Part shown: positions 1-64,000 of the stretch, piece by piece
How the letters are laid out: the number at the start of each line of letters is the position of its first letter
Position numbering within the stretch: position 1 is the stretch's first letter
DNA from: Armatimonadota bacterium
GTDB lineage: Bacteria > Armatimonadota > Fimbriimonadia > Fimbriimonadales > Fimbriimonadaceae
Length of the DNA stretch: 64,000 bases
Reading direction: 5' to 3'
Assembly: GCA_016789105.1 (NCBI GenBank)
Contig: JAEURN010000007.1
Coordinates: 1-64,000 of the forward strand
Position numbers and translations under genes: made by a program
The notes under the pieces: model-generated
What the model was told of the DNA's origin: nothing
Database searches by the model: none
What the model saw: the letters and a program-made list of their open reading frames with translations, nothing else

Positions 1-20
1 CTAATCGACCAAGATGTTCC

Positions 21-47
21 GCCAATCCCCCCCCCCCCGGATTGGGC
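21..47. repeat. poly-C tract in a short inverted repeat
   Basis: A run of 12 C (27-38) is flanked by CCAATCC (22-28) and GGATTGG (39-45), so the tract sits in the loop of a possible hairpin. It lies downstream of the minus-strand ABC-like gene that ends at 187. It may be a worn terminator or a slippage-prone tract. The rest of 1-186 shows no gene. Confidence 0.4.
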
Positions 48-186
48 GAAGACGGCTGTACTGGGCGTTATCAAATGGGCAGGAACCAAGGCCAAAAGAG
101 AGTTTTTGATCATTGTGTTAGTCCTATGCTAAGCAAAAAAAATGTTTCAGAACCGTCTCGTTGTTGTCAAGCCTATGAAAAAAATC

Positions 187-1023
187 TTAATAAACCCGCA
201 ACGACCGTAAAGCATCGGCCACCGTCGGTTCAGTGGCGACAACCGATTTCACTGCCCCATAACCGTACGTCAACAAGTGTGCGGCCATTGCCTGGTTGCG
301 GTGGGAGGTGAAGACGACCTGCCCCGGAGACTTTTTGATATTGATGGCGAACGGTTCGACCATCGCCGCAACCGCCGATTGGTCGTCGCATTCCACGGTG
401 AACGTCGTTGGCCCCGCATCGGCCAGGAGCTTGGCCACCGTCCCTGCAAACACCATGCTCCCCCCACCCACCACCACGATCTGGTCGCACCGTTCGGCCA
501 GCGCGGGGCTGTTTGTGGCGATCACAAACGACTTGCCCAAATCCAGGTCGTCATCGATGGCCCGCCAAACCGATTCCCGCCGCCAAGGGTCTAAAAGGTC
601 GAGCAGGCCGTCGATGCAGACCAGCCCCCGCTCTGGAACGAGCGCGCCGATCAGCGCGCTGGCGATCATTTGGCTCGGCGTCAACCGGGAAACTTGGGTG
701 TCGCGCAGCTCCGCAAGGCCTAGGGCGGTCAGGGCCACCGCCATGCGTTGGGTTTCCGGGGAATCGGCTGCCGCCTTGGCCAGACCCATTGGAGTGGCCC
801 GCCGGGGGAATGCCGGGTCGCCGCACAACACGCGGGGGACGTCGCAGTCAACGGTGCCGGATCTGGGTGGCCGCCCACCCGAAACAAAGTCCAACAAGTC
901 AGATTTGCCCGAGTTGGTGGGGCCCATCACGGCGATCAGTTCACCAGGAAGGATTGTCAGGCTTAGGCTCTTCCCCTGTTCGCGGAGTTGAACCCGATCC
1001 AGGGAGGCAAGGGGTTGCGGCAT
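187..1023 (-). CDS. degenerate ABC-type ATPase domain protein
   Basis: A 278-residue protein with a single ABC nucleotide-binding fold. A good Walker A (GPTNSGKS, residues 34-41) is visible, but the rest of the catalytic set is eroded: the LSGGQ signature is replaced by RLTPSQ (about 113), Walker B reads GLVCIDG with no catalytic glutamate, and the switch histidine position reads ATNSP. The last 80 residues resemble the small C-terminal domain of DrrA-type ATPases. No permease is adjacent. It starts directly after the stop of the M24 peptidase gene and is the last gene of a five-gene minus-strand operon. It may bind ATP but is unlikely to be a normal transport motor; partner and role are unknown. 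Confidence 0.7.
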   Translation of the reverse strand: MPQPLASLDRVQLREQGKSLSLTILPGELIAVMGPTNSGKSDLLDFVSGGRPPRSGTVDCDVPRVLCGDPAFPRRATPMGLAKAAADSPETQRMAVALTALGLAELRDTQVSRLTPSQMIASALIGALVPERGLVCIDGLLDLLDPWRRESVWRAIDDDLDLGKSFVIATNSPALAERCDQIVVVGGGSMVFAGTVAKLLADAGPTTFTVECDDQSAVAAMVEPFAINIKKSPGQVVFTSHRNQAMAAHLLTYGYGAVKSVVATEPTVADALRSLRVY

Positions 1024-2088
1024 CTAAAGGATCAGGAGCTCTTTGGGCGCGTGGGTGAGGATCTCCGGACCTGCCGCCGTCACCAGCACGTCGTCTTCTA
1101 TCCGGACACCCCCAAACCCTTCGATGTAGATACCGGGTTCCACTGTAAAGACCATGCCCTCGGCAATGGGCTGGTCAACCGTGGGGCTCAATCCGCCGGG
1201 ATCGTGGACATCAATCCCCAGCCCATGCCCCAGCCCGTGGCCGAAATGGCGGTCGAGCCCCTTTTCCGCAAAGAGTTTGCGAGCGTGGCCATCCACTTCC
1301 TTCCCCTGGGCTCCCGGCTGCAACAACGCACAGCATTCGACCTCGGCTTTCAAAACAAGGTCATAGATTTCCCGGTGGCGATCGCTTGCCTCGCCGGCCA
1401 CGAACGTCCGGGTGATGTCGCTGCAATACCCGTCAAGCCGGCCGCCACAGTCGATCGTCACAAAGTCGCCCCGGGCGATTCTCCGCTCGCCCGGGTGGGC
1501 GTGGGGCTTGGCCGAATTTGGGCCGCTGGCCACAATCGGGTCAAAGGCGATCCCGGCCCCGTGGCGGCGGTAAAAGAATTCGATGTCCAACCCGATTTCG
1601 TGTTCTGTTCGGCCGACTTGGATGAGCCCCGTGATGTTCTCGATGCAGGCATCGGCCAACTGGCAGGCCGCTTTGATCCGTTTGATCTCGTCCGCCGTTT
1701 TGACCATTCGCAAGTCGCGGATCAAATCCGGGCTTTCAACCCATTCGACGGCAGAGATTCGGTCACGGCGCTTCTTCCATTGGCCATAGGTGAGCGAACT
1801 TTCAAATCCGATCTTCGATGCCCCGGCCGCTGCCGCTTGCTCTTCGATCACATCATCGAGCGACCGCGGGTTTTGAAAGACTACGACTTCCAGCCCCTGC
1901 ACTTCGGCCCGGGCTTGCAACGTGTACCGGCTGTCCGTTACCAAAACTGCCGTACCGGGCGTGACCAGGCAGACGGCGCTCGAACCCGTGAACCCGCTCA
2001 GCCAGCGGACATTTTGGATGGTGGTGACAAGCAACGCCGGCACGGAACTCTGTTCCATGGCGGCACGGAGGCGGCTGAGGTTGTCCAT
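1024..2088 (-). CDS. M24-family Xaa-Pro aminopeptidase
   Basis: A 354-residue metallopeptidase of the creatinase/aminopeptidase P (pita-bread) family, expected to release an N-terminal residue preceding proline, in the cytoplasm. The N-terminal creatinase-like domain covers about residues 1-125. The catalytic domain shows the five metal ligands in order: D213 (TIDCGG), D224 (CSDITRT), H288 (HGLGHG), E317 (VEPG) and E331 (RIEDD). Length is normal for the short bacterial PepP/PepQ-type enzymes. The gene lies 9 nt after aroQ and abuts the following ATPase gene, so it is co-transcribed with both. Choice between aminopeptidase P and prolidase cannot be made safely from motifs alone; the spacing favours Xaa-Pro aminopeptidase. 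Confidence 0.9.
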   Translation of the reverse strand: MDNLSRLRAAMEQSSVPALLVTTIQNVRWLSGFTGSSAVCLVTPGTAVLVTDSRYTLQARAEVQGLEVVVFQNPRSLDDVIEEQAAAAGASKIGFESSLTYGQWKKRRDRISAVEWVESPDLIRDLRMVKTADEIKRIKAACQLADACIENITGLIQVGRTEHEIGLDIEFFYRRHGAGIAFDPIVASGPNSAKPHAHPGERRIARGDFVTIDCGGRLDGYCSDITRTFVAGEASDRHREIYDLVLKAEVECCALLQPGAQGKEVDGHARKLFAEKGLDRHFGHGLGHGLGIDVHDPGGLSPTVDQPIAEGMVFTVEPGIYIEGFGGVRIEDDVLVTAAGPEILTHAPKELLIL

Positions 2089-2097
2089 TGTCTTTGG

Positions 2098-2538
2098 TTA
2101 GGCAGAAGGGCTTTCGAGCGATTTGATTGCCCGCAACGCGAGGCTATAGCCTACCGCCCCCAGCCCGGTGATCTGCCCGACCGTCACTGGCGAAATCACC
2201 GAATGGCGGCGGAACTCCTCGCGAGAGTGAACGTTGCTCAGGTGGACTTCAACCACCGGTGTCCGTACGCTGGCCAGCGCATCGCGCAATGCGATCGAAT
2301 AGTGCGTGAACGCCCCGGGGTTGATCACGATGGCGTCGGCCCATTTGCGGTTCTCCTGGATCGTATCGATCAAGACGCCTTCATGGTTGGATTGCAAGAT
2401 CCGCACTTCCATCCCCAGTTCTTGGGCTGTCGCCTGGATGTCCGCATCGATGTCGGCCAGCGGTTTTTTTCCGTAAAGTTCCGGCTCCCGGAATCCGGTG
2501 AGGTTGATATTGGGGCCGTGGAGGACAAGGACTTTCAT
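2098..2538 (-). CDS. aroQ: type II 3-dehydroquinate dehydratase
   Basis: A 146-residue protein of the normal length for the dodecameric type II enzyme, which converts 3-dehydroquinate to 3-dehydroshikimate in the shikimate pathway. Visible hallmarks are the N-terminal HGPNINL, the catalytic tyrosine in EPELYGK (Y22), the NPGAFTHYS segment (about 78-86) and the VEVHLSN loop. The usual 'LGxREP' reads TGFREP. Its ATG overlaps the stop of the preceding Trm112-like gene by 4 nt. Two other shikimate genes, aroK and aroB, lie far away at 50.6-52.1 kb, so the pathway is split over at least two loci. Confidence 0.95.
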
Positions 2539-2732
2539 TGTTTTTGTTCCGGACTTGGCGTGAGGCCATCGTTAACCGCGAGGTGGGGTATGCCGTCGAT
2601 AACCGGGTAGTTACGGCCGCAATCGGGACATTCCCAACCGCCTTCTGCCTTCTTTAACAAGGGGCGGTGAGGGCATGCCGGGCACGCCAAGATCGATTCT
2701 AGGAACTCATCCACCCGCGGCTGCCCGTCCAT
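2535..2732 (-). CDS. Trm112-like zinc-ribbon protein
   Basis: A 65-residue protein with two CxxC pairs (CPAC about residues 17-20, CPDC about 35-38) followed by [10 protein letters not shown], the pattern of the Trm112/YcaR family of small methyltransferase-activating or chaperone-like proteins. A longer open frame extends upstream, but the ATG at 2732 gives the family's usual N-terminus and length. The gene overlaps the end of the glycosyltransferase gene by 26 nt and the aroQ start by 4 nt, so expression is coupled. Which methyltransferase it might assist is not shown by the neighbourhood. Confidence 0.8.
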
Positions 2733-3798
2733 ATGCCTCCCAAGTCTTTGCGGCGGTGTCCAGCCATGAAAAATCGCGCACGCGATCCCGGCCCTTAGCC
2801 ACCATCGCCTCCAATTTACCGGAATCGTCAAAAAGCCGGTCCAACGTGCCGGCCCACGTTTCCGGCCGGTAATCCGGGCAAACCCAGGCCGCGTCCAATG
2901 CCACCTCGGGGATGGCCCCACCCGGACCGCAAACCACCGGTGTGCCAGAGGCGAACGACTCCAGGATCGGGATCCCGAACCCCTCGTGCAAACTCGGCAG
3001 GAGGAAACAATCGGCCGCCGAATAAAGGTTCCGGATGGTGGCATCATCCACATAGCCCAAGTGGAGCGATCCGGGTTGGATGGCTTCTCCCGGGCCGCAA
3101 GTCACCAAACGGTGGGTCTCCGCAAGCAGGGACTGCGAATATGCCTCCCCCGCCAATCGTGAATTCTTTCGCGCCCACGGAGATGTGATGGCAAACACGA
3201 ATGGGGTTTCGATTCCAAAGCGGCTGCGTAGGAATGCCTTCGCGACCGTCTTGTCCGCCGGCGCGAACCCTGGCCCCAAGGCGTTGAAGGTCACGGTCAC
3301 TTTCCCCCGGGCCGCCGGAATGTACTGTTCGATCTCGCGCTTTGTGGTTTCTGAAACGGCCAGGATCTGCTTGGCCCGCCGGCAGCTCGCTGGAAGCCCC
3401 TTCGTCAGCAAAAGGCGGTCCTTCCACCCGTACCAAAGAGGGTTGACGAAAAACGACACATCGTGAACGGTTGTCACCGCGGGGCAAGCCGTCAACGGAC
3501 TCACGTTGTATTGGGTGTGCAAGATGTCGGCCCCCGATTCCTTTGCCGCACGAGGCAAAGCCACCAGGCTCCAAAGGCGGGGATTGGCGGCCTGGACTTC
3601 AACCCACCGGAAGGGGCAGTCGCCCAATTCGGCAGGCCGTGGAGTGTCGCCGAACAAGGTGACCTGGGCTTCGCCACAGGTTTGCGAGAGGCCCCAAATC
3701 AGCCCCCGCCAATAGCTTGTGTCGCCCGTATTCTGGGTTCCGGCAAGCCGGGCGTCGATGGCGACTACGGGGTCTTTCATACCGGGAATGCCCGCCAT
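2707..3798 (-). CDS. GT4-family glycosyltransferase
   Basis: A 363-residue GT-B fold glycosyltransferase. The C-terminal half carries the group 1 donor-binding pattern HEGFGIPILESFASGTPVV (about residues 270-288) with the E-x7-E motif used to bind nucleotide sugar. No signal or membrane helix is evident, so it acts on the cytoplasmic face, adding a sugar to a lipid or polysaccharide precursor that cannot be named. It is the first gene of the operon. ATG at 3798 and ATG at 3780 (residue 7) are both possible starts, neither with a strong ribosome site. Confidence 0.85.
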   Translation of the reverse strand: MAGIPGMKDPVVAIDARLAGTQNTGDTSYWRGLIWGLSQTCGEAQVTLFGDTPRPAELGDCPFRWVEVQAANPRLWSLVALPRAAKESGADILHTQYNVSPLTACPAVTTVHDVSFFVNPLWYGWKDRLLLTKGLPASCRRAKQILAVSETTKREIEQYIPAARGKVTVTFNALGPGFAPADKTVAKAFLRSRFGIETPFVFAITSPWARKNSRLAGEAYSQSLLAETHRLVTCGPGEAIQPGSLHLGYVDDATIRNLYSAADCFLLPSLHEGFGIPILESFASGTPVVCGPGGAIPEVALDAAWVCPDYRPETWAGTLDRLFDDSGKLEAMVAKGRDRVRDFSWLDTAAKTWEAYGRAAAGG

Positions 3799-3865
3799 TG
3801 GCCCGATTTGTGGAAGCGGGAACGTTTACAATACCAATATCCGTTGAAAAGGAGCACAGGCCATT
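3799..3865. promoter_or_regulatory. divergent promoter region
   Basis: This gap separates the divergent glycosyltransferase operon and the gene at 3866. On the plus strand TACAAT (3827-3832) is a reasonable -10 box, with no convincing -35, and AAGGAG (about 3849-3854) is the ribosome site of the plus-strand gene. Confidence 0.35.
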
Positions 3866-4249
3866 ATGAGAAACCAGAAATCCCGGGCGATGTGGGGCGT
3901 ATCGATCGTCTTGATCCTCTGTTTCGCCTTCTTTATGAACGCGACCAGTTGGCTCACCAAGCCGCTCTTCCCTGAACAACCGAAGCAACCCACCGCAGAG
4001 GGCCCGTCGGCCCAACAAACCAAAGAGATGCTCGCCAAAAACGTCAAGGAGCACACCATCACGATGGAAGGTGAAGGGGAAAACGCCAAGGCCGACACCG
4101 GTCTGCCGGCCGAACCGGCGATTTTCAAAAAGAAACAGGGGATCTACAAACCAACCCCTAACCCCACGTCCACCTCGAGCCAATGGTGGCGCAAAGACGG
4201 GTACGTCGAAGAACAGAAAGAAAAAGTCAAAAAGGAACGCGGGTTCTAA
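3866..4249 (+). CDS. small membrane-anchored protein of unknown function
   Basis: A 127-residue protein with one hydrophobic helix near the N-terminus (about residues 9-27, WGVSIVLILCFAFF) and a polar, charged, probably disordered remainder rich in K, E, P and Q. The topology suggests a single-pass protein with a soluble tail. An AAGGAG ribosome site precedes the ATG by about 11 nt. It stands alone between two minus-strand operons and is followed by a strong hairpin. I do not recognise a family. Confidence 0.7.
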   Translation: MRNQKSRAMWGVSIVLILCFAFFMNATSWLTKPLFPEQPKQPTAEGPSAQQTKEMLAKNVKEHTITMEGEGENAKADTGLPAEPAIFKKKQGIYKPTPNPTSTSSQWWRKDGYVEEQKEKVKKERGF

Positions 4250-4268
4250 CTTAAACCGGAACCTGGTT

Positions 4269-5018
4269 TCAATCGGCCGGACGGAATGCCGTCCGGCCGG
4301 TTGCCGTTTGGAACTCTTGCAAACCCACTTCAAAGCAAGATTCCAGCACCGCCAATGAAAGGCCATCCATCGGCCCCGAATAGACGGCGTTCCCGCCCTT
4401 GAGCAGGATGCACCGGCTCCCGACCGCCGTGCCGAACGCGATGTCGTGGGTGGTGAGCAACACGCTCCGACCCGCTGCCAAATCCGGGATTAACCGCGCC
4501 AGATTCGAACGGGTCGGCAAGTCCACGTGGGCCGTGGGTTCATCTAAAAGGAGGAGGCGGGGGTTTTGGGCGATGCTGCGCGCGATCAGGGTGCGTTGGC
4601 GTTCGCCCCCGCTGATCTCGCGGACGGGGCGATCCCTCAGCGGCCAGATTCCCAGTTCGCGGAGTGCCGATTCTGCTACCTGGAGTTCAGCGGCCGATTC
4701 CCACCGGCCAGTCTCCAGCGGAAGGCAACCCATTAACACCGTTTCGAAAACCGTGAAGTGAAACGGCGGCTCTTCCGTCTGCGGCACCGCCGAAACAAGC
4801 TTTGCCCGGTCTTTGAGGCTGATTCCGGCAAAGTCGACGCCATCGAGCGCAACCTGCCCTTGCCACGGGACTTCACCCAACACGGCCCGAAGGAGGGTTG
4901 ATTTCCCCGATCCGTTCTCACCCAGAATCACGGTGATTTCCCCAACCGGGGCATCGAACTCCACCGGTCCAAGCTGGAATGATCCGGATTGGGCGACCAG
5001 GCCGGCGACGCGGAACAT
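4269..5018 (-). CDS. ABC transporter ATP-binding protein
   Basis: A 249-residue, intact ABC ATPase. Walker A is GENGSGKST (about residues 34-42), the signature is ISGGERQR (about 144), Walker B is LLLLDEP (about 165), and the switch histidine is in TTHD. Sequence style is closest to the FecE/BtuD/zinc-iron type importer ATPases, but no permease or binding protein lies nearby, so the substrate is unknown. Its ATG overlaps the stop of the upstream exporter gene (TGATG), so the two are translationally coupled. Confidence 0.85.
   Translation of the reverse strand: MFRVAGLVAQSGSFQLGPVEFDAPVGEITVILGENGSGKSTLLRAVLGEVPWQGQVALDGVDFAGISLKDRAKLVSAVPQTEEPPFHFTVFETVLMGCLPLETGRWESAAELQVAESALRELGIWPLRDRPVREISGGERQRTLIARSIAQNPRLLLLDEPTAHVDLPTRSNLARLIPDLAAGRSVLLTTHDIAFGTAVGSRCILLKGGNAVYSGPMDGLSLAVLESCFEVGLQEFQTATGRTAFRPAD
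4274..4299. terminator. terminator hairpin between convergent genes
   Basis: CGGCCGGACGG (4274-4284) pairs with CCGTCCGGCCG (4289-4299) around an AATG loop, an 11-bp stem. The plus-strand tail is only moderately T-rich. It lies after the stop at 4249 and inside the last codons of the minus-strand ABC ATPase gene, so it may serve both. Confidence 0.65.
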
Positions 5019-7045
5019 CAGTCGATCTGCCCGTCCAAAATTCCGCTGGTGAACGCCCGGTACATGCCGGCATAGGGGCCGTCTTTGGCCAACAGCGATT
5101 CATGGGTGCCGGTCTCCAAAACCTCGCCCCGTCGGATTACCAGAATCTTCGTTGCCCGGGCCGCCGTGGTCAGCCGGTGCGCAATAAACAACGTCGTCCG
5201 TTTGTGCATCACCTCTTCGATTGCTTGCGTCACGACCTTTTCGCTCACGGAATCGAGGTTGGAAGTCGCTTCATCCAGAATCAAGACTTTGGGGTCTTTG
5301 ACTAATGCCCGGGCAATTGCCAGACGTTGCAACTCCCCACCGCTCAAGCGGACTCCGCGTTCCCCCAATACGGTGTCCATTCCATCGGGGGATTGGTCGA
5401 TGAACGGCTTGGCATTGGCCATCTGGGCCGCCTGCTCGATCTCAGCGTCGGATGCCTCAGAACGGCCCAACCGCAAATTGTCACGGATCGTCCCGGCAAA
5501 CAAAAATGTCTGCTGGGGAACCACGCCGAATTGCGCCCGGAGCCAATTCACCTTGAGATCCGGATAGGGGATCCCATCGAAGGTGATGCTCCCGCTGGTC
5601 GGTTCGTAAAACCGCAAGACTAAGTCGGCAATGGTCGATTTGCCTGAACCCGAGGGGCCGACTAAGGCCAGGGATTCCCCCGGCTCCAGCGTAAAGCTCA
5701 CATGCTTCAGAGCCTCAGTGCCATCTGGGTAAGTGAACGAGACGTCTTTGAACTCGATCCGTCCCCGGGCGTCGGCAATTTCGCGGGCGTCGGCCCGTTC
5801 CGACCGTTCGTCGGGGATGTCCAAAATGTGGCTGTGGATCCGGTCGACGGCCGCTTGCACCTGGTTGTAAGTGCTGGTCACGTTGGTGATGCTCTTAAAA
5901 CCCTGGTTGACGATATCCAGCGCTTGGACGATCACAATGATGTCGGCCACCGCCAACAGGTTTGCTTTGGCCAAGTGCCCGCACGCGTACATGATGATAG
6001 CGATGGCCACGGCGCCGAGGAATTCGACCGTCGGCCGCAGGGAAGCGATCCGCCGCGCCCCCGTCAGCTGAGACTGGTATTGCTTTTCCGCGCTTTCATC
6101 AAAGATCCCGCGCATCTGATCTTCGGCCGAAAAAGACTTGATGATCCGCGCCCCGCTCAACGCTTCCTGGCTGAGGGCTGTCACGCTCGCCAAGTCGTCT
6201 TGGATCTGGGATTGGGCATCCCGGATCTGACGGCCGGTGCGGTTGACGACAAACGCCAGCAAAGGCACGAACATCAAAGCGATCAGCCCCAACAGCGGCT
6301 GCATGTAGAACACGAACGCAAGGGCCCCCAAGGCTTTGATCGGCCCGTCGATCGAATCGCGGATCACCATCACCGCGCTTTGGTAAACGCCGACGTCGTT
6401 GCTGACAATGCTTTGGATCTCGCCCGTCCGCTTGCTGTTGAAATACTGCACCGGCAGTCGCATGAGCTTGTCGAACAGTCGTTGCCGCAGGTCGGTGGCC
6501 AAACGGTTACTTGCTTTGCTCAAATAGTAGACCTGCCCGCGAGTGAACACATATTTCAGGGCGAACAGGGCCACAACGCCAAAGCAGGCAAGGGCCAGGG
6601 TTTGCAACGCGTTGTTCTGCCGGATGGCGATCTGGTCTTGGGTTTCTTGCCGCTTCAGTTCTTGCCGCGCCACCAGGATCTCTTGTCCGAGCACGGTTGC
6701 ATCGAGCTTTTGTTTCCTGGCGACCTCTTCAATCTGTTCCCGCGTCAAATCCAGGTTGTCGGCCGTCTTCCGCGCTTCTTCGATCGCCCGGGCAAGTTTG
6801 CCCTTGTCGACTCCCAGGCGCCCGGCAATCGGCTCCACCTGCTTTTCCGTCAGTTTCAGGCTCTCTTGGCTGATGCGGGTGGCCGCAGCGTCCTCGATTG
6901 CGGTGAGGGCGGTGAGGGTGAGTTTGAGCGTGGCAACCGTGAGCAGCGAGGTGACAACAACGCACACCAGACCTTTCAAGATGGTCTTTTGCTGCCGCCG
7001 GAGTTCGGCGGCGATGCGGCGGTCGAGTCGGGGGAGAAAGCGCAC
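5018..7045 (-). CDS. ABC exporter, fused membrane and ATPase domains
   Basis: A 675-residue half-transporter of the MsbA/lipid-multidrug exporter type: a membrane domain (about 1-410) followed by an ATPase with Walker A GPSGSGKST, signature LSGGELQR and Walker B VLILDEAT. It probably works as a homodimer in the inner membrane. TM1 (about 24-48) and TM2 (about 150-170) are separated by roughly 100 polar, strongly helical residues rich in K, E, R and Q, where MsbA-like proteins normally have a short loop. Six nucleotides separate it from asnS upstream, and it overlaps the ATPase gene downstream. Substrate unknown. Confidence 0.88.
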   Translation of the reverse strand: MRFLPRLDRRIAAELRRQQKTILKGLVCVVVTSLLTVATLKLTLTALTAIEDAAATRISQESLKLTEKQVEPIAGRLGVDKGKLARAIEEARKTADNLDLTREQIEEVARKQKLDATVLGQEILVARQELKRQETQDQIAIRQNNALQTLALACFGVVALFALKYVFTRGQVYYLSKASNRLATDLRQRLFDKLMRLPVQYFNSKRTGEIQSIVSNDVGVYQSAVMVIRDSIDGPIKALGALAFVFYMQPLLGLIALMFVPLLAFVVNRTGRQIRDAQSQIQDDLASVTALSQEALSGARIIKSFSAEDQMRGIFDESAEKQYQSQLTGARRIASLRPTVEFLGAVAIAIIMYACGHLAKANLLAVADIIVIVQALDIVNQGFKSITNVTSTYNQVQAAVDRIHSHILDIPDERSERADAREIADARGRIEFKDVSFTYPDGTEALKHVSFTLEPGESLALVGPSGSGKSTIADLVLRFYEPTSGSITFDGIPYPDLKVNWLRAQFGVVPQQTFLFAGTIRDNLRLGRSEASDAEIEQAAQMANAKPFIDQSPDGMDTVLGERGVRLSGGELQRLAIARALVKDPKVLILDEATSNLDSVSEKVVTQAIEEVMHKRTTLFIAHRLTTAARATKILVIRRGEVLETGTHESLLAKDGPYAGMYRAFTSGILDGQID

Positions 7046-7051
7046 GAGGCC

Positions 7052-8455
7052 CTAAAAATCCGCCGAGCCCGGGGCCCGGTGGAACGGGATCACATCCCGG
7101 ATGTTCTTCATACCCGTCAGGTACATAATCAGCCGCTCGAAGCCAAGCCCGAAACCAGAATGCGGTGCGGATCCGTATTTCCGCAAATCCAGGTACCACC
7201 AATAGGCTTCCTTCGGCAACCCCATTTCGTCGATCCGGGCCTCCAACACGTCCAGCCGATCCTCGCGCTGAGAACCGCCGATCAACTCCCCAATCCGGGG
7301 GACAAGAACGTCCATGGCCCGGACGGTTTTGTTGTCGTCGTTGCGGTACATGTAAAACGCCTTGATGTCTTTGGGGTAATCGGTGACGATGGTCGGCCGG
7401 CCGATCTTCTTCTCCGTCAGCCACCGTTCATGCTCGGATTGCAGATCGCTGCCCCACTCCACAGGGAACTCAAAGTTTTCGCCGGAATTAACCAGCATAT
7501 CCACCGCCTCGGTGTAGGTCACCCGTTCAAAATTACTGGATGAGACATGGTGCAGCGTGTCCAAAAGCGACGGCTCGATCCGCTGGTTAAAGAACTCAAG
7601 GTCGGGGGCGCAATGGTCCAAAACGTCTTGGATAACTTCTTTCACAAATTCTTCGGCCAAATCCATGTCGCCGTGGATGTCGCAAAACGCCATCTCCGGC
7701 TCGATCATCCAAAACTCGCTGAGGTGCCGGACGCTATGGCTGTTTTCCGCCCGGAAAGTCGGCCCAAACGTGTAGCAGTTGGTCAATCCCAGGGCTTGGG
7801 TTTCGACGTTGAGCTGGCCCGAAACGGTGAGGAACGCCGGCTTTCCAAAAAAGTCTTCCGCCGGGTCGGTGTTCTTCAGGCGGTATTGGGCCCCATCGGG
7901 GCCGTGTTCGGCTTCCAGCAGGGTGCTGACGGCAAACATCGCCCCCGCCCCTTCACAGTCGCTGGCCGTGATGACCGGTGTGTGGATCCATTTGAACCCC
8001 CGGGACTGGAAAAACTTGTGAACCGCCCACGAGGCCTGGTTCCTCACCCGCTGGACTGCCCCAAAGGTGTTACCCCGCACCCGCAAATGGGCGATTTCCC
8101 GCAGGAATTCGAACGAAGCCCCTTTCTTCTGCATCGGGTAGCTGTTGGGGTCGGCCGTTCCGAACACGGTCACCGATTCGCCCTTGAGCTCAATCGCCTG
8201 GCCCGAGCCCGGGCTTTCGACCAACGTCCCCGAAAATTTGACGCAGGCACCGGTGGTGATTTGTTTCAAAACCTCTTCCGGAATCGCTCCCGATTCGACA
8301 ACGACCTGCAGATCTTGGAAGCAGGAGCCATCGTTCAATTGCACAAAACTCACGCCTTTGCTGTCTCGCCGCGTTTTGACCCACCCATAGGCATCGGCGG
8401 GCATGCCGGGAGCCATGCCGAAAAGGTCTTTGAGGTAACTGCGGCGGTAATCCAT
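7052..8455 (-). CDS. asnS: asparaginyl-tRNA synthetase
   Basis: A 467-residue class IIb aminoacyl-tRNA synthetase. An N-terminal OB-fold anticodon-binding domain (about 15-115) precedes the catalytic core; class II motif 2 is seen as FRAENSH and motif 3 as GFGLGFERL near the C-terminus. Length and the end (DVIPFHR) match AsnRS rather than AspRS. The open frame extends further upstream, but the ATG at 8455 gives the family N-terminus. On the minus strand TAAAAT lies 11 nt before this ATG with no ribosome site, suggesting a very short leader. It heads the operon with the ABC exporter. Confidence 0.93.
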
Positions 8456-8552
8456 GCGTTCGCGCGATTTTACTTGCGCCGACCGGAACAGACAGGGAAT
8501 GCGGGACGCGCCGCATCTGCCCGCTTCGATGGCGTAGGATAGGTGAAAGCCC
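8456..8552. promoter_or_regulatory. divergent promoter region asnS / proteasome-like gene
   Basis: For asnS, TAAAAT (plus-strand 8467-8472 as ATTTTA) lies 11 nt from the start codon. For the plus-strand gene, TAGGAT (8535-8540) is a weak -10 and AGGTGA (8541-8546) is the likely ribosome site. Confidence 0.35.
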
Positions 8553-9245
8553 ATGGTCACCCCGTACGATTGGCAAGAAAACATCGGCCACCGCGCCAAA
8601 TTTGTGGAATCGAGGCTGGAAGGCGGGATCCCCGTCGCGGCCGCCTCCATCCCCGATGGGATCCTTTTCGCCACATTTCGATACCAATCCACGAAAATCT
8701 TTGAGATTTACGACCGACTCGTCTTTTCAGCAATCGGCCAACAAAGCGATGTGGAATCCGTCCGCGTGGCGGCCATCGAATTTTGCCACCAAGAGGGGTA
8801 TCGGCGGAGTGAGGACGATGTGACCATCCAACGGGTGGCCACGCACCTCAGCCAGCCCATCAAGCGGGCCTTCGGGGATTTTTCCACCGCGCCGATGGTC
8901 GTTCGGTCCCTGTTTGCCGAGATCGCCGAATCCCCATCGGGAGACCGGTACTTTGCCATTGACTACGATGGAGACTATTCGGTCTATAAAAAATACTTTT
9001 TCCTTGCGGGAACCCGAGAAGCCGGTGAAACGATGGGGAAAACCGTCGAGGGCTTCGATTTTTCCTCGGCCAACCAAGATGACGCCTTGGCCCAGTTGAG
9101 GGAAGCTGTCACAATCGGAATGGATCCCGACGGGAGCCGGGCGGCGGCGGGTGAAATCCCCGAACTGACTTTTGAAGCGGCAATCATTCGCCGCGACCCC
9201 AAGTGGAACCGCAAATTCCTCCGCATTGCCGGACAAGCCGATTGA
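8553..9245 (+). CDS. proteasome alpha-type protein, orphan
   Basis: A 230-residue protein resembling the alpha subunit of the bacterial 20S proteasome. Landmarks in the actinobacterial order are IGHRAKFVE near the N-terminus, a hydrophobic strand [25 protein letters not shown] (the strand that in known alpha subunits reads K-I-x-E-LYDR-x-x-F-A-A-x-G), then [10 protein letters not shown], and FAIDYDGDY further on. It lacks the propeptide plus N-terminal threonine of beta subunits, as expected for a non-catalytic alpha ring. In known systems alpha rings gate a beta-subunit chamber fed by an ATPase. No beta subunit, ATPase, pafA, dop or Pup/UBact-like gene is visible in this window. Assignment is from pattern recognition; the fold is likely, the assembly is unproven. 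Confidence 0.75.
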
Positions 9246-9273
9246 GTGTCCCTGATAACGCAGTCGGCCGTCC

Positions 9274-9279
9274 TATAAT
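9274..9279 (+). promoter_or_regulatory. -10 box for leaderless phytase mRNA
   Basis: A perfect TATAAT ends 7 nt before the ATG at 9287, so transcription should start at or next to the start codon. No ribosome site and no clear -35 are present. Confidence 0.55.
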
Positions 9280-9286
9280 CAACACT

Positions 9287-10453
9287 ATGAAACGAACCGG
9301 GTTGATTGCGGCAGGCTTTTTGCTGGCCGGGTGTGCGGGAACGGGCAACTCCCCTTTGGATAACCAACCCGGAACCCGGTTCAACAGTGCCGGGGCCAGC
9401 GGGGGAACGGCAACCTCCACCCAGGAACTCAAGCCGGCTGCCGCCACGGATCCGGTTGCCCACGATGCCGATGATCCGGCCATTTGGGTGAACCGGCTCA
9501 ACCCGACCCAAAGCCTGATTCTGGGCACCGACAAAGTCGAATCGGTCGGCGCGCTTTACGCCTTCAATTTGGAAGGCAAAACCGTCCAAAAAATCGAAGG
9601 ATTGGATCGGCCCAACAATGTCGATGTCGGCTATGACCTCAGCCTAGGCGCGAAAACGGTTGACTTTGCCATCCTGACCGAGCGGAAAGCCGGGAAGCTG
9701 AGGATCTATTCGATCGACAACGAAACCGGGAAATTGGAAGACATCTCGGGCAACACCTCGATTTTAGGAGAAGAAACCGGGTCGGCCAAAGAACCAATGG
9801 GAATTGCCGTCTATCGTCGGGAAGATGGGGCACAATTTGCCATCGTCGCCCCCAAAACCGGCGGGAAAACGAACTACCTGGCCCAATACCGGCTTGTCCC
9901 GAATAATGGAAGGATCGATCTTAAATTAGTGCGGCGTTTTGGCGCATTCAGCGGAGTTGACAAAGACGGAAACGGCGAAATCGAAGCCATCTGCGTTGAC
10001 CAAAAGGCGGGGGTCGTGTATTACAGCGACGAACTGGCCGGCATCCGCAAATATTGGGCCGACCCTGAGCGCCCGGGCGCGGACAAGGAACTCGCTACAT
10101 TCGGGACTGAAGGGTACAAAGCCGACCGGGAAGGTCTCGCGCTGTATGAAACTTCGCCGCAAGATGGCTTTTTGCTCAGTGTCGACCAGGTCGAGAAGAA
10201 GTCGCGGGTGTTTGTCTACACCAGAGGCGGGGCAAACGAATCCGACCAACGCAACACCTTGGTTGCGGCATTCGAGACCCCGGCTGATACCACCGATGGC
10301 ATGGAGGCCACGAGTCGGGATCTGGGTGTGCGGTACCCACAAGGGATCCTTGTGATGATGGATAGCGGCAACAAGCGGTTCTTGATTTTTGACTGGCGCG
10401 ACATCGCCCCGCGTCTCATGAAGCGGCAGACTTCTGGCGCAGCCAACCGATGA
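9287..10453 (+). CDS. lipoprotein beta-propeller phytase
   Basis: A 388-residue protein of the beta-propeller phytase (BPP, 3-phytase) family, which releases phosphate from phytate with calcium. The signal peptide ends in a lipobox, FLLAGC with C16 as lipidation site, so it is membrane-anchored outside the cytoplasm. Family landmarks are HDADDPAIWVN (about 63-73), LDRPNNVDVGYD, the acidic DKDGNGEIEAICVD and YYSDELAGIRKY. The ATG at 9287 is chosen because it gives the signal peptide and follows a TATAAT at leaderless distance. Its 3' end overlaps the convergent mnmG by 38 nt. It probably scavenges organic phosphate. Confidence 0.88.
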   Translation: MKRTGLIAAGFLLAGCAGTGNSPLDNQPGTRFNSAGASGGTATSTQELKPAAATDPVAHDADDPAIWVNRLNPTQSLILGTDKVESVGALYAFNLEGKTVQKIEGLDRPNNVDVGYDLSLGAKTVDFAILTERKAGKLRIYSIDNETGKLEDISGNTSILGEETGSAKEPMGIAVYRREDGAQFAIVAPKTGGKTNYLAQYRLVPNNGRIDLKLVRRFGAFSGVDKDGNGEIEAICVDQKAGVVYYSDELAGIRKYWADPERPGADKELATFGTEGYKADREGLALYETSPQDGFLLSVDQVEKKSRVFVYTRGGANESDQRNTLVAAFETPADTTDGMEATSRDLGVRYPQGILVMMDSGNKRFLIFDWRDIAPRLMKRQTSGAANR

Positions 10454-12341
10454 GCAGCGCGATATCCGATGGCCGGACGCCGGGGATGCGACCCGCTTGG
10501 CCAATGGTTGCCGGCTGGACACGGCTCAGCTTCTCCGTGCTTTCGTAGCTGAGACCTCTCACCGCCCCGAAGTCGAAGCCCCCCGGAATTTGGAGGCCTT
10601 CCAATCGCTCGGCGGCGGCAACTTCCTCTTGCTGACGCTTGAGGTAGCCATCGTAGATGGCCAAAATCTCGATTTGCTCCCTGACCTCGGTTTGGAGTCG
10701 GCCGCTTTCTGGATCGTCTGGTCTTGCCAGCCAACCGGCGTCGGCATCAATGTCGCCCGCCAATTGGACCACCAGGTTCAATCCGGAGCCCGGCCGTTTG
10801 AGGAGTTCAAAGAGGGGGATCTTGTTTTTGACCGGTCCAAGCCCGAGCGACTCTGCGGCTTGGCTTTGGGCTTCATAGACTGATGTTTGTTGCAACCCAT
10901 TGAGCGCTGTGTTCAATAGCTCCATCTTGCGGTGAAACCGGTCCGCCCTTTCCGGACTGGCAAGTCCAATTTCAATCGCCAGCGGGGTCAACCGTTGATC
11001 GGCGTTGTCGTGCCGGAGGTGGAGCCGGTGCTCGGCCCGGGCAGTCAGCATCCGATAGGGATCCTCAACCCCCTTTGTGACCAAGTCATCGACCATCACG
11101 CCAATAAAGCTTTGGCTTCGGGGAAAAATGATTTCAGACTGTCCGGTCGCGAATCGGGCCGCGTTGATCCCAGCCACAATCCCCTGTCCGGCCGCCTCTT
11201 CATATCCGGAAGTGCCGTTGATTTGGCCGGCCAAGAACAAGCCGGTTAACAGCTTGGACATCAAAGTCGGACGCAACTGCAGCGGGTCGGCCATGTCGTA
11301 CTCGACCGCATATCCCGGACGGATCATGGAAACCTCTTCGAGTCCCGGGATCGCCTTCAAAGCAGCAAGCTGAACGTCGCCAGGCATGGAACTACTGAAT
11401 CCTTGGACATAAATAGACTCATCGTTCCACATTTCTTGCTCAAGAAAAATCGGATGCGATTCCTTGTCGGCAAACCGCACCACTTTGTCCTCGACCGAAG
11501 GGCAGTAGCGGGGCCCTACGCCCTCGATCTGGCCGCTGAACATGGCCGACCGGTGCAAGTTTTCCCGCAGGATATCGTGGGTCTGCGGGGTCGTGTGGGT
11601 TTGCCAGGTCGGCAGCAAATCTTGAGTCTCAAAGGTCCGGTCGTGCAAGAAGCTCATTGGCCCAGCGTCCGGCTCCGAGGGCATCACAAGCGTTTTGGAC
11701 AGGTCGATTGAAGACAACGCGATGCGGGGGGTTGTCCCGGTTTTGAACCGCCTTTGCCGCACCCCCAAGTCACGGAGGAAGTCTGATAGATTTGAGACTG
11801 CCCGGTCTCCATGCCGTGCGGCTACTGTCTTGGTCGCCCCTTCATGGCAAAGTCCGTTCAAGAATGTGCCCGTTGTGACAACAACCGACCGGCAAGCGAT
11901 GGTCTGGGTTTCGGCGGAGCCGCCGGCAGCCACAACAATCCCCGTGATCGAACCGCCTGATTCGAGAACGGTCAGCACCTGGCCTTCGAGGAGGGTCAAG
12001 CCTTCCTGTCCCGCCATGACCTTTTGCATAAAGACCGGATAGTCTTTTTTGCAGACTTGGGCTCGCAGGGTCTGGACAGCCGGCCCTTTCCCTGTCCCAA
12101 CGCGCCGGTTGTGGGTCAGCGTGTGGTCGGTCGTCACCGCCATCTGGCCACCGAGCGCATCCACCTCCCGGGCAATATGCCCCTTGGCGGGGCCCCCGAT
12201 GCTGCAGTTGCAGGGCAAGTGGCCGATCCGGTCGAGCCTAAGGGTAACGCACAGCGTGGAAGCCCCCAACCGGGCCGAGGCTAGGGCTGCTTCGATGCCC
12301 GCATGACCGGCACCGACGACAACGACATCAAAGTTTTCCAC
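10416..12341 (-). CDS. mnmG: tRNA uridine-34 carboxymethylaminomethyl synthesis enzyme MnmG
   Basis: A 641-residue FAD enzyme (GidA family) that with MnmE modifies U34 in the wobble position of several tRNAs. The dinucleotide motif GAGHAG (11-16), the PCNCSIGGPAKGH signature and the HNRR segment are all present, and the C-terminal helical domain ends in the family style (RIPGVRPSD). The start is GTG at 12341; TAAAAT lies 10 nt upstream on the minus strand with no ribosome site. No mnmE or rsmG neighbour is seen. The last 38 nt overlap the convergent phytase gene. Confidence 0.95.
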   Translation of the reverse strand: MENFDVVVVGAGHAGIEAALASARLGASTLCVTLRLDRIGHLPCNCSIGGPAKGHIAREVDALGGQMAVTTDHTLTHNRRVGTGKGPAVQTLRAQVCKKDYPVFMQKVMAGQEGLTLLEGQVLTVLESGGSITGIVVAAGGSAETQTIACRSVVVTTGTFLNGLCHEGATKTVAARHGDRAVSNLSDFLRDLGVRQRRFKTGTTPRIALSSIDLSKTLVMPSEPDAGPMSFLHDRTFETQDLLPTWQTHTTPQTHDILRENLHRSAMFSGQIEGVGPRYCPSVEDKVVRFADKESHPIFLEQEMWNDESIYVQGFSSSMPGDVQLAALKAIPGLEEVSMIRPGYAVEYDMADPLQLRPTLMSKLLTGLFLAGQINGTSGYEEAAGQGIVAGINAARFATGQSEIIFPRSQSFIGVMVDDLVTKGVEDPYRMLTARAEHRLHLRHDNADQRLTPLAIEIGLASPERADRFHRKMELLNTALNGLQQTSVYEAQSQAAESLGLGPVKNKIPLFELLKRPGSGLNLVVQLAGDIDADAGWLARPDDPESGRLQTEVREQIEILAIYDGYLKRQQEEVAAAERLEGLQIPGGFDFGAVRGLSYESTEKLSRVQPATIGQAGRIPGVRPSDIALLIGWLRQKSAAS

Positions 12342-12407
12342 GCGAAGGTGGATTTTACTGGTCTGTCCACGTTTGCAGTCGGGCCACTCTCAACGCCAAC
12401 ATGGCTC

Positions 12408-13055
12408 TCAGTCTTCGGGGAACCACATTCGGTCGATGTTGTGCTCACCGGGGCCTTCCTCGCCTGGCTCGATGGTCTGTTCCCATCGGTGGAACTTGGC
12501 ATGGCTGTCCACATAGCCATAATTTGCGCCCTCGGCGAACATCTTGCGGAAAATCGCGACGTCGAATGCTGGCTCGTCATCCTCATTGACGTACTCGTCG
12601 AATTCATCCCATTCGTCATCTTCTTCCGGCCAAGAAACATAGTCGTCATGCTTGTATTCAAAGGCGCGGGGTGCCAGCAGAATTTGGTTGGCGGGTTGGG
12701 AGAACGTCGTCATGCTTAAGCCAATGACCCCGAGGCGGTTCAGGAGGTAGTCGGTCTCCGGGTCGGTTGCCAGGGCCTTGTATTTGGGAGTCCGGAAAAC
12801 GCCTTCGTTCTTTACATACGGATAAAGGATCTCGAACCACTCGTAATCCGCATCCTCGTCATCCTTCATCAACATGTCGTCGTAGTCGGCGGCATAGATG
12901 TTCAGGGCCAAACCGATCTGCTTGATATTGCTGAGGTCTTGAGTTTTTTTGGCCGCATCCTTGGCTTGGGCAAAAATAGGGAACAAGATCGCCGCCAAAA
13001 CAGCGATGATCGCGATCACAACGAGAAGCTCAATGAGCGTAAATGCACGGCGCAT
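12408..13055 (-). CDS. type IV pilin-like protein, acidic variant
   Basis: A 215-residue protein with a class III/type IV prepilin start ([19 protein letters not shown]), so it is a substrate of the prepilin peptidase. The helix runs into [10 protein letters not shown]. The C-terminal part contains [12 protein letters not shown], a variant of the H-x9-DG ending common in pilin-like proteins of Planctomycetes and relatives. Residues about 145-180 are strikingly acidic (runs of E and D). The ATG at 13055 is chosen because it places the cleavage site properly; a longer open frame upstream lacks this. It lies 105 nt downstream of a similar pilin gene, probably a duplication. Surface or secreted role; not part of the main pilus locus. 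Confidence 0.85.
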
Positions 13056-13109
13056 AGAATCATTTTGCCCGCTTACGTCCCCTGTAACGGTTATCAGAGT
13101 GTTAAGGGC

Positions 13110-13146
13110 CACCAGGCCCGCTGGTTGGCAACCCAAGAGCCTGGTG
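13110..13146 (-). other. stem-loop between two pilin genes
   Basis: CACCAGGC (13110-13117) and GCCTGGTG (13139-13146) form an 8-bp stem, with a small GGTT/AACC stem inside the loop. It lies between the two minus-strand pilin genes and is not followed by a U-run, so it may be an RNA-stabilising or attenuating hairpin rather than a terminator. Confidence 0.4.
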
Positions 13147-13160
13147 ACCCATCGTTCAGA

Positions 13161-13907
13161 TCAATCGACCGGGGGCTTGTTGTCAATGTTGTGCAGGCCA
13201 ACGTTATCGATGGCATCCGGAGCCTTGGATTTGTCCAAAGTCTGAACAAATTTGTACCACTTGGCGTGCCCATCGGCAAAGGAGTAGTTATTGCCGCCCA
13301 AGTGTCGGCCCGTATTCTTGGGGTCTAACACTTGCGCGTCAGTCCCGACGTCGCTTAGCACATAGCCGCTCCCATCCAAGAACCCCCGCTCCCACTGGCC
13401 ATCGGGAGCCGATGCCCAGGGATGGTAATCAAAATAGCCGACCCGCTCATGCCGCTCGGCAATGATGATCTGCTCGGCGACCCGGTCGAATTCGGTCAAA
13501 CTCGCCCCGTGGGCAAAGAACCCGTTGATCAGATAGTCGGTGTGCAACGGCTTCCAATCGGCCACAGACATCCACGTGGGGAAGATCGACGGAGTGGAGT
13601 TCACATCTGGGTCGCGGAAGATCTGCTTGTTCTTGATGTATGGCTGCAGGGGGTCGAACCAGGTGTATAGGTCAGCAATGGTTTGCCCCGTCTCCAGGTC
13701 GTGGTGGGTATGGCAAACACGGTCGTCGTAGTCGTTGGAATAAAGCATGATCGCCGTCACGATCTGCTTGTGGTTACTGAGGTCTTGCGCCTTCTTGGCG
13801 GATTCTTTGGCTTGGGCAAAAACGGGGAAGAGGATTGCCGCTAGGATCGCGATGATGGCGATGACGACGAGTAATTCGATGAGGGTAAAGGCGGTTCTCC
13901 GTTTCAT
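13161..13907 (-). CDS. type IV pilin-like protein, H-x9-DG type
   Basis: A 248-residue prepilin-like protein. The N-terminus [21 protein letters not shown] carries the prepilin peptidase site and the helix continues into FPVFAQAKESAKKAQ. The C-terminal NNYSFADGHAKW matches the DG-HAK ending seen in large pilin-like families of Planctomycetes and Armatimonadota. The ATG at 13907 is chosen for the short basic leader before the cleavage site. Paired with the related gene at 12408. It is transcribed divergently from the ferredoxin-NADP reductase gene. Confidence 0.87.
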   Translation of the reverse strand: MKRRTAFTLIELLVVIAIIAILAAILFPVFAQAKESAKKAQDLSNHKQIVTAIMLYSNDYDDRVCHTHHDLETGQTIADLYTWFDPLQPYIKNKQIFRDPDVNSTPSIFPTWMSVADWKPLHTDYLINGFFAHGASLTEFDRVAEQIIIAERHERVGYFDYHPWASAPDGQWERGFLDGSGYVLSDVGTDAQVLDPKNTGRHLGGNNYSFADGHAKWYKFVQTLDKSKAPDAIDNVGLHNIDNKPPVD

Positions 13908-13954
13908 TTCCCGAAAGGATACACACTGTTGCGTTTGAGAGCAAATGATCTGTT

Positions 13955-13967
13955 GCAATATTATTGC
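13955..13967. promoter_or_regulatory. AT-rich inverted repeat in a divergent intergenic region
   Basis: GCAATA (13955-13960) and TATTGC (13962-13967) form a perfect inverted repeat with a 1-nt centre, in a markedly AT-rich patch between the divergent pilin and reductase genes. It could be an operator or part of a promoter; TATATA follows directly. Confidence 0.35.
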
Positions 13968-14044
13968 TATATAGAACTTTGGACTCATTTGGCCAGAGCT
14001 TTTCGGCTAGGCCGCACCGCCGCCACTCGGGCAGAATAGGGAGC

Positions 14045-15040
14045 GTGGATCGAGTCGACCTCACCATCATTGGCGGCGGACCTGTGGGTCTGTTTGGGGC
14101 ATTTTATGCCGGGCTGCGGGGCATGTCCGTGCGCGTCATCGATTCCTTACCCGAACTTGGGGGCCAACTCACCGCTCTCTATCCCGAAAAGTACGTCTAC
14201 GACATGCCCGGCTTCCCCGAGGTTCTTGCCAAAGACCTCGCCGCCCAGCTCATTGAGCAAGCCCGCCGGTTCCAGCCGGAACTCGTGTTGGGGCAAGTGG
14301 CCAGCGGCTTAGAGAAAGATGGGGACGGGTGGACGGTCACTACGGGCGACGGCCGCCGTTGGCCAACCGGCACCGTGCTCATCACCGCAGGGGCGGGAGC
14401 CTTTGCCCCCACCAAAATCGGGGTGAAACGCGAAGACGAGTTCGAAGGGAACGGGCTGACGTACGGCGTCCGCGACAAGGCTGCTTTTCAAGGCAAGAAG
14501 ATTTTGGTCGTCGGCGGGGGAGATTCCGCTTTCGATTGGGCGGTCGCTCTGCACCCGATCGCCGCCAAAACCACCCTTGTCCACCGCAACGACCGGTTCC
14601 GCGCGCACGACGAAACCGTTCGGCAACTCCGTCAAACCGATGCCGATATTCGCCTCTTCCATGTCGTCAAGGAACTCCACGGGGAAAGCGCCTTGGAGGC
14701 CGTCACATTAGAGAACACCGAGTCCAAAACTCAGGAAACGGTCGATTGCGATGCCCTCATCGTCAACATTGGGTTCAAATCCTCGCTTGGGCCCATCAAA
14801 GATTGGGGACTGGCCATTGAAAAGAACCAGATTTCCGTAGACCACCACTACCAAACAAATCTCCCCGGGGTGTTTGCCGCCGGGGATGTCTGCACCTTTG
14901 ATGGGAAACTGAAACTGATCGCAACCGGCGTCGGCGAAGCGGCCACCGCCGTCTGCGTTGCCAAAACCCTCCTGGACCCCGCGGCCAAGCTATTCCCGGG
15001 GCACAGTTCCGACATGGAGATGCCTTCGGCCACCAGTTAG
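14045..15040 (+). CDS. ferredoxin/flavodoxin-NADP+ reductase, thioredoxin reductase type
   Basis: A 331-residue flavoprotein of the YumC/TrxR-like ferredoxin-NADP reductase family. It shows the FAD motif IIGGGPVGL at residues about 8-16, ELGGQLTALYPEK, the NADP motif VVGGGDSA (about 158-165) and GVFAAGDVC near the C-terminus. There is no CxxC between the domains, which separates it from thioredoxin reductase. The GTG at 14045 is chosen by family alignment; a TTG at 13964 would add 27 unrelated residues. It shuttles electrons between NADPH and ferredoxin or flavodoxin in the cytoplasm. Upstream a pilin gene runs the other way. Confidence 0.9.
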   Translation: MDRVDLTIIGGGPVGLFGAFYAGLRGMSVRVIDSLPELGGQLTALYPEKYVYDMPGFPEVLAKDLAAQLIEQARRFQPELVLGQVASGLEKDGDGWTVTTGDGRRWPTGTVLITAGAGAFAPTKIGVKREDEFEGNGLTYGVRDKAAFQGKKILVVGGGDSAFDWAVALHPIAAKTTLVHRNDRFRAHDETVRQLRQTDADIRLFHVVKELHGESALEAVTLENTESKTQETVDCDALIVNIGFKSSLGPIKDWGLAIEKNQISVDHHYQTNLPGVFAAGDVCTFDGKLKLIATGVGEAATAVCVAKTLLDPAAKLFPGHSSDMEMPSATS

Positions 15041-15101
15041 GAAAACTACCGGTTTTACGGATACTGCGCCCACGACCGCAATCAAGGCGGAAAGTTCCAA
15101 G

Positions 15102-15157
15102 TACAATGGTTGGGAAAGAGGATCACTGAGACCGGAAGCTGTCCGGTTAAGCCTCTT
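15102..15157 (+). promoter_or_regulatory. promoter and structured 5' leader of the PEP-CTERM gene
   Basis: TACAAT (15102-15107) fits a -10 box that would start RNA near 15114. The RNA would begin with a two-stem structure: an outer stem AAGAGG (15116-15121) with CCTCTT (15152-15157), and an inner hairpin ACCGGA (15131-15136) with TCCGGT (15142-15147) around AGCTG. The internal loop is asymmetric (9 nt and 4 nt). The leader ends just before GAGAGTGAG, the ribosome site. I could not match it to a known riboswitch; it may be a regulatory leader. Confidence 0.45.
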
Positions 15158-15175
15158 ATCGAGAGTGAGATCAAT

Positions 15176-15790
15176 ATGAAACGCTCCCTGGCAACCCTTG
15201 TGCTTTTGTCGGCTTTCGCCCCTCTGGCGCACGCCGCAACCCTTGTTTTCAATTACGGAATCGTATATACCGGCGACACTCCCTCGGGCACCGCCCCGTG
15301 GATGACCGTGACCTTGACCGACTTTGCCGCGAACACCGTTGATGTGAAAATCGACCACAACGCAACGAGCGGCGCCGGCCAATTCGTTAGCGAAGTCCTG
15401 CTCAACCTCAATCCGTTCGTGACCATTAGCTCGGCAACCGCCATCGCTGGCAAAACGGCGACCTTCGCCTCTGCGGCAAGCGGTTCGTTCCCCGATGCGG
15501 GCACCACGTTCGATGTCGATGTGCAGCTGAACACAAGCAATGCCGGGGGCGGCGCCCAGCGACTTTTGCCAGGCGACAGCTTGACCGTCCGGCTGGTCGG
15601 CAATGGCCTTTCGGTTGCGAACTTCGATGACCTTTCGAATGGCGGGAACCAGGTTCGCACCATGGCCCACATCCAAAACACGGGTGGACAGTTGGGCTCG
15701 AGCAAGGTGACCGAAGGCGTCCCCGAACCAGCAACCATGACGGTCTTGGCCGGGATCGCTTTGGCCGCTGCCCGGCGACGCCGCAAGTAA
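15176..15790 (+). CDS. PEP-CTERM domain secreted protein
   Basis: A 204-residue exported protein. A signal peptide (ending LAHA-A, about residue 20) is followed by a beta-rich, T/A/N-rich body, and the C-terminus has the PEP-CTERM sorting pattern: VPEP, a hydrophobic helix and an RRRRK tail. Proteins of this type are processed by an exosortase and placed on the surface or in the extracellular matrix; no exosortase gene is in this window. The ATG at 15176 follows GAGAGTGAG. A structured leader precedes it and a strong terminator follows. Confidence 0.87.
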   Translation: MKRSLATLVLLSAFAPLAHAATLVFNYGIVYTGDTPSGTAPWMTVTLTDFAANTVDVKIDHNATSGAGQFVSEVLLNLNPFVTISSATAIAGKTATFASAASGSFPDAGTTFDVDVQLNTSNAGGGAQRLLPGDSLTVRLVGNGLSVANFDDLSNGGNQVRTMAHIQNTGGQLGSSKVTEGVPEPATMTVLAGIALAAARRRRK

Positions 15791-15809
15791 ACCGGTCGGT
15801 CAAAAAATC

Positions 15810-15852
15810 AACAACCCCGGCCGCCGTTCGGCGCCGGGGTTGTTCCATTTTT
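15810..15852 (+). terminator. rho-independent terminator after the PEP-CTERM gene
   Basis: AACAACCCCGGC (15810-15821) pairs with GCCGGGGTTGTT (15833-15844), a 12-bp GC-rich stem, followed by CCATTTTT. Confidence 0.8.
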
Positions 15853-15873
15853 CACTGAGAGACAGCGGCTTGG

Positions 15874-16029
15874 CTATTTTCCGCCCGGGGCTTTGGAATC
15901 GGTTTTGGCCGCGCTCCCCGATGCCGACCCCGTCGATCCGGTGTCACCGCCGCTGCTGTTGCAACCGGCGAATGCCAAAAGGGAACCGGCGACAAATGCC
16001 GCCAGAACGAGAACTGTGAGTTGTTTCAT
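15874..16029 (-). CDS. 51-residue lipoprotein
   Basis: A small open frame of 52 codons. The N-terminus (MKQLTVLVLAAF...) is a clear type II signal peptide with the lipobox AFAGC, C23 being the lipidation site. The mature part is only about 29 residues, rich in G, S, T, D and K and ending APGGK, so it is probably unstructured. Such short lipoproteins are often missed. It is convergent with the PEP-CTERM gene and follows argS on the same strand. Two TTGCAA sequences (16089-16094 and 16115-16120) lie upstream. Function unknown. Confidence 0.7.
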   Translation of the reverse strand: MKQLTVLVLAAFVAGSLLAFAGCNSSGGDTGSTGSASGSAAKTDSKAPGGK

Positions 16030-16168
16030 GGTGTTTCCAAACGGAGTTTCCGGGTGGACAAGACCCCTGGCCCGGCCACCCTTCCCAATTGCAACATCAT
16101 TGCGCTATTTTTCGTTGCAAATACGGCGACTTTTTTTGAAATTTTTTTGCGATGAGCCGGGGCACGGG

Positions 16169-18190
16169 TCAGGCTGACCGGTCCATTCGATCCGGAGCGG
16201 AGACCCCGAGCAGGCCCAAGGCCGCCTTCAACGCGGCGCGCGCCGATTCGCAAAGGGCCAACCGGGCGCGGGTGAGATCCGGTTGGTCGGGTTGAATGAC
16301 CCGGCATGAATCGTAAAACCCATGGTAAGTGCGGGCCAACTCGATGGCATAGGTTGCCAACCGGTTGACGCTGTAATCCGCCGCCGTCCGTTCAACCTCG
16401 TGCCGCAAATCGCAGATCTTGAGGATGAGGGCCGTCTCTTTGGGATGGGTGAGCTGATCGATCCTGGATTGTTCGCCCACAAAACCTTCGGCTCCCGCTT
16501 TGTCGATGACGCTGCAAATGCGCGCATGGGCATATTGAACGTAGAACACCGGGTTCTCGTCACTTTGCTTAGTCGCGAGTTCCAGGTCAAAATCCATGGC
16601 CGTGTCGTGGTGGCGCATCAGATAAAAGAACCGTGCGACATCGGTGCCGGCCTGCTGTTTTTCTTGTTTTGAACCGTTCGGTCTCAAAGTCTCGCCGATC
16701 TCATCGACCAGGTCGATGAGGGCATAGATGTTGCCGTCCCGCTTGCGCATGGGGGCGGGCTTGCCATCTTTAAGGAACCGCACAATTTGGAAGATCTGGA
16801 CTTCCAAATGCTCTTCGGCCCAAGCGAGCGAGGCCAGGCACCGGTTGCGGTCTTCTCTGCTGTCGTAAATCACGGCCTCATGGTCGCTCAACGGGGCGTC
16901 GTTGCTAACCGGTTCCGCTTGGTCGGCGTGCATGGCGGCGACAACCGCAGAGAGCCGGGCGATGTAGCCGTGGTGGTCCGGCCCGAGCACCGTGATGAGT
17001 TTGTCGGCATTGGCGGGGCGGTTGAACTTGTCTTTGTGGTACGCCACGTCGCTGGCGATGTACGTGAGTCGGCCGTCCTTGCGCTTAAGAACCCGATCCT
17101 GGTCGTCGCCGAACTTGGTGCTGCGGAGCCAAATGGTTTTGTTTGCCGCACCGGCTCTGCCAATGGCACCCGGGCTCGTTTCGGCATCGACCCCTCCCTG
17201 ACCCTCCCCGGTCCCGAGGAGGGAATCGGGATCGTCTTCGTCGGCGGGCTGAGCTTCTTTCTGGACTTCTTTGATGGTTCCGCCCTTGGCGAAGACGACC
17301 TTGGTACGGGTGGGTTCGTCATCAGCGACCCCAATTTGGATCAAGTGGTCTAATTCTAGTTGCACGGCACCGGAATCGTGCAGGGATTGCTCGGAAAACC
17401 AGGTATCGAATTTGGTTTGGAAAGTGGACAACGCAGAATTCTGCGCCTCGATCATTGCCAATTGGCAGGCGTGTTGCACGTCAAGTAGGTCGGCACTTTG
17501 AAGGTGCCCAAGCTCCTTAGCGACTTCGTGCACGTAATCTCCCTTATAGCCATTATCAGGAACGGGGCGGCCTTCAATGATCGCCTTCACCGATTCGGCG
17601 AACAGCCGCATCTGCTCGGAATTCACGCCATCGTTGATGTAGTACTCGCGGTGGACGGTGTGCCCGGCGGCTTCAAGCACATTGCACAGCGCGGAGCCGA
17701 ACGCCGCCCCTCTCCCCGAGCCGATGGTGATGGGCCCGTTTGGGTTGACGGAAACGTGCTCGACGTTAATTTTGAGTGGGCGGGCGGGTTGGAGCTTGTA
17801 GAAACCGTCTTGATCTTTGATCACATGGTCCAAGAACCCGGCGGCCCAGGCGGGATTCAGACGGAAGTTGACAAATCCCGGCCCCGCGATCTCAATTCCC
17901 GAGAGCACGGGGGCACCAAGTACCGGCGTTCCCTCGCCCTCACCAGGATTGAGGAGGGGAGAATTTACGGCCTGGATGGCCGGCACCAGCTTTTCGGCCA
18001 AGGCGCGGGGGTTGAGTCCGGCGGTTTTTGCCGCAACCAGGCAAAAGTTGGTGGCGAAATCGCCGTGGTCGGCTTGTTTGGGTGGCTCGACTTCAATGCC
18101 GACCTCGCGGGCCGCAACGGGCAGATCCCCCGCAGAAATAAGGGATTCCACAGCCGAGGAAACCAGGGAAACAAGCGCGGATCGGATCAA
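16169..18190 (-). CDS. argS: arginyl-tRNA synthetase with altered HIGH motif and inserts
   Basis: A class I synthetase of about 673 residues, recognisable by REYYIND, GPDHHGYIARL, NPVFYVQYAHARI and a DALR anticodon-binding domain ending LLGVSAPDRM. It charges tRNA-Arg. Three oddities are visible. The HIGH position, usually HxGH after 'PTGP', reads T155-I-G-S158 (PNGPITIGSGRGA). The KMSKS region reads PMRKRDGN. Two short inserts with the same LLxxGEGxG core lie at about residues 75-95 and 315-345. The start is uncertain: no ATG is near; TTG at 18190 gives a family-like N-terminus (IRSALVSLV), TTG at 18214 is the longer option. The surrounding conserved blocks are in frame, so it reads as an intact gene. 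Confidence 0.85.
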   Translation of the reverse strand: MIRSALVSLVSSAVESLISAGDLPVAAREVGIEVEPPKQADHGDFATNFCLVAAKTAGLNPRALAEKLVPAIQAVNSPLLNPGEGEGTPVLGAPVLSGIEIAGPGFVNFRLNPAWAAGFLDHVIKDQDGFYKLQPARPLKINVEHVSVNPNGPITIGSGRGAAFGSALCNVLEAAGHTVHREYYINDGVNSEQMRLFAESVKAIIEGRPVPDNGYKGDYVHEVAKELGHLQSADLLDVQHACQLAMIEAQNSALSTFQTKFDTWFSEQSLHDSGAVQLELDHLIQIGVADDEPTRTKVVFAKGGTIKEVQKEAQPADEDDPDSLLGTGEGQGGVDAETSPGAIGRAGAANKTIWLRSTKFGDDQDRVLKRKDGRLTYIASDVAYHKDKFNRPANADKLITVLGPDHHGYIARLSAVVAAMHADQAEPVSNDAPLSDHEAVIYDSREDRNRCLASLAWAEEHLEVQIFQIVRFLKDGKPAPMRKRDGNIYALIDLVDEIGETLRPNGSKQEKQQAGTDVARFFYLMRHHDTAMDFDLELATKQSDENPVFYVQYAHARICSVIDKAGAEGFVGEQSRIDQLTHPKETALILKICDLRHEVERTAADYSVNRLATYAIELARTYHGFYDSCRVIQPDQPDLTRARLALCESARAALKAALGLLGVSAPDRMDRSA
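17192..17223. repeat. repeat insertion A inside argS
   Basis: A C-rich then G-rich imperfect palindrome starting CCCTCCCTGA and ending GAGGAGGG. It encodes part of an insert (LLGTGEGQGG) absent from normal ArgRS. It shares orientation, core sequence and reading frame with repeat B at 17931. Confidence 0.55.
17931..17959. repeat. repeat insertion B inside argS
   Basis: CCCTCGCCCTCACC followed by a few bases and GAGGAGGGG, similar to repeat A. It encodes LLNPGEGEG within an insert before the conserved IEIAGPGFVNF block. Both copies have GAGGAGGG in the same codon phase. Confidence 0.55.
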
Positions 18191-18214
18191 AACAGAACCG
18201 ATTATGCCGCCCAA

Positions 18215-18417
18215 AGGAGGACGCCCCGAACGTTAAGACCCACACTTTCAGTCAAGAAAGTGGCGACGCCCCTATCTTCTTGAGGTCGATTTGTGACTAA
18301 AATAGGGGCCTGCCCTTGGAACCGGCCACCGGAGGAACTGAAAATCGGTCGGTTGCGGGGGGATTTTTCAAACCTGGGGCCAGTGCACGCCGCGGGGGTT
18401 GAAGGACAGTTAAGCGA
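18215..18417. promoter_or_regulatory. argS / pilB divergent region with two inverted repeats
   Basis: CACTTTC (18243-18249) with GAAAGTG (18256-18262) forms a short hairpin. GCCCCTAT (18268-18275) with ATAGGGGC (18302-18309) forms a second, longer-range pair. TAAAAT (18298-18303) overlaps the second arm and is a possible -10 for pilB, which would leave a leader of about 100 nt. AAGGA near 18401 is the likely ribosome site of pilB. No known riboswitch consensus was recognised. Confidence 0.4.
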
Positions 18418-20211
18418 ATGGCAATCGAACGTTTACCGATGACCAAGTACCTGATCGACAAGGGGTACTTGAAGCCGGATCAGTTGGAAGAGGCCCTCAA
18501 GGTCCAGGAACAGACCAAAAACCCCAACCTCGGCAAGATCCTGACCGACCTGGGAATGGTTGGTGAGCGGGAAGTCACCGAGGCCCAAGCCCAGGAGGCT
18601 GGCTATCCGTTCGTCGACCTGGATAACGTCAGCTTGGAAAGCAGCGCGGTCAACGTCGTGCCGGACCGCATCGCCAAACTCCACAGTGTCATCCCCGTCC
18701 GCAAAGACGGCACCATGCTCTGGGTCGCTATGAGCAACCCCAACAACCTGGAGGCCATCGACGCCGTCCGCTTTGCCAGCGGCTGCATGGTTAAGCCTGC
18801 CGTGGCGGTGCCCGGTGCCATCGAAGATGCCATCCGCCGCTATTACGGTTCCGGAGAAGCGGCACCCAGCGCGGAAGCCAACGGCGCGGCCGTTGCGGCC
18901 GCCAAAGCCGAAATGGCGAAAAAGTCGGGACAAACCGCCGGTATCAGCGCCCTCGTCGCCCAAGCCCAAGTCAGCCGGGATGCCGATGAGGCCCGCATGC
19001 CGACCGGCGACGATGAAGATGGTGCCGAACTGGCCGAACAGGCCCCGATCATCAAACTCGCGAATGCGGTGATCCAAACCGCCATCGTTGACCGCGCATC
19101 AGACATCCACGTCGAACCCCAAGAGCGCACCGTCCGGATCCGGTACCGGATCGACGGCGTCCTTGCCGAAGCGATGACCGTGCCCAAAAACCTCCAGGCA
19201 CCCCTCATCAGCCGCTTCAAAATCATGGCGGAAATGAACATCGCCGAACGGCGCGTCCCTCAAGACGGCCGGATCGAGGTGCGACACCAAGGCCAAGAAT
19301 TCGACCTCCGGGTCAGCTCCATCCCCACGCCGTTCGGGGAAAAGATCGTCATGCGGATCCTGGACAAGGGGAACGCGATGATCGGGCTCGGCAAACTCGG
19401 TTTCACCGAAGAAAACCAGGCCGCCATCGAAGAGCTCATCAGCCAGCCCAACGGGATGTTCCTCTGCACCGGCCCCACGGGTTCTGGGAAAACGACCACC
19501 CAATATTCGGTGCTGCACATGCTCAACTCTGTCGAGCGGAACATCATCACCGTTGAAGACCCGGTCGAATACCAGCTAAACGGCCTCAGCCAAGTCCAAG
19601 TCAACAAAAAAGCTGGTCTCACCTTTGGAACGGCCCTCCGCGCCTTCCTCCGGCAAGACCCCGACATCATCATGGTCGGTGAGATGCGGGACCTTGAAAC
19701 GGCGGAAATCGCCATCGAAGCCTCGCTCACTGGCCACTTGGTGCTTTCCACGCTCCACACAAACGACGCCCCCTCGGCCACCCTCCGGATGATCGACATG
19801 GGTGTTGAGCCCTACTTGATCTCGGCGACCGTCGTCGGTGTCCTCGCCCAGCGGCTCGGCCGGCGAATCGACAATTCCCATAAAGAACCGTACGAGGTTC
19901 GGGAAATCGAACTCCGGCGGTTCGGGTTCCAGGTGCAAAACCCGGATGCCAAGGTCACCCTCTACCGCGGGATCCCGCACGAGGACAACCGGATGACCGG
20001 GTTCAAAGGCCGGACCGGTTTCCACGAGCTCATGGTCATGAACGGCGAAATCGCAGAAATGGTTGTTCGCCGCGCACCGCTTAACGACATCAAAGCGGCG
20101 GCCAAAGCCAACGGGATGAAAGAACTCCGCGAAGACGGGCTCGGCAAAGTCCTGATGGGCCAAACCACGCCCGACGAAGTCATGCGCGTCGTCTTCACCG
20201 CCGGTTTCTGA
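18418..20211 (+). CDS. pilB: type IV pilus extension ATPase PilB
   Basis: A 597-residue GspE/PilB ATPase that powers pilus polymerisation at the inner membrane. The N-terminal T2SSE_N domain (about 1-145) is followed by the catalytic core with Walker A GPTGSGKTTT (about 352), the Asp box, Walker B in IIMVGEMRD and the His box TLHTND. The C-terminal zinc-binding tetracysteine usual in PilB/GspE is absent: the first CxxC site reads DNSH (about 484) and the second reads HEDN (about 521), although the flanking KEPY and TGFKGRTGFHEL are kept. First gene of pilB-pilT-pilC. Confidence 0.94.
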   Translation: MAIERLPMTKYLIDKGYLKPDQLEEALKVQEQTKNPNLGKILTDLGMVGEREVTEAQAQEAGYPFVDLDNVSLESSAVNVVPDRIAKLHSVIPVRKDGTMLWVAMSNPNNLEAIDAVRFASGCMVKPAVAVPGAIEDAIRRYYGSGEAAPSAEANGAAVAAAKAEMAKKSGQTAGISALVAQAQVSRDADEARMPTGDDEDGAELAEQAPIIKLANAVIQTAIVDRASDIHVEPQERTVRIRYRIDGVLAEAMTVPKNLQAPLISRFKIMAEMNIAERRVPQDGRIEVRHQGQEFDLRVSSIPTPFGEKIVMRILDKGNAMIGLGKLGFTEENQAAIEELISQPNGMFLCTGPTGSGKTTTQYSVLHMLNSVERNIITVEDPVEYQLNGLSQVQVNKKAGLTFGTALRAFLRQDPDIIMVGEMRDLETAEIAIEASLTGHLVLSTLHTNDAPSATLRMIDMGVEPYLISATVVGVLAQRLGRRIDNSHKEPYEVREIELRRFGFQVQNPDAKVTLYRGIPHEDNRMTGFKGRTGFHELMVMNGEIAEMVVRRAPLNDIKAAAKANGMKELREDGLGKVLMGQTTPDEVMRVVFTAGF

Positions 20212-20278
20212 TTTCTCGGAACCACCGCGAACAATCCAGAATTCAACCCACGTCAAACTAAAGAAACAACGCCCACAG

Positions 20279-21547
20279 ATGGAAAATCCGAACATGCCCC
20301 CGCAAGGGACAACCCCGCCGCCGACAATGCCCCCCTCCGACGCCCCTATGGGCATGGGTGGGGAGCCGCCACGCGAAGAACGCAAAGCCGGTGCGCCGAA
20401 ATCAATGGAGGATCTCCATATCGACGAACTGCTCCACATCGTCGTCGACCGCAACTGTTCCGACCTCCACATCTGCACCGACAGCGAACCCGTCATTCGC
20501 GAGGACGGCAAACTCCTCCGCCTCAATTACGAAAAGTGCACCCCCCAGCAATCGCAGCGGATGCTTTACGAAATCGTTAGTGACGACCAGGTCACCCGGT
20601 TTGAGCAGACAAAGGAGCTCGACTTCTCCTATGCGCTCCCCAACCCGGTTCACCTGCGCGAGCAGGGCAAAGGCCCGATCCGCGCCCGTTTCCGGGTCAA
20701 CCTGTACCGCGACCGCGGGGCCTGTGCTTCCGCATTCCGGCTTATCTCCAGCCGGATCCCGACCGTCGAGGAACTAAACCTCCCCCCGATCCTCAAACCG
20801 CTCAGCGAGCGGCCCCGGGGCCTGATCCTCGTCACCGGCCCGACCGGTTCCGGGAAATCAACCTCGCTCGCCGCGATGATCAACCATATCAATATGAATT
20901 TTTCCCACCATATCATCACGATCGAAGACCCGATCGAATATCTGCACACCCACAAGAGTTCCGTTATCAACCAGCGCGAGCTTGGGCAAGACACCCTCAG
21001 TTTTGCCAACGCCCTGAGGGCCAGCCTCCGGGAAGACCCCGACATCTTGCTCGTCGGTGAAATGCGCGACCGGGAAACCATCCAGCTCGCCATTACCGCA
21101 GCAGAAACGGGGCACTTGGTGTTTGCCACGCTGCACACCAACAACGCGCCAGAATCCATCGACCGGATCATCGACGTCTTCCCCCCGGGGCAACAAGAAC
21201 AGATCCGCGTCCAGCTTTCCAACAACCTCATCGCCATCGTCTCGCAGCAACTCCTCCCGCGCGCAACCGGCCCGGGGCGGATCCCCACCAACGAGATCAT
21301 GATTGCGACGCCCGCCATCCGCAACCTCATCCGGGAAAACAAAACCCACCAAATCCCATCCATGATCCAAACCGGACATGCTCACGGGATGATGAGTATG
21401 GATCAGTGCCTGCGGGACCAATATATGAAGGGGCTCATTACCTTGGAAGAGGCGATGACCCGGTGCCAAAACGTCGAAGAGCTCAAGAAGATGATCAACC
21501 TGGGAACACCAGGTGAAAGCGGTCCCGGCGGGCCGCCCCGGAGGTAA
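20279..21547 (+). CDS. pilT: type IV pilus retraction ATPase PilT
   Basis: A 422-residue PilT, the ATPase that retracts pili for twitching motility. After a proline-rich, probably disordered N-terminal extension of about 40 residues comes the PAS-like domain (DLHICTDSEPVIREDGKL), Walker A GPTGSGKST (about 188), Walker B ILLVGEMRD, the His box TLHTNN and the AIRNLIRE motif (about 346) diagnostic of PilT. The extension is not usual for the family. Gene spacing from pilB is 67 nt and the ribosome site is weak. Confidence 0.95.
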   Translation: MENPNMPPQGTTPPPTMPPSDAPMGMGGEPPREERKAGAPKSMEDLHIDELLHIVVDRNCSDLHICTDSEPVIREDGKLLRLNYEKCTPQQSQRMLYEIVSDDQVTRFEQTKELDFSYALPNPVHLREQGKGPIRARFRVNLYRDRGACASAFRLISSRIPTVEELNLPPILKPLSERPRGLILVTGPTGSGKSTSLAAMINHINMNFSHHIITIEDPIEYLHTHKSSVINQRELGQDTLSFANALRASLREDPDILLVGEMRDRETIQLAITAAETGHLVFATLHTNNAPESIDRIIDVFPPGQQEQIRVQLSNNLIAIVSQQLLPRATGPGRIPTNEIMIATPAIRNLIRENKTHQIPSMIQTGHAHGMMSMDQCLRDQYMKGLITLEEAMTRCQNVEELKKMINLGTPGESGPGGPPRR

Positions 21548-21554
21548 ATGAACC

Positions 21555-22796
21555 ATGGCAGTCTACAGCTACACATTCCGTGACCCGAGCGGAGGCCTGC
21601 AAAAGGGCACGGCCGAAGCCGAAACCGAAGAGAACCTGAGGGCCCGATTCCAAGAGCAAGGCCTTGAAATCGTTGAAGTCACCCTCATCAAAAAGGGCAA
21701 AGTCAAAAAGGCGCGCTCGTACGGCAAGGTCAAACTCACACGGCTCTCGCTCTTCTGCCGGCAGTTCTCGACCATGGTCGACGCCGGGGTCTCGCTCGTC
21801 CGGTGCCTCGACGTTCTCAGTCGGCAGACGGAAGACCCGCGGCTGAAGAAAATCCTCATCGACGTCGGTGAACGGGTCGAAGGCGGGGAATCCCTCAGCC
21901 GGGCCATGCAACGCCACCCGCGCACCTTCAACAACCTCTTCATCGGTTTGATCCGCGCCGGTGAAGTCGGCGGGGTGTTGGAAGAAGCCCTGCAACGCCT
22001 TTCCGCATTCTTGGAAAACGATGTCGCCCTCCGGCGCAAGGTCAAAGCCGCGCTCACCTACCCGGTGATTGTTATCTTGGCCGCCGTCGGCATCCTCGTC
22101 CTCCTCATGGTCTTGGTTGTGCCGCAGTTCACCGCCATCTTCAAAGACCTTGGGATGAAGGATACGGAATTCCCGCCGTCCACCAAGTTCCTCATCGACC
22201 TTTCCCAAAACATGATCCACAACTGGCACATCTTCTTAATCGTTGGTGTGGTCTTGTTCTTCGGGTTCAAATTGTTTGCCGGGACTCGGTTCGGGCGGCG
22301 CATCGTTGACCGGATCAAACTCAAGTTCCCGGTCTTCGGCCCGCTGCACCTCAAGGTGTGTATGGCCCGGTTCAGCCGAACCATGGGCACCCTGCTCACT
22401 TCGGGCGTTCCCATCCTGCAAGCCATGGAAACCGTCGCCGGGACGGTCGGCAACTCCATCATGTCCGACGCGGTTTTGGATGCCCGCGCTAGGATCCGTG
22501 AAGGGGATCGCATTGGTGACCCGCTCGAAGCCAGCCGGCTCTTTCCGCCCATGGTCGTCCACATGATCGGGGTCGGGGAGGAATCGGGTTCGCTCGACTT
22601 CATGCTCCAAAAAATCGCCGACTTCTATGAAGCTGAAGTCGAAGCGACCCTGCAATCACTGACCTCAGCCCTGGAGCCGCTCATCATCGTCATCCTCGGC
22701 GGCATGGTTCTCTTCATCGTCTACGCGATGTTCGCCCCGCTGCTCAAGGTCATCACAAGCCTCAGCGCCGGCGAAGCGGACAGCGGCGGGGAATAA
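21555..22796 (+). CDS. pilC: type IV pilus platform protein PilC
   Basis: A 413-residue inner-membrane GspF/PilC protein that couples the pilus ATPases to pilin assembly. It has the typical duplicated cytoplasmic domain, each followed by hydrophobic segments (about 170-195, 215-235 and 375-400), and the conserved 'F.RQFSTMVDAGV' and 'F.R.MGTLLTSGVP' blocks. GGAGG at about 21539 precedes the ATG, which lies 7 nt after the pilT stop. A strong terminator follows, ending this operon. Confidence 0.95.
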   Translation: MAVYSYTFRDPSGGLQKGTAEAETEENLRARFQEQGLEIVEVTLIKKGKVKKARSYGKVKLTRLSLFCRQFSTMVDAGVSLVRCLDVLSRQTEDPRLKKILIDVGERVEGGESLSRAMQRHPRTFNNLFIGLIRAGEVGGVLEEALQRLSAFLENDVALRRKVKAALTYPVIVILAAVGILVLLMVLVVPQFTAIFKDLGMKDTEFPPSTKFLIDLSQNMIHNWHIFLIVGVVLFFGFKLFAGTRFGRRIVDRIKLKFPVFGPLHLKVCMARFSRTMGTLLTSGVPILQAMETVAGTVGNSIMSDAVLDARARIREGDRIGDPLEASRLFPPMVVHMIGVGEESGSLDFMLQKIADFYEAEVEATLQSLTSALEPLIIVILGGMVLFIVYAMFAPLLKVITSLSAGEADSGGE

Positions 22797-22814
22797 CCAC
22801 CCGACCGACAGCAT

Positions 22815-22855
22815 GTGGGGGGCGGGCCAGAGCGGCCCGCCCCCCACCTCTTTTT
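22815..22855 (+). terminator. rho-independent terminator after pilC
   Basis: GTGGGGGGCGGGCC (22815-22828) pairs with GGCCCGCCCCCCAC (22834-22847), a 14-bp stem, followed by CTCTTTTTT. Confidence 0.92.
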
Positions 22856-22913
22856 TCAGGGCGTGTTAAATTAGGTATCTTGCACAAGGCAAGGATGCCA
22901 AGGAAAAATCGGG

Positions 22914-23951
22914 GTGTTTCCAGCTTGGACTGCGATCGTGGGGTTTTGGATCGGGGCGGCCATCGGCAGTTTCCTCAATGTCGTGATCTACCGCATGCCC
23001 CGGGGCATCTCCATCTATAAGCCGGCTCACAGTTTTTGTCCGAGTTGCCAAAAGCAGCTCACCCCCCGCGAACTCGTCCCGTTGCTCAGTTGGGCGTTCC
23101 AAGGCGGCCGGTGCGCCTGCGGGAAAAACAAGATTGGTGCCCGGTACCAAGTCGTGGAAGTCGTCACCGGCATCTTGTTCGCCGCCATTTGGTACCAACA
23201 GCTTTGTGCCGACCCGCTTTCATCCAGCGACCCTGTGTTTGTCATCAAGGCCGTCGGGTACATGCTGTTTTCGGCCGCCCTCGTGGCGGCGATCTTCACC
23301 GACCTCGCCCATTACATCATCCCGGATCAGATCAATGCCTTTATGCTGTTCGCGGGATTGGGGATGAACGTGGCCTACGCATCCGTGGGGGCAAAGGAAG
23401 CCTGGGTTGGGGGGATGCCTTCTAGCATCGCGGGGGCGTTGACCGGGGTCGGCGTTTTGTGGGGGATCGCCTTTTTGGGGCGGGTGCTTTTCCGCAAAGA
23501 CGCGATGGGCCACGGCGACATCAAAATGGCCAGGGGGATCGGGGCCGTGCTCCTGCCGATGGGCGCGGGGATGAGCTTCGCGATGGCGGTCGCCCTCGGG
23601 GCGGTGATTGGGGCCATCCAAATCGCCATGTTCCGCAGCAAGCCCGTCCCCGACAACGGTTCCGCGGACGAACCCGCTCCCGAGCCGGAACCGATCGGCT
23701 CATTGCTCAAGTGCGGGCTGGGCTACGTGCTTTGCATGGACGTTTTTGGGCTGGTTTGGCCCAAAATCTATGAATGGTGGTTTGGCGAGAATCCTTACTC
23801 GATCGAAGAGTTTGAGGAAGAGCCTGAGGTAGAACACACGATGATCCCGTTCGGCCCTTACCTCGCCGCGGGGGCTCTCGCCGTTGTGCTGTTCGCCCCC
23901 CAATTGGAATTGGTTGTGGACGCTTACAAAAAATACATCGGGTTGGAGTGA
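22914..23951 (+). CDS. pilD: prepilin peptidase PilD
   Basis: A 345-residue GxGD-type aspartyl peptidase of the inner membrane that cleaves and methylates prepilins. A zinc motif CPSC...CAC (about 42-68) lies in the first cytoplasmic loop; the catalytic aspartates are in FTDLAHYIIPD (about 129) and GHGDIKM (about 200). Several hydrophobic helices span the protein. It is longer than usual, with an acidic loop (about 245-260, and EEFEEEPEVE near 303) before the last helix. The GTG start at 22914 follows AAGGA at good spacing. It should process all pilins in this window. Confidence 0.93.
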   Translation: MFPAWTAIVGFWIGAAIGSFLNVVIYRMPRGISIYKPAHSFCPSCQKQLTPRELVPLLSWAFQGGRCACGKNKIGARYQVVEVVTGILFAAIWYQQLCADPLSSSDPVFVIKAVGYMLFSAALVAAIFTDLAHYIIPDQINAFMLFAGLGMNVAYASVGAKEAWVGGMPSSIAGALTGVGVLWGIAFLGRVLFRKDAMGHGDIKMARGIGAVLLPMGAGMSFAMAVALGAVIGAIQIAMFRSKPVPDNGSADEPAPEPEPIGSLLKCGLGYVLCMDVFGLVWPKIYEWWFGENPYSIEEFEEEPEVEHTMIPFGPYLAAGALAVVLFAPQLELVVDAYKKYIGLE

Positions 23952-24010
23952 AAATGAAAGGGAACAATCGGAAATCGAGGGAAGTCACACAAGACAGACC
24001 GGAGTACGCC

Positions 24011-24928
24011 ATGAGCCAGGGCAAACGCGCATTCACCATTATCGAGCTGCTGACCGTGATCGCAATCATCGCGATCCTCTCGGCGATCATCGTCCCCGTG
24101 TTCGCCCGGGTCAAAGACAATGCGAACCGGAGCAACGACATCGCGGATATGAGCGCGCTTAGCTCGGCCCTGGCCCTCTATCGCGAAGACCAGGGTGCCT
24201 ACCCGCCGGCGCTCCTCGGCTACGTCACGCTTTATGCCACCGGGCCGAACGCCGGGAACGTGATCCCGGCGAGCCAGCTCAAAGGGTTCCTTTACCCCCG
24301 GCGCGAAAAATCACTGGCCAGCTTCACCCCCGCCTACACCCGGTTCAGCGAAGGGGCGGTGGTCAATGCCGTCTTCCCACCCCAAGACCCGACGGCCATT
24401 GGCAGCGGCGCGCAGCTCGACCTGAACGGCGACGGCTCTATCGACTCTTTCGACGACGTGGCTGGTTCCCGCCAGGCTTACGGTCCGGCCGACGGCAGCG
24501 TCTGCTGGGATCCGACGGTCAATGCGGTCGTTGCCGGAACCCGGTGCGGCGGCGTGACACTCACCGACCCCGCAGATCCCAATGCCCGCCTGTTCTATGC
24601 AGTTTCCGGCTACGACGTCGGCCAAGTCCCCCTCGCCTCAGGTGCCAAACAGTTCGAACTCCGGTACACCCGGTTTTGGTCGAACTTTGCCATCGGCAAC
24701 GGGGTGGGCAACGGCAACGGCAACGCCAACGACGACCCGCGCCAACTGGGTTACACCAACCCGCCGGACACCACCGTCGTCACTTGGAACAGCAACTACC
24801 GCGAATATGCGAGCCCGGGCGTGCCGCAAGCTATGCGGCGCGACATCGTGCTCTTCCTGAACGGTAGCGCACGGACCTACGATAGCAAACAGCTCTTTGA
24901 CCGGGCCTGGCGGCAGAAGGCGAACTAA
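24011..24928 (+). CDS. pilin / pseudopilin with dockerin-like calcium loop
   Basis: A 305-residue prepilin-like protein with N-terminus KRAFTIIELLTVIAIIAIL and processed by PilD. The body is much larger than a usual major pilin. At about residues 137-150 it carries DLNGDGSIDSFDD, an EF-hand/dockerin-type calcium-binding loop, and a G/N-rich stretch (NGVGNGNGNAN). Calcium loops are known in GspG-type pseudopilins, but there they differ in form. ATG at 24011 is chosen because GGAG lies 6 nt upstream and it gives a short basic leader; a GTG at 23948 overlapping the pilD stop is possible. Could be the major pilin or GspG-like core subunit. Confidence 0.82.
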   Translation: MSQGKRAFTIIELLTVIAIIAILSAIIVPVFARVKDNANRSNDIADMSALSSALALYREDQGAYPPALLGYVTLYATGPNAGNVIPASQLKGFLYPRREKSLASFTPAYTRFSEGAVVNAVFPPQDPTAIGSGAQLDLNGDGSIDSFDDVAGSRQAYGPADGSVCWDPTVNAVVAGTRCGGVTLTDPADPNARLFYAVSGYDVGQVPLASGAKQFELRYTRFWSNFAIGNGVGNGNGNANDDPRQLGYTNPPDTTVVTWNSNYREYASPGVPQAMRRDIVLFLNGSARTYDSKQLFDRAWRQKAN

Positions 24929-24991
24929 ATCGCCTCACAAGCCCGACCAGATCGCCCTTGCCCCTGACACAGCACTTGGATTGACACAAAT

Positions 24992-27067
24992 ATGGTACGA
25001 GTTGGAACGAAACGACGCACGGTGGCCGGGACTTCGCTGATCGAAGTCCTCACGGTCATCGTCGTGTTCTTAGTGGGGATCCTCGCCGTCGTGCAGGTGT
25101 TCCCCCCGGGGCTCGCCACCTTGCGCACGAACCGCGACAAGACCCTGGCCGTTGCCCTTTCGCGGGGTGAGATGCAGCGAGTGCTTGGTCAATCGGCGCA
25201 ATTGCCCGAACGCATTGTCGCCGGGTCGTTTGATGCGGCCGGCAACGTTTTCGTGCTCTCGCAAACCGACCCGCGCAATTACAATCCGCCGGTGACCCAG
25301 CCCGCCAACGTCGGCGAGATTGACTCGAACGGCAACGTCCTCGTCTCGGGCAACCCGGTCGGGCACTGGACCAAACTCACGGGGCCCAACACGATCAACC
25401 GGATCATCGGTGAAGGGCGGCCCGTGCCCCAACCGACCGTGGTTAACGGGGTATCTGGCAGCCGCATGCAACTGATGTTCGCGCCGATCTTCTACCTTTA
25501 CGATGCGCCGAACTCCCAATCGCTCGGGCAAGTCCTCTCCGTCTACGGCAACGACCTGCGGCAAGCGGTCGGCAGCAGCGACGACACTATTCCCGACTCC
25601 ACCGCCGCACTCTACGACACCGATTCCTACACCTACGTGCCGGAAGAAAAGGCAACCCTCACCGCAAACACGCCGACCGGGTTCGACCGCAAGGATCAGA
25701 TCTGGATCGGCCTCCTGCGCGATTCGGGCACCAACGCCCCCATCTTCCACGCCTACCGGATCTCGATGAGCTTCATTTATAACGACGGGACGTCCGACCG
25801 CGTCGTCGAAGCCATCTTCACCGCCCAGCCGAACATCCTGAACGCCTACTACCGCACCTTTAACAACTATGCGGTGGTTTCCCTCCCCGACTTGCTCACG
25901 GGTAGCGCCTTCGCCCCCGCTGGCTACCGGGGCGTCGAAGTGGGCAGCATCCGGGTTCAGCGGGTCTTTTCCGAAGTCCCAGCGGCAACCGCCTTCAACC
26001 CGGACGACCCCTACCAGTTCAAGCCCTGGAACTATGCACAGGGCATGATCCTCCTTAACCCGGCAGGTGCCACCGTGCGGGTCAAGAACCTGGATGGGAA
26101 CGCCGCCCCGCTCATGGCCCGGGCCGACTACTCGGTCTATGACTGGCGGATCCTCCGCGACGAATTCAGCGTCCCCCGTCCCACCGCTATCACCTCGTTC
26201 GTGCCAACGGTCAAGCTGCTCGCCAATTCCATCCGCCCGGGCAGTGCGGCCAACGTGGACGGCAAACCCTATGGCGGCATCGCGCTGCCGGCTGACAACT
26301 TCATGTTCACCCCCGATCTCAACGGGCTAGTCGGGACACAAGACTTCGTCCTTCTCGACCTGGAAACCGGCGGCATCATCGCGGGCAATTCCCCTGCGGC
26401 GGGAAGCTGCTACGAGGTGAACAAGTCCGACGGCAACGTCGTGTTCCGGGACACGGACACCTCTGACGCCTACGCCGTCACCGGGCGCATTTACCTCCCC
26501 GATGGCACTTTCGGCGGCTGGACGGCCTCCGCCCCGATGGAGATCGCTGGGCGCCGCGTTCGCGCCCTTTACATGGCGCGCAACGAGTTTGCCACCCAAG
26601 TGCTCAAAGCCTCTGCAACGTACAGCATCGTTTTCCCAGCCAACCCGAACCAACTCGCAGCCGGGCAATGCACTCCGGGAGGCAGCAACGGCTGGGGGCA
26701 AACCAACCGGATCTACTTCCCGCTCATCGACATCGGCCAAAAAGTCTCCGTCGGCGAAATGTGGGTCGCTGGGGCAGGGGCCCCCGTCATCCGAGACCGC
26801 GACCTGAAAATCAGCGGGATCGAACAGATCTCCGGGACGACGGTCGCCTATGCCGAAGTGCCAAACGGGGCAACCCTGGATGCGAGCCGCAACAACTACG
26901 CCTTGCGCCGGGTGAACGGCTCCTCGATCAAAGTCAGGGGCTTCTTCAACCCGGACAGCTTCCAACTCGGCTCCGACACCGTGGACAACTACGACCGGCT
27001 CCGCAAATGGACCGAGAGGTACTCGGTCAACACCACCGAGGCGTTCGACGCCGGGGGGAACAACTGA
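24992..27067 (+). CDS. large minor pilin-like protein (PilV/GspI position)
   Basis: A 691-residue protein with a prepilin-like N-terminus (TVAGTSLIEVLTVIVVFLVGIL), E at position +5 of the mature protein as in classical pilins. PilV proteins are normally below 200 residues; this one carries a long beta-rich exported domain of over 600 residues with no repeat I can name. It lies 63 nt after the calcium-loop pilin, and its stop overlaps the next pilin's start (TGATG). By order and N-terminus it fills the PilV/GspI place at the pilus tip complex. Confidence 0.78.
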   Translation: MVRVGTKRRTVAGTSLIEVLTVIVVFLVGILAVVQVFPPGLATLRTNRDKTLAVALSRGEMQRVLGQSAQLPERIVAGSFDAAGNVFVLSQTDPRNYNPPVTQPANVGEIDSNGNVLVSGNPVGHWTKLTGPNTINRIIGEGRPVPQPTVVNGVSGSRMQLMFAPIFYLYDAPNSQSLGQVLSVYGNDLRQAVGSSDDTIPDSTAALYDTDSYTYVPEEKATLTANTPTGFDRKDQIWIGLLRDSGTNAPIFHAYRISMSFIYNDGTSDRVVEAIFTAQPNILNAYYRTFNNYAVVSLPDLLTGSAFAPAGYRGVEVGSIRVQRVFSEVPAATAFNPDDPYQFKPWNYAQGMILLNPAGATVRVKNLDGNAAPLMARADYSVYDWRILRDEFSVPRPTAITSFVPTVKLLANSIRPGSAANVDGKPYGGIALPADNFMFTPDLNGLVGTQDFVLLDLETGGIIAGNSPAAGSCYEVNKSDGNVVFRDTDTSDAYAVTGRIYLPDGTFGGWTASAPMEIAGRRVRALYMARNEFATQVLKASATYSIVFPANPNQLAAGQCTPGGSNGWGQTNRIYFPLIDIGQKVSVGEMWVAGAGAPVIRDRDLKISGIEQISGTTVAYAEVPNGATLDASRNNYALRRVNGSSIKVRGFFNPDSFQLGSDTVDNYDRLRKWTERYSVNTTEAFDAGGNN

Positions 27068-29307
27068 TGGCCCAACGCAAATCCCGAAGCGCATTCACCC
27101 TCATCGAACTCATCACCGTGATGGCGATCACGGCGATCCTCCTCACGATCATCGTCGTGCCGGTGGTCCAAAGCTTCAACCTGACCCGGGCAGCCCAAGG
27201 GTTTGCCGACGCGCAAAACCGAGCCCGCAGCGTGATCTCCCGCATTGAGCGCGAAATCAGCAACAGCGCCGGGGTTCGCGACAACTCCGGCCACAAAGGG
27301 TCGCTCTATATCATGCTCCCCGACAGCGCCGGGGCCCCGACCGCGCTTCTGCTGAGCTACGTCAAGCTGGATGTCCAGGCGCCGGCCCAAGGCGACCCGG
27401 GTTCCCGCGTCGGAACCGCATTCCGTGACCCCGACACGTCAAAGGTCGACCCGACCCTGCAAGCGCCCAAAGGCCAAATGCGGCTCCCCGGCGTGCCCGG
27501 CAACACCATCGTCCGGTACTTCGTGTGCCGGCGTGACCCGTTTGCCGCCTACAACAACCCGTTTGTGCAATACAAGCGACCGGGCGGCGGGAACTGGCTG
27601 GCTGCCGGCGCCGGCAAAGACAACCTCTACGTTTTGATGCGGGCCGAAGTGGAGCCCTACGTTTACCAAACGATTGCCGGGGTTCCCACCCGGGTCGTCA
27701 ATTCGGCCTTCTTCTACGACCTCGACCGAGACGCTGACCCCAACACCCGCGGCCCGCTCTTGGACGATCCGACGTTCATGGATCCCCTGGCTCGCAACGC
27801 GCTCGGCGGGTCTGCCGCGCTCAACTACGCGACGCCCATGGCCTACGACCCGGCTGACCGGGACGCGATGGTTCGCAATTGGCTCAATAAGGCGAGCATC
27901 GTGACCGAGATCAGCCGGTATGACATGATCCAACCGCTGGTTGGCAAGAACAACAACACCGTCGTGTTCGACGGGGTCAAACCGGTCGTGATCCCCCTCG
28001 TCCGGTTCCAGCCGACGCGGATGAACAGCGAAGCGGCAGAAGCCCAACTCGCCGTTCGGCCTAACGAAGAAACTGACAACTCCGAAAAAATTGGCCCCAC
28101 AACCTATGTGACCCAAATGGGCTCTTGGGCCGATGCCTTCTTGCAAGTCTTCCCCAGCGCCTACACGCCGGCAACCGGCCCCGTCGCCAACTCGGCGGGG
28201 GCTGTCCGGCCCGTGTGGCCCGGCGGGGCAACCCTGACGACCATGCCCAACGCCAACGGGGATACCGCGATCTTTGGGCCGGGCGGCGAATATTTCAACA
28301 TTGACCGGTACAAAACCTTGCTCAGTCAAGGGGCGGACTACCCGTTCACGCGGTCGCTCAACCTGGCCCTCCTCGGCGGGTCAGTCCCTGACCGTAACCT
28401 GTTCATTGCCCTCAACCCGGATACGACCCGGGGCGTGGTCGATGCCGGGTTCGACATCCGCCATTACGGCGTTGACACCGGCGTTCCGTTTGCTGGCCGC
28501 GTGCCTTCCAACCAGACGACCGAACCTGGGTTCGACATCGGCCCCACCGTCACGCCAGCAGACCCGGTTTACCAAGCCGGGCCGGCGTGGCACACCTATT
28601 CCGGGGTGAACCAACGGTTCGCCCGCCTGTGGAACCAATGGGATGCCCTTTGGCCCAACCTCGCCGCAGCTCCGGCGCGGGACGACCTCGCCAACGGCTG
28701 CAAGCGGTTCATCGACCTCAGGGTGCTGCCGCAAGCCGGCCCCAGCGCCGAACCGAGCCCGCTCGCCCCAGGGCTGCTGGCCCGGGCCAGCATCGTCCCC
28801 GGAAGTGAAACCATCTACGGGCCCGACCAGAACCCCGGGCCAAATTTTGGCAAAACCGTCCGGTACACGCGCGTTCCCAACATCGATTCGGTGCCCGTCG
28901 GCCCCAACCAATACAAAATCAACTACACCGATCGGAAGGAACCGGACTGGGCCGCCACCTATGGCTTTGCCGCGCCCAACTACGACAAGGCGAGCTACAA
29001 CGCGACCGACTTCCTCTCCTCAGTCCTGCAAGCCCGGTACCGCGCCGGGTACGTAGAACTGAACTCGCGCTACGGCGAGCCGCTCCCTGGCGACGATGTC
29101 ATCGGCGGTACAGGGGCCGAAGGGAACATTTACGCCACCTACCGCTTCCAATTCACAGAGCCGAACGACGTGGTGACGGTGGACTACGGTTCCACTGAAC
29201 TGATGGAAGTCGTGCTGACCATCCGCAACTACCCGCAGACCAACCTCCCCAACCCGCAAATGGTGACGGTGCGAGGCTCTGCGGCAGTGCGAAACAAGCT
29301 GCGGTGA
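27067..29307 (+). CDS. large minor pilin-like protein (PilW/GspJ position)
   Basis: A 746-residue protein whose start KSRSAFTLIELITVMAITAIL is a clean prepilin motif. The early mature region (QGFADAQNRARSVISRIEREI) resembles PilW/GspJ, in which a long N-terminal helix is followed by a beta domain. The remaining roughly 650 residues are far beyond normal PilW length and not recognised. The ATG at 27067 overlaps the preceding stop; a longer upstream frame reads through unrelated codons. Translationally coupled to its neighbour. Confidence 0.8.
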   Translation: MAQRKSRSAFTLIELITVMAITAILLTIIVVPVVQSFNLTRAAQGFADAQNRARSVISRIEREISNSAGVRDNSGHKGSLYIMLPDSAGAPTALLLSYVKLDVQAPAQGDPGSRVGTAFRDPDTSKVDPTLQAPKGQMRLPGVPGNTIVRYFVCRRDPFAAYNNPFVQYKRPGGGNWLAAGAGKDNLYVLMRAEVEPYVYQTIAGVPTRVVNSAFFYDLDRDADPNTRGPLLDDPTFMDPLARNALGGSAALNYATPMAYDPADRDAMVRNWLNKASIVTEISRYDMIQPLVGKNNNTVVFDGVKPVVIPLVRFQPTRMNSEAAEAQLAVRPNEETDNSEKIGPTTYVTQMGSWADAFLQVFPSAYTPATGPVANSAGAVRPVWPGGATLTTMPNANGDTAIFGPGGEYFNIDRYKTLLSQGADYPFTRSLNLALLGGSVPDRNLFIALNPDTTRGVVDAGFDIRHYGVDTGVPFAGRVPSNQTTEPGFDIGPTVTPADPVYQAGPAWHTYSGVNQRFARLWNQWDALWPNLAAAPARDDLANGCKRFIDLRVLPQAGPSAEPSPLAPGLLARASIVPGSETIYGPDQNPGPNFGKTVRYTRVPNIDSVPVGPNQYKINYTDRKEPDWAATYGFAAPNYDKASYNATDFLSSVLQARYRAGYVELNSRYGEPLPGDDVIGGTGAEGNIYATYRFQFTEPNDVVTVDYGSTELMEVVLTIRNYPQTNLPNPQMVTVRGSAAVRNKLR

Positions 29308-29321
29308 GAAGAGACAGGACC

Positions 29322-32300
29322 ATGAAAGCAAGAACCAAAGTGGCCAACCCGACCGGTAAGCGCAAAGCACAGGCGCTGGTCATCGCCATCCTCGTGCTGG
29401 GAGTGCTCCTCATCCTCGGCATCGCCTTCGCCGCGATCGTCAGCCGGAGCATCAACCAAACTGGGGTCTCTGCGCGGCGCACCCTGGCGAGCGACCTCGC
29501 CGGCGCCGGCATCAAATATGCCCATTCCCAGCTGCTGCACTCGGCTTCCGGAGCCGACTGGCGGCCCGAAGCGACCCCGCCCACCGGGATCGCCGGCGGG
29601 CTCACCAAAGACCCCGATGCGCTCTACCTGCGCGAAGGGACCGGCTTCCCGGTCGAGATCGACCCCGTCGGCCGGCCCGGGTTCACCGTTACCGACCTCG
29701 GCGGGCCCGATTACCTGGGTGCTTACAGCCGGATCGGATTCGACAAAGGGCGGGCCTTGGTTCGCGTTCGGTACGCGCCCAATGCGTACGATCAATTTAG
29801 CGCCGCTACCGGCGCCCTCCGCCAAACCGGCAAAGCGCGCGGCTACACGGTGATCGAATCCGTCGGCCGGGCGGGCGCCCTCGATGACCAAGGCCGGGTC
29901 GACCCCAGCCGCTTGCTCGCAACCGCAGTTCAGGTCAGCGGGTTCGCCGATGGCAACGACCTCCGGAATAAATTGGGAGGCATCAAAGCCGCCGATGCCA
30001 ACGTGCCGGACAGCCGGGTCATGATCGGTTTCGCTTCGGTTGGGATGCTCGAAACCCCCGTCTACATCACCGACATCTACAAGACCAACCGCCCGGCCGA
30101 AATCGGCTTCCCGACCGCCGGGGCCGGAGGCCTGTTCACCGACAACACCGGCGTCGGCAACACCTATGAAGGTTTTGAAGTCGCCACCGGGCGCCTTCTC
30201 GGGGCCAACGCCAGCGGTGCGGCCAACATCCCGGTCAGCAACGCGCAGTGGGATCAACTCCCCGGCGCAGGCGGGCTCTATTCCAACACAGCCATCGAAG
30301 TCCATGGCGCGGTGACCGCGTTCGTGAACACCGGGCTCGGCGAATCGTGGATCGTGAACGGTGGCGTCCGGCCGGCCAACTCTTCGTCCTCACTCACCTT
30401 CCAAGCCTTCGACCTGGATGCCAGCACTGCAACGCCCCAGTGGAGGGCTTGGGCGGTGGCCAACGGCAACCCGTTCAACTCGCCGGTTGCCTTTAACGCG
30501 GCGCAACTCAACAGCGACAATCCGCAGTTCAACACCGGCGGCGGGCTCCTGCAGGACGGGCGCAGCGGTGAAGACACCAACGGCTACAACCGCCAAACCA
30601 AACGCAAAGAAGCCCCCAGCATCACCGCCACCGACCCGCAATCCGGGCTCAACCGGTACCTGGAACTCACCCAGCGCACCGGGGTGGCCAACCCCAACGG
30701 CACTTTCAGCGGCGAATTTGGCCACGGCGAAGGCGTCTATGTCGATTCCAACGAGCGGGGCAACCGCCGGGGATCAGACCAGGCGCGCGGGTTCGACCCC
30801 CAAAAGTCGCTTCCCAACGACTGGCTTAACCCGAACAATGCCGCCAGCCAAGGGTGGCAGGGCCCTTACTACATCCCAAACGCACCTCACGTGCGGTTCC
30901 TCCCCGATGGGTTCGAAATCCGCCGGGACACCCGCAGCGCCAGCGCCTTTTGGCAAGATCCCACCGGGGCCTCCACCGGCAACACCTATTGCCGGTTCTG
31001 GGTTCGGCGCGTCGCCGGTGAGAATTACATCGCCGACAGCGTCGCCAACCCAGGGTTCGACCCAACTGTCCCCGCGAACTTCGTCAACCAAGGCCGCATC
31101 TTCAACGGCGTCCTGATGTTCGCCGGCGATGTGCGGGTTCGGGGCGTCATCCCGACCGACCAACAGATCTCCGTGGTCTCGATGGGCACTGTTTATGTCG
31201 AAGGGAGCTTGACTAAAGGCATCGTCGACCCATGGTCGGGAGCCTTGCTCACCCGCCCGAGTGCTTCGGTTATTGCCTTGCTCGCCAAGGACTACGTGAC
31301 GGTGAACACAACGATGTTCTTTGGGCCCAAAGCGGGCGAATCGCCCCGGCCCAAATCCACCAACCCGTTGCCGAACACGCCGAACCCGATCGAGCTTGAC
31401 GCCTCGACCGAGATCACCCTCAATACCGAGTTCTTGCTGAACCCGGTCGGCAACGACCCCTCGGCTTGGGTGCCGTTCGCCTCGGGATATGTCTCGGCAG
31501 ATGGCACGGGGCCGTTGGCCAGCCAGGTCATCCTCGCCGTTTCCGCCGACGACAACGGCCCGTCCTTCCTTGGGATGGATGTCACGGCCAACACCTACAA
31601 CCTGGCTTCGGCGACTGGGGCCTACCTGTGGCAAACCCAGCTCCTCGGGCAAACCGTCAATGGTGCGGCCGCGACTTACCCGCTGCCAACCCCGCTGACG
31701 ATCCCCGAATACGGGCTCACCGACCCCACGGTCAACGCGTATCCCAAGTTCGAAAGCTGGGCCATGCCGGTCTTTGACCCGGCGGCCGGGTGGAACCCCT
31801 ACACCGCGGTCGAACGCCGCCTGCGCGCCGTGCCGCTCAACAGCACGGGGGTTTACGACCTTGCCATGCAAGACACGACCGACTTCCACCTCCGCTTGAA
31901 CCCCATCGGTTCCCAGCCGAGCAAGAACGTCCTGGTCGCCCGCAGCGCCGTCACGCCGGCCGATGTCCGCATCGAAGCGGTCATGTATGCCCAAAACGGC
32001 TCGTTCTTCGTCATTCCCGGCCAATGGTTTAACACCAACCCGGACGACCTGCGCAGCTCGTTCGAACAGAACTACACACCGGGCAACGCGGCCGACGACC
32101 TCAACACCGCCGCCCTGGATTACGGCGGAGGGGCAAACCTCCTGCTGGCCCAGCAGCGCCGGTATGAACGGTTCGGCAATTCGCCCGAAACCCCGTTCTA
32201 TGCCGAGCCCCTGGCTGTCCGAATCACGATCTCCGGCTCCATTGCCGAAAACATGCCCGCCCCCATGAGCATGCAGTCCGAATGGCTGAAGAAATGGGGC

Positions 32301-32567
32301 TGGATGCCGCGCCGGCTTGGGGGGACGGGGCGTGCCCTGCCGGCCCAACACGTGCCGGGAGGGATCCTGGCCGCCGGCCAATTGACGGTGCCCAACCTCA
32401 ACCTTGCCTTTGACCCGGTGCTCACAACTGCGGCCGTCCCGGCCAACTCGACGCCGACCTCGCCGTTGCTTGCGGTTCGGACCACCGCCGATGGGCGGCT
32501 CCTGCCGCCAGCCCCCAGGCTCCCGGTCAGCCCGACCCTCGCCTACTTCGGAGACATCAACCCGTGA
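29322..32567 (+). CDS. giant PilX/GspK-like minor pilin
   Basis: A 1081-residue protein beginning with a basic leader and a hydrophobic helix (KAQALVIAILVLGVLLILGIAFAAIVSRS) like PilX_N/GspK, lacking the canonical FTLIE. The next segment (ASDLAGAGIKYAHSQL) matches the conserved helix of GspK/PilX after the membrane anchor. GspK proteins are about 300 residues; here about 1000 exported residues follow. The ATG at 29322 is preferred over GTG 29304, which overlaps the previous stop. By position it would cap the pilus tip and connect to the secreted proteins encoded next. Confidence 0.75.
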   Translation: MKARTKVANPTGKRKAQALVIAILVLGVLLILGIAFAAIVSRSINQTGVSARRTLASDLAGAGIKYAHSQLLHSASGADWRPEATPPTGIAGGLTKDPDALYLREGTGFPVEIDPVGRPGFTVTDLGGPDYLGAYSRIGFDKGRALVRVRYAPNAYDQFSAATGALRQTGKARGYTVIESVGRAGALDDQGRVDPSRLLATAVQVSGFADGNDLRNKLGGIKAADANVPDSRVMIGFASVGMLETPVYITDIYKTNRPAEIGFPTAGAGGLFTDNTGVGNTYEGFEVATGRLLGANASGAANIPVSNAQWDQLPGAGGLYSNTAIEVHGAVTAFVNTGLGESWIVNGGVRPANSSSSLTFQAFDLDASTATPQWRAWAVANGNPFNSPVAFNAAQLNSDNPQFNTGGGLLQDGRSGEDTNGYNRQTKRKEAPSITATDPQSGLNRYLELTQRTGVANPNGTFSGEFGHGEGVYVDSNERGNRRGSDQARGFDPQKSLPNDWLNPNNAASQGWQGPYYIPNAPHVRFLPDGFEIRRDTRSASAFWQDPTGASTGNTYCRFWVRRVAGENYIADSVANPGFDPTVPANFVNQGRIFNGVLMFAGDVRVRGVIPTDQQISVVSMGTVYVEGSLTKGIVDPWSGALLTRPSASVIALLAKDYVTVNTTMFFGPKAGESPRPKSTNPLPNTPNPIELDASTEITLNTEFLLNPVGNDPSAWVPFASGYVSADGTGPLASQVILAVSADDNGPSFLGMDVTANTYNLASATGAYLWQTQLLGQTVNGAAATYPLPTPLTIPEYGLTDPTVNAYPKFESWAMPVFDPAAGWNPYTAVERRLRAVPLNSTGVYDLAMQDTTDFHLRLNPIGSQPSKNVLVARSAVTPADVRIEAVMYAQNGSFFVIPGQWFNTNPDDLRSSFEQNYTPGNAADDLNTAALDYGGGANLLLAQQRRYERFGNSPETPFYAEPLAVRITISGSIAENMPAPMSMQSEWLKKWGWMPRRLGGTGRALPAQHVPGGILAAGQLTVPNLNLAFDPVLTTAAVPANSTPTSPLLAVRTTADGRLLPPAPRLPVSPTLAYFGDINP

Positions 32568-35500
32568 AAACCTCCCGATCCGCCATCTTGACCGCGATCG
32601 CCGCCTGCGTCGTTGCCACGGCACAGGCACAGCCGGTCGCTTACGCCACGCAAACCACCCCGATCAAAGCCGGGGTCGTGCTCCTGCGTGACCAAGCCGG
32701 ATTCGTGATCCCCAGCTCGGCGCCGCATATCTGGGGCATCCTGGATGGCGACAAAACGGTCAAACCGCCGGAATGGCGGTTCGAATCGGGACTCGGCAAC
32801 GGCGTCCTCACTACTTCGGCGGCGGCCCGTTGGGGCGTCCCTGCAGCAGCCGGAACCCCGATCGACAAAACTTATGCTCCCTATTGGGAGGTAGATCTGC
32901 GCACCGCCAGCAACCAAGACGTCGACAACTTCGACGTGCTCCAAGTCAGTATGCCGGCCGTGGCCCAACTCACTTCCGAAGAGCGGGAGAAACTCCGAGG
33001 ATTCGTCGACAAGGGCGGTCTCCTCTGGATCGACTTCACCGTCAACGGCTCCGGCGTCGACGGCGTCAACAACTTCCCGGCCCCGATCACCACCCGCGTG
33101 GCCCCGGCCGGCCCGGCGGGGCAGATCCAGCTGAACCCGTTCCACCCCTTGGCCATTGGCCCCAACCCGCTTTCTCTCGGCGACATCTATGCCATGAGCG
33201 CCGGGAACCTGCAAGTCGTCCTCGACCCGTTTTCCCTGGGTGCTTCGCCGGTGGCCCAAATCCTCCGGGGCGCGGAACTTGATTCGCTCCGCACCGAAGC
33301 TGTGGCGACTTCCGACAATTCGGCAGTCATCGCCCTCTCGCAGGTTGGCAACGGCTATGTCCTCCTGACTTCAAGAGGGGTCAGCCGTATCATCAACCGC
33401 GATTTCACCGGCGGTTCCAACGCGGCCCTCACCGCCGCGCCTGCCCTCCGCGACGTCTCTTACACGGCGGCGGCCAAGCTCATCATGAACGCCTTGGCCC
33501 TCCGGTCGCGGTTTGCTTCGGCGGCGGCCGGCAGCCGGAATTCGTCCTCCACGGCGGTGACCATCGGCGTCCCCGCCATCAAGTCGTTTGCCGCACCCGC
33601 TTTTGCCGGGCAAAAGGGCACACCTGTCTTGGCCAATGGGCGCCTGATCGTCTCATCGGGCGGGACGCTCTACGTTTACGACGCAGATCCGGCCAGCGAC
33701 CTCGACCGCGACGGCAACCCCGATGACGGGCTGGCCGATCCCGTTGGATCCTCTTATGACCGCGTGTGGTCGAGTGCCAACTTCGGGGCAATTTCCGAAC
33801 CGACCTACGTCGAAATCCCCGGTGCCGCCATCGCCGAACAGATCTGGGTTCAGTCCACCGACGGACGGCTCCTCGGATTCAACCTTAACCAGACGACTTT
33901 CACCGGGGTCACCCCATTTGCCGCAATTGACCCGCCAACAACCGGGCCGTCGCCCCAGCCGGAAGTGTTCGCCCCGACGTTCCACGAAGGGATCCTTTAC
34001 GTTGCGGATGCCGGTGCCGGTGCCACCCCCCAAGGGCGGCTCTGGATGGTCAACCCGCGCATGGCCGCCGACATCGCCATGGGCGGCGGCAATGTCAACG
34101 AAGCGCGGAACGTCGACGATGACGGCAACGTTTTGGGTAACTACGCCTGGGGCGGGGATTCCAGCCCCAATTACCACGTGCCCGGGGCCAGCCCCTCCAT
34201 CGCCTATATCCCGATCGAAGATGGTTCCGGCGGGCTCGACCTCGTTGCCTACATCGGTTGCAAGCGGACGACCGGCGCGTTCACCTCGCCCGTCCAGTTG
34301 ACAAGCTTATTCCTGGGGGCACGCGGGGAAGTCCCGCGCGATGTCAGCCGGGCGGCAACCGCCTTGAACCTCCAAACCCGCGTGGCCCAACAAGGCGTCC
34401 GGGTCTCGGTGGTCACCGGCGCCCGCTCGCCCAAAGGCTTGACGGTGCGCGCCTATGTGAACGGCCAACCGTTCACCGCCGCCCAAATGGCCACGTACTT
34501 CACCGGCGTCGTGCTGCAGCCCAGCAACGGTACCATCCAGCTCCAAATCCAACCCGCCCAAGTCGGCGCTTTCGACTGGGATGGCAAAGACACCCCCGGC
34601 AACCCCAACGACGACGTGAGCTACCGGGTTGATTACATGTGCGACTGGACCACAACCGGTGCGCCGATCAACCAAATGGTGCGGGGCAACATCTTGGTGA
34701 TGGATCAAAACATCCCTCAGCTGGATCTGATGGCCCCTCCGGCCGTCTCGGCGAGCGGGAACGTCGGCCTCATCGTGGCCAGCCCGGACGGGGGGAGCTA
34801 CTACAACATCGAAGAAAGCGGCATCGGCACCATGTGGGTGCGCAGCCGGTTCGAATTCCATGGGGCGATCACTAACCTCGGGGCACTCGGTTCTTCAGTC
34901 GGCTACCCGCCCAGTCTGGTGGATGAAGACGACCTGGTGCGCCTCGTCCCGCCCCTCAATCAAGCCATGTCGAAAATCCGGCCCGTCGGGATCGCGGCCG
35001 CCGGAGATTCGTTCTATGTGCAAGTGGCGGCGACCAAATCCCTCGGCGGATTCGGAATCCCTACCGGGGCCATCCTCAGCTTCAAAGCAAGCCCGCCAGA
35101 CCCTGAATTCACGGTCAATTTGGGCAGCGGTCAAAACAACACCGGGCTTTTGTTGAAGCAACCGGATATGGCCCGGAGCGGCTATGCGGCATTGCCGGGG
35201 CTGTTCAGCAGCATCCCGAGCAATGTGTTCAGCATTGAACCGATCGCCAACAGCACGCGGGCCAAAATCCGCATGAGCTCGCTGGCTTCGGGGACCCGGG
35301 GGTCGATGAACTCCTGCCTCGCCAGCAACCTGCCGGTCATCGTCAACCGCAGCGGCACCACCGACACAATCTATGAGCCCGAGGCACCCGCGGACAACGG
35401 AGCCTTTTTCAAAGGTTTCGCTTCTGGCCGTTGGAGCCCCCTCAACTGGTACACCGTCATGAACGGCTATGTCGGGCAAGTCGGCCCGGTCGTGGCGGGC

Positions 35501-37327
35501 GAGCGCGTCATCGTCGGTGGGGCGAGCTTCCTGCCTGGCCTCGTTGTTAATGGCTTCACCGGCATCCCGACCGGGATCGACGGGCTGTTGTTCGGGATGG
35601 ATGCGCGCATCAGTCCGGATGATCCGAACTTGATCTCCACTGCCGCCCGTCCTTGGGTGAGCCAGCTCTATATGCTCAAGTCCCCGGCCCCCGCCCCGTT
35701 CAACTTTACGGGTGTCGTCCCGGCCAAGGCGATCCGGTGGCCGCAGGCCCGCGGGATCACCGACCTCGACGACTTCCGCGTCCGCATCTTGCAAGCCTCG
35801 CTCCTGGGCGAAACCCAGCTCTATGGGCTCGCGGCGGGCGAAGGCGGCATCGCAGTCACCACCGATGCCAACACGACCCTGTTCCGCCGGAGCGACTTCC
35901 TGATCGCCGACAACGGGCGCATCAGCCGGTTCGACCCGAGCGGCAACCCGCTGTTCTCGCTGGAAGGCACTTCGTACGGCGGAACCAACCAACCGGGGGT
36001 TGCCGAACGCACCCGCCGGATGTCGTCGCCCAACCGCGTCTATGCCGACGGGCAAAACGGGTATGTGTTTACCGACCCCGGCAATAACCTGGTGGCCCGA
36101 GTCGATTCCTCCGGGCGCGAGATCCGCAGCATCACGGGGATCAAATTCCACCAAGACGTGTTTGCTACCACGGATCCGGCCCACCCCGAGCTGAGCCCCC
36201 GCGGCCAGACCCAAAACGAGCCGAAGCTCCTGCGCAACCCGCAAGACGTCGCGTTTTGGACAAGCTATGTCACGGCTGCCGACGTGCAGCGCCTGTTCCC
36301 CAGTGAAGGCGCCTACCGGACCTACACCAACGAACGGTGGGACAACTGGCTGATTGCCGACGCTGGCAACAACCGCGTTATCCAACTGATCGACCGATAC
36401 ACGCTGGATTCTGCCGGCCGGGTGGCGGGCGTGGTTCGCTATCGTGACGTCAGCGACAACGAAGACGCCAACAACCTCACGCCGGCCCTCGGGATCCTCT
36501 GGTGGCATTCGCCCGAAGAGTTCTCGGGCAAACGGTACGCCTACAATTCGATCAGCCGGGCCACGGTGGACGTGGGCGGTTCCATCCGCACCGCGTATGC
36601 CATGGGATTCAACAACGTTCAGCCCAGCTTGCGCACGTTCGGGCTTGACACGAACCCGTCGGCCCGGGGCGACAACCCCACCGGCTATGGCGGGGCGGTC
36701 ATCTACGACGGTCCGAGCACCAAAGTCATTAACGAGATCGTTCTGCCGGCAACCCCGGCCAATGTCCTAATGGGCACAGCGGGGGCGAATTTTGCGTTCA
36801 ACCTCCCCGCCCGGGCCGCCCAGACGATCGCAGTAAGCGGGCTCACCTCGGTCACGGTCAAATACCGCGACTTCGGTTCAGGCCCCGTCCTCACCGCCAT
36901 GCTCTCCACCGACCGGGGTGTGTTCGAAGTCGTCGAAACAAGCCCCAACGTCTGGAGTGTCATCTGGCAGCTTCCCGTCGAGGTGTATGAGTTCATGCGC
37001 CGGCCGGTCGGGAATCCGCCCACCTACACGCCGGGCCAACTGGCCAGCAACCCCGAAGGGTTCCGGGCCATGCACGCCAAACGGCTCGATTCTGGAGATG
37101 TGCTGGTCGTCAACGGCTACAAAGGCACCTACAAAGGCGGCAGCTCCTTCGATGGCGAAGTCCTCGTCATCGATGGTTCCACCGGATTTACTGCCGACCC
37201 CCGAATCCCCAGCTACGACGTGAACCGGCAAAACCTCGGATTCAACGCCCTCAGCATCCTTTATGAGCTGCCGCCGGTACAAGGCATCCGCGGCCTCGCC
37301 CACCCTGTGTTCGCAGAACGACAATAA
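32564..37327 (+). CDS. giant secreted protein 1, NHL/propeller-like repeats
   Basis: A 1587-residue exported protein with a signal peptide cut after AQA (residue about 23). A flavodoxin-like or DUF4159-like segment (LRGFVDKGGLLWIDF, about 145-160) is near the N-terminus. DADPASDLDRDGNPDDGLAD (about 370-390) looks like a calcium-binding loop. Around residues 1200-1290 there is an NHL-type repeat (NPQDVAF ... LIADAGNNRVIQLID), and other blade-like units (GRISRFDPSGNP) precede it. The GTG start overlaps the stop of the PilX-like gene (GTGA). In canonical pilus operons this place is held by pilY1, whose C-terminal part is a calcium-dependent beta-propeller. Homology to PilY1 is not evident; function is inferred only. 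Confidence 0.72.
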   Translation: MKTSRSAILTAIAACVVATAQAQPVAYATQTTPIKAGVVLLRDQAGFVIPSSAPHIWGILDGDKTVKPPEWRFESGLGNGVLTTSAAARWGVPAAAGTPIDKTYAPYWEVDLRTASNQDVDNFDVLQVSMPAVAQLTSEEREKLRGFVDKGGLLWIDFTVNGSGVDGVNNFPAPITTRVAPAGPAGQIQLNPFHPLAIGPNPLSLGDIYAMSAGNLQVVLDPFSLGASPVAQILRGAELDSLRTEAVATSDNSAVIALSQVGNGYVLLTSRGVSRIINRDFTGGSNAALTAAPALRDVSYTAAAKLIMNALALRSRFASAAAGSRNSSSTAVTIGVPAIKSFAAPAFAGQKGTPVLANGRLIVSSGGTLYVYDADPASDLDRDGNPDDGLADPVGSSYDRVWSSANFGAISEPTYVEIPGAAIAEQIWVQSTDGRLLGFNLNQTTFTGVTPFAAIDPPTTGPSPQPEVFAPTFHEGILYVADAGAGATPQGRLWMVNPRMAADIAMGGGNVNEARNVDDDGNVLGNYAWGGDSSPNYHVPGASPSIAYIPIEDGSGGLDLVAYIGCKRTTGAFTSPVQLTSLFLGARGEVPRDVSRAATALNLQTRVAQQGVRVSVVTGARSPKGLTVRAYVNGQPFTAAQMATYFTGVVLQPSNGTIQLQIQPAQVGAFDWDGKDTPGNPNDDVSYRVDYMCDWTTTGAPINQMVRGNILVMDQNIPQLDLMAPPAVSASGNVGLIVASPDGGSYYNIEESGIGTMWVRSRFEFHGAITNLGALGSSVGYPPSLVDEDDLVRLVPPLNQAMSKIRPVGIAAAGDSFYVQVAATKSLGGFGIPTGAILSFKASPPDPEFTVNLGSGQNNTGLLLKQPDMARSGYAALPGLFSSIPSNVFSIEPIANSTRAKIRMSSLASGTRGSMNSCLASNLPVIVNRSGTTDTIYEPEAPADNGAFFKGFASGRWSPLNWYTVMNGYVGQVGPVVAGERVIVGGASFLPGLVVNGFTGIPTGIDGLLFGMDARISPDDPNLISTAARPWVSQLYMLKSPAPAPFNFTGVVPAKAIRWPQARGITDLDDFRVRILQASLLGETQLYGLAAGEGGIAVTTDANTTLFRRSDFLIADNGRISRFDPSGNPLFSLEGTSYGGTNQPGVAERTRRMSSPNRVYADGQNGYVFTDPGNNLVARVDSSGREIRSITGIKFHQDVFATTDPAHPELSPRGQTQNEPKLLRNPQDVAFWTSYVTAADVQRLFPSEGAYRTYTNERWDNWLIADAGNNRVIQLIDRYTLDSAGRVAGVVRYRDVSDNEDANNLTPALGILWWHSPEEFSGKRYAYNSISRATVDVGGSIRTAYAMGFNNVQPSLRTFGLDTNPSARGDNPTGYGGAVIYDGPSTKVINEIVLPATPANVLMGTAGANFAFNLPARAAQTIAVSGLTSVTVKYRDFGSGPVLTAMLSTDRGVFEVVETSPNVWSVIWQLPVEVYEFMRRPVGNPPTYTPGQLASNPEGFRAMHAKRLDSGDVLVVNGYKGTYKGGSSFDGEVLVIDGSTGFTADPRIPSYDVNRQNLGFNALSILYELPPVQGIRGLAHPVFAERQ

Positions 37328-37333
37328 CCCCCG

Positions 37334-40300
37334 ATGAAGGCCAACCCCATGCAAACCAACCGCAACAAAAACAAAGGCTGGCAAGCGATTGCGCTTGCCG
37401 CCCTCTTCGCGGTGACCGCCGCCACCGCATACGCCCAGGATTTCCGGACGTTTGGCGGCAGCAACGAGCGCGCAGGGAGGAGTACGCTCCAGGCAAGCAC
37501 CGCCGTACCCGAAACGACTTGGGGCAACGGTGGCCGAGGGTTCTTGCGGTGGTGGGATCCCATCTTCCAAGACGGCGCGCAGATCGACAACCCCGATCCA
37601 GCGGCCGGTGCCACCCTCGGGGCCTGGCTCGACCCGGCAACCGCTGGGGGCAACCTCATCTTGGCCGGCGCGTTTATCCAAAACGCCGCCGGAGCTACAC
37701 CCTATGTCTATTCCGTCACCTCGGCAACTGGCGGCAACGACGGCCCGAACCCGAGCATCGGCGCAACCGCGGCGTTCACTTGGAACTTCACGCTCACCCC
37801 AGGGAACGAGTACACGGTCGATGTCAACCTGCCCATCGGCCCGACGAACATCAACCCGCTCGGCGCACCAGATCTGCGGTTCACCCCGCACTACCAACTC
37901 TATTCCGTCACGGATGCCACCGGTACAAACTACTACTGGGCCGATATGCGCATCGATGCCGGCGGGTTTGCCAACCTTGGCAACAACCGGCACTTTATCG
38001 CCGATGCCGGCGGGGCCATCACCGTCACCGTTTACAACGTTTGCCGCCGGAACGATTTCGGCACGCTCGTTGATGGAACCGACCAGCCCGGCTTCGACAT
38101 CGTTTATGCCGATGCCGCCCAAGCGACCAACCAATCCCCCCAAGGCGTGGGATCCTACACCGCATCGCCGGTCGTGGGGCAATTGCTCCAGCCGCGGATT
38201 GATGCGCAGCCGACCGTTTTTGACCAACGGGTCGTGACGGCCCGCAACGAAGAGGTCTTCGTCGGCTCGCTCAACAAACAAACCCGGTTCGGGGTTATCA
38301 CCTCTTTCACCCACAACGGCGCAGTCGTCAATGTCGCCCAACCCCTGCGCCGGAACATGGTCTGGAGCTGGCCGGCCGTGCGGCCGTTTGACCTTGGCCA
38401 AGCGGAATCCGACCGCTATGCCGTGGAGCGCCAGAACTGGATCACCGGCGGCCCCAACGCCGCCTATCCGCGGAACCTCGTCTTCAGACAGGCCGACAAC
38501 TACAGCAGCGGCACGGTTGTGGGCGGGCTGTTCCTGCCTTCCAATGCGTTCAATTCCATCGGGCCTGACCACCTCCTGACCCCGGTCATTTCAACTGCGG
38601 CCACCTCATGGGTCGATTGGACGCCGGCGGCCAAACCAGGGAAGTACTTCGTCGAAGTCTTCCTCCCGAACAACGACACGCCCGGCGACCTTGGCACGCA
38701 AGTCACCTACCAAATCCGCCAGGGCCTCACCGTCCTGCAAACCATTGCGATTGACCAATCCGCCCAAAGCAACTGGGTGCGGTTGCCCAACCAACCCGCC
38801 GATGGGTACGACTCGACCGCTGGGCCGCTCACCATTCGCGTGCTGAACACCGGGACGGCGCAAGATGTGCTCGATGGCCGCCAGGTTTATGCCGATGCCG
38901 TCCGTTTGGTCGGGGACGCCGACCTGGGCATCACCGCAACCCCCGTGCAAACCGTCGGGACGGTCAACGCCCCCGGGCCGGTTGGGGCTGACGTCATCGT
39001 GGCCACTCGGGAAAACGGGACGGTCACGGCCATGGAAGCCCACGGCGACGAAGTCACCGGCACTCAGAACAACGTCCTTTGGACATGGCCGAGCGAAGAC
39101 CCGGCCACCGACCCCAACAACGCCAACACCGAGGATTACGGCATCGCCGAAACCCCCACCGGTTTCGGCATGAGTTCGCCGCTCGTCGCCAACATCGGCG
39201 GGACGGATCTGGTGTTCACCGGCTCCCAAAACGGCCGCGTCTATGCGCTCGAACTCGCCGGCCGGGGCGACGGGACGACCCGCCGCCGCTGGACATGGCC
39301 CGACGACTTTGACACCACCGCACCGACGACGCCGATGGGCACCACTAGCGTCGGAGCTATCAACGGTTCGGTCGCCCTGGCCAACGTGGGCGGCACTCCC
39401 GCCATCATCGTCCCCGGCTCTAATGGGCAAATCTATGCCCTAGATGCCGCCGGAAACGGAGGAACGCGCAAAACGACCGTCCTTTGGCAATTCGCCACAA
39501 CCGGTCTCACACCCATCAGCATGACCCCGGTCGTGGCCTTTGGCCGCGTGACCTTTGCCGCAGGCAACACGGTTTATTGCCTTGACGAAGCGACCGGTGC
39601 CCTGGTGTGGCAACGCAACGTCCGGCAAGACGGGATCACGCCTTTCGGCAACTTTGGCACGGCTTCCCCCGTCGCCGTGGAAGCGCCGATCGTGGCCGCC
39701 GACTCGCTCTACTTCGTGGACGATGGCGGGTACATCACCAGCCTCGACGCAGCAACCGGCACCGTGAACTGGCAAGAAGCATCCGTGGCCAGCGGTTCCA
39801 CCGCCAGCCTGCGGTTCGCCTACATGCGCACCTATGACCCGACAGGCTCGTTCATCCAAAACGCGGTTCCGACCGTCTTGGTGGCCAGCAACCAGGGCAC
39901 CTTGCTCGGCTTCTATGCCGACGGCTCGGTGAACATCAACGGCAACCGGGTCAACTGGGGCTACTTCGTGCAGAGCGAAGGCACCCAGAGCGCCAGCTTC
40001 GCCGTCGGCGGCTGGCCCAACGCGGCCGGGCTCCTGGCCAACCGGTGCCACCTGTACATCGGCGACGCCGACGGGATCCTCTATGCGTTTTCCAGCGAAG
40101 ACGACATCAACGGGGTCGGTCCCATCACTCCGGGCGTCCCGCCGGGCAGTCAATCGGCCAATCCGAACGACCCGAACCAGGCCGCCCTCAACGACCTGAT
40201 CGACCAGCCCAACGTCATCCTGCTTTCGCCCAACGACTACAACGACCTGGATAGCAAAGCCGTCGCCGGGACGTTGTCCGCGGCGGACATCGCCAACTAC

Positions 40301-43300
40301 AAAGCCAACGCCATCCAGCGCCGGTCATTTGAATTCGGCGAGACCCTGTACGTGATGATTGCGGACATCAATGCCACGACCGTCCCCGAAACCTCGGGTT
40401 ATGTCGTGCAGTACGACGTCACCGTCGGATCCAGCCGGACCGGTTCCCAAATTGCGCAAGTCCGCGATGTTGCGGGGGCGGCAACGCCACAAGATGGCGG
40501 CGTGGCCTACTTCCGGTACGTTGTTTTGCCGACCGGCACGCGCGGCGTCGCCCCTGGCACCGCCCAACTGGAAGTCTCGGCTCGGATCAACCGGGGCGGC
40601 GGGGCTGTCCGCGGCACCCCGGTCGACCTCTCGACCTCAGTCAACACACCAACTGGCGGGGACTTTGAACTCCCCAACCCGCTCGGGATCGATCTGGTCA
40701 ACCAAGGCGGCACGTTCAACCAAGCCGGGGTGACCACGAACCCCGCCGACGTGCTCGTCAAAGGGAACCTCCCCGCGGGCTATACCGGGGCGGCGGCCAC
40801 GCCGTTCAACAAGTGGACCAACGGCTTTGTTAACCCCGGGCCGGCCGCCGGAACTCCGGGCACTTGGTTCAGCACCGCCGTCGGCGGGACTGACCCGGTC
40901 GCGCATAACTCCAGCGGGCTTTCGCTCATGCGAGTCTACGACCGCACTATCCTCCAACTGGTCAACGGTCACTCGCAAGGCCTGACCAACGTGAGAGTGC
41001 AAGCCAACGACCTAGCCTGGCAACCGGCCAGCGTGGGAGTGCCCGTGACCGCCGCCGATGCGGGGATCTACAATCCGATCGCCTACGCCGGGTTCGAAGA
41101 CCTCCCCAACTCCTATCCCAACGTCAGCCTTGACTACCCGGATATGCGGCGCAGTTCGCTCGCCATCACCAAGTCGGCTGGAGGCAACACCGAAAACCCG
41201 CTCTTCGGCGGCGTCTCGCTCAACGCCTCGCTCATTACCCCCGCTGACCTGACGACCTATGCCACCGTTGCCGGCTACGAAGCTGGGCTCGTGACAAGGA
41301 CTTTGCAGCCGACCGTGTTCTCCATGCGGCTCAATGTCCCGCAATACCAGCCCGCGACGCCGAACAGCCCAACAAGGCCGAGTGGCTACGTGGCCGAAAA
41401 CGTCATCTATGTCGATAAAGGCCAGGCCGGATTCGACACCGAAGACGCGGCCCGGCGGTTCACGCTCGGTGCCAACATCTCGGTGGATGAGCACGTGACA
41501 TCCGACACCAAAACGGTGGATCTCGGATCAATCCCGGCGGGCGGCGGGCACTATAACCTGGCCGGAAACGCGGATCAGCCGATCAACGGCGCGTTCGCCC
41601 CGTTCAACGCCATCTTCAACTCGGGCCAAAACCCGCAGTTCCAACAAGTCACCGCCTTCAACGAAGGCAACGTCAACCTCCTCAATGTCCGGGTTTCCAA
41701 ACGGCTCGAAGTGCTCAACGGAATCATCCCGACAGAGCGGCCGTTGGAACTCTATGCCAGCGGAGAACATGAGCTCGGATGGCTCGATGCCACGATGGGC
41801 CTGTTCAGCGATCTCGACCCGCTGCTCAGCCCGACCTTCCGCACTGGGCTTGACCCCAATGGGAATGTGTTCCTGCAAAAACCGCGGCCTGGCGATCCCG
41901 CCCCGTCACGGCTCAGCACGAACCCGCGCCGGAGGCAGAACAGTAACCTGCTTGTGAACTCGGGCACGTTGATCGCCAATCAGGCGGCATTCCCGCCGGG
42001 CGACCCGTATGTCGGTGTCGCCGCCCCGATCGGCACTCCGGTCGGCACCTATGTCCGCGACATCTTCGTCTTCGAAGATTCGGTGCCCGGATCCGTCTTG
42101 GGTGCCCGGTTCCCATCCTTGGGCTATGTGCCGGTTGGCGGACAATTCGTGCCGGAGGCTTACACCAACCCGGGCATCACGCTCAAGTTCAACATCCGCG
42201 AAACACGCCTGACAACCCGGCCAACGGCGAAAACATCCGGCGTTTTTGACAACGTCGGGGTCGGCGATGCCGGGTTTGAATGGTCCAGCCGCCAGCCGAC
42301 CGTTTCGCGCGGTGCCGACGGCCAACTGTACTTCGCCTTCAGCTCGAACCGCGAAGACGTGGCCGGGGCTGCCCCCAGTCCCAGGCCGAGGTTGAGCACC
42401 GATGGGCGGCTTCAGCCGATTTGGCGGATCTACTTCGGCAGCATGGCCAACCAAGCGGGCATCACCGCCAACACGTCGTTCAGCCCCATCGGCGATTTGC
42501 ACGACAACCAGCCAACTGCCAACAAGTGGATGGACTACCAAGGCATGCTCCCGAATGGCATCGAGTGGAACAACTGGTTTGCCCTTGGTGCCGGTGAAAG
42601 CCTCTTGGCGCCCGGGACACCATCCTCGGCTTCGTTCAGCTATCCCACCTTCCCGACCGCCGGATTCGTCGACCCGCTCGACACTCCAACTGCCGGGATC
42701 GGACGGGTGCACCGGCCCAACCGGTACATGGCCTTTGTTGGTGAAACAACAAAGGTCGACCGGACGGGAACCCGTGTGCCGTTGAGCCAAGTCATGGTCG
42801 CGGATCTGCAATTCCAAGCTGCTGGTGTCACCCGCAACGGGTCGGGCGCGCTCAACGGGATCTTCCCGATTGCGCAAGACCCCACCTCCAAAAAAGGCAA
42901 GCCGAGCATCGTCCAACAAGGGGCGAATGCGGCAGTGTTCTATCCGGCGCAAAGCTCCGGCCGCAGCGAACTCTACACGGCGACCTTTGATGGTGCGGCG
43001 TGGGGGAATGTGCGTGCGCTCGGGCTCGGTGCCGTGTTCGAAGACCTTTCCGGAGTCTCTGCCAACCTCAGGCTGATCAACTCGGGCGTCTTTGCGGGAA
43101 TTGGGTTCATCGACACCTTTTTCACCGGGCATGTCCGCGGACGCCAGAATTCCGAGGCCTTCTACGGCAAACTCGAAACGGACGACAACGGTATGCCGCT
43201 TGCCGATCCGCGTTGGATCACCTTCCAAAACCGGCTCGACCGGCTGGACTACGACCCGGCTACCGGCGTCTTCTGGACCCCGGGTGTGCACTTCGACATG

Positions 43301-44308
43301 AGCCCTGCGAACGTCGATGCCTTCCAACTCCTGATCCTCAACCCGGTCACAGGCCTGCTGGAACCCCTCATCAACAACAACCCGCTCGTTCCGGCCGATA
43401 TGCGCTCCCGCTTGATCGACCGGGAAGCCCGGGAGATGGTGTTCGAATCGCCTCGCGGCGGCAAGGTCTATGTGGATGCCCTTCGAGGTTCGATCCGGCT
43501 GAGCGGGGTGGCGACGAGCCGCAACACGCAGATCTTCGCCCGGTATTCGCCGAAGTTTGTGCGAGTCAGCGGGGCATCGACCGCCTTCCGCATCGGAACC
43601 GGCGAGATCGCCCAGGCCAACGTGAGCTCGGGTATGAACTACCGGGGCGTGTCCTCCGCGCTGGATGACCGGTACCTCGGGGTGTTCATCGACGCCACCC
43701 AACCGTGGCGGAACCTGACCGAAGACCTCAACTTCTGGTACACGGCGATCGGCGCGCCCATCGGCACAACTGCCGTCCAGCAAGACCGGTACTTCCTGGC
43801 CTTCAACCGGACCTCCAACGATGGGGCGACGGCGGCGCGGCCGGCGATGAGCACCCTGCGGTTCGGGCTTTACCTCCCGACCCCAGTGGCGATCAACCCG
43901 AATACGCTTCAGCCCTATGCCCTCAACGTCACGGGGCTCGCGACAAACCGGATCCAGGTGGATCCGACTAGCGGGAAGGTGTTCCTCGGCATGGCAGAAG
44001 AAGGTCGGACGATCCGGATCCGGTACACCGGAATCGACATCAACGGCAACCTGCTCCCCAATATCCAGGTAGAGGGCACCGTCGGACTCATCGTCGAAGA
44101 AGGCGAGTCGCTCGTCCCGATCGAACAGGTCGGCCAAGAAGGGGACTTCACCTTTGGGCTCGACCGGCTGGCCCCGAACAATTCGGACAACCGGTTGCGA
44201 CGGCCGCCGTTGCTCTGGATGGTCTGGAGCAGTACGCGGACTGGAGCCCAAGACGTCTATATGCAGACGCTCGCGCCCAAAACCGCTCCCCGGCTCCGGC
44301 GCCCCTAA
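37334..44308 (+). CDS. giant secreted protein 2, golvesin-like and PQQ-propeller domains
   Basis: A 2324-residue exported protein, the largest in the window, with a signal peptide ending AYA-Q (about residue 35). Two regions (about 80-260 and 430-530, the second with PGKYFVEVFLPN ... VYADAVRL) look like golvesin C-terminal-type beta-sandwich domains. Between about 550 and 930 there are PQQ-like propeller blades (GQIYALDAAGNG, VYCLDEATGALVW, YITSLDAATGTVNW, ILYAFSSED). The last 1300 residues are beta-rich and unrecognised. It follows giant protein 1 by 6 nt and precedes a strong terminator. ATG 37349 is an alternative start. Likely outside the cell or attached to the pilus tip. Confidence 0.72.
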   Translation: MKANPMQTNRNKNKGWQAIALAALFAVTAATAYAQDFRTFGGSNERAGRSTLQASTAVPETTWGNGGRGFLRWWDPIFQDGAQIDNPDPAAGATLGAWLDPATAGGNLILAGAFIQNAAGATPYVYSVTSATGGNDGPNPSIGATAAFTWNFTLTPGNEYTVDVNLPIGPTNINPLGAPDLRFTPHYQLYSVTDATGTNYYWADMRIDAGGFANLGNNRHFIADAGGAITVTVYNVCRRNDFGTLVDGTDQPGFDIVYADAAQATNQSPQGVGSYTASPVVGQLLQPRIDAQPTVFDQRVVTARNEEVFVGSLNKQTRFGVITSFTHNGAVVNVAQPLRRNMVWSWPAVRPFDLGQAESDRYAVERQNWITGGPNAAYPRNLVFRQADNYSSGTVVGGLFLPSNAFNSIGPDHLLTPVISTAATSWVDWTPAAKPGKYFVEVFLPNNDTPGDLGTQVTYQIRQGLTVLQTIAIDQSAQSNWVRLPNQPADGYDSTAGPLTIRVLNTGTAQDVLDGRQVYADAVRLVGDADLGITATPVQTVGTVNAPGPVGADVIVATRENGTVTAMEAHGDEVTGTQNNVLWTWPSEDPATDPNNANTEDYGIAETPTGFGMSSPLVANIGGTDLVFTGSQNGRVYALELAGRGDGTTRRRWTWPDDFDTTAPTTPMGTTSVGAINGSVALANVGGTPAIIVPGSNGQIYALDAAGNGGTRKTTVLWQFATTGLTPISMTPVVAFGRVTFAAGNTVYCLDEATGALVWQRNVRQDGITPFGNFGTASPVAVEAPIVAADSLYFVDDGGYITSLDAATGTVNWQEASVASGSTASLRFAYMRTYDPTGSFIQNAVPTVLVASNQGTLLGFYADGSVNINGNRVNWGYFVQSEGTQSASFAVGGWPNAAGLLANRCHLYIGDADGILYAFSSEDDINGVGPITPGVPPGSQSANPNDPNQAALNDLIDQPNVILLSPNDYNDLDSKAVAGTLSAADIANYKANAIQRRSFEFGETLYVMIADINATTVPETSGYVVQYDVTVGSSRTGSQIAQVRDVAGAATPQDGGVAYFRYVVLPTGTRGVAPGTAQLEVSARINRGGGAVRGTPVDLSTSVNTPTGGDFELPNPLGIDLVNQGGTFNQAGVTTNPADVLVKGNLPAGYTGAAATPFNKWTNGFVNPGPAAGTPGTWFSTAVGGTDPVAHNSSGLSLMRVYDRTILQLVNGHSQGLTNVRVQANDLAWQPASVGVPVTAADAGIYNPIAYAGFEDLPNSYPNVSLDYPDMRRSSLAITKSAGGNTENPLFGGVSLNASLITPADLTTYATVAGYEAGLVTRTLQPTVFSMRLNVPQYQPATPNSPTRPSGYVAENVIYVDKGQAGFDTEDAARRFTLGANISVDEHVTSDTKTVDLGSIPAGGGHYNLAGNADQPINGAFAPFNAIFNSGQNPQFQQVTAFNEGNVNLLNVRVSKRLEVLNGIIPTERPLELYASGEHELGWLDATMGLFSDLDPLLSPTFRTGLDPNGNVFLQKPRPGDPAPSRLSTNPRRRQNSNLLVNSGTLIANQAAFPPGDPYVGVAAPIGTPVGTYVRDIFVFEDSVPGSVLGARFPSLGYVPVGGQFVPEAYTNPGITLKFNIRETRLTTRPTAKTSGVFDNVGVGDAGFEWSSRQPTVSRGADGQLYFAFSSNREDVAGAAPSPRPRLSTDGRLQPIWRIYFGSMANQAGITANTSFSPIGDLHDNQPTANKWMDYQGMLPNGIEWNNWFALGAGESLLAPGTPSSASFSYPTFPTAGFVDPLDTPTAGIGRVHRPNRYMAFVGETTKVDRTGTRVPLSQVMVADLQFQAAGVTRNGSGALNGIFPIAQDPTSKKGKPSIVQQGANAAVFYPAQSSGRSELYTATFDGAAWGNVRALGLGAVFEDLSGVSANLRLINSGVFAGIGFIDTFFTGHVRGRQNSEAFYGKLETDDNGMPLADPRWITFQNRLDRLDYDPATGVFWTPGVHFDMSPANVDAFQLLILNPVTGLLEPLINNNPLVPADMRSRLIDREAREMVFESPRGGKVYVDALRGSIRLSGVATSRNTQIFARYSPKFVRVSGASTAFRIGTGEIAQANVSSGMNYRGVSSALDDRYLGVFIDATQPWRNLTEDLNFWYTAIGAPIGTTAVQQDRYFLAFNRTSNDGATAARPAMSTLRFGLYLPTPVAINPNTLQPYALNVTGLATNRIQVDPTSGKVFLGMAEEGRTIRIRYTGIDINGNLLPNIQVEGTVGLIVEEGESLVPIEQVGQEGDFTFGLDRLAPNNSDNRLRRPPLLWMVWSSTRTGAQDVYMQTLAPKTAPRLRRP

Positions 44309-44332
44309 ACAGGAGCGCGCCCGCCCCGGCCA

Positions 44333-44370
44333 CGGCCCCCCGGTTCCAAACCGGGGGGCCGGGTTTTTTC
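44333..44370 (+). terminator. rho-independent terminator after giant protein 2
   Basis: CGGCCCCCCGGTT (44333-44345) pairs perfectly with AACCGGGGGGCCG (44349-44361) and is followed by GGTTTTTTC. Confidence 0.93.
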
Positions 44371-44440
44371 TCTGTGCTGGACTGTAACCCAAAGGGGTGC
44401 CAAAGTCGTCTGGTTTTTAGGCGGGAACCGGGTTTGCCGG

Positions 44441-44473
44441 TTGACTCGCCGGGCGGCATGATGCTAACATCAT
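44441..44473 (+). promoter_or_regulatory. pilM promoter with overlapping operator-like repeat
   Basis: TTGACT (44441-44446) and TAACAT (44465-44470), spaced 18 nt, make the clearest sigma70-type promoter in the window. An inverted repeat ATGATG (44458-44463) CTAA CATCAT (44468-44473) covers the -10 box and could bind a regulator. The start site would be near 44477, 28 nt before pilM. Confidence 0.5.
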
Positions 44474-44504
44474 CAAGCCACCAGGGCACAGCGGGAAATC
44501 CGTT

Positions 44505-45689
44505 ATGGCGAAGAGATTGAACAGCGTTTTGGGGATCGACATCGGAAGCCAGTCGGTCAAAGTGGCGGAGATCCGGATGCAGGGTGGGCAACCCACCATC
44601 ACGGCCCTCGGCATGGCCCCCACGCCCGAAGGGGCCATCGACCACATCGGCATCAACGACCCCGAACAGATCTCCGTGGCCATCAAGCAGGCGATCATGG
44701 AAGCTGGGGCATCCGTCCCTGATGCCGTCAGTTCGCTTTCGGGACAAGGGACGGTTCTCGTCCGACCGCTCGAAGTGCCGAACATGAGCGAATCGGAACT
44801 CAAGGATCACATGCAGTGGGAGTTCACTCGCAACATCCCATTTGCGGAAAGCACCGTCGAAACCGACTTCAAGGCCTACCCGCTCGCCGACCCCGCCGCC
44901 CAAAACCTCGATGTGGACATGGCCATTGCCACCCATTCCGGGGTGACAATGCAGTCGGACATCCTCAAAAAAGCCGGGCGCAAAGCCTTTGCCCTTGATG
45001 TCGAACCCCTTAGCGTCTTGCGTTCCCTTTCCGTTAGCTACGGTTCGGAAGCCGGGAACAAAACAGTCTGCGTTGCGGAGATTGGCCACAAGACCACAGC
45101 GATCAACATCTACAAGAACGAACGGCTGATCTTCTCGCGCACCGTCCCCGTCGGGGGCGAAATGTTCACCCGGGCCATCGCCGACAGCAAGGGCGTCTCG
45201 TTCCAAGATGCGGAGCGGATGAAGCACGAGCAACTCGTGCTCCCTGAAGATGCGGCCCCGGCCCAGACCTTTAACCCGTTCGCCGGGTCGGCCACCGTGC
45301 AGAGCTACAACCCGTTCGCCGATGCTCCCGAGCCGGGGGCCCAAGCCGATGCGCCGGCGGAACCAGCCGCGCCGGTACCCGTGGAAACCAACCCGGTCTA
45401 CCCGGCGGTCTCCAACGCACTGGACGAATTGGTGGCGGAGATCCGTCGCTCGATCGACTACTACAAAACCAAGGGTGGGGATGTCGACATGATGCTCGTC
45501 ACCGGCGGCTCGGCGGGGATCAAAAACCTCGACAAATTCTTGGCCTCGGCAACGGGACTCAAGGTTGAACTGATGGATCCCTACCGAAATGTCTCGATGA
45601 GCCTCAAGAAAGGCGACCCGGGCACCTACGAACAATTGAAGCACGCATTTTCGGTTGCGATCGGGAACGGCATGCACATCTGCTTTTGA
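44505..45689 (+). CDS. pilM: type IV pilus assembly protein PilM
   Basis: A 394-residue actin-fold protein on the cytoplasmic side of the alignment complex. The N-terminal phosphate-1 motif LGIDIGSQSVK (about 9-19), AEIGHKTTAINIY and the C-terminal LVTGGSAGIKNLDKFL are typical of PilM, which binds ATP and the PilN N-terminus. An insert of about 60 residues (250-310) is rich in A, P and E and holds two similar NPFA motifs (TFNPFAGSA, SYNPFADAP). First gene of the pilM-pilQ operon. Confidence 0.93.
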   Translation: MAKRLNSVLGIDIGSQSVKVAEIRMQGGQPTITALGMAPTPEGAIDHIGINDPEQISVAIKQAIMEAGASVPDAVSSLSGQGTVLVRPLEVPNMSESELKDHMQWEFTRNIPFAESTVETDFKAYPLADPAAQNLDVDMAIATHSGVTMQSDILKKAGRKAFALDVEPLSVLRSLSVSYGSEAGNKTVCVAEIGHKTTAINIYKNERLIFSRTVPVGGEMFTRAIADSKGVSFQDAERMKHEQLVLPEDAAPAQTFNPFAGSATVQSYNPFADAPEPGAQADAPAEPAAPVPVETNPVYPAVSNALDELVAEIRRSIDYYKTKGGDVDMMLVTGGSAGIKNLDKFLASATGLKVELMDPYRNVSMSLKKGDPGTYEQLKHAFSVAIGNGMHICF

Positions 45690-45705
45690 ACGGACAGGCG
45701 ACTGA

Positions 45706-46554
45706 ATGAAACTCAACCTCCTCCCAACCAGTGTCTCCAAAGCCGGGGCAGCCACAGGAATGTGGTTTGTCGCGGCCATCCTCGCCGTGGTCGGCATCCT
45801 CGGGTGCGTCGGCCTCATCGGGATGTCTCAGCAGGCGCTGGCCAGTGCCAAATCGGATGCTGAAGGCAAGATGAAGGCGGCAGTTGACGCCAAAGCAACC
45901 GCCGACCAAGCCGACGCGCAAATCGCCACCGCTGCGGTTATCAATCGGAATCAAAAACTTTCTGAGGCGATGATCGAGCACAACAGCAAATACGTGGATC
46001 TTTATTCGAAGGTGCTGGGGCACGTGCCCGCCTATTACCGGCTAGATAGCATCGCGGCGACCCCGAACGGGCCGCAAACTACCGTGACGCTGACCGGCTA
46101 CATCGAAACATTCCGACAATATGCCGACCTCTCGATCGCGCTCTGGAAAATCCCGGGCGTCCTTTCGGTGAACCGCGCCGGCTACACGGTGACGGATCCT
46201 GTCGTTCAAAACCTGAGCGAGCTCGATCAAGTCGGTAGCGCGGTCAAGCCTGGTGAAACCGCCCTCCCGAGTGATCCGCTAGAACGGCTCGACGCCATGA
46301 TCGCCCGGGCCGGATCGGCCCCGCGTGGCTACTTGAACCAAGGGAATTTCGGTTCGAACACCGTGACGGCCCGAGGCGCGATGCCCGGGTATAGCCCGGT
46401 CACTATGACGGTTGTGCTCAGCGACAACGTGCAAACCCCAGACCCGCGGGCAACCATCGCCGCCGCTGGTGGCGCCGGAGGAACCGCTTCGGCCCCCAAC
46501 GGGTTCGGCGGGGTGGCAGGGCCGGTTGCCGGCAGCGGTCGGGACGACGAATAA
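45706..46554 (+). CDS. pilN: type IV pilus alignment protein PilN
   Basis: A 282-residue single-pass inner-membrane protein. It opens with MKLNLLP, the conserved PilN motif that docks into PilM, followed by one hydrophobic helix (about 19-42), a coiled-coil-prone segment (about 45-95) and a small alpha/beta domain. The C-terminal 50 residues are rich in G, A and P and probably disordered, which is unusual for the family. It follows pilM by 16 nt and precedes pilO by 13 nt. Confidence 0.87.
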   Translation: MKLNLLPTSVSKAGAATGMWFVAAILAVVGILGCVGLIGMSQQALASAKSDAEGKMKAAVDAKATADQADAQIATAAVINRNQKLSEAMIEHNSKYVDLYSKVLGHVPAYYRLDSIAATPNGPQTTVTLTGYIETFRQYADLSIALWKIPGVLSVNRAGYTVTDPVVQNLSELDQVGSAVKPGETALPSDPLERLDAMIARAGSAPRGYLNQGNFGSNTVTARGAMPGYSPVTMTVVLSDNVQTPDPRATIAAAGGAGGTASAPNGFGGVAGPVAGSGRDDE

Positions 46555-46567
46555 AGGAATCGACACC

Positions 46568-47386
46568 ATGAAACTCTCTCCCCTCGCAATCTTCATGCTC
46601 GGCCTCATGGTGGCGGTCATCGCCCTCGGCTACGGCTTTTTCCAGCATTACAAGCCCAACATGGACGACGCCCAGGCCTACAAGGCATGGGGCGAAAAGC
46701 TCGATGCCGAAGGCAACAAAATGGGTGCCGCTGTTAAGCGGGTTGAAAACGCCCAAGAGCAAGTCAAGGAAATCAGCGACAAATGGCAACAAACGGTTGC
46801 TGTTAAAACGCCACCGGCAAGCGTCGGGGCTGGCGGCATCAATGTGGCTGTTAACCCTTATGACCTGACGGTCGATGCCCGCACCTTCCGCAACAACGTG
46901 CAAATCGCGGTCAACCGCCAACTTCGCACCGGGGGCGTCACCGTCGTGGCCGGGCCAAGCGTGCCTTTGCCGCCTGAAGATCCCGACACCTTGATGGCCA
47001 GCTATTTCAACTATCCGGGTTCGCCCTACCCGGTGGCGATCTTTGACCTCGGCCAAGTGACGGTTCGCGGCACTTGGGCTCAGATCTCTGAAAACATCCG
47101 CGCCTGGAGCCGGATGCCGAACTACCTCGCCGTTGCCGACGGTTTGGTTGTCACGGGGACTGCCCCCAATTTGACGGCCAACTACAACGTGACCGTTGTC
47201 GCATTCATCCGGGGCAAAAAGATCGGGGCCCCGGTCAGCGCCGCGGCCACCCAAGTCGCCGCAAACACCGGGGCCGCCGCCGCGGGGCCAGTGGGTGCGG
47301 CCGGACCGGCAGCAGGCGGAGTTCAACCGGCCGGCGCGCCACCCCAAAACAGGCCCGGGTTCCCCAGCGGCACAGGAGGAAAGTGA
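46568..47386 (+). CDS. pilO: type IV pilus alignment protein PilO-like
   Basis: A 272-residue protein with one N-terminal membrane helix (about 5-25), a helical stretch (about 35-75) and a mixed domain with the PilO-like SYFNYPGSPYPVAIFDLGQVTVRGTWAQI segment split around residues 145-175. Assignment rests on gene order and topology more than on strong motifs. The last 50 residues are rich in A, G and P. The ATG at 46568 is preceded by AAAGGAA. Its stop overlaps the pilP start. Confidence 0.8.
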   Translation: MKLSPLAIFMLGLMVAVIALGYGFFQHYKPNMDDAQAYKAWGEKLDAEGNKMGAAVKRVENAQEQVKEISDKWQQTVAVKTPPASVGAGGINVAVNPYDLTVDARTFRNNVQIAVNRQLRTGGVTVVAGPSVPLPPEDPDTLMASYFNYPGSPYPVAIFDLGQVTVRGTWAQISENIRAWSRMPNYLAVADGLVVTGTAPNLTANYNVTVVAFIRGKKIGAPVSAAATQVAANTGAAAAGPVGAAGPAAGGVQPAGAPPQNRPGFPSGTGGK

Positions 47387-48105
47387 TGGAAATGAGATTT
47401 AAACGATTGCCCGCATTCGCCGGTGCCGCGGTTGCCGCGCTCCTCCTGGCTGGGTGCAACACCGATCCCCAGCAGGGCCCAACCATGCCGCAAGGCCAGG
47501 TGAACCCCAAAGTGAAGGATCTTTACCAGCCCGAAGCTCAGGCCGGGGTTGCCCTTTCTCCGCAAGACGCTTATAAGGAAATGCCCACCGTGCGGGACAT
47601 TGCCCAGGGCAAGAGCTGGTACTCGCGCCGGACCGACGCCTTTGCTCTGCTCGCCGCCGAGCGGAAGTTCGAATCTGAGCAGTCGCTCGAGCGCATCCTG
47701 AGCGATACCGGCGGGTTTTCAAACGAATACGAGATCCCCGATCCGGCGGCATCCGAGGAAGCCCCGCAAAGCTTCCCGACGCCTGCTTGGCGGCTCGCCG
47801 GAATCGTCGTCAGTGAAGGAGCGGTCATCGCCCTCCTTGACCAGGGCGGCCGGGTCGACACCATCGTCCCTGGCCAGCAAGTGGAAGGCACCGACTGGCG
47901 GTGCATTTCCATCGACACTGAAAAGGCCGTTTTCCGACGCGACCCGCGCCGGATTCCGAGCGAGATCGTCGTGCCGTTGCAAGGCGGGTTGCCTGGCCAG
48001 TTCGGCGGGGGCAACGCCCCAAGCGGCGGACGGAACGCACCGCCCCAAGGTGGAGGCGGGCCAGGCCGACCAGGATTTGGCGGACCAGGTGGTGACGACC
48101 GCTAA
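47386..48105 (+). CDS. pilP: PilP-like pilus lipoprotein
   Basis: A 239-residue lipoprotein: the signal ends in LLLAGC (C24 lipidated), followed by a disordered region and a small beta domain (about 140-195) with WRLAGIVVSEGAVIALLDQGGRVDTI split by short loops, the style of PilP/GspC-HR domains that contact the secretin. The C-terminus is a G/P/N-rich tail. AGGAGG (47374-47379) precedes the ATG, which overlaps the pilO stop. It should link the PilMNO complex to the secretin. Confidence 0.82.
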   Translation: MEMRFKRLPAFAGAAVAALLLAGCNTDPQQGPTMPQGQVNPKVKDLYQPEAQAGVALSPQDAYKEMPTVRDIAQGKSWYSRRTDAFALLAAERKFESEQSLERILSDTGGFSNEYEIPDPAASEEAPQSFPTPAWRLAGIVVSEGAVIALLDQGGRVDTIVPGQQVEGTDWRCISIDTEKAVFRRDPRRIPSEIVVPLQGGLPGQFGGGNAPSGGRNAPPQGGGGPGRPGFGGPGGDDR

Positions 48106-48193
48106 AGCGCGGTTGGTGCCGACAATTCAGATTTAGATCACAAACGAGACAAACAGAAGCAAAGAAAGGTATCTTCGAGGAACCAAAAGGACA

Positions 48194-48847
48194 ATGAAAA
48201 AGACCGTTAGCGCAGCATTAGCGATGGTGTTCATGGTTGGATTGATGGCAGCCCCCACCCATGCGCGGGCCCAGCAAGATCCCAACAACATCGTCATCGA
48301 ATCGATTGAACTGGATCAGGCCGACATCCGGGACGCATTGAAAGTGCTGTTCCGCTCCACGTCGCTCAACTACACGGTTGCGCCAGACGTCCAAGGGGTC
48401 GTCACGGTCTCTTTGAAGAACGTGCCGTTCAAAACCGCCTTGCGGGGGATCCTCCAGCAAGTCGATGCGACCTGGCGTGAAGAAGGGAACATTTTCAACA
48501 TCATCCGCAAACCGGAACCGGTCGCGCCGACCAACCCGACCGACCCGCTGGGCGGCGGCAACCAAGGCAGCAACCTTTTCCCGCCCATCCTGCTGAACAA
48601 CGATCCGCAAATGATCCTCAGCATCCTGCTGGACCAAGCTTCTTTCTTGGACGACCCTGAAACCAGCACCCGGCCGACGCTTTCCAATGCCGGCGGCTTC
48701 GGTGGCGGTGGCAGTGGTTTCGGCGGTGGCGGCAGCGGCTTCGGTGGCGGCGGTAGCGGCTTCGGCGGCGGTGGCAGCGGCTTCGGCGGCGGCGGCTTCG
48801 GCGGCGGCGGTGGTGGCGGCGGCTTCGGTGGCGGAGGCGGACGCTAA
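48194..48847 (+). CDS. stand-alone secretin N-domain (STN) protein
   Basis: A 217-residue exported protein (signal cut after ARA, about residue 26). Residues about 30-105 match the secretin N0/STN domain (IELDQADIRDALKVLFRSTSLNY ... AL.GIL), the domain that normally starts PilQ or GspD. No barrel domain follows; instead the protein ends in a glycine tail with tandem GFGGGGS units. It lies between pilP and pilQ. A split secretin is possible, but the next gene has its own signal and N0 domain. It may be an accessory plug or assembly factor of the secretin. Confidence 0.82.
   Translation: MKKTVSAALAMVFMVGLMAAPTHARAQQDPNNIVIESIELDQADIRDALKVLFRSTSLNYTVAPDVQGVVTVSLKNVPFKTALRGILQQVDATWREEGNIFNIIRKPEPVAPTNPTDPLGGGNQGSNLFPPILLNNDPQMILSILLDQASFLDDPETSTRPTLSNAGGFGGGGSGFGGGGSGFGGGGSGFGGGGSGFGGGGFGGGGGGGGFGGGGGR
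48697..48840 (+). repeat. tandem 21-bp repeats encoding GFGGGGS
   Basis: About four to five copies of a 21-bp unit, degenerating into a poly-glycine stretch at the 3' end. Third-position differences (GGC, GGT) show the copies are not freshly duplicated. Confidence 0.85.
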
Positions 48848-48876
48848 CCAATCGGGGTAAATTGAGGAGGAACGAT

Positions 48877-50505
48877 ATGAACATGAAATGGGTGAAGACA
48901 TCGTTGTTGGCCGTGTGCCTCGGGGCGGTTGCGGCCGTCTCACTGGCACAAGACAGCGCTTTGCAGACGCGGGTTAACCTGTATCTCAAAGATGCAGATT
49001 TGCTCCAGGCAACTCGCTTGCTCTCGCAACAAACCGGCCTGCAATTCGTCATCAAGGGCAACTCGTCTGAGTTTACAAAGATCAACCTCTCGCTGGATGA
49101 CGTGTCTGCCGAAACGGCAATCAAGTACCTGTGCCAAGCGGCCGGGGGCTATGCGGAACGGCAAGAAGACGGTGTCTTCGTCATCCGTTTCGGTGAAAAG
49201 CGCGACCCGCAGCCGTTGAACAGCGACATCGCCACGGACAAAATCATCGTCCGGACGATCCCTGTCCAGCAAGCTGACCCGCGCGACATGGTTGACCTGC
49301 TGATGGGCCGGGACTACAATCCCGACCGGGCCTACGAGGAAATGAAGCGAACGTCTCGCTATGGGACGCCTTCTGTCTTCAACCCCAACACCATGTTCGG
49401 TTCGCCCGAGCAGTTGGTCAATCAAAACCGTTTGGATCCCAAAACCCGCGACTTCGTTGAACCGGATGATGCCGCCGGCACGGGTAGCATCAACTTGCCA
49501 AACGGGACAGCTAACCAGCGCGGCGGGGGCGGCGGCCAAAATGGCGGCGGTAACCTCGGCGGCGGCGGCGGGCAATTCGGTGCTGGTGGCGGCGGCCAAA
49601 ACGGTGGCGGCCAAAACGGAGGCGGAGCAAGCGTGGCTGGCCCGCAAACCGGTGGAACTGGACTCCTGCCCCAGGGGACGCAAAATCTCTACTTCAACCC
49701 GGCAACCGGCGAACTGATCTTCCAAGGGACAAGCCAGGCTTACCAAGAGCTCCTGGACATCATCGCCCGCATCGACAAAGCTCCCAAGCAGGTGACGGTC
49801 AAGGTTGAATACATCACCACGACCAACAACTTCGACAAGAGCTTTGGCATTGACTGGAACTACGAGCGAGGCGGTGTCTTTGCCGGCGTCGCCCCCGGGC
49901 GGTTCGCCAGCTCGGCAGACCCGGTGTTCTTGAACTACGCAACCGGCAACATGTCGATGCGGCTTAGAACCCTGTTGTCTAACAACAATGGCCGGGTTGT
50001 CACCGCTCCGATCCTGCGGACGTTCAACAACCAAAACGCCTCACTCAGCGCCTCGGTCACCACGTTCCTGTTCGTGACAAACAACATCATCACCAACGGT
50101 GGGACGACGAACACGACAACAACGCCGATCCCGCTTACGATCACGACCAACCTGGCAATCCGTCCGCGGATCAACGGGGATAACACGATCACCCTCTACC
50201 TCAACCCGCAGGTATCCAACATCACCGGTTTCCGCACCAGCCCCGACGGACAGCAGTTCCCGGAATTCGCCCAACAAGCGATTACCGTGGCCTTGCGGAT
50301 CAAAGACGGTGAAACAATCGCCCTCGGCGGGTTGACCACCAAGAGCGACACCTTCACCCAAAACCGGATCCCCTTGATCAGCGACTTGCCGATCATCGGG
50401 CAACTGTTCCGCAAGAAGACGACGACCCAGTCTTCGTCCGAACTGCTGGTGTTCGTGACGGCGAAAATTGTCGACGAAAGCACTCCGGGATTGGGTATCC
50501 CGTAG
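48877..50505 (+). CDS. pilQ: type IV pilus secretin PilQ
   Basis: A 542-residue outer-membrane secretin. After the signal peptide (cut near SLAQD, about residue 25) come an N0 domain (about 30-100), a partial N1 domain (about 115-160), a glycine/glutamine-rich linker (about 215-260), another N-type domain and the secretin barrel (about 330-535) with VTAPILRTFNNQNA, IKDGETIALGGL and the closing IPLISDLPIIGQLF. It forms the gated pore for pili. AGGAGG (48865-48870) precedes the ATG at 48877. A terminator follows, closing the pil operon. Confidence 0.95.
   Translation: MNMKWVKTSLLAVCLGAVAAVSLAQDSALQTRVNLYLKDADLLQATRLLSQQTGLQFVIKGNSSEFTKINLSLDDVSAETAIKYLCQAAGGYAERQEDGVFVIRFGEKRDPQPLNSDIATDKIIVRTIPVQQADPRDMVDLLMGRDYNPDRAYEEMKRTSRYGTPSVFNPNTMFGSPEQLVNQNRLDPKTRDFVEPDDAAGTGSINLPNGTANQRGGGGGQNGGGNLGGGGGQFGAGGGGQNGGGQNGGGASVAGPQTGGTGLLPQGTQNLYFNPATGELIFQGTSQAYQELLDIIARIDKAPKQVTVKVEYITTTNNFDKSFGIDWNYERGGVFAGVAPGRFASSADPVFLNYATGNMSMRLRTLLSNNNGRVVTAPILRTFNNQNASLSASVTTFLFVTNNIITNGGTTNTTTTPIPLTITTNLAIRPRINGDNTITLYLNPQVSNITGFRTSPDGQQFPEFAQQAITVALRIKDGETIALGGLTTKSDTFTQNRIPLISDLPIIGQLFRKKTTTQSSSELLVFVTAKIVDESTPGLGIP
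49520..49640 (+). repeat. Gly/Gln/Asn-rich low-complexity tract in pilQ
   Basis: Imperfect repeats of GGC/GGT with CAA AAY codons encode units such as GGGGQNGGG inside pilQ, between its N-terminal domains. The tract is in frame and conserved domains continue after it. Confidence 0.8.
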
Positions 50506-50530
50506 GCGCGGCAGAGAATCCACGCCAGGC

Positions 50531-50570
50531 GGCAGCGGTGGCCAAAGCGGTCGCCGCTGCCTTTTTCTTT
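50531..50570 (+). terminator. rho-independent terminator after pilQ
   Basis: GGCAGCGGTGGCC (50531-50543) pairs with GGTCGCCGCTGCC (50549-50561), 13 bp with two G-U pairs, then TTTTTCTTT. It ends only 9 nt before aroK. Confidence 0.85.
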
Positions 50571-50578
50571 CTAACGCC

Positions 50579-51088
50579 ATGGACCAGACTGGAGTCATCC
50601 TGATCGGAATGATGGGAAGCGGCAAAAGCACCGTTGGCAATGCCCTTGCCCAGCTCATGGGTATCCCATTCCAAGATACGGACCAACTCCTCGAATTCCG
50701 GCTCGGGCGGCCCATCCCCAATCTTTTCCAACTCTACGGCGAAGAAGCTTTTCGGCACCATGAAACCGCCATCTTGCGAGGCTTAGCGCCCGAGCCCAGG
50801 GTCTTGGCCACGGGTGGGGGAATCGTCGTCCGGCCGGAAAACTGGATCGAATTCAAACGACTCGGCACCACCGTCTTTCTGGACGTGCCGACCGAGCTTT
50901 TGGCCGAGCGGTTGGACCGGTCGAACCGCAAACGCCCTCTTTTGCAAACGGAGAATTGGATCGACAAGTTGGCACACCTTTACGAGAGCCGCCGGCCGCT
51001 TTACGAGCAAGCGGATCTCGTGATCAAAATCACCGACGGCCCGATCGAAGAAGTTGCCCAAGTGATTCAAATGAGGCTTACGCAATGA
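50579..51088 (+). CDS. aroK: shikimate kinase
   Basis: A 169-residue kinase that phosphorylates shikimate at the 3-hydroxyl. Walker A GMMGSGKST (about 10-18), DTDQLLE (shikimate-binding Asp), the FRHHE segment, TGGGIV (about 79-84) and the lid arginines (NRKRPLL) are present. Length is normal. The ATG at 50579 follows the pilQ terminator. It overlaps aroB by 4 nt (ATGA), and a chain of overlapping genes continues to ribD. Confidence 0.93.
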   Translation: MDQTGVILIGMMGSGKSTVGNALAQLMGIPFQDTDQLLEFRLGRPIPNLFQLYGEEAFRHHETAILRGLAPEPRVLATGGGIVVRPENWIEFKRLGTTVFLDVPTELLAERLDRSNRKRPLLQTENWIDKLAHLYESRRPLYEQADLVIKITDGPIEEVAQVIQMRLTQ

Positions 51089-52122
51089 TCGAAGTCCCCG
51101 GGCCGCCACCGAACGCCGGTTACACGGTCAAGTTCATGCCCCTTGACCAGGTCTTGCCGACCGTCCGCGAAGCCGATGCCATCATCACCGATTCCAACGT
51201 GGCCAGGCATTATCCAAAGATCCTGGCGACACCGGCTAAGGGCCATATCGTCTCTGCCGGAGAAGCTTCAAAGTCAGCCAGTAGTTACTTGAAACTGGTC
51301 GGCGAACTGCTCGATTCAGGGTTGCGGCGAAACAGCACCGTCATCGCCGTGGGAGGTGGGGTTGTCGGCGACTTGGCCGGTCTGGTGGCAGCAACTGTCC
51401 ATCGGGGAGTGGCCTTCCGCCAGGTTCCAACCACTTTGTTAGCCATGGTGGATAGTTCCGTTGGGGGCAAAGTGGGAATCGACCTGCCGCAAGGCAAGAA
51501 CCTCCTGGGAGCCTTCCATAACCCGGTGGAGGTGGATGTGGATCCGCAGTTTTTGCAAACCTTGCCGGCCGAACAGTTCGCCAGCGGCATGGCCGAAGTC
51601 ATCAAATACGGGTGGATCTGGGATCCGGCGCTCCTCGATGATCTGGGGCGCGACCCACTCGGCCCTGATTCTCCCCAGCTAGAGTTGGTCATCCGGCGGT
51701 GCATCGCCATCAAGCGCGATGTCGTCGCGGCTGATTTCTCCGAAAGATCCGGATTGCGTGCCATCCTGAATTTCGGCCATACCGTGGGGCATGCGCTGGA
51801 GGCATTGGACGGATATTCCACGTTGCTTCACGGGCCGGCAATTGCCATCGGCATGGTTGCCGAATGCGCCATTGCCCGGCAGGTCGGCCTACCGGCCCCG
51901 GAACCGGCAGCAGTGGCCCAATCGTTGACCAACTATGGATTGCCCACAGCACCATCGGGCCCTGTCGACTTGGAGCGGCTATGCTCTCTGATGGCCGGGG
52001 ACAAAAAGAACATCGGGGATGGGTTGAGCTTCAGCCTGGTGGAAAAACCTGGTGAGTGTAAACTCGTGCATGGAATCGAGCCCGGCGCAGTCCGGGCGGC
52101 CTTGGCAGATTTATGGAATTGA
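51085..52122 (+). CDS. aroB: 3-dehydroquinate synthase
   Basis: A 345-residue NAD- and metal-dependent enzyme converting DAHP to 3-dehydroquinate. NAD-binding GGGVVGDLAG (about 91-100), QVPTTLLAMVDSSVGGK, the zinc ligands in E-x-IKYG and GHTVGHALE (about 232-240) and the second His block LLHGPAIAIGM are all present. The ATG overlaps the aroK stop. It is slightly short of E. coli AroB but complete. Confidence 0.95.
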   Translation: MIEVPGPPPNAGYTVKFMPLDQVLPTVREADAIITDSNVARHYPKILATPAKGHIVSAGEASKSASSYLKLVGELLDSGLRRNSTVIAVGGGVVGDLAGLVAATVHRGVAFRQVPTTLLAMVDSSVGGKVGIDLPQGKNLLGAFHNPVEVDVDPQFLQTLPAEQFASGMAEVIKYGWIWDPALLDDLGRDPLGPDSPQLELVIRRCIAIKRDVVAADFSERSGLRAILNFGHTVGHALEALDGYSTLLHGPAIAIGMVAECAIARQVGLPAPEPAAVAQSLTNYGLPTAPSGPVDLERLCSLMAGDKKNIGDGLSFSLVEKPGECKLVHGIEPGAVRAALADLWN

Positions 52123-52331
52123 CCCGATTGGCAGTCGCCTCAATCTCAGGTTTGTTGCTGTGCGGCGGGTACTTGGCTTCGGTCAATGCCTACTTTTCTG
52201 GTGACCCGTATTCTTATGCCGCTCGGATCCAAGAATCGCCGGTGCCCATGATGAGCCTCGTGATCTTGGCCGCCGTCGTCATCCTTGGGTTTATCCCAGC
52301 AACAAGAGGGGAAGAGGAGGATCCAGAGTGA
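52113..52331 (+). CDS. small two-helix membrane protein
   Basis: A 72-residue protein with two hydrophobic helices (about 5-25 and 45-62) separated by a polar loop containing FSGDPYSYAAR, and ending in an acidic tail (EEEDPE). It overlaps aroB by 10 nt and the following kinase-like gene by 4 nt, so it is co-translated with both. No family recognised. Confidence 0.72.
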   Translation: MELTRLAVASISGLLLCGGYLASVNAYFSGDPYSYAARIQESPVPMMSLVILAAVVILGFIPATRGEEEDPE

Positions 52332-54094
52332 TCGGCCAAATCGTTGGGGGGCGGTACGAACTTGTTGAGGAATACGGCTCCGACCCCGTGTTCGACTTGT
52401 ACAGAGGAGTCGAAACCGGAACCGACAAAGAGCGGTTCGTGCGTTGCATCCCCGGGTCAGAACCCAGGGGCACCGAATTTGTCCGCCAAATCCATGCGCT
52501 CATCCTCAAATCAGGCCAGGTCAACCATCCGGGGGTCGAGCGGTTGGAGGCGGCATTTCAAGAACCGAACGGCTTTTACCTCGTCACTTCGTTCACTCCC
52601 GGATCGGTGTTGGAAACCCGGCTCCGCCGGCTTTCTAGCCTGAGCGTGCCGGCCACCGTCTCGGTCGCGATTGAACTGTGCGAAGGGCTCAAGGCCATCC
52701 ATGCTGCCCAAATCGTCCATGGCGACATCTCGCCCCGGACGGTTCTATCCACCAGCAACGACGGCGCAAAACTTTTGCTCCCCGGATTGTGGAGGGCTTA
52801 TGCCCAAGATCATAGCCTGGCTCTGGCCGTGCACGGTCAGATGGCCCCTTACCTGGCCCCCGAAGTCACCCGTGGCGACATGCCTACGCCGCAAAGCGAC
52901 ATTTATGCCCTGGGAGTGCTGATGTGGCAAGTCTTGGTCGGCCGGACGCCTTACTATGGGGATTCGCCGGCCATCATCGCCGCCAAGCACGCAAACGACC
53001 CCTACCCGCCCCTTAGGAGCGTGGCGGCAACCGTTCCGGTCGCTTTAGACGAGATCGTCAAAAAGTGCATGGACAAAGATCCGCTGCGCCGTTACGGGTC
53101 TGCCCAAGATTTGCTCAACGACCTCCGGGCGGTGCAAGATGCGCTCCGGTTTGGCCGCAAAATCAGCTGGCCGATCCAAGGGGCGGTGAGCGAATCTGAG
53201 GTTGAAGAAGTGGCACCACAGCTCAATGCCGTCGATGGGCAGCCACAAGAAAGAGCCATGGCGAAGAAGGAGAAGAACAAGTCCAAACGCGAGCGGGAGC
53301 CATCGGATGGTGTCCCAATCTGGTTGGCCGGGATTTTTTATGTCGTCGCCGCCATGTTTTTCGTCTTTGTCGGCGGCTGGGTCTTCTTCAATTCCCAAAA
53401 ACCAAAATTGGTTTCGGTCCCCAACCTGGTCGATATGCAGGTGGAAGCGGCCCGCACCGAGCTCAAGGGGCTTGGACTCAAGCTCCGTGTCGCCGCCGAG
53501 CAAGTGAGCGAATCGCATGCCGAGGGCACCATCATCAAAACCGTCCCGGGGCCCGATGAGGACATCCGCGAATGGCAGACCGTGGAAGCGATTGTTTCTA
53601 AGGGCTCCAAATTTGTCGCGGTGCCCGATTTCCGAGGGCGGACGGTCGAGGAAGCCAAAAAGCTGGCCGCTGCCATCAACCTCCAAATCAATGATACGGA
53701 TATCGAGCAGGTGAGGGACAAAGAACTCGACGAGGGCAAAATCGTCTCGCAAATCCCCGAAGCGCGGAAGAAAGTCGAACGCTACACCCGCATCAAGCTC
53801 AAAGTCAGCAACGGCGACAAACGGGTTGGTTCCACCCGGAATTCCGAATATCACACGAACCGCATCAATATGGTGATTCCGGCCGATCTGGAAAGCAAAG
53901 ATGTGGTCGTCCGCATCGACGTCACTGACGACAACGGCACCCGCACGCTGATCGAAACTTTGATGGTGCCGGGCCAAGAAGTCGATGAACGCGTGCGCTG
54001 GGTCGGCGACGAGCTGATCGTCCGAATCTTTTTTGACGGAGAACTGGTGAAGCAACTGAACCAAAAACCGGACAAGGAGGAAGAAGGCGGATGA
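52328..54094 (+). CDS. PASTA-domain membrane pseudokinase
   Basis: A 588-residue membrane protein built like PknB/PrkC: a kinase-like domain (about 1-285), one membrane helix (about 332-355) and two extracellular PASTA domains (about 360-428 and 430-498), which in other proteins bind peptidoglycan or muropeptides. The kinase core has lost key residues: the glycine loop reads GSDPVFDLY, no VAIK-type lysine is visible, HRD reads HGD with T instead of the metal-binding N (HGDISPRTV, about 131), and DFG reads LPG. Only the APE and DIYALGVLMWQ parts look normal. It is probably a sensor or scaffold without phosphotransfer. GTG start overlaps the previous stop. Confidence 0.88.
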   Translation: MIGQIVGGRYELVEEYGSDPVFDLYRGVETGTDKERFVRCIPGSEPRGTEFVRQIHALILKSGQVNHPGVERLEAAFQEPNGFYLVTSFTPGSVLETRLRRLSSLSVPATVSVAIELCEGLKAIHAAQIVHGDISPRTVLSTSNDGAKLLLPGLWRAYAQDHSLALAVHGQMAPYLAPEVTRGDMPTPQSDIYALGVLMWQVLVGRTPYYGDSPAIIAAKHANDPYPPLRSVAATVPVALDEIVKKCMDKDPLRRYGSAQDLLNDLRAVQDALRFGRKISWPIQGAVSESEVEEVAPQLNAVDGQPQERAMAKKEKNKSKREREPSDGVPIWLAGIFYVVAAMFFVFVGGWVFFNSQKPKLVSVPNLVDMQVEAARTELKGLGLKLRVAAEQVSESHAEGTIIKTVPGPDEDIREWQTVEAIVSKGSKFVAVPDFRGRTVEEAKKLAAAINLQINDTDIEQVRDKELDEGKIVSQIPEARKKVERYTRIKLKVSNGDKRVGSTRNSEYHTNRINMVIPADLESKDVVVRIDVTDDNGTRTLIETLMVPGQEVDERVRWVGDELIVRIFFDGELVKQLNQKPDKEEEGG

Positions 54095-54738
54095 TGCCCG
54101 CCCACATCTGCCCTTCGATTTTAAGTTGCGACCCTGCCGATTTCCTGAACCCGGTCTCGAAAATGGAAGCGGCCGGGGCCGATTGGATTCACTTGGATGT
54201 AATGGATGGTCAGTTCGTTCCGCCCATCACGTTTGGCGCTGACCTGGCCGCCAGCATCGCCCGCCATGTCGGTACCCCCGTTGAAGCCCACCTGATGACC
54301 CTCACCCCCGAACGGCACTTCGACGCGTTCATTGCCGCGGGGTGCAAGCGGATCATATTTCATGTTGAAGCGGCCCCCCATGCCCACCGCCTTTGCCAAA
54401 ATTTGCGCGAAAGGGGCATCTTGGCCGGGGTCGCCATTAATCCCGGAACTCCGGCCTCGGCGTTGGATTCTTTGGCAGCAGAAATTGATCTCGCTCTGGT
54501 CATGACGGTCAACCCCGGGTGGGGCGGTCAATCGTTGATCGTGCCGTGCCTTGATAAGGTTCGGGCCATCCGCGCCGCCAACCCGCATCTCCGGATCCAG
54601 GTCGATGGCGGGGTGGATGACGCCACCATCCAATCGCTTTGGCGCGCCGGGGCCACCGATTTCGTCGCCGGCAGCTATCTGATGCGCGCCGAATCCATCG
54701 CCCATGGGATCAAATCCTTGAGGGAGGGATGCGCCTAA
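54091..54738 (+). CDS. rpe: ribulose-phosphate 3-epimerase
   Basis: A 215-residue TIM-barrel enzyme interconverting ribulose 5-phosphate and xylulose 5-phosphate. ICPSILSCD at the start, HLDVMDGQFVP (about 31-41), EAHLMT, MTVNPGWGGQ (about 137-146) and QVDGGV are all present. The start is ATG at 54091 or 54094; both overlap or touch the kinase stop, after GGAGGAAG. It is followed by an overlapping membrane-protein gene. Confidence 0.94.
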   Translation: MMPAHICPSILSCDPADFLNPVSKMEAAGADWIHLDVMDGQFVPPITFGADLAASIARHVGTPVEAHLMTLTPERHFDAFIAAGCKRIIFHVEAAPHAHRLCQNLRERGILAGVAINPGTPASALDSLAAEIDLALVMTVNPGWGGQSLIVPCLDKVRAIRAANPHLRIQVDGGVDDATIQSLWRAGATDFVAGSYLMRAESIAHGIKSLREGCA

Positions 54739-55121
54739 AATCGTTCACCACCGGGCTCATGATCTTCGGATTCGCCCTGCTTTTGGGAATCCCTTTCGTG
54801 CTTGCCCGCAAACCGGAGGCTGACGCCCCGAAGCGGGAATTGGCCGTCTTTGCCGCCCTCTTTGGCACCTACATCATGGTCATCTTTGCGGTGGCCATCG
54901 GCGCAATCATCTGTGCCATGGTCGTTTTGCGGCAGACCACCAAGAGCCTGAAGGAAGAAGCCGAGAGGAATATGAAGTCGTTTGTGGAAGGGAGCTTGAG
55001 CGACCATGAATCCCCCGACTTTTCGATGAAAGACAAACGGGAACCATCCGAAGGCTTCCCAGAAGACCTGCCCGCTAATCCCAAGGATTGGCCGGAAGAG
55101 ACCGATGCCCCAAACGGCTGA
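54729..55121 (+). CDS. small two-helix membrane protein with acidic tail
   Basis: A 130-residue protein with two membrane helices (about 8-25 and 38-62), then a charged C-terminal half (KSLKEEAERNMK ...) ending in an acidic, proline-rich tail. AGGGAGG stands directly before the ATG at 54729. It overlaps rpe by 10 nt and ribD by 17 nt. No family recognised. Confidence 0.72.
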   Translation: MRLKSFTTGLMIFGFALLLGIPFVLARKPEADAPKRELAVFAALFGTYIMVIFAVAIGAIICAMVVLRQTTKSLKEEAERNMKSFVEGSLSDHESPDFSMKDKREPSEGFPEDLPANPKDWPEETDAPNG

Positions 55122-56133
55122 CGAGAAGTTCATGGCCCGCGCCATCGAATTGGCGCACCAAGGCTTTCCGGCCCCAAACCCCCGGGTGGGATGCGTGTTG
55201 GCCCGGAATGGTGAGGTGGTTGGGGAAGGCTGGCACGGCCATGCCGGAGGCCCCCACGCCGAAGTCGCCGCGATCCAATCAGCACATTCGGCAGAGGGTG
55301 CCACGGCCTATGTCACGCTGGAGCCTTGCAACCATACCGGGCGCACGGGACCTTGCTCGCAAGCCTTGATCAGGGCCGGAATCCGGCGCGTCGTTTATGC
55401 CGTCCCCGATCCCAACCCGGCGGCCCAGGGCGGCGCAGAATTTCTTTGCCATGCCGGAATCGAGGTCGAAACCGGCATTCTCGCGCCACAAGCGCGGGCC
55501 GTTAACCGCCAATTCCTGTTTGCGCATGAAAATCGCCGCCCATTTGTCACGCTTAAGGCGGCGGTCACCAAGGACGGTTACCTGGCACGGCCCGATGGCA
55601 CAAGCAAATGGATCAGCAGCAAGGAGGCGCGGTTGGACGGCCACCGGCTGAGGGCAGAGCGGGGGAGCGTGCTCGTCGGCAGGGGCACGGTTGAACAAGA
55701 CGACCCTTTGCTGACCGCCCGGATCCCCGGGGTCGTGAACCAGCCGATCCGCATCGTACTCGACCCCTGGCGCAGGCTCACCGGCAAAGAACGGGTCTTT
55801 GACGGTTCGGCCGAGACCATTTGGCTCAACCGGTTTGGCGACCAAGATCTAACGGTCGAAGGGATATTGGATACTCTGTTTGAACGCGGGATCAACGGGG
55901 TCTTGGTTGAAGGGGGCGCAGAAACCTTGCGCCGATTCTTTTTGACCGGGATCGGCGAAGAACTGGTTCTCTATGTCGGCAACAAAGAATTCGGCGCGGG
56001 GCTCCCATGGCAAAAGGTCTGGGAGGCCGAGGAATGGGGGGTTGCCGGGCGCGAGCCAGATGACCGGACGTGGATTGGCGACACCGAACGGTTGACGTAC
56101 CGATTGAACCCGGCTGTCCCCCCTGGGCCATGA
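55105..56133 (+). CDS. ribD: bifunctional riboflavin deaminase/reductase
   Basis: A 342-residue RibD that deaminates and then reduces the pyrimidine intermediate of riboflavin synthesis. The N-terminal deaminase shows PNPRVGCVL, HAEVAAI (zinc His and catalytic Glu) and TLEPCNHTGRTGPC (zinc cysteines). The C-terminal reductase shows FVTLKAAVTKDG, SKWISS and VLVEGGAE. Other rib genes are not nearby, which is unlike the usual rib operon. Last gene of the aroK-ribD chain. Confidence 0.93.
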   Translation: MPQTADEKFMARAIELAHQGFPAPNPRVGCVLARNGEVVGEGWHGHAGGPHAEVAAIQSAHSAEGATAYVTLEPCNHTGRTGPCSQALIRAGIRRVVYAVPDPNPAAQGGAEFLCHAGIEVETGILAPQARAVNRQFLFAHENRRPFVTLKAAVTKDGYLARPDGTSKWISSKEARLDGHRLRAERGSVLVGRGTVEQDDPLLTARIPGVVNQPIRIVLDPWRRLTGKERVFDGSAETIWLNRFGDQDLTVEGILDTLFERGINGVLVEGGAETLRRFFLTGIGEELVLYVGNKEFGAGLPWQKVWEAEEWGVAGREPDDRTWIGDTERLTYRLNPAVPPGP

Positions 56134-56263
56134 GGGGAGAAGAGCCCAACTGGGGTCATTGCCGGCGCAACAAGCCCACCATTTGTGGGACCATGGGAAC
56201 ACCATTCCAGGGCCGGAGTCAAAGAAAAACAAGAAAGGATTTTCCTCTCCCCAAAACCCCAAA

Positions 56264-56304
56264 GCCCGGTCTCTGCGCCCTCGGAGCCGGGCACCAATTT
56301 TTTT
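56264..56304 (+). terminator. rho-independent terminator after ribD
   Basis: GCCCGG (56264-56269) and CTC pair with GAG and CCGGGC (56284-56292), with one bulged T, followed by ACCAATTTTTTTT. The remaining sequence 56134-56263 shows no gene. Confidence 0.75.
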
Positions 56305-56876
56305 TAGATGTCCAAGAAATAGCGGTGAAGCCGGGTGTCTTCCGTCAACTCGGGGTGGAAACTGGTTCCCAATAGCCTCCCATGCCGCACGGCGACAACT
56401 TGGCCCTCGAATTCCGACATGACCTCCACTCCGGGCCCGCAGCGCGTGACGATCGGGGCCCGGATGAACACCCCTTCAACCGGGTCATCCAGACCCTTAA
56501 ATGGGATCGACGCCTCAAAGCTGTGGACTTGCGAACCAAAGGCGTTGCGTCGAACTGAAACGTCTAGTAGGCCTAGGGAGAACTGCGCCGAGCCTTCGAT
56601 TTGTGCAGCTAGCATGATCAGGCCCATGCAAGTCCCCCAGATCGGCATTCCCGCCTGCGCCCGCTGGCAGACCGCCACATCGATTCCCGTATGCCGCATC
56701 AGCAGCCCAACTGTCGTGCTTTCGCCGCCGGGGATGATCAGCCGCCCGACCCGATCCAGTTCTTGCGGCGTGCGGATTTCCGACACGTCGCCCGCGGCGC
56801 ATCCGGCGCGCACCAGGGATTCAGCGTGCTTGGCATAGCTCCCCTGGATTGCGAGGACTCCCACCTTCTCCGGCAT
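56304..56876 (-). CDS. pdxT: pyridoxal 5'-phosphate synthase glutaminase subunit
   Basis: A 190-residue class I-type glutaminase that supplies ammonia to PdxS for PLP synthesis. GVLAIQGSYAKH, IIPGGESTT (about 47-55), the nucleophile C in GTCMGLI (about 81-87) and the FHPELTED His-Glu pair (about 173-180) are all present. No pdxS neighbour is seen in the window. TATACT lies 8 nt upstream of its ATG on the minus strand, suggesting a leaderless message. Confidence 0.95.
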   Translation of the reverse strand: MPEKVGVLAIQGSYAKHAESLVRAGCAAGDVSEIRTPQELDRVGRLIIPGGESTTVGLLMRHTGIDVAVCQRAQAGMPIWGTCMGLIMLAAQIEGSAQFSLGLLDVSVRRNAFGSQVHSFEASIPFKGLDDPVEGVFIRAPIVTRCGPGVEVMSEFEGQVVAVRHGRLLGTSFHPELTEDTRLHRYFLDI

Positions 56877-56884
56877 CGGCGGGC

Positions 56885-56890
56885 AGTATA
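56885..56890 (-). promoter_or_regulatory. -10 box for pdxT, leaderless distance
   Basis: TATACT on the minus strand ends 8 nt before the pdxT ATG (56876). No ribosome site is present. Confidence 0.5.
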
Positions 56891-56921
56891 CGGGCCACCG
56901 GGGATTGGGGGTGAGTCCAAG

Positions 56922-56927
56922 TAGAAT
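56922..56927 (+). promoter_or_regulatory. -10 box for the arginase-family gene, leaderless distance
   Basis: TAGAAT ends 6 nt before the GTG at 56934. No ribosome site is present. Together with the pdxT box it makes a compact divergent promoter. Confidence 0.5.
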
Positions 56928-56933
56928 GGCGCG

Positions 56934-57914
56934 GTGAGCCAGATTTCTTTGCCCGTTGAAGTTTGGGGCGTCCCGTTTGACCTGTGCGGGCGGATTCCGG
57001 GTTCGCGGCTCGGCCCGGCCGCGCTCAGGCTCAAGAACGTCGTGGGCACGATTTCGCAGCTGGGATTCCCAACGCGGTCAATGGGAGATGTTGTTCCGCT
57101 GGGCTACGACGCGCCGACATCGTACTCTGCCCGGACGGAGGCGGCTCTGGATTGCTACCTGGCGTTGCGCGAGGTCGTCGAGGGGAGCTTGGATCGGGGG
57201 GCAATCCCGGTTGTACTCGGTGGCGACCATTCCCTCTCCATGGGGTCGGTATCTGGGGCATTGGCCGCAACGGGGCAAACAGATCTGGCGGTTCTTTGGA
57301 TTGATGCGCACATGGATCTCAACACGCCATCTACGAGCCCAAGCGGCAACTTGCACGGAATGCCGCTTGCCGCCCTGACGAGGATCCCCCTTTCGGGGGC
57401 GACAACCGAGCGAGCAAGCGTGGTTTGGCAACGGATCCTGCAAGACGTCGTGCCCGAACCTGGCCTGAGGCCGCAAAACATCGGTTGGCTCGGGCTCCGG
57501 GATGTCGATGAAGGCGAGGTGGCGAACTATAACGGCTTTGGACTGGATTCCGCATGGACGATGCAAGACATCGACCATCTTGGCGTGCCGCACGTGCTCC
57601 AGCAGGTCGATGCGTGGCTGCGGCAAACCGGCGCAACGAACCTCTGGATCAGTTTTGACGTGGACGCCCTGGATCCTGTTTTGGCACCTGGCACGGGAAC
57701 CGCAGTCCGGGGCGGGTTGACATACCGAGAAGGGCACCTACTCGCCGAACTCCTTTACGAACTGGCGTTCCAAGAATCGTCGCCCTACCGGATCGCCGGT
57801 GTGGATTTGGTGGAGGTGAACCCGATGGAAGACGTCGGATCCAACACCACCATCGCGGCGGTGGAATGGTTGGGTTCGCTGTTTGGCAAACGCGTGATGG
57901 GGGCCACGCGGTGA
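56934..57914 (+). CDS. arginase-family ureohydrolase
   Basis: A 326-residue manganese enzyme of the ureohydrolase superfamily. The metal-binding blocks are complete: GGDHSLS (about 98-104), DAHMDLN (about 122-128) and SFDVDALDP (about 239-247). The SPSGNLHGMPLA block is close to that of arginases, so arginine to ornithine plus urea is the likely reaction; agmatinase or formimidoylglutamase cannot be excluded. It is longer at the N-terminus of the catalytic core than typical arginase. Its stop overlaps the GTG of kdsD. Confidence 0.88.
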   Translation: MSQISLPVEVWGVPFDLCGRIPGSRLGPAALRLKNVVGTISQLGFPTRSMGDVVPLGYDAPTSYSARTEAALDCYLALREVVEGSLDRGAIPVVLGGDHSLSMGSVSGALAATGQTDLAVLWIDAHMDLNTPSTSPSGNLHGMPLAALTRIPLSGATTERASVVWQRILQDVVPEPGLRPQNIGWLGLRDVDEGEVANYNGFGLDSAWTMQDIDHLGVPHVLQQVDAWLRQTGATNLWISFDVDALDPVLAPGTGTAVRGGLTYREGHLLAELLYELAFQESSPYRIAGVDLVEVNPMEDVGSNTTIAAVEWLGSLFGKRVMGATR

Positions 57915-58870
57915 ACGGTTCGATCAGCCGCGTGTTGCGGCAAGAGGCCGAGGCCCTGCTCGCCAAGTCTGCCTCAGTCGAAGCCGAATTTGCGCTGATG
58001 GTCGAATGGATTTTGGGTTGCCGGGGGCGGTTGGTGACCTGCGGGATCGGGAAGAGCGGGCACATCGCCGCCAAGGCGGCGGCAACCTTCGCTTCCACCG
58101 GGACGCCATCGTTCTTTTTGCATGCGGCCGAAGCCGTCCACGGTGACTTGGGGATGGTGACCGCCCAAGATGTCGTTTTGGCCTACACCTATTCCGGGGA
58201 AACCGATGAAGTGGTCCGGCTTTTCCCCAGTTTCCGGGCCACCGGGGCCCGCAGTGCGGTGATGACGGGCCGCCGGGACAGCTCCGCGGCGCGGGTTGCC
58301 GATTTGGTATTGGATGTTTCGGTCGAGCGGGAAGCCTGCCCCAACAACCTGGCCCCCACCACATCGACGACTTTGATGCTGGCCATGAGCGATGCCTTGG
58401 CCGTTGCGGCAATGGAAGAGCGCGGGTTTGGAAGTGAAGACTTTGCCAAATTCCACCCAGCGGGGGCACTGGGCAAACGGTTGCTGCTCACTGTGCAAGA
58501 TGTGATGCGCCAGGGAGAAGATTTGGCCTTGACGCCCCCGGAAACGCCCATAGCCGACCTGATGCGAGCGATCACTTCGGCTGGGGCGGGCGGCGCTTGT
58601 GTGGTTGGCGCCAAAGGTGAATTGCTAGGGTTCGTTTCGGATGGCGACCTGCGGCGGTGGGTGGTGGCGGGGCACCCGGTCGGCACGGGGTCGGCGAGCG
58701 ATTTGATGAGTTCGGGCGGCCCAACTTGCGAACCAGGGATGCTAGCGATCGATGCGTTGGAGGCGTTCCAAAACTACCCCAAAAAGATCGGCGAGATGCC
58801 GGTGGTGGACAGTGGAAGAGTTGTCGGGCTGCTGGTCCTCAAAGACCTCTTGCGGAGCGGCATCGTTTAA
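57911..58870 (+). CDS. kdsD: arabinose 5-phosphate isomerase
   Basis: A 319-residue KdsD/KpsF-type enzyme that converts ribulose 5-phosphate to arabinose 5-phosphate for Kdo, a lipopolysaccharide sugar. An N-terminal SIS domain (GIGKSGHIAAKAAATFASTGTPS, about 42-65, split here) is followed by two CBS domains (from VQDVM, about 198, to the end). The HPAGALGK signature is present. The GTG start at 57911 overlaps the arginase stop. It suggests a Kdo-containing outer membrane. Confidence 0.92.
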   Translation: MNGSISRVLRQEAEALLAKSASVEAEFALMVEWILGCRGRLVTCGIGKSGHIAAKAAATFASTGTPSFFLHAAEAVHGDLGMVTAQDVVLAYTYSGETDEVVRLFPSFRATGARSAVMTGRRDSSAARVADLVLDVSVEREACPNNLAPTTSTTLMLAMSDALAVAAMEERGFGSEDFAKFHPAGALGKRLLLTVQDVMRQGEDLALTPPETPIADLMRAITSAGAGGACVVGAKGELLGFVSDGDLRRWVVAGHPVGTGSASDLMSSGGPTCEPGMLAIDALEAFQNYPKKIGEMPVVDSGRVVGLLVLKDLLRSGIV

Positions 58871-58906
58871 CCCCGTCCCGGTGGGATATGGTTCTAAAAC
58901 AAAGAT

Positions 58907-58937
58907 GCGGGGAGGCCATGGCCTCCCCGCATTTTTT
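58907..58937. terminator. bidirectional terminator between kdsD and rpmA
   Basis: GCGGGGAGGCC (58907-58917) pairs perfectly with GGCCTCCCCGC (58920-58930) around AT. ATTTTTTAG follows on the plus strand and AAAACAAAGAT precedes it, giving a U-rich tail on the minus strand too. Confidence 0.92.
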
Positions 58938-58953
58938 AGATGACCAAAAGACG

Positions 58954-59211
58954 TTACGCCTGGTCGGCGTAGACGCTGACTCGGCGGCGGTCTTTCGGGC
59001 CTTCGAATTTCACTTGGCCGTCGATGAGGGCGAACAGGGTGTGGTCGTTGCCCATGCCGACGTTGGCGCCTTTGTGGAACTTGGTGCCGCGCTGGCGGAC
59101 GATGATCATGCCCGGCTTGACGACTTCGCCGCCAAAGCGCTTGACGCCCAAGCGGTTGGAGTTGGAATCGCGGCCGTTCTTGGACGAGCCTTGACCTTTC
59201 TTATGTGCCAT
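58954..59211 (-). CDS. rpmA: ribosomal protein bL27
   Basis: An 85-residue bL27 of the large ribosomal subunit. It begins [16 protein letters not shown] and keeps the conserved [22 protein letters not shown] and [11 protein letters not shown] blocks; no Firmicutes-type cleavable N-terminal extension is present. It lies 3 nt after rplU, forming the common rplU-rpmA operon. Confidence 0.98.
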
Positions 59212-59214
59212 CTG

Positions 59215-59532
59215 TTATTTGCCTCCGTTAACTGCGGTGATGCGCAGGGTGGTTTGCGGTTGCCGGTGGCCCCAGCGTTTGCGGACATTCTTTTTAGGTT
59301 TGTAGTTGAACGCCTCGATCTTCTTGGCTTTGCCTTGCCGGACGATCGTCGCGGTGACTTTTGCCCCCTTGACGAACGGGCTGCCCACGGTGACTTTGTC
59401 CCCGTCGCACAACATCACGACTTCTGACAGCTCGACCGTATCGCCCGCTTCGCCTTCCAGCTTTTCGACGACGATGGTCTCATCTTTGGCAGCCTTGAAC
59501 TGCTTTCCACCCGTTTTGACAATTGCGTACAT
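59215..59532 (-). CDS. rplU: ribosomal protein bL21
   Basis: A 105-residue bL21. MYAIVKTGGKQFKA and the C-terminal YKPKKNVRKRWGHRQP block are diagnostic. An AAAGGA ribosome site precedes the ATG on the minus strand. First gene of the pair with rpmA. Confidence 0.98.
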   Translation of the reverse strand: MYAIVKTGGKQFKAAKDETIVVEKLEGEAGDTVELSEVVMLCDGDKVTVGSPFVKGAKVTATIVRQGKAKKIEAFNYKPKKNVRKRWGHRQPQTTLRITAVNGGK

Positions 59533-59669
59533 GGTCCGAATCCTTTAGGGCCAAAACGCCCCAAACACGAAGTCGCGGAGGGAAATTATGGCAGGCCCAC
59601 CGCCAGTGAGGCAAGGGATGTCGGGTCTTGGCAACGAGATCGGGTCCTTTTGGGCCATTTGCCGCCTGC

Positions 59670-60740
59670 CTACGCCGCGCGAAGCTGCTCAGCGGGGATT
59701 TTTTCCGGGCCAGAAACCTGATTCCGTCCATTGTGCTTGCTGGCGTAGAGCGCCATGTCGGCCACCTTGAGCAGCCTTTCTGGCGTCGAGCCGTCCCGCG
59801 GCCCGCTCGCATACCCAAGCGAGGCGGTGATCGCCTTCGGCTCTCCGCCTGGGGGGGTGAACACCACTTTCCGGATGTGGTCCAGCGCCGACTGGGCAAC
59901 GATGTCCGTGAGTTGCGCATCGGCATCCGGGAGGATCAGCGTGAACTCTTCGCCGCCGTAGCGGGCGGCCATCCCCTTTTCCCCGACGGCTCGGTGGAGG
60001 GCCCTGGCCACGTTCACCAGCACCTCGTCGCCGGCATCGTGGCCATAAGTTTCGTTGAACTGCCGAAAATGGTCGACGTCCACCATCACCACCCCGACCC
60101 GGTTCCGGTGGAGCTTGATGTCTGCACACTGGTCGGCCAAAAACTCTTGCAACGTCCGGTGATTGCAGAGCCCTGTGAGCGGGTCGGTCGTCGCCTGGGA
60201 TTCCGTGCTCTCGAACATGAGGGCGGAATCCAACACAAGCGCAAGTTGTTCGCCGATGGTCAGGTGCAGCTCCCGTTCCAGAAGGAAGGATTCCATTTCG
60301 CGGCCAGCAAACAGTTCGAGATACCCGAGTTTGTGGTTGCCAACTTGCAAAGGGATCAGCGCGCGGAAGCACGCTTCCCACACCTCCCAGGTCGCCAAGT
60401 TCGAATCGGCTTCAAGCTGGCCGTGAATTGGGATGTTGTGCCGGCCGGGGCGGTCTTGGGCCGTTGCGATCGGGACCAGTTTGTTGTTTTGGCGGAGCCA
60501 AACCCTCACCATGACCAAGTTCATCGCTCCGCGGATCGAATGCGCCGCCTGGATGACCGATGGTCCAACGCTGTGGTGCAGCCGGAAGGCGGTTCCGATC
60601 CGCTTGAGGACCGTGGCTTCCCGTTCTGCGGATTCCAATTGGGTGATTTTCTCGACGATCCGGGCCCGGAGTTCTGCTTCTTGCGGCGAATCGATGGGGT
60701 GCATCCGCCAAACTAAAATCGTGTCGATGAGCCTTTCCAC
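59670..60740 (-). CDS. GAF-GGDEF diguanylate cyclase
   Basis: A protein of about 356 residues with an N-terminal GAF-like sensor (about 50-190) and a C-terminal GGDEF domain whose active site reads RYGGEEF, so it should make cyclic di-GMP from GTP. TDPLTGLCNHR marks the domain start and VDVDHFRQFNETYGHDAGDEVL the metal-binding region. No inhibitory RxxD is evident upstream of the active site. The start is uncertain: GTG at 60740 follows GGGAAAGG at good spacing; ATG 60704 and TTG 60779 are alternatives. Cyclic di-GMP could tie into the pilus locus, but no link is shown. Confidence 0.9.
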   Translation of the reverse strand: MERLIDTILVWRMHPIDSPQEAELRARIVEKITQLESAEREATVLKRIGTAFRLHHSVGPSVIQAAHSIRGAMNLVMVRVWLRQNNKLVPIATAQDRPGRHNIPIHGQLEADSNLATWEVWEACFRALIPLQVGNHKLGYLELFAGREMESFLLERELHLTIGEQLALVLDSALMFESTESQATTDPLTGLCNHRTLQEFLADQCADIKLHRNRVGVVMVDVDHFRQFNETYGHDAGDEVLVNVARALHRAVGEKGMAARYGGEEFTLILPDADAQLTDIVAQSALDHIRKVVFTPPGGEPKAITASLGYASGPRDGSTPERLLKVADMALYASKHNGRNQVSGPEKIPAEQLRAA

Positions 60741-60830
60741 AATTGCCGCCTTTCCCAATCTTCGGCGGAGGGGCCCCAAGCCTTGAGGCAGGTCCAGAAC
60801 GAAATCCCTCTGCGGAGCGTCAGCAAGTCA

Positions 60831-62681
60831 GTGAACCGCGAGAGTTGGATCCGATCGGCAGCTTATGCCCTGGCCTTCATCGCCATTGGCATCATCTTGG
60901 GATGCGGCGGTGGCGGGGGCGGGGCTACCTCTAGCTTTGGGCGCGCCCCCGGGCAGTGCCCGGTCTCCACCGTTTTCGGCAGTGTCCAATACAACACGGT
61001 CTGGGGGTCTGCGCCGGCCGGCGCAAGCCAAGTCATCCGACTCATCGATGGCGACGGGTTCACTGTCCGTTCCGATTCGGTCAACCGGTCTGGCGCGCTG
61101 ACCAGCTCGATCAGCATGACCAACGTCACGGCGGGCACTTTGATTCTCAAAGCGACCATTTACAGTGCTGCCAATGCGTCGGGGACTGTCCTTGGCGAAT
61201 CCAGCCAGATCGTCGACCTTTGCGCCGCAAGCCCGGGTGCCACCGCCGCAACCGCCCAGACCCAATATGGGGTTGCCCCAACCTCTCTCGGGGTCAACCC
61301 GACGCCCTTTTCGATGCCCCAGGGAGCCCTTGCCCAATTTGTGGCGACCGGATGGTCTGGCCAAAGCGCCGTGTTCTTGCCCGTTTCGGATATCACCTGG
61401 TCCGTGGGTAGCGGCATCGGAACTGTTTCGGCGGCGGGCAAATTCACCGCCGCCTCTGTCGGGAACGGGACGGTTGTCGCCCAATCGGCCAGCACCTCGC
61501 TCAGCGGGGCGGCATCGGTCGATGTGACTCCAACAACCACGCAGCGCACCAAGTGGACCATTTTGGTTTACCTGAACGCCGCCAACGACCTTTACACTTA
61601 CAGCACCCTGAACATGAACCAAATGGAGCAGGTGGCGGGCAATCCCGATGTGCGGTTCGTGGTGCAATGGAAGCAGTCGAAGAGCGCCTTTGCCGGATCG
61701 TCTTTTGACGGGGTTCGGCGCTATTTGGTCAAGCCCGATAACACCTCCGCCATCGCGAGCACGGTCGTTCAGAACAACCTGACGGACTCCTTTGGTAATG
61801 CCTTGGATATGGGCAACCCCCAAACACTCAAAGACTTTCTTGATTGGGGTGTGGCCAACTATCCGGCCGACCGCTATTGCGTTATCCTTTGGAACCACGG
61901 CAACGGGTGGAAGCGCTCGGGCGACGACGACCAAGGCCGGGCGTTCAGCTACGACGACCAATATGGGACGTCGATCAAAAGTTGGCAGACCGACCAGGCC
62001 CTGGCGGGACACCACTTCGATATCATCGCCTGGGATGCAAGCCTGATGCAAATGATGGAAGTCGCCTATGAAGTCAGGAACTTTGCCGATTACGTGGTTG
62101 GGAGCGAAGAAAGCCCGCCGGGCGAAGGGTATCCCTACCACCTGATCTTCGACAATTTTGCCGCCAACCCGACCGCCCCGACCGCGACCCTGGCGGATGC
62201 CTTTGTCCAGGGGATGCAGGAGCAATCCCAACCCGGCGGGCTGTATGAATTCCGGAAGATCACGCAAAGCGTTTTGGAATCGAGCAAGCTTGGGGCGGTC
62301 GCAACGGCCCTGGGAACTCTCTCCCAAGAACTCCAAAATGCTCAACCCGCCACCGCAGCGCAAATCCAGGCGATCCGGAACAACGCGCAGAGCTATTCAC
62401 CGACCCCCAGCCGGGTCTATCGCGACATCGTCGACGTCTGCCTGCGCATCGAAGCGGATCTGACGTTCCCGTCTTCGGTGCGGACGGCTAGTGCCAATGT
62501 CCGGGCGGCCATCGCGCAGGCGATAGTCAGCGAATACCACAACGGACAATCGCCCAACAGCCATGGGCTCGCCATCGATTTTTCGAGCGCGGGAGCCTTT
62601 GCCGCCTACAAGACCGATTACCAGCAGCTGCACTTTTCCCAAGACACCGATTGGGACGACTGGCTGAGCGTCGCGCCATAA
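60831..62681 (+). CDS. clostripain-family (C11) lipoprotein with Ser at the Cys position
   Basis: A 616-residue lipoprotein: signal ending ILGC (C25 lipidated) followed by a glycine run, an Ig-like domain (about 160-230; DITWSVGSGIGTVSAAGKF is BIG2-like) and a C11 peptidase-like domain (from about 240). The catalytic His is kept in ILWNHGNGWK (H356), but the cysteine block, DACLM in clostripain-type proteins, reads WDASLMQMMEVAYE (S404; codon AGC). The GSEESPPGEGYPYHL block is normal. It is therefore probably a pseudopeptidase or an unusual serine enzyme. GTG 60831 is chosen for the signal peptide; TTG 60783 is the longer option. Confidence 0.85.
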   Translation: MNRESWIRSAAYALAFIAIGIILGCGGGGGGATSSFGRAPGQCPVSTVFGSVQYNTVWGSAPAGASQVIRLIDGDGFTVRSDSVNRSGALTSSISMTNVTAGTLILKATIYSAANASGTVLGESSQIVDLCAASPGATAATAQTQYGVAPTSLGVNPTPFSMPQGALAQFVATGWSGQSAVFLPVSDITWSVGSGIGTVSAAGKFTAASVGNGTVVAQSASTSLSGAASVDVTPTTTQRTKWTILVYLNAANDLYTYSTLNMNQMEQVAGNPDVRFVVQWKQSKSAFAGSSFDGVRRYLVKPDNTSAIASTVVQNNLTDSFGNALDMGNPQTLKDFLDWGVANYPADRYCVILWNHGNGWKRSGDDDQGRAFSYDDQYGTSIKSWQTDQALAGHHFDIIAWDASLMQMMEVAYEVRNFADYVVGSEESPPGEGYPYHLIFDNFAANPTAPTATLADAFVQGMQEQSQPGGLYEFRKITQSVLESSKLGAVATALGTLSQELQNAQPATAAQIQAIRNNAQSYSPTPSRVYRDIVDVCLRIEADLTFPSSVRTASANVRAAIAQAIVSEYHNGQSPNSHGLAIDFSSAGAFAAYKTDYQQLHFSQDTDWDDWLSVAP

Positions 62682-62989
62682 AAAATTCGGGGCCGGCTGG
62701 GAAGGCCGGCCCTTGGGCTGGAGGGTTGCTCTGACCAGAAGAGGAGGGCGTCTCCCTGGTCGTTGGGCTGTCTGGCTGCCCCTCCCTGCGGAGGGGTTAT
62801 CTCTTGTATTCCCGGAGATCGCCAGCCGCAATGCCCTCACCAATGCGGGGGAAGCGCAATTCGGGGGATTTTGCCGGCGCATTCTTGCTGGCTGGCAATT
62901 TGAACCGGCGGGTCCCGACCGGAAATTGCCGCCCGCTATGGCATAATAGGCGTTCGCCCCCCGCCATGTGGGGGAGAAAGACCAATCCC
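62682..62989. other. hairpin-rich intergenic region before rpsR
   Basis: This 308-nt gap holds several inverted repeats: GGGCCGGC/GCCGGCCC just after the C11 gene (possible weak terminator), GACCAG/CTGGTC (62733-62761), CCCCTCC/GGAGGGG (62779-62796, sharing CCCCTCCCTG with the argS repeat A), GCAATTT-CCGG/CCGG-AAATTGC (62895-62929), and CCCCCC/GGGGG (62957-62974), which covers the likely ribosome site GGGGGAG of rpsR. CATAAT (62942-62947) is the best -10 box. No gene is seen. Confidence 0.5.
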
Positions 62990-63403
62990 ATGAGTGAATT
63001 CGAACAGGACAATTTTGACGGCGCCGCAGACAAGATGGCTGTGGATATGTCGGAAGGCCGGAGTGACGGCCGCGCGCGCCCCCGCCGGCGCCGCAAGGTC
63101 AGCTACCTGACGCTGAACAAGATCGAATCGGTCGACTATAAAGACATCGCCACCCTGCAACGGTTTGTCAGCGAACGCGGCAAGATCCTGCCTTCGAGGC
63201 AAACCGGGAACACGGCCAAGCAACAACGCATGATCTCGAACGCAATCAAAAGCGCCCGAGAAATGGCGCTCCTGCCGTTCGTCGTGCGGGACGCAGTCGA
63301 CGCCGGGCCTCGCCGCCGGACCATGGGTGAGGGCCGGGAAGGGCGCGAGGGCCGGGAAGGCCGCGAAGATCGCGCACCGCGCAACGAAGAATCGGGCGAA
63401 TAA
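62990..63403 (+). CDS. rpsR: ribosomal protein bS18 with repetitive C-terminal tail
   Basis: A 137-residue bS18, against about 75-90 in most bacteria. The conserved core is [21 protein letters not shown] ... [19 protein letters not shown] (split, about 26-70) and [12 protein letters not shown]. The extra length is an acidic N-terminal 25 residues and a C-terminal tail with four tandem GRE units (about 114-124) ending EESGE. An upstream frame continues, but the ATG at 62990 gives the family start. A palindromic terminator follows. Confidence 0.93.
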
Positions 63404-63420
63404 TTCCGGTTGCGGCATGT

Positions 63421-63456
63421 GATGAGGGCAACCGGCCGGTTGCCCTCATCTTTTTT
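63421..63456. terminator. palindromic terminator after rpsR
   Basis: GATGAGGGCAACCGG (63421-63435) and CCGGTTGCCCTCATC (63436-63450) form a perfect palindrome followed by TTTTTT. It lies between convergent genes. Confidence 0.9.
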
Positions 63457-64000
63457 GGGTGAACCGGATGCCAATTGTGAAATCGGCCCCGACATTGACG
63501 TTTTGATTGAGGTTCAACTGGCCGATATCGCCGTCCTCGCTGACCCAGAACGTCCACACGCCCTCCTTGACCGCCTTTGAGTAGGCGAGCGTGATAATCC
63601 GGTTGGTTTGATCCAGATACGGCTGCCGGTTGTCGATTGGGGAGCCTTCGGCCGAGAGTTGCAGCACGAATGACTGGCGTTCCCACGGCTCATAGGCCAG
63701 AGCCAAGGTGTAAACCGGTGCCCATGGCCTTGTCCGGGACCACAGGGTGCTAGGAGACTGATAAACCACCCCGGCATGTGCGGTGAACGAATATGCTGGC
63801 CAAAAGCGCCATGTGTTTTCTGCACTCAAGGCCAGGTCAACGCCCCCGCTGCCAAAGAGGTAACTGGGATTCCCGGTCGGGAGTTTGAGGCTGAGCCGGG
63901 GTTGGCCCGGAACGCGGAAGGAATATTCGAACTTGAGGTCCCCGATCCCGGTGCCTGATGAGATTGGCGTGCCATCTGCAAGTCGGTAGAAAAACCTCCC
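63446..64000 (-). CDS. DUF3187-like outer-membrane protein, 5' part outside the window
   Basis: A partial protein of 184 residues reaching the window edge with no start codon; the frame stays open from 64000 to its stop at 63446. It has alternating polar and hydrophobic residues typical of outer-membrane beta-barrel strands, the blocks GIGDLKFEYSF and LSLKLPTGNPSYLFGSGG seen in DUF3187-type proteins, and ends in IGIRFTQKR. The last strand lacks the usual C-terminal aromatic residue. Role unknown. Confidence 0.7.
   Translation of the reverse strand, partial: GRFFYRLADGTPISSGTGIGDLKFEYSFRVPGQPRLSLKLPTGNPSYLFGSGGVDLALSAENTWRFWPAYSFTAHAGVVYQSPSTLWSRTRPWAPVYTLALAYEPWERQSFVLQLSAEGSPIDNRQPYLDQTNRIITLAYSKAVKEGVWTFWVSEDGDIGQLNLNQNVNVGADFTIGIRFTQKR

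Follow-up and report, generated by a model that had tools for sequence, protein, structure and literature searches.

The window, the whole stretch of DNA that was analysed, comprises 64,000 nucleotides (contig C7, positions 1-64000) of a 2.75-Mb genome that is assembled in 11 contigs and is 99.96% complete. It contains a gene, prcA, whose predicted product is a proteasome subunit, and the gene and its immediate surroundings are organized as follows:

7052..8455, minus strand: asnS (asparaginyl-tRNA synthetase), divergent neighbour of prcA; an unrelated housekeeping gene that marks the present site of prcA in the genus
8456..8552, no strand: divergent intergenic region of 97 bp between asnS and prcA
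8553..9245, plus strand: prcA, predicted 20S proteasome alpha subunit of 230 aa, with an N-terminal helix at residues 4-23 and K48 within the motif K-I-x-E-x-YDR
9287..10453, plus strand: phytase-domain lipoprotein (PF02333), downstream neighbour of prcA and outside the proteasome system

The start codon of prcA is backed by the N-terminus M-x-TPYDWQE, which is conserved among relatives, and the motif AGGTG lies ~10 nt 5' of the ATG in the window sequence. The 97-bp intergenic region is the presumed site of prcA's own promoter and ribosome-binding site; a simple scan of 8456..8552 gave no match to a sigma-70-like promoter. A distant homologue of the phytase is also located 3' of prcA in another genus (L113).

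Identity of the prcA product

An earlier sequence-only reading had assigned this product to the alpha-type proteasome subunits, and the profile searches agree with that assignment. The 230-aa open reading frame scores 30.9 bits with PF00227 (Proteasome; E 2.7e-7), above the cut-off of 22.4. Among NCBI families it fits TIGR03691 best (20S_bact_alpha; E 5.5e-19), with 68.5 bits where the equivalog cut-off is 139. This equivalog cut-off is reached by the alpha subunit in none of 251 armatimonad genomes, many of which have an intact canonical operon, and it is therefore ill-suited to the phylum. The alpha landmark motifs named in the earlier reading, K-I-x-E-x-YDR and EGYxxSxxDV, are present, and a search of the PDB with a profile of PrcA homologues returned bacterial proteasome alpha chains only at E < 1e-6.

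The AlphaFold2 model of PrcA, built from 42 sequences, has a mean pLDDT of 90.4 and a pTM of 0.87, and predicts an Ntn sandwich with an N-terminal H0-type helix (residues 4-23) that matches PrcA over its full length in structural comparison. The top structural match is PrcA of Mycobacterium tuberculosis (Mtb; Z 26.4, rmsd 2.2 A over 205 residues), followed by human, Plasmodium and archaeal alpha subunits at Z ~22. The lysine K48 is invariant in all 42 homologues and aligns with Lys52 of Mtb PrcA, a position counted from the profile alignment; the lysine at this position binds the C-terminus of activators. The protein is classed as alpha rather than beta type because it has the N-terminal helix, lacks Thr1 and retains this invariant, aligned lysine. 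On profile and model evidence, 8553-9245 encodes a true PrcA, the alpha subunit of a bacterial 20S proteasome.

It is exceedingly unlikely that the product belongs to another Ntn-hydrolase family, such as HslV or Anbu. The modest Pfam score of the single sequence would fit such an assignment, but a better match to another family was looked for and no other family matches better: the best HMM is that of the bacterial proteasome alpha subunit, in structural comparison bacterial PrcA chains come out well ahead of those from any other lineage, and the first strand starts without a nucleophile Thr, Ser or Cys.

The prcA gene is under strong purifying selection, with dN/dS values of 0.015 and 0.026 in two unsaturated genus pairs, compared to 0.010 and 0.016 for asnS. 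These values bear on the reading that prcA is a decaying relic, left after the proteasome turned into a beta-only, HslV-like particle, which we regard as extremely improbable. Fimbriimonadaceae alpha subunits are shorter at the C-terminus than those of other armatimonads and have diverged strongly, as a relic might, but dN/dS of ~0.02 resembles that of asnS, a full alpha fold is predicted with confidence, and alpha is retained in all but one of the beta-bearing Fimbriimonadaceae genomes.

Partner genes elsewhere in the genome

The sequence-only reading noted that genes for a beta subunit, ATPase, PafA/Dop or Pup/UBact are absent from the vicinity of prcA, and the whole window is indeed free of them. 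It also considered prcA an orphan, a description that is wrong at the genome level. Whole-genome searches placed the partners on contigs C8 and C3:

C8:270836-271486: prcB, the beta subunit, last gene of a Dop-UBact-PrcB row with 4-bp overlaps
C8, in the Dop-UBact-PrcB row: UBact tag of 60 aa ending in RQRSGE (PF20513, E 8e-23, 80.3 bits)
C8, in the Dop-UBact-PrcB row: Dop, one of two PF03136 (Pup-ligase-fold) genes
C3:33313-34677: PafA, the other PF03136 gene
C8:188854-190329: ARC/Mpa-type ATPase with AAA, Prot_ATP_ID_OB_N and Prot_ATP_ID_OB_C domains

The two Pup-ligase-fold genes were told apart as PafA and Dop by features of their sequences and by their position relative to the operon. Residues T1, D17 and K33 are present in the beta subunit, as in every one of the 41 beta sequences examined, and the tag ends in GE, in keeping with the G-[EQ] ending of UBact/Pup tags. 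No Bpa/PafE activator (PF10759) was found in the genome. The gene set for a UBact-directed proteasome is complete in this genome and spread over four loci.

The whole-genome profile search with PF00227 found exactly two genes, prcA and the one beta subunit. HslV and Anbu were ruled out as candidates, as this profile finds just alpha and beta here. A second full proteasome cluster, which would have made prcA a divergent paralogue, was also looked for, and a second alpha gene is absent from the genome.

In this genome the open reading frame immediately upstream of dop (L014:9179-10522, minus strand) is lipoprotein-like and has no Pfam match. A lipoprotein-like frame was seen at the same position in 20/20 other Fimbriimonadaceae loci examined and is not found next to dop outside the family.

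Separation of prcA from prcB across the phylum

We surveyed 251 Armatimonadota genomes for alpha, beta, PafA/Dop and ARC, which were detected in 137, 139, 148 and 133 genomes, respectively. Alpha and beta coordinates were compared genome by genome, by reading of tables. The two genes are adjacent in none of the 56 Fimbriimonadaceae genomes that have both, and are found together in 80 of the 81 other armatimonads with both genes. For the remaining families of the order, alpha and beta lie within ~1.3 kb of each other in 13/13 genomes, and elsewhere in the phylum in 67/68, the exception (G010) having them on different contigs. The separation in Fimbriimonadaceae is not an artefact of contig breaks, since 16 of the 56 genomes have alpha and beta on one contig at distances of 18 kb to 1.9 Mb. 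Named matches assign the family to Fimbriimonadaceae, the closest of them being a labscale-reactor MAG and Armatimonadetes bacterium Uphvl-Ar1.

Gene order was reconstructed for 60 loci. Most loci of other classes have the order ARC-Dop-UBact-PrcB-PrcA-PafA, and most loci of the sister families have Dop-UBact followed by PrcB-PrcA, with or without PafA, the ATPase gene being already apart at the order level. All 20 Fimbriimonadaceae members examined, and the genome studied here, have Dop-UBact-PrcB with no PrcA. The ancestral order is thus ARC-Dop-UBact-PrcB-PrcA-PafA, kept in other classes, and Dop-UBact-PrcB-PrcA in the sister families, with alpha and beta adjacent in both. We infer that the simplest history is a single departure of prcA from the dop-ubact-prcB-prcA operon, close to the base of Fimbriimonadaceae. 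The gene has changed neighbours again after leaving the operon. In 7/7 sampled genus members and in G061 it stands divergently to asnS and a gene for an MsbA-like ABC transporter. Several other genera have it close to rplK and galT, and in the rest its surroundings are unshared. No conserved functional neighbour of prcA was found within the Fimbriimonadaceae loci examined.

Several further observations were made in the survey. Alpha, beta, Dop, PafA and ARC are all missing from two reduced Fimbriimonadaceae genomes of 1.5 Mb (G177 and G181, genus g15), a loss of the whole system. In one genome of the family that is 92% complete (G241, genus g25), beta, ARC and two genes of the Pup-ligase fold were found with no detectable alpha, which may reflect an assembly gap or a true loss. 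In some armatimonads (loci L046, L047 and L130; genomes G013 and G079) two tandem UBact-like reading frames are located 5' of prcB; the N-terminal half of the second is divergent, and one ends in RPGQ and the other in RSGQ.

The sequence-only reading had offered two accounts of an isolated alpha gene, a dispersed proteasome and a self-assembling ring with another role. The first is well supported by the partners being present elsewhere in the genome and by the co-occurrence and ancestral adjacency of alpha and beta in the phylum; we found no support for the second. We judge it very unlikely that PrcA assembles into rings of alpha alone that serve another, non-proteolytic purpose, its exit from the operon having been a release from beta. 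Such a role would be compatible with the unlinking of prcA from prcB in the whole family and with a dN that is higher for alpha than for beta in one of the two genus pairs free of saturation. However, alpha is present only where beta is, and both are gone from the two 1.5-Mb genomes; the activator-pocket lysine is invariant; and there is one alpha gene only, so that the proteasome would otherwise be without a gate ring. Alpha and beta patristic distances also correlate (r = 0.90), which is supporting rather than decisive evidence as shared ancestry contributes to the correlation.

Proposed role and comparison with known systems

These results make it very probable that PrcA is the alpha subunit of a working UBact-directed 20S proteasome and that its gene was moved out of the operon in the ancestor of Fimbriimonadaceae. 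Each outer ring would consist of seven PrcA copies and gate access to the two inner PrcB rings. PafA would join UBact to lysines of target proteins, and Dop would take it off again. The ARC/Mpa-type ATPase would dock on the alpha ring by way of the pocket that surrounds Lys48 and unfold the tagged proteins, which the Thr1 sites of PrcB would then cut. With prcA outside the operon, presumably under a promoter separate from that of prcB, the 1:1 supply of alpha and beta in Fimbriimonadaceae must be set by two separately transcribed loci and reached without co-transcription.

Docking is a less secure step here than it is in mycobacteria, because the armatimonad ATPase tail has no GQYL. Mpa needs its C-terminal GQYL for gate opening (PMC8142254). 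Neither GQYL nor an HbYX docking motif occurs in any of the 27 distinct armatimonad ARC tails examined. The penultimate residue is V or I in all 27, a phylum-wide trait that is also seen where the operon is intact. The ATPase of the genome studied here (L006:1369-3027) has the V/I type of tail despite the kept alpha pocket lysine. We offer as a speculative and rather unlikely proposal that the unlinking of prcA from prcB has allowed Fimbriimonadaceae to control the supply of gate rings independently, so that the proteasome could be regulated by the amount of alpha, and that the armatimonad ATPase achieves gate opening through its V/I tail, using a different docking chemistry on the same lysine pocket.

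The apparent orphan is resolved as part of a bacterial system in which a complete set of genes for a UBact-directed proteasome is spread over four loci, and which annotation from gene neighbourhood only would label incomplete. The gene itself is ordinary in kind, and the clade-wide break of the operon is mildly interesting as a stepwise break-up in an obligate hetero-oligomer, with the ATPase gene out at the order level and then prcA at the family level.

Armatimonads were reportedly included in the original UBact paper; armatimonad proteasomes and UBact have already been described, and UBact has a Pfam family. Among bacterial proteasomes there is a Gram-negative subcluster to which the alpha and beta subunits of armatimonads have been assigned (PMC5666114), and Dop/PafA homologues have sporadically been reported from Armatimonadetes (PMC7947786). 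On armatimonad proteasome gene order, UBact and Fimbriimonas, the open-access literature provided general statements only, and we found in it no earlier report of a family-wide separation of prcB and prcA, most subscription papers being outside this scope.

The PrcA proteins of Mtb and Rhodococcus (PDB 5trg, 3h6f, 1q5q) share the predicted fold over near full length (Z 25-26, rmsd ~2.2 A), the order of motifs and the pocket lysine (K48 here, K52 in Mtb). Identity to them is ~24-25%, and, in contrast to these systems, the gene described here stands apart from prcB, the ATPase partner has no GQYL tail, and the tag is UBact rather than Pup. The armatimonad, nitrospiral and verrucomicrobial proteasomes (PMC5666114) have the same kind of alpha and beta subunits and the same gene set, those of armatimonads belonging also to the same phylum; in Fimbriimonadaceae, however, prcA, pafA and arc lie apart from prcB, whereas other members of the phylum mostly have these genes in a cluster. 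The actinobacterial pupylation locus has components in common with this system, and the ancestral armatimonad order is likewise dop - tag - prcB - prcA - pafA. Gene order in that locus has been reviewed as rigidly conserved (PMC3511204), but in Fimbriimonadaceae prcA has left it.

Follow-up and report, generated by a model that had tools for sequence, protein, structure and literature searches.

PilY1 is part of the priming and tip complex of the pilus and contacts PilX by beta-strand complementation. Its gene lies in cassettes of the type FimU-PilV-PilW-PilX-PilY1(-PilE), as in Pseudomonas and Myxococcus. The role of PilY1 has been described for Myxococcus (PMC7541494); this work, together with a report in which calcium motif 1 of PilY1 is given as Dx(D/N)xDGxxD (PMC13190605), provides the precedent for a propeller protein with a tip function. 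Two other systems offer points of comparison: the PilA1-3/ComZ tip complex of Thermus, in which a GspK/PilX-type pilin is enlarged by an inserted domain and has been argued to sit at the tip (PMC6561018), and the Verru_Chthon pseudopilin cassettes (TIGR02596-TIGR02600), which encode oversized pilin-like proteins.

The window analyzed here—a stretch of 64,000 nucleotides from a 2.75-Mb Armatimonadota genome—contains a pilus locus with the following features, all on the forward (+) strand:

18418..22796, +: upstream type IVa pilus motor genes pilB (start at 18418), pilT (20279) and pilC (21555)
22815..22847, +: terminator-like hairpin between pilC and pilD, with a 14-bp stem, 13 GC pairs and a T-rich tail
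22914..23951, +: pilD, prepilin peptidase, assigned from its ORF, sequence and position
23948..24928, +: GspG-like pilin of 326 aa with a class III leader (PF07963 at 4e-5, over the cut-off; TIGR01710 at 2e-11)
24992..27067, +: PilV-like minor pilin (V) of 691 aa (weak TIGR02523 match, E = 0.007; class III leader in relatives)
27067..29307, +: PilW/GspJ-like minor pilin (W) of 746 aa (PF07963 at 1e-5, over the cut-off)
29322..32567, +: PilX/GspK-like tip pilin (X) of 1081 aa (N terminus RRxGQTLVIA...; weak PilX_N, GspK and DUF7305 matches in relatives)
32502..32564, +: C-terminal tail of PilX, LPPAPRLPVSPTLAYFGDINP, conserved across the phylum
32564..37327, +: G1, secreted giant 1, of 1587 aa (ORF, Sec signal peptide, homologues)
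37334..44308, +: G2, secreted giant 2, of 2324 aa (ORF, Sec-secreted, homologues)
44334..44369, +: terminator-like, GC-rich 12-bp hairpin with a T-tract just 3' of G2, the end of the unit
44505..50505, +: pilM (TIGR01175, over the cut-off), two genes in the pilN/pilO position, a pilP-like gene, an STN protein and the secretin (Secretin at 8e-37)

The coupled chain from pilD through the pilin, V, W and X to G1 and G2 was recovered with the ORFs, lengths and coordinates of the original prediction, which had also placed the whole chain before one terminator, here a strong hairpin. Overlaps amount to 4 nt between pilD and the pilin gene, 1 nt between V and W, and 4 nt (GTGA) between X and G1, while G1 and G2 are separated by 6 nt; an alternative GTG start at 29304 would lengthen the pilX product to 1087 aa. 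In relatives, G1 is likewise coupled to pilX through GTGA or ATGA, and its product again has a signal peptide. The hairpin between pilC and pilD is the predicted start boundary of the pilD-to-G2 transcription unit. The pilD ORF matched no NCBIfam model; a pilD gene is kept upstream of the minor pilin cassette in relatives. The class III leaders of the pilin and of W exceed the PF07963 cut-off, whereas those of V and X are weak by the model and visible in the sequence and in relatives. The pilin beside pilD (23948-24928) has a calcium-type loop of its own, DLNGDGSID at aa 158-166, and the exact motif recurs in 9 of 71 relatives.

How does this locus compare with the described systems? It shares with the FimU-to-PilY1 cassettes their translational coupling and a run of minor pilins that leads directly into a beta-propeller protein, secreted by Sec and equipped with a calcium loop. 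It differs from them in the size of its minor pilins (691-1081 aa), in having two giants rather than one, in the DUF4159-like N terminus of G1 where PilY1 systems have vWA or DUF4114, in the glycan-type domains of the second giant, and in giving no match to PF05567, the PilY1 family. The enlarged GspK/PilX-type pilin is common to this locus and Thermus, but Thermus has no secreted propeller pair. The likeness to the Verru_Chthon cassettes lies in the oversized pilin-like proteins and weak N-terminal matches, which are below cut-off and mainly in the leader region.

The arrangement is widely conserved. G1 is present in 60 of 61 close relatives of the window genome, and a G1 profile matched 236 of 291 Armatimonadota genomes from dozens of families. 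The 55 genomes that gave no match served as a contrast set, of which at least one (G253, locus L160) does carry G1; calls of G1 absence are therefore not absolute. As far as the contigs reach, the order pilin-V-W-X-G1-G2-pilM on one strand was found at all 86 loci where the end of G1 is complete, and equally at all 16 loci chosen from distant families. A PilX gene lies directly upstream of G1 on the same strand at 82 of 88 loci by script, and at the other six by their printed coordinates. G2 follows G1 in 84 of the 85 loci with room for it (81 by profile, two as long frames, and L148 as a downstream frame of 2190 codons); the distant G1 of L133 is the only clear solo case among them. The expectation that the pair would follow PilX-like genes in related genomes is thus upheld for G1 at every locus with room, and the contrary outcome, homologues that mostly occur without pilus genes, did not materialize. 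Outside Armatimonadota, the search consisted of one pattern-based scan, in which conserved peptide patterns were sought in 84,980 species genomes; it returned 78 loci and, bar one record, no sign of another phylum. Leaving aside records whose names are generic or plainly mistaken, all named relatives are members of Fimbriimonadia or of other Armatimonadota groups. That record, titled Methanoregulaceae archaeon (L086, JADZEW010000021), is the same contig as one in a Fimbriimonadaceae genome (G018), and its title looks wrong. In the open-access literature searched, we found no paper that describes this cassette or links Armatimonadota with it.

What kind of protein is G1? An AlphaFold2 (AF2) model of aa 24-1085 (pLDDT 87, pTM 0.89), fold comparisons and homologue alignments divide it as follows:

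32633..33508, +: DUF4159-like / glutamine-amidotransferase-like Rossmann domain, about aa 24-315 (PF13709, AF2, Foldseek)
33566..35818, +: propeller A, about aa 335-1085, of PQQ/BamB type with inserts (AF2 model, VIA fold comparison)
33698..33724, +: calcium-loop motif DLDRDGNPD, aa 379-387, with the pattern of PilY1 motif 1
35819..37324, +: C-terminal NHL-type region, ending in the conserved tail PVFAERQ (NHL in homologues; alignment)

The N-terminal domain, which is absent from the original prediction, was matched by PF13709 (DUF4159) in each of the 21 homologues that were aligned (best 4e-6), and Foldseek matched its modeled structure to 2gk3, 4i66 and a GH42 domain. Propeller A resembles PQQ/BamB-like propellers over about 300 residues, with VIA Z scores of up to 20.6. 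Toward the C terminus, NHL repeats were detected within the last ~500 residues in 13 of 36 homologues, so that the NHL blades of the original prediction are borne out for G1 in that minority, while the PQQ blades proposed alongside them are clear in G2 (see below). G1 carries a predicted PilY1-type calcium loop inside its modeled beta-propeller, as had been suspected: the motif 1 pattern occurs in 68 of 86 G1 homologues, against 0.25 expected from shuffled sequences, and the exact motif is missing from the other 18. EF-hand-like loops are common in proteins; judging from the motif, the loop in G1 may bind calcium.

Is G1, then, a PilY1? PF05567 had no match at E ≤ 1 in G1 or G2 and none in 21 G1 homologues, and it matched in 0 of 291 Armatimonadota genomes in a search that was run without a positive control. 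A G1 profile compared with all PDB sequences, the PilY1 structure 3HX6 included, found no match. The fold search with G1 matched PQQ-class propellers; 3HX6 was not among the matches listed, which excludes nothing. By sequence, G1 and G2 would not be counted as members of the PilY1 family, in keeping with the original view that they have no clear sequence relation to it. G1 could still be a true PilY1 homologue that has diverged in the extreme, given that it occupies the same genomic place and combines a PQQ-class propeller with the calcium motif 1 pattern, but the silence of both profile searches speaks against such descent, as does a different domain order, in which the Rossmann domain is followed by propeller A, which holds the loop, and by a second region of NHL type. 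The loop, unlike that of PilY1, is also not in the last propeller. We consider this descent very improbable. The functional likeness is another matter: G1 is encoded immediately 3' of pilX within an operon of minor pilins, has a signal peptide and contains calcium motif 1, and its position, secretion, propeller and calcium-type loop agree with the role described for PilY1 in Myxococcus (PMC7541494). The proposal that G1 and G2 are functional analogues of PilY1 has accordingly gained strong circumstantial support, from PilX upstream, from the calcium loop in a propeller and from the failure to detect PilY1 itself.

The second giant contains two recognizable propellers:

39359..40102, +: PQQ propeller, aa 676-923 (PF13360 at 2e-12)
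42026..44293, +: C-terminal propeller of sialidase/lectin/TolB type, about aa 1565-2320 (AF2 pLDDT 87; VIA)

The PQQ propeller was found in 34 of 35 G2 homologues. As for the golvesin-like segments of the original prediction, Golvesin_C matched 24 of 35 homologues (best 1e-36), N-terminal to the PQQ propeller, and did not match the window's own G2. The nearest folds to the C-terminal propeller are sialidases, arabinanases, a fucose lectin and TolB (VIA Z 16-18), so that structure prediction, proposed at the outset as a check on both giants, places propellers in each. A motif search found no Asp-boxes in G2, which sets it apart from GH33-type bacterial sialidases despite the similar fold; a binding role is therefore more likely than catalysis for the C-terminal propeller. 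Golvesin and lectin/sialidase-like domains would suit adhesion. A G2 profile found no match among all PDB sequences.

The PilX-type protein upstream has a striking C-terminal tail. It keeps the pattern LPPxPRLPVSPxLxYFGE throughout the phylum, in contrast to the remainder of PilX, which diverges. A PilX profile found no match among all PDB sequences. We considered the tail as a docking site for G1 and do not claim it as such: a weaker, degenerate form is retained in several PilX proteins without G1, so the presence of the tail does not prove docking.

To what kind of machine does the cassette belong? Type II secretion systems have no PilT or PilM. In the window both are adjacent to the cassette and over their cut-offs (PilT, TIGR01420, 484 bits against 319; PilM, TIGR01175, 186 against 133), where a type II system would lack them and have a platform of the GspL/GspM type. 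The best model for PilB was TIGR02538, at a score under its equivalog cut-off, and PilC models matched pilC. By these profile matches, PilT and PilM together speak for a type IVa pilus and against type II secretion. The alternative first raised with the prediction, that G1 and G2 are cargo of a pilus-like secretion system, is not supported, given the retraction ATPase and PilM. A pseudopilus that expels the giants as soluble substrates, in a type II-like manner, would account for the GspK/GspJ/GspG-like character of the minor pilins, for the missing surface anchor on G1 and G2, and for GspD being the best model of the window secretin, and a survey has assigned type II secretion to Armatimonadetes (PMC6668835). 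Yet PilT and PilM flank the cassette, cargo would rarely show so strict a one-to-one order with PilX, and the genome has two further secretin loci that could serve secretion; one of these, on contig 6, is separated by about 7 kb from a pilin-like gene cluster. We regard export as cargo as unlikely. Across the whole genome, at least 56 proteins with PF07963 pilin leaders lie scattered, far beyond the need of one pilus, and one group of pilin-like genes is at 294-296 kb of contig 6, near the second secretin locus.

The giants might instead be periplasmic or outer-membrane accessories, for example associated with the secretin or part of a cell-surface coat, that are co-expressed with the pilus and not carried on it. 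Their genes have the minor pilins on one side and pilM on the other, and the BamB-like propeller fold is known from periplasmic assembly factors. The golvesin and lectin/sialidase-like domains, however, are typical of extracellular proteins, the genes occupy the position of the pilY1 adhesin, and neither the size nor the domain mix resembles known secretin partners. An envelope role of this kind seems to us quite unlikely.

We favor, with somewhat better than even confidence, a reading in which G1 and G2 form a non-pilin tip module of the Armatimonadota type IVa pilus, an oversized and non-homologous counterpart of PilY1 that is probably adhesive. Minor pilins V, W and X, whose globular domains are very large, would assemble first in the periplasm and prime the pilus; G1, exported by Sec, would bind the PilX-type protein in the way that PilY1 does in other bacteria, and G2 would attach to G1. 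Carried at the pilus end, the complex would then exit via the PilQ secretin and mediate calcium-dependent adhesion to surfaces, glycans or matrix, with PilT retraction transmitting force. What has been observed is the arrangement of the genes, their co-inheritance, the signal peptides, the predicted folds, the calcium-type loop and the lack of recognizable PilY1 sequence; the tip complex, its order of assembly and its adhesive and calcium-binding roles are inferred from these. Fimbriimonas ginsengisoli is fimbriated and non-motile, and its pili were judged to serve attachment (PMC4072686), which agrees with an adhesive tip. Armatimonadota may thus have built their own, much larger pilus tip. 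Whether the phylum as a whole uses a non-homologous G1+G2 tip of about 400 kDa, mounted on oversized minor pilins, in place of PilY1 is a broader claim, to which we give slightly less than even weight. If it holds, the job of PilY1—a propeller with a calcium switch, encoded after PilX—arose more than once, and the type IVa pilus tip has a second, independent solution, whose supporting minor pilins are several times the usual size. The pair also offers a handle for annotating otherwise anonymous giant genes in most Armatimonadota genomes.

Several lineages have the minor pilin cassette without G1 and G2, which indicates that some pili of this kind do without the pair. At L159, L163 and L166, pilX is followed directly by the pilM-to-pilQ genes, and the PilX tree shows at least three changes between presence and absence of G1. 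Even within the window's own family, two genomes of 1.5 Mb (G036 and G164; loci L155 and L156) have kept PilT and a short, fast-evolving PilX and have no G1. Overall, the pair appears to be an accessory part of the tip, one that lineages can lose, and not an obligatory part; its natural absences make it possible to ask which PilY1 features (propeller, calcium loop, PilX contact, distal ligand domain) are required. In G036, which is 97% complete, no secretin match was found. We considered whether G1 strictly requires the secretin and set the idea aside, as this genome is without both and yet retains PilX and PilT; its pilus was possibly altered, or its outer membrane remodeled, after genome reduction. 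In the window, the secretin gene is closely followed by aroB (48862-52122), as it is in the distant Armatimonadota loci L159 and L163, an arrangement reminiscent of the pilQ-aroK-aroB linkage in Pseudomonas.
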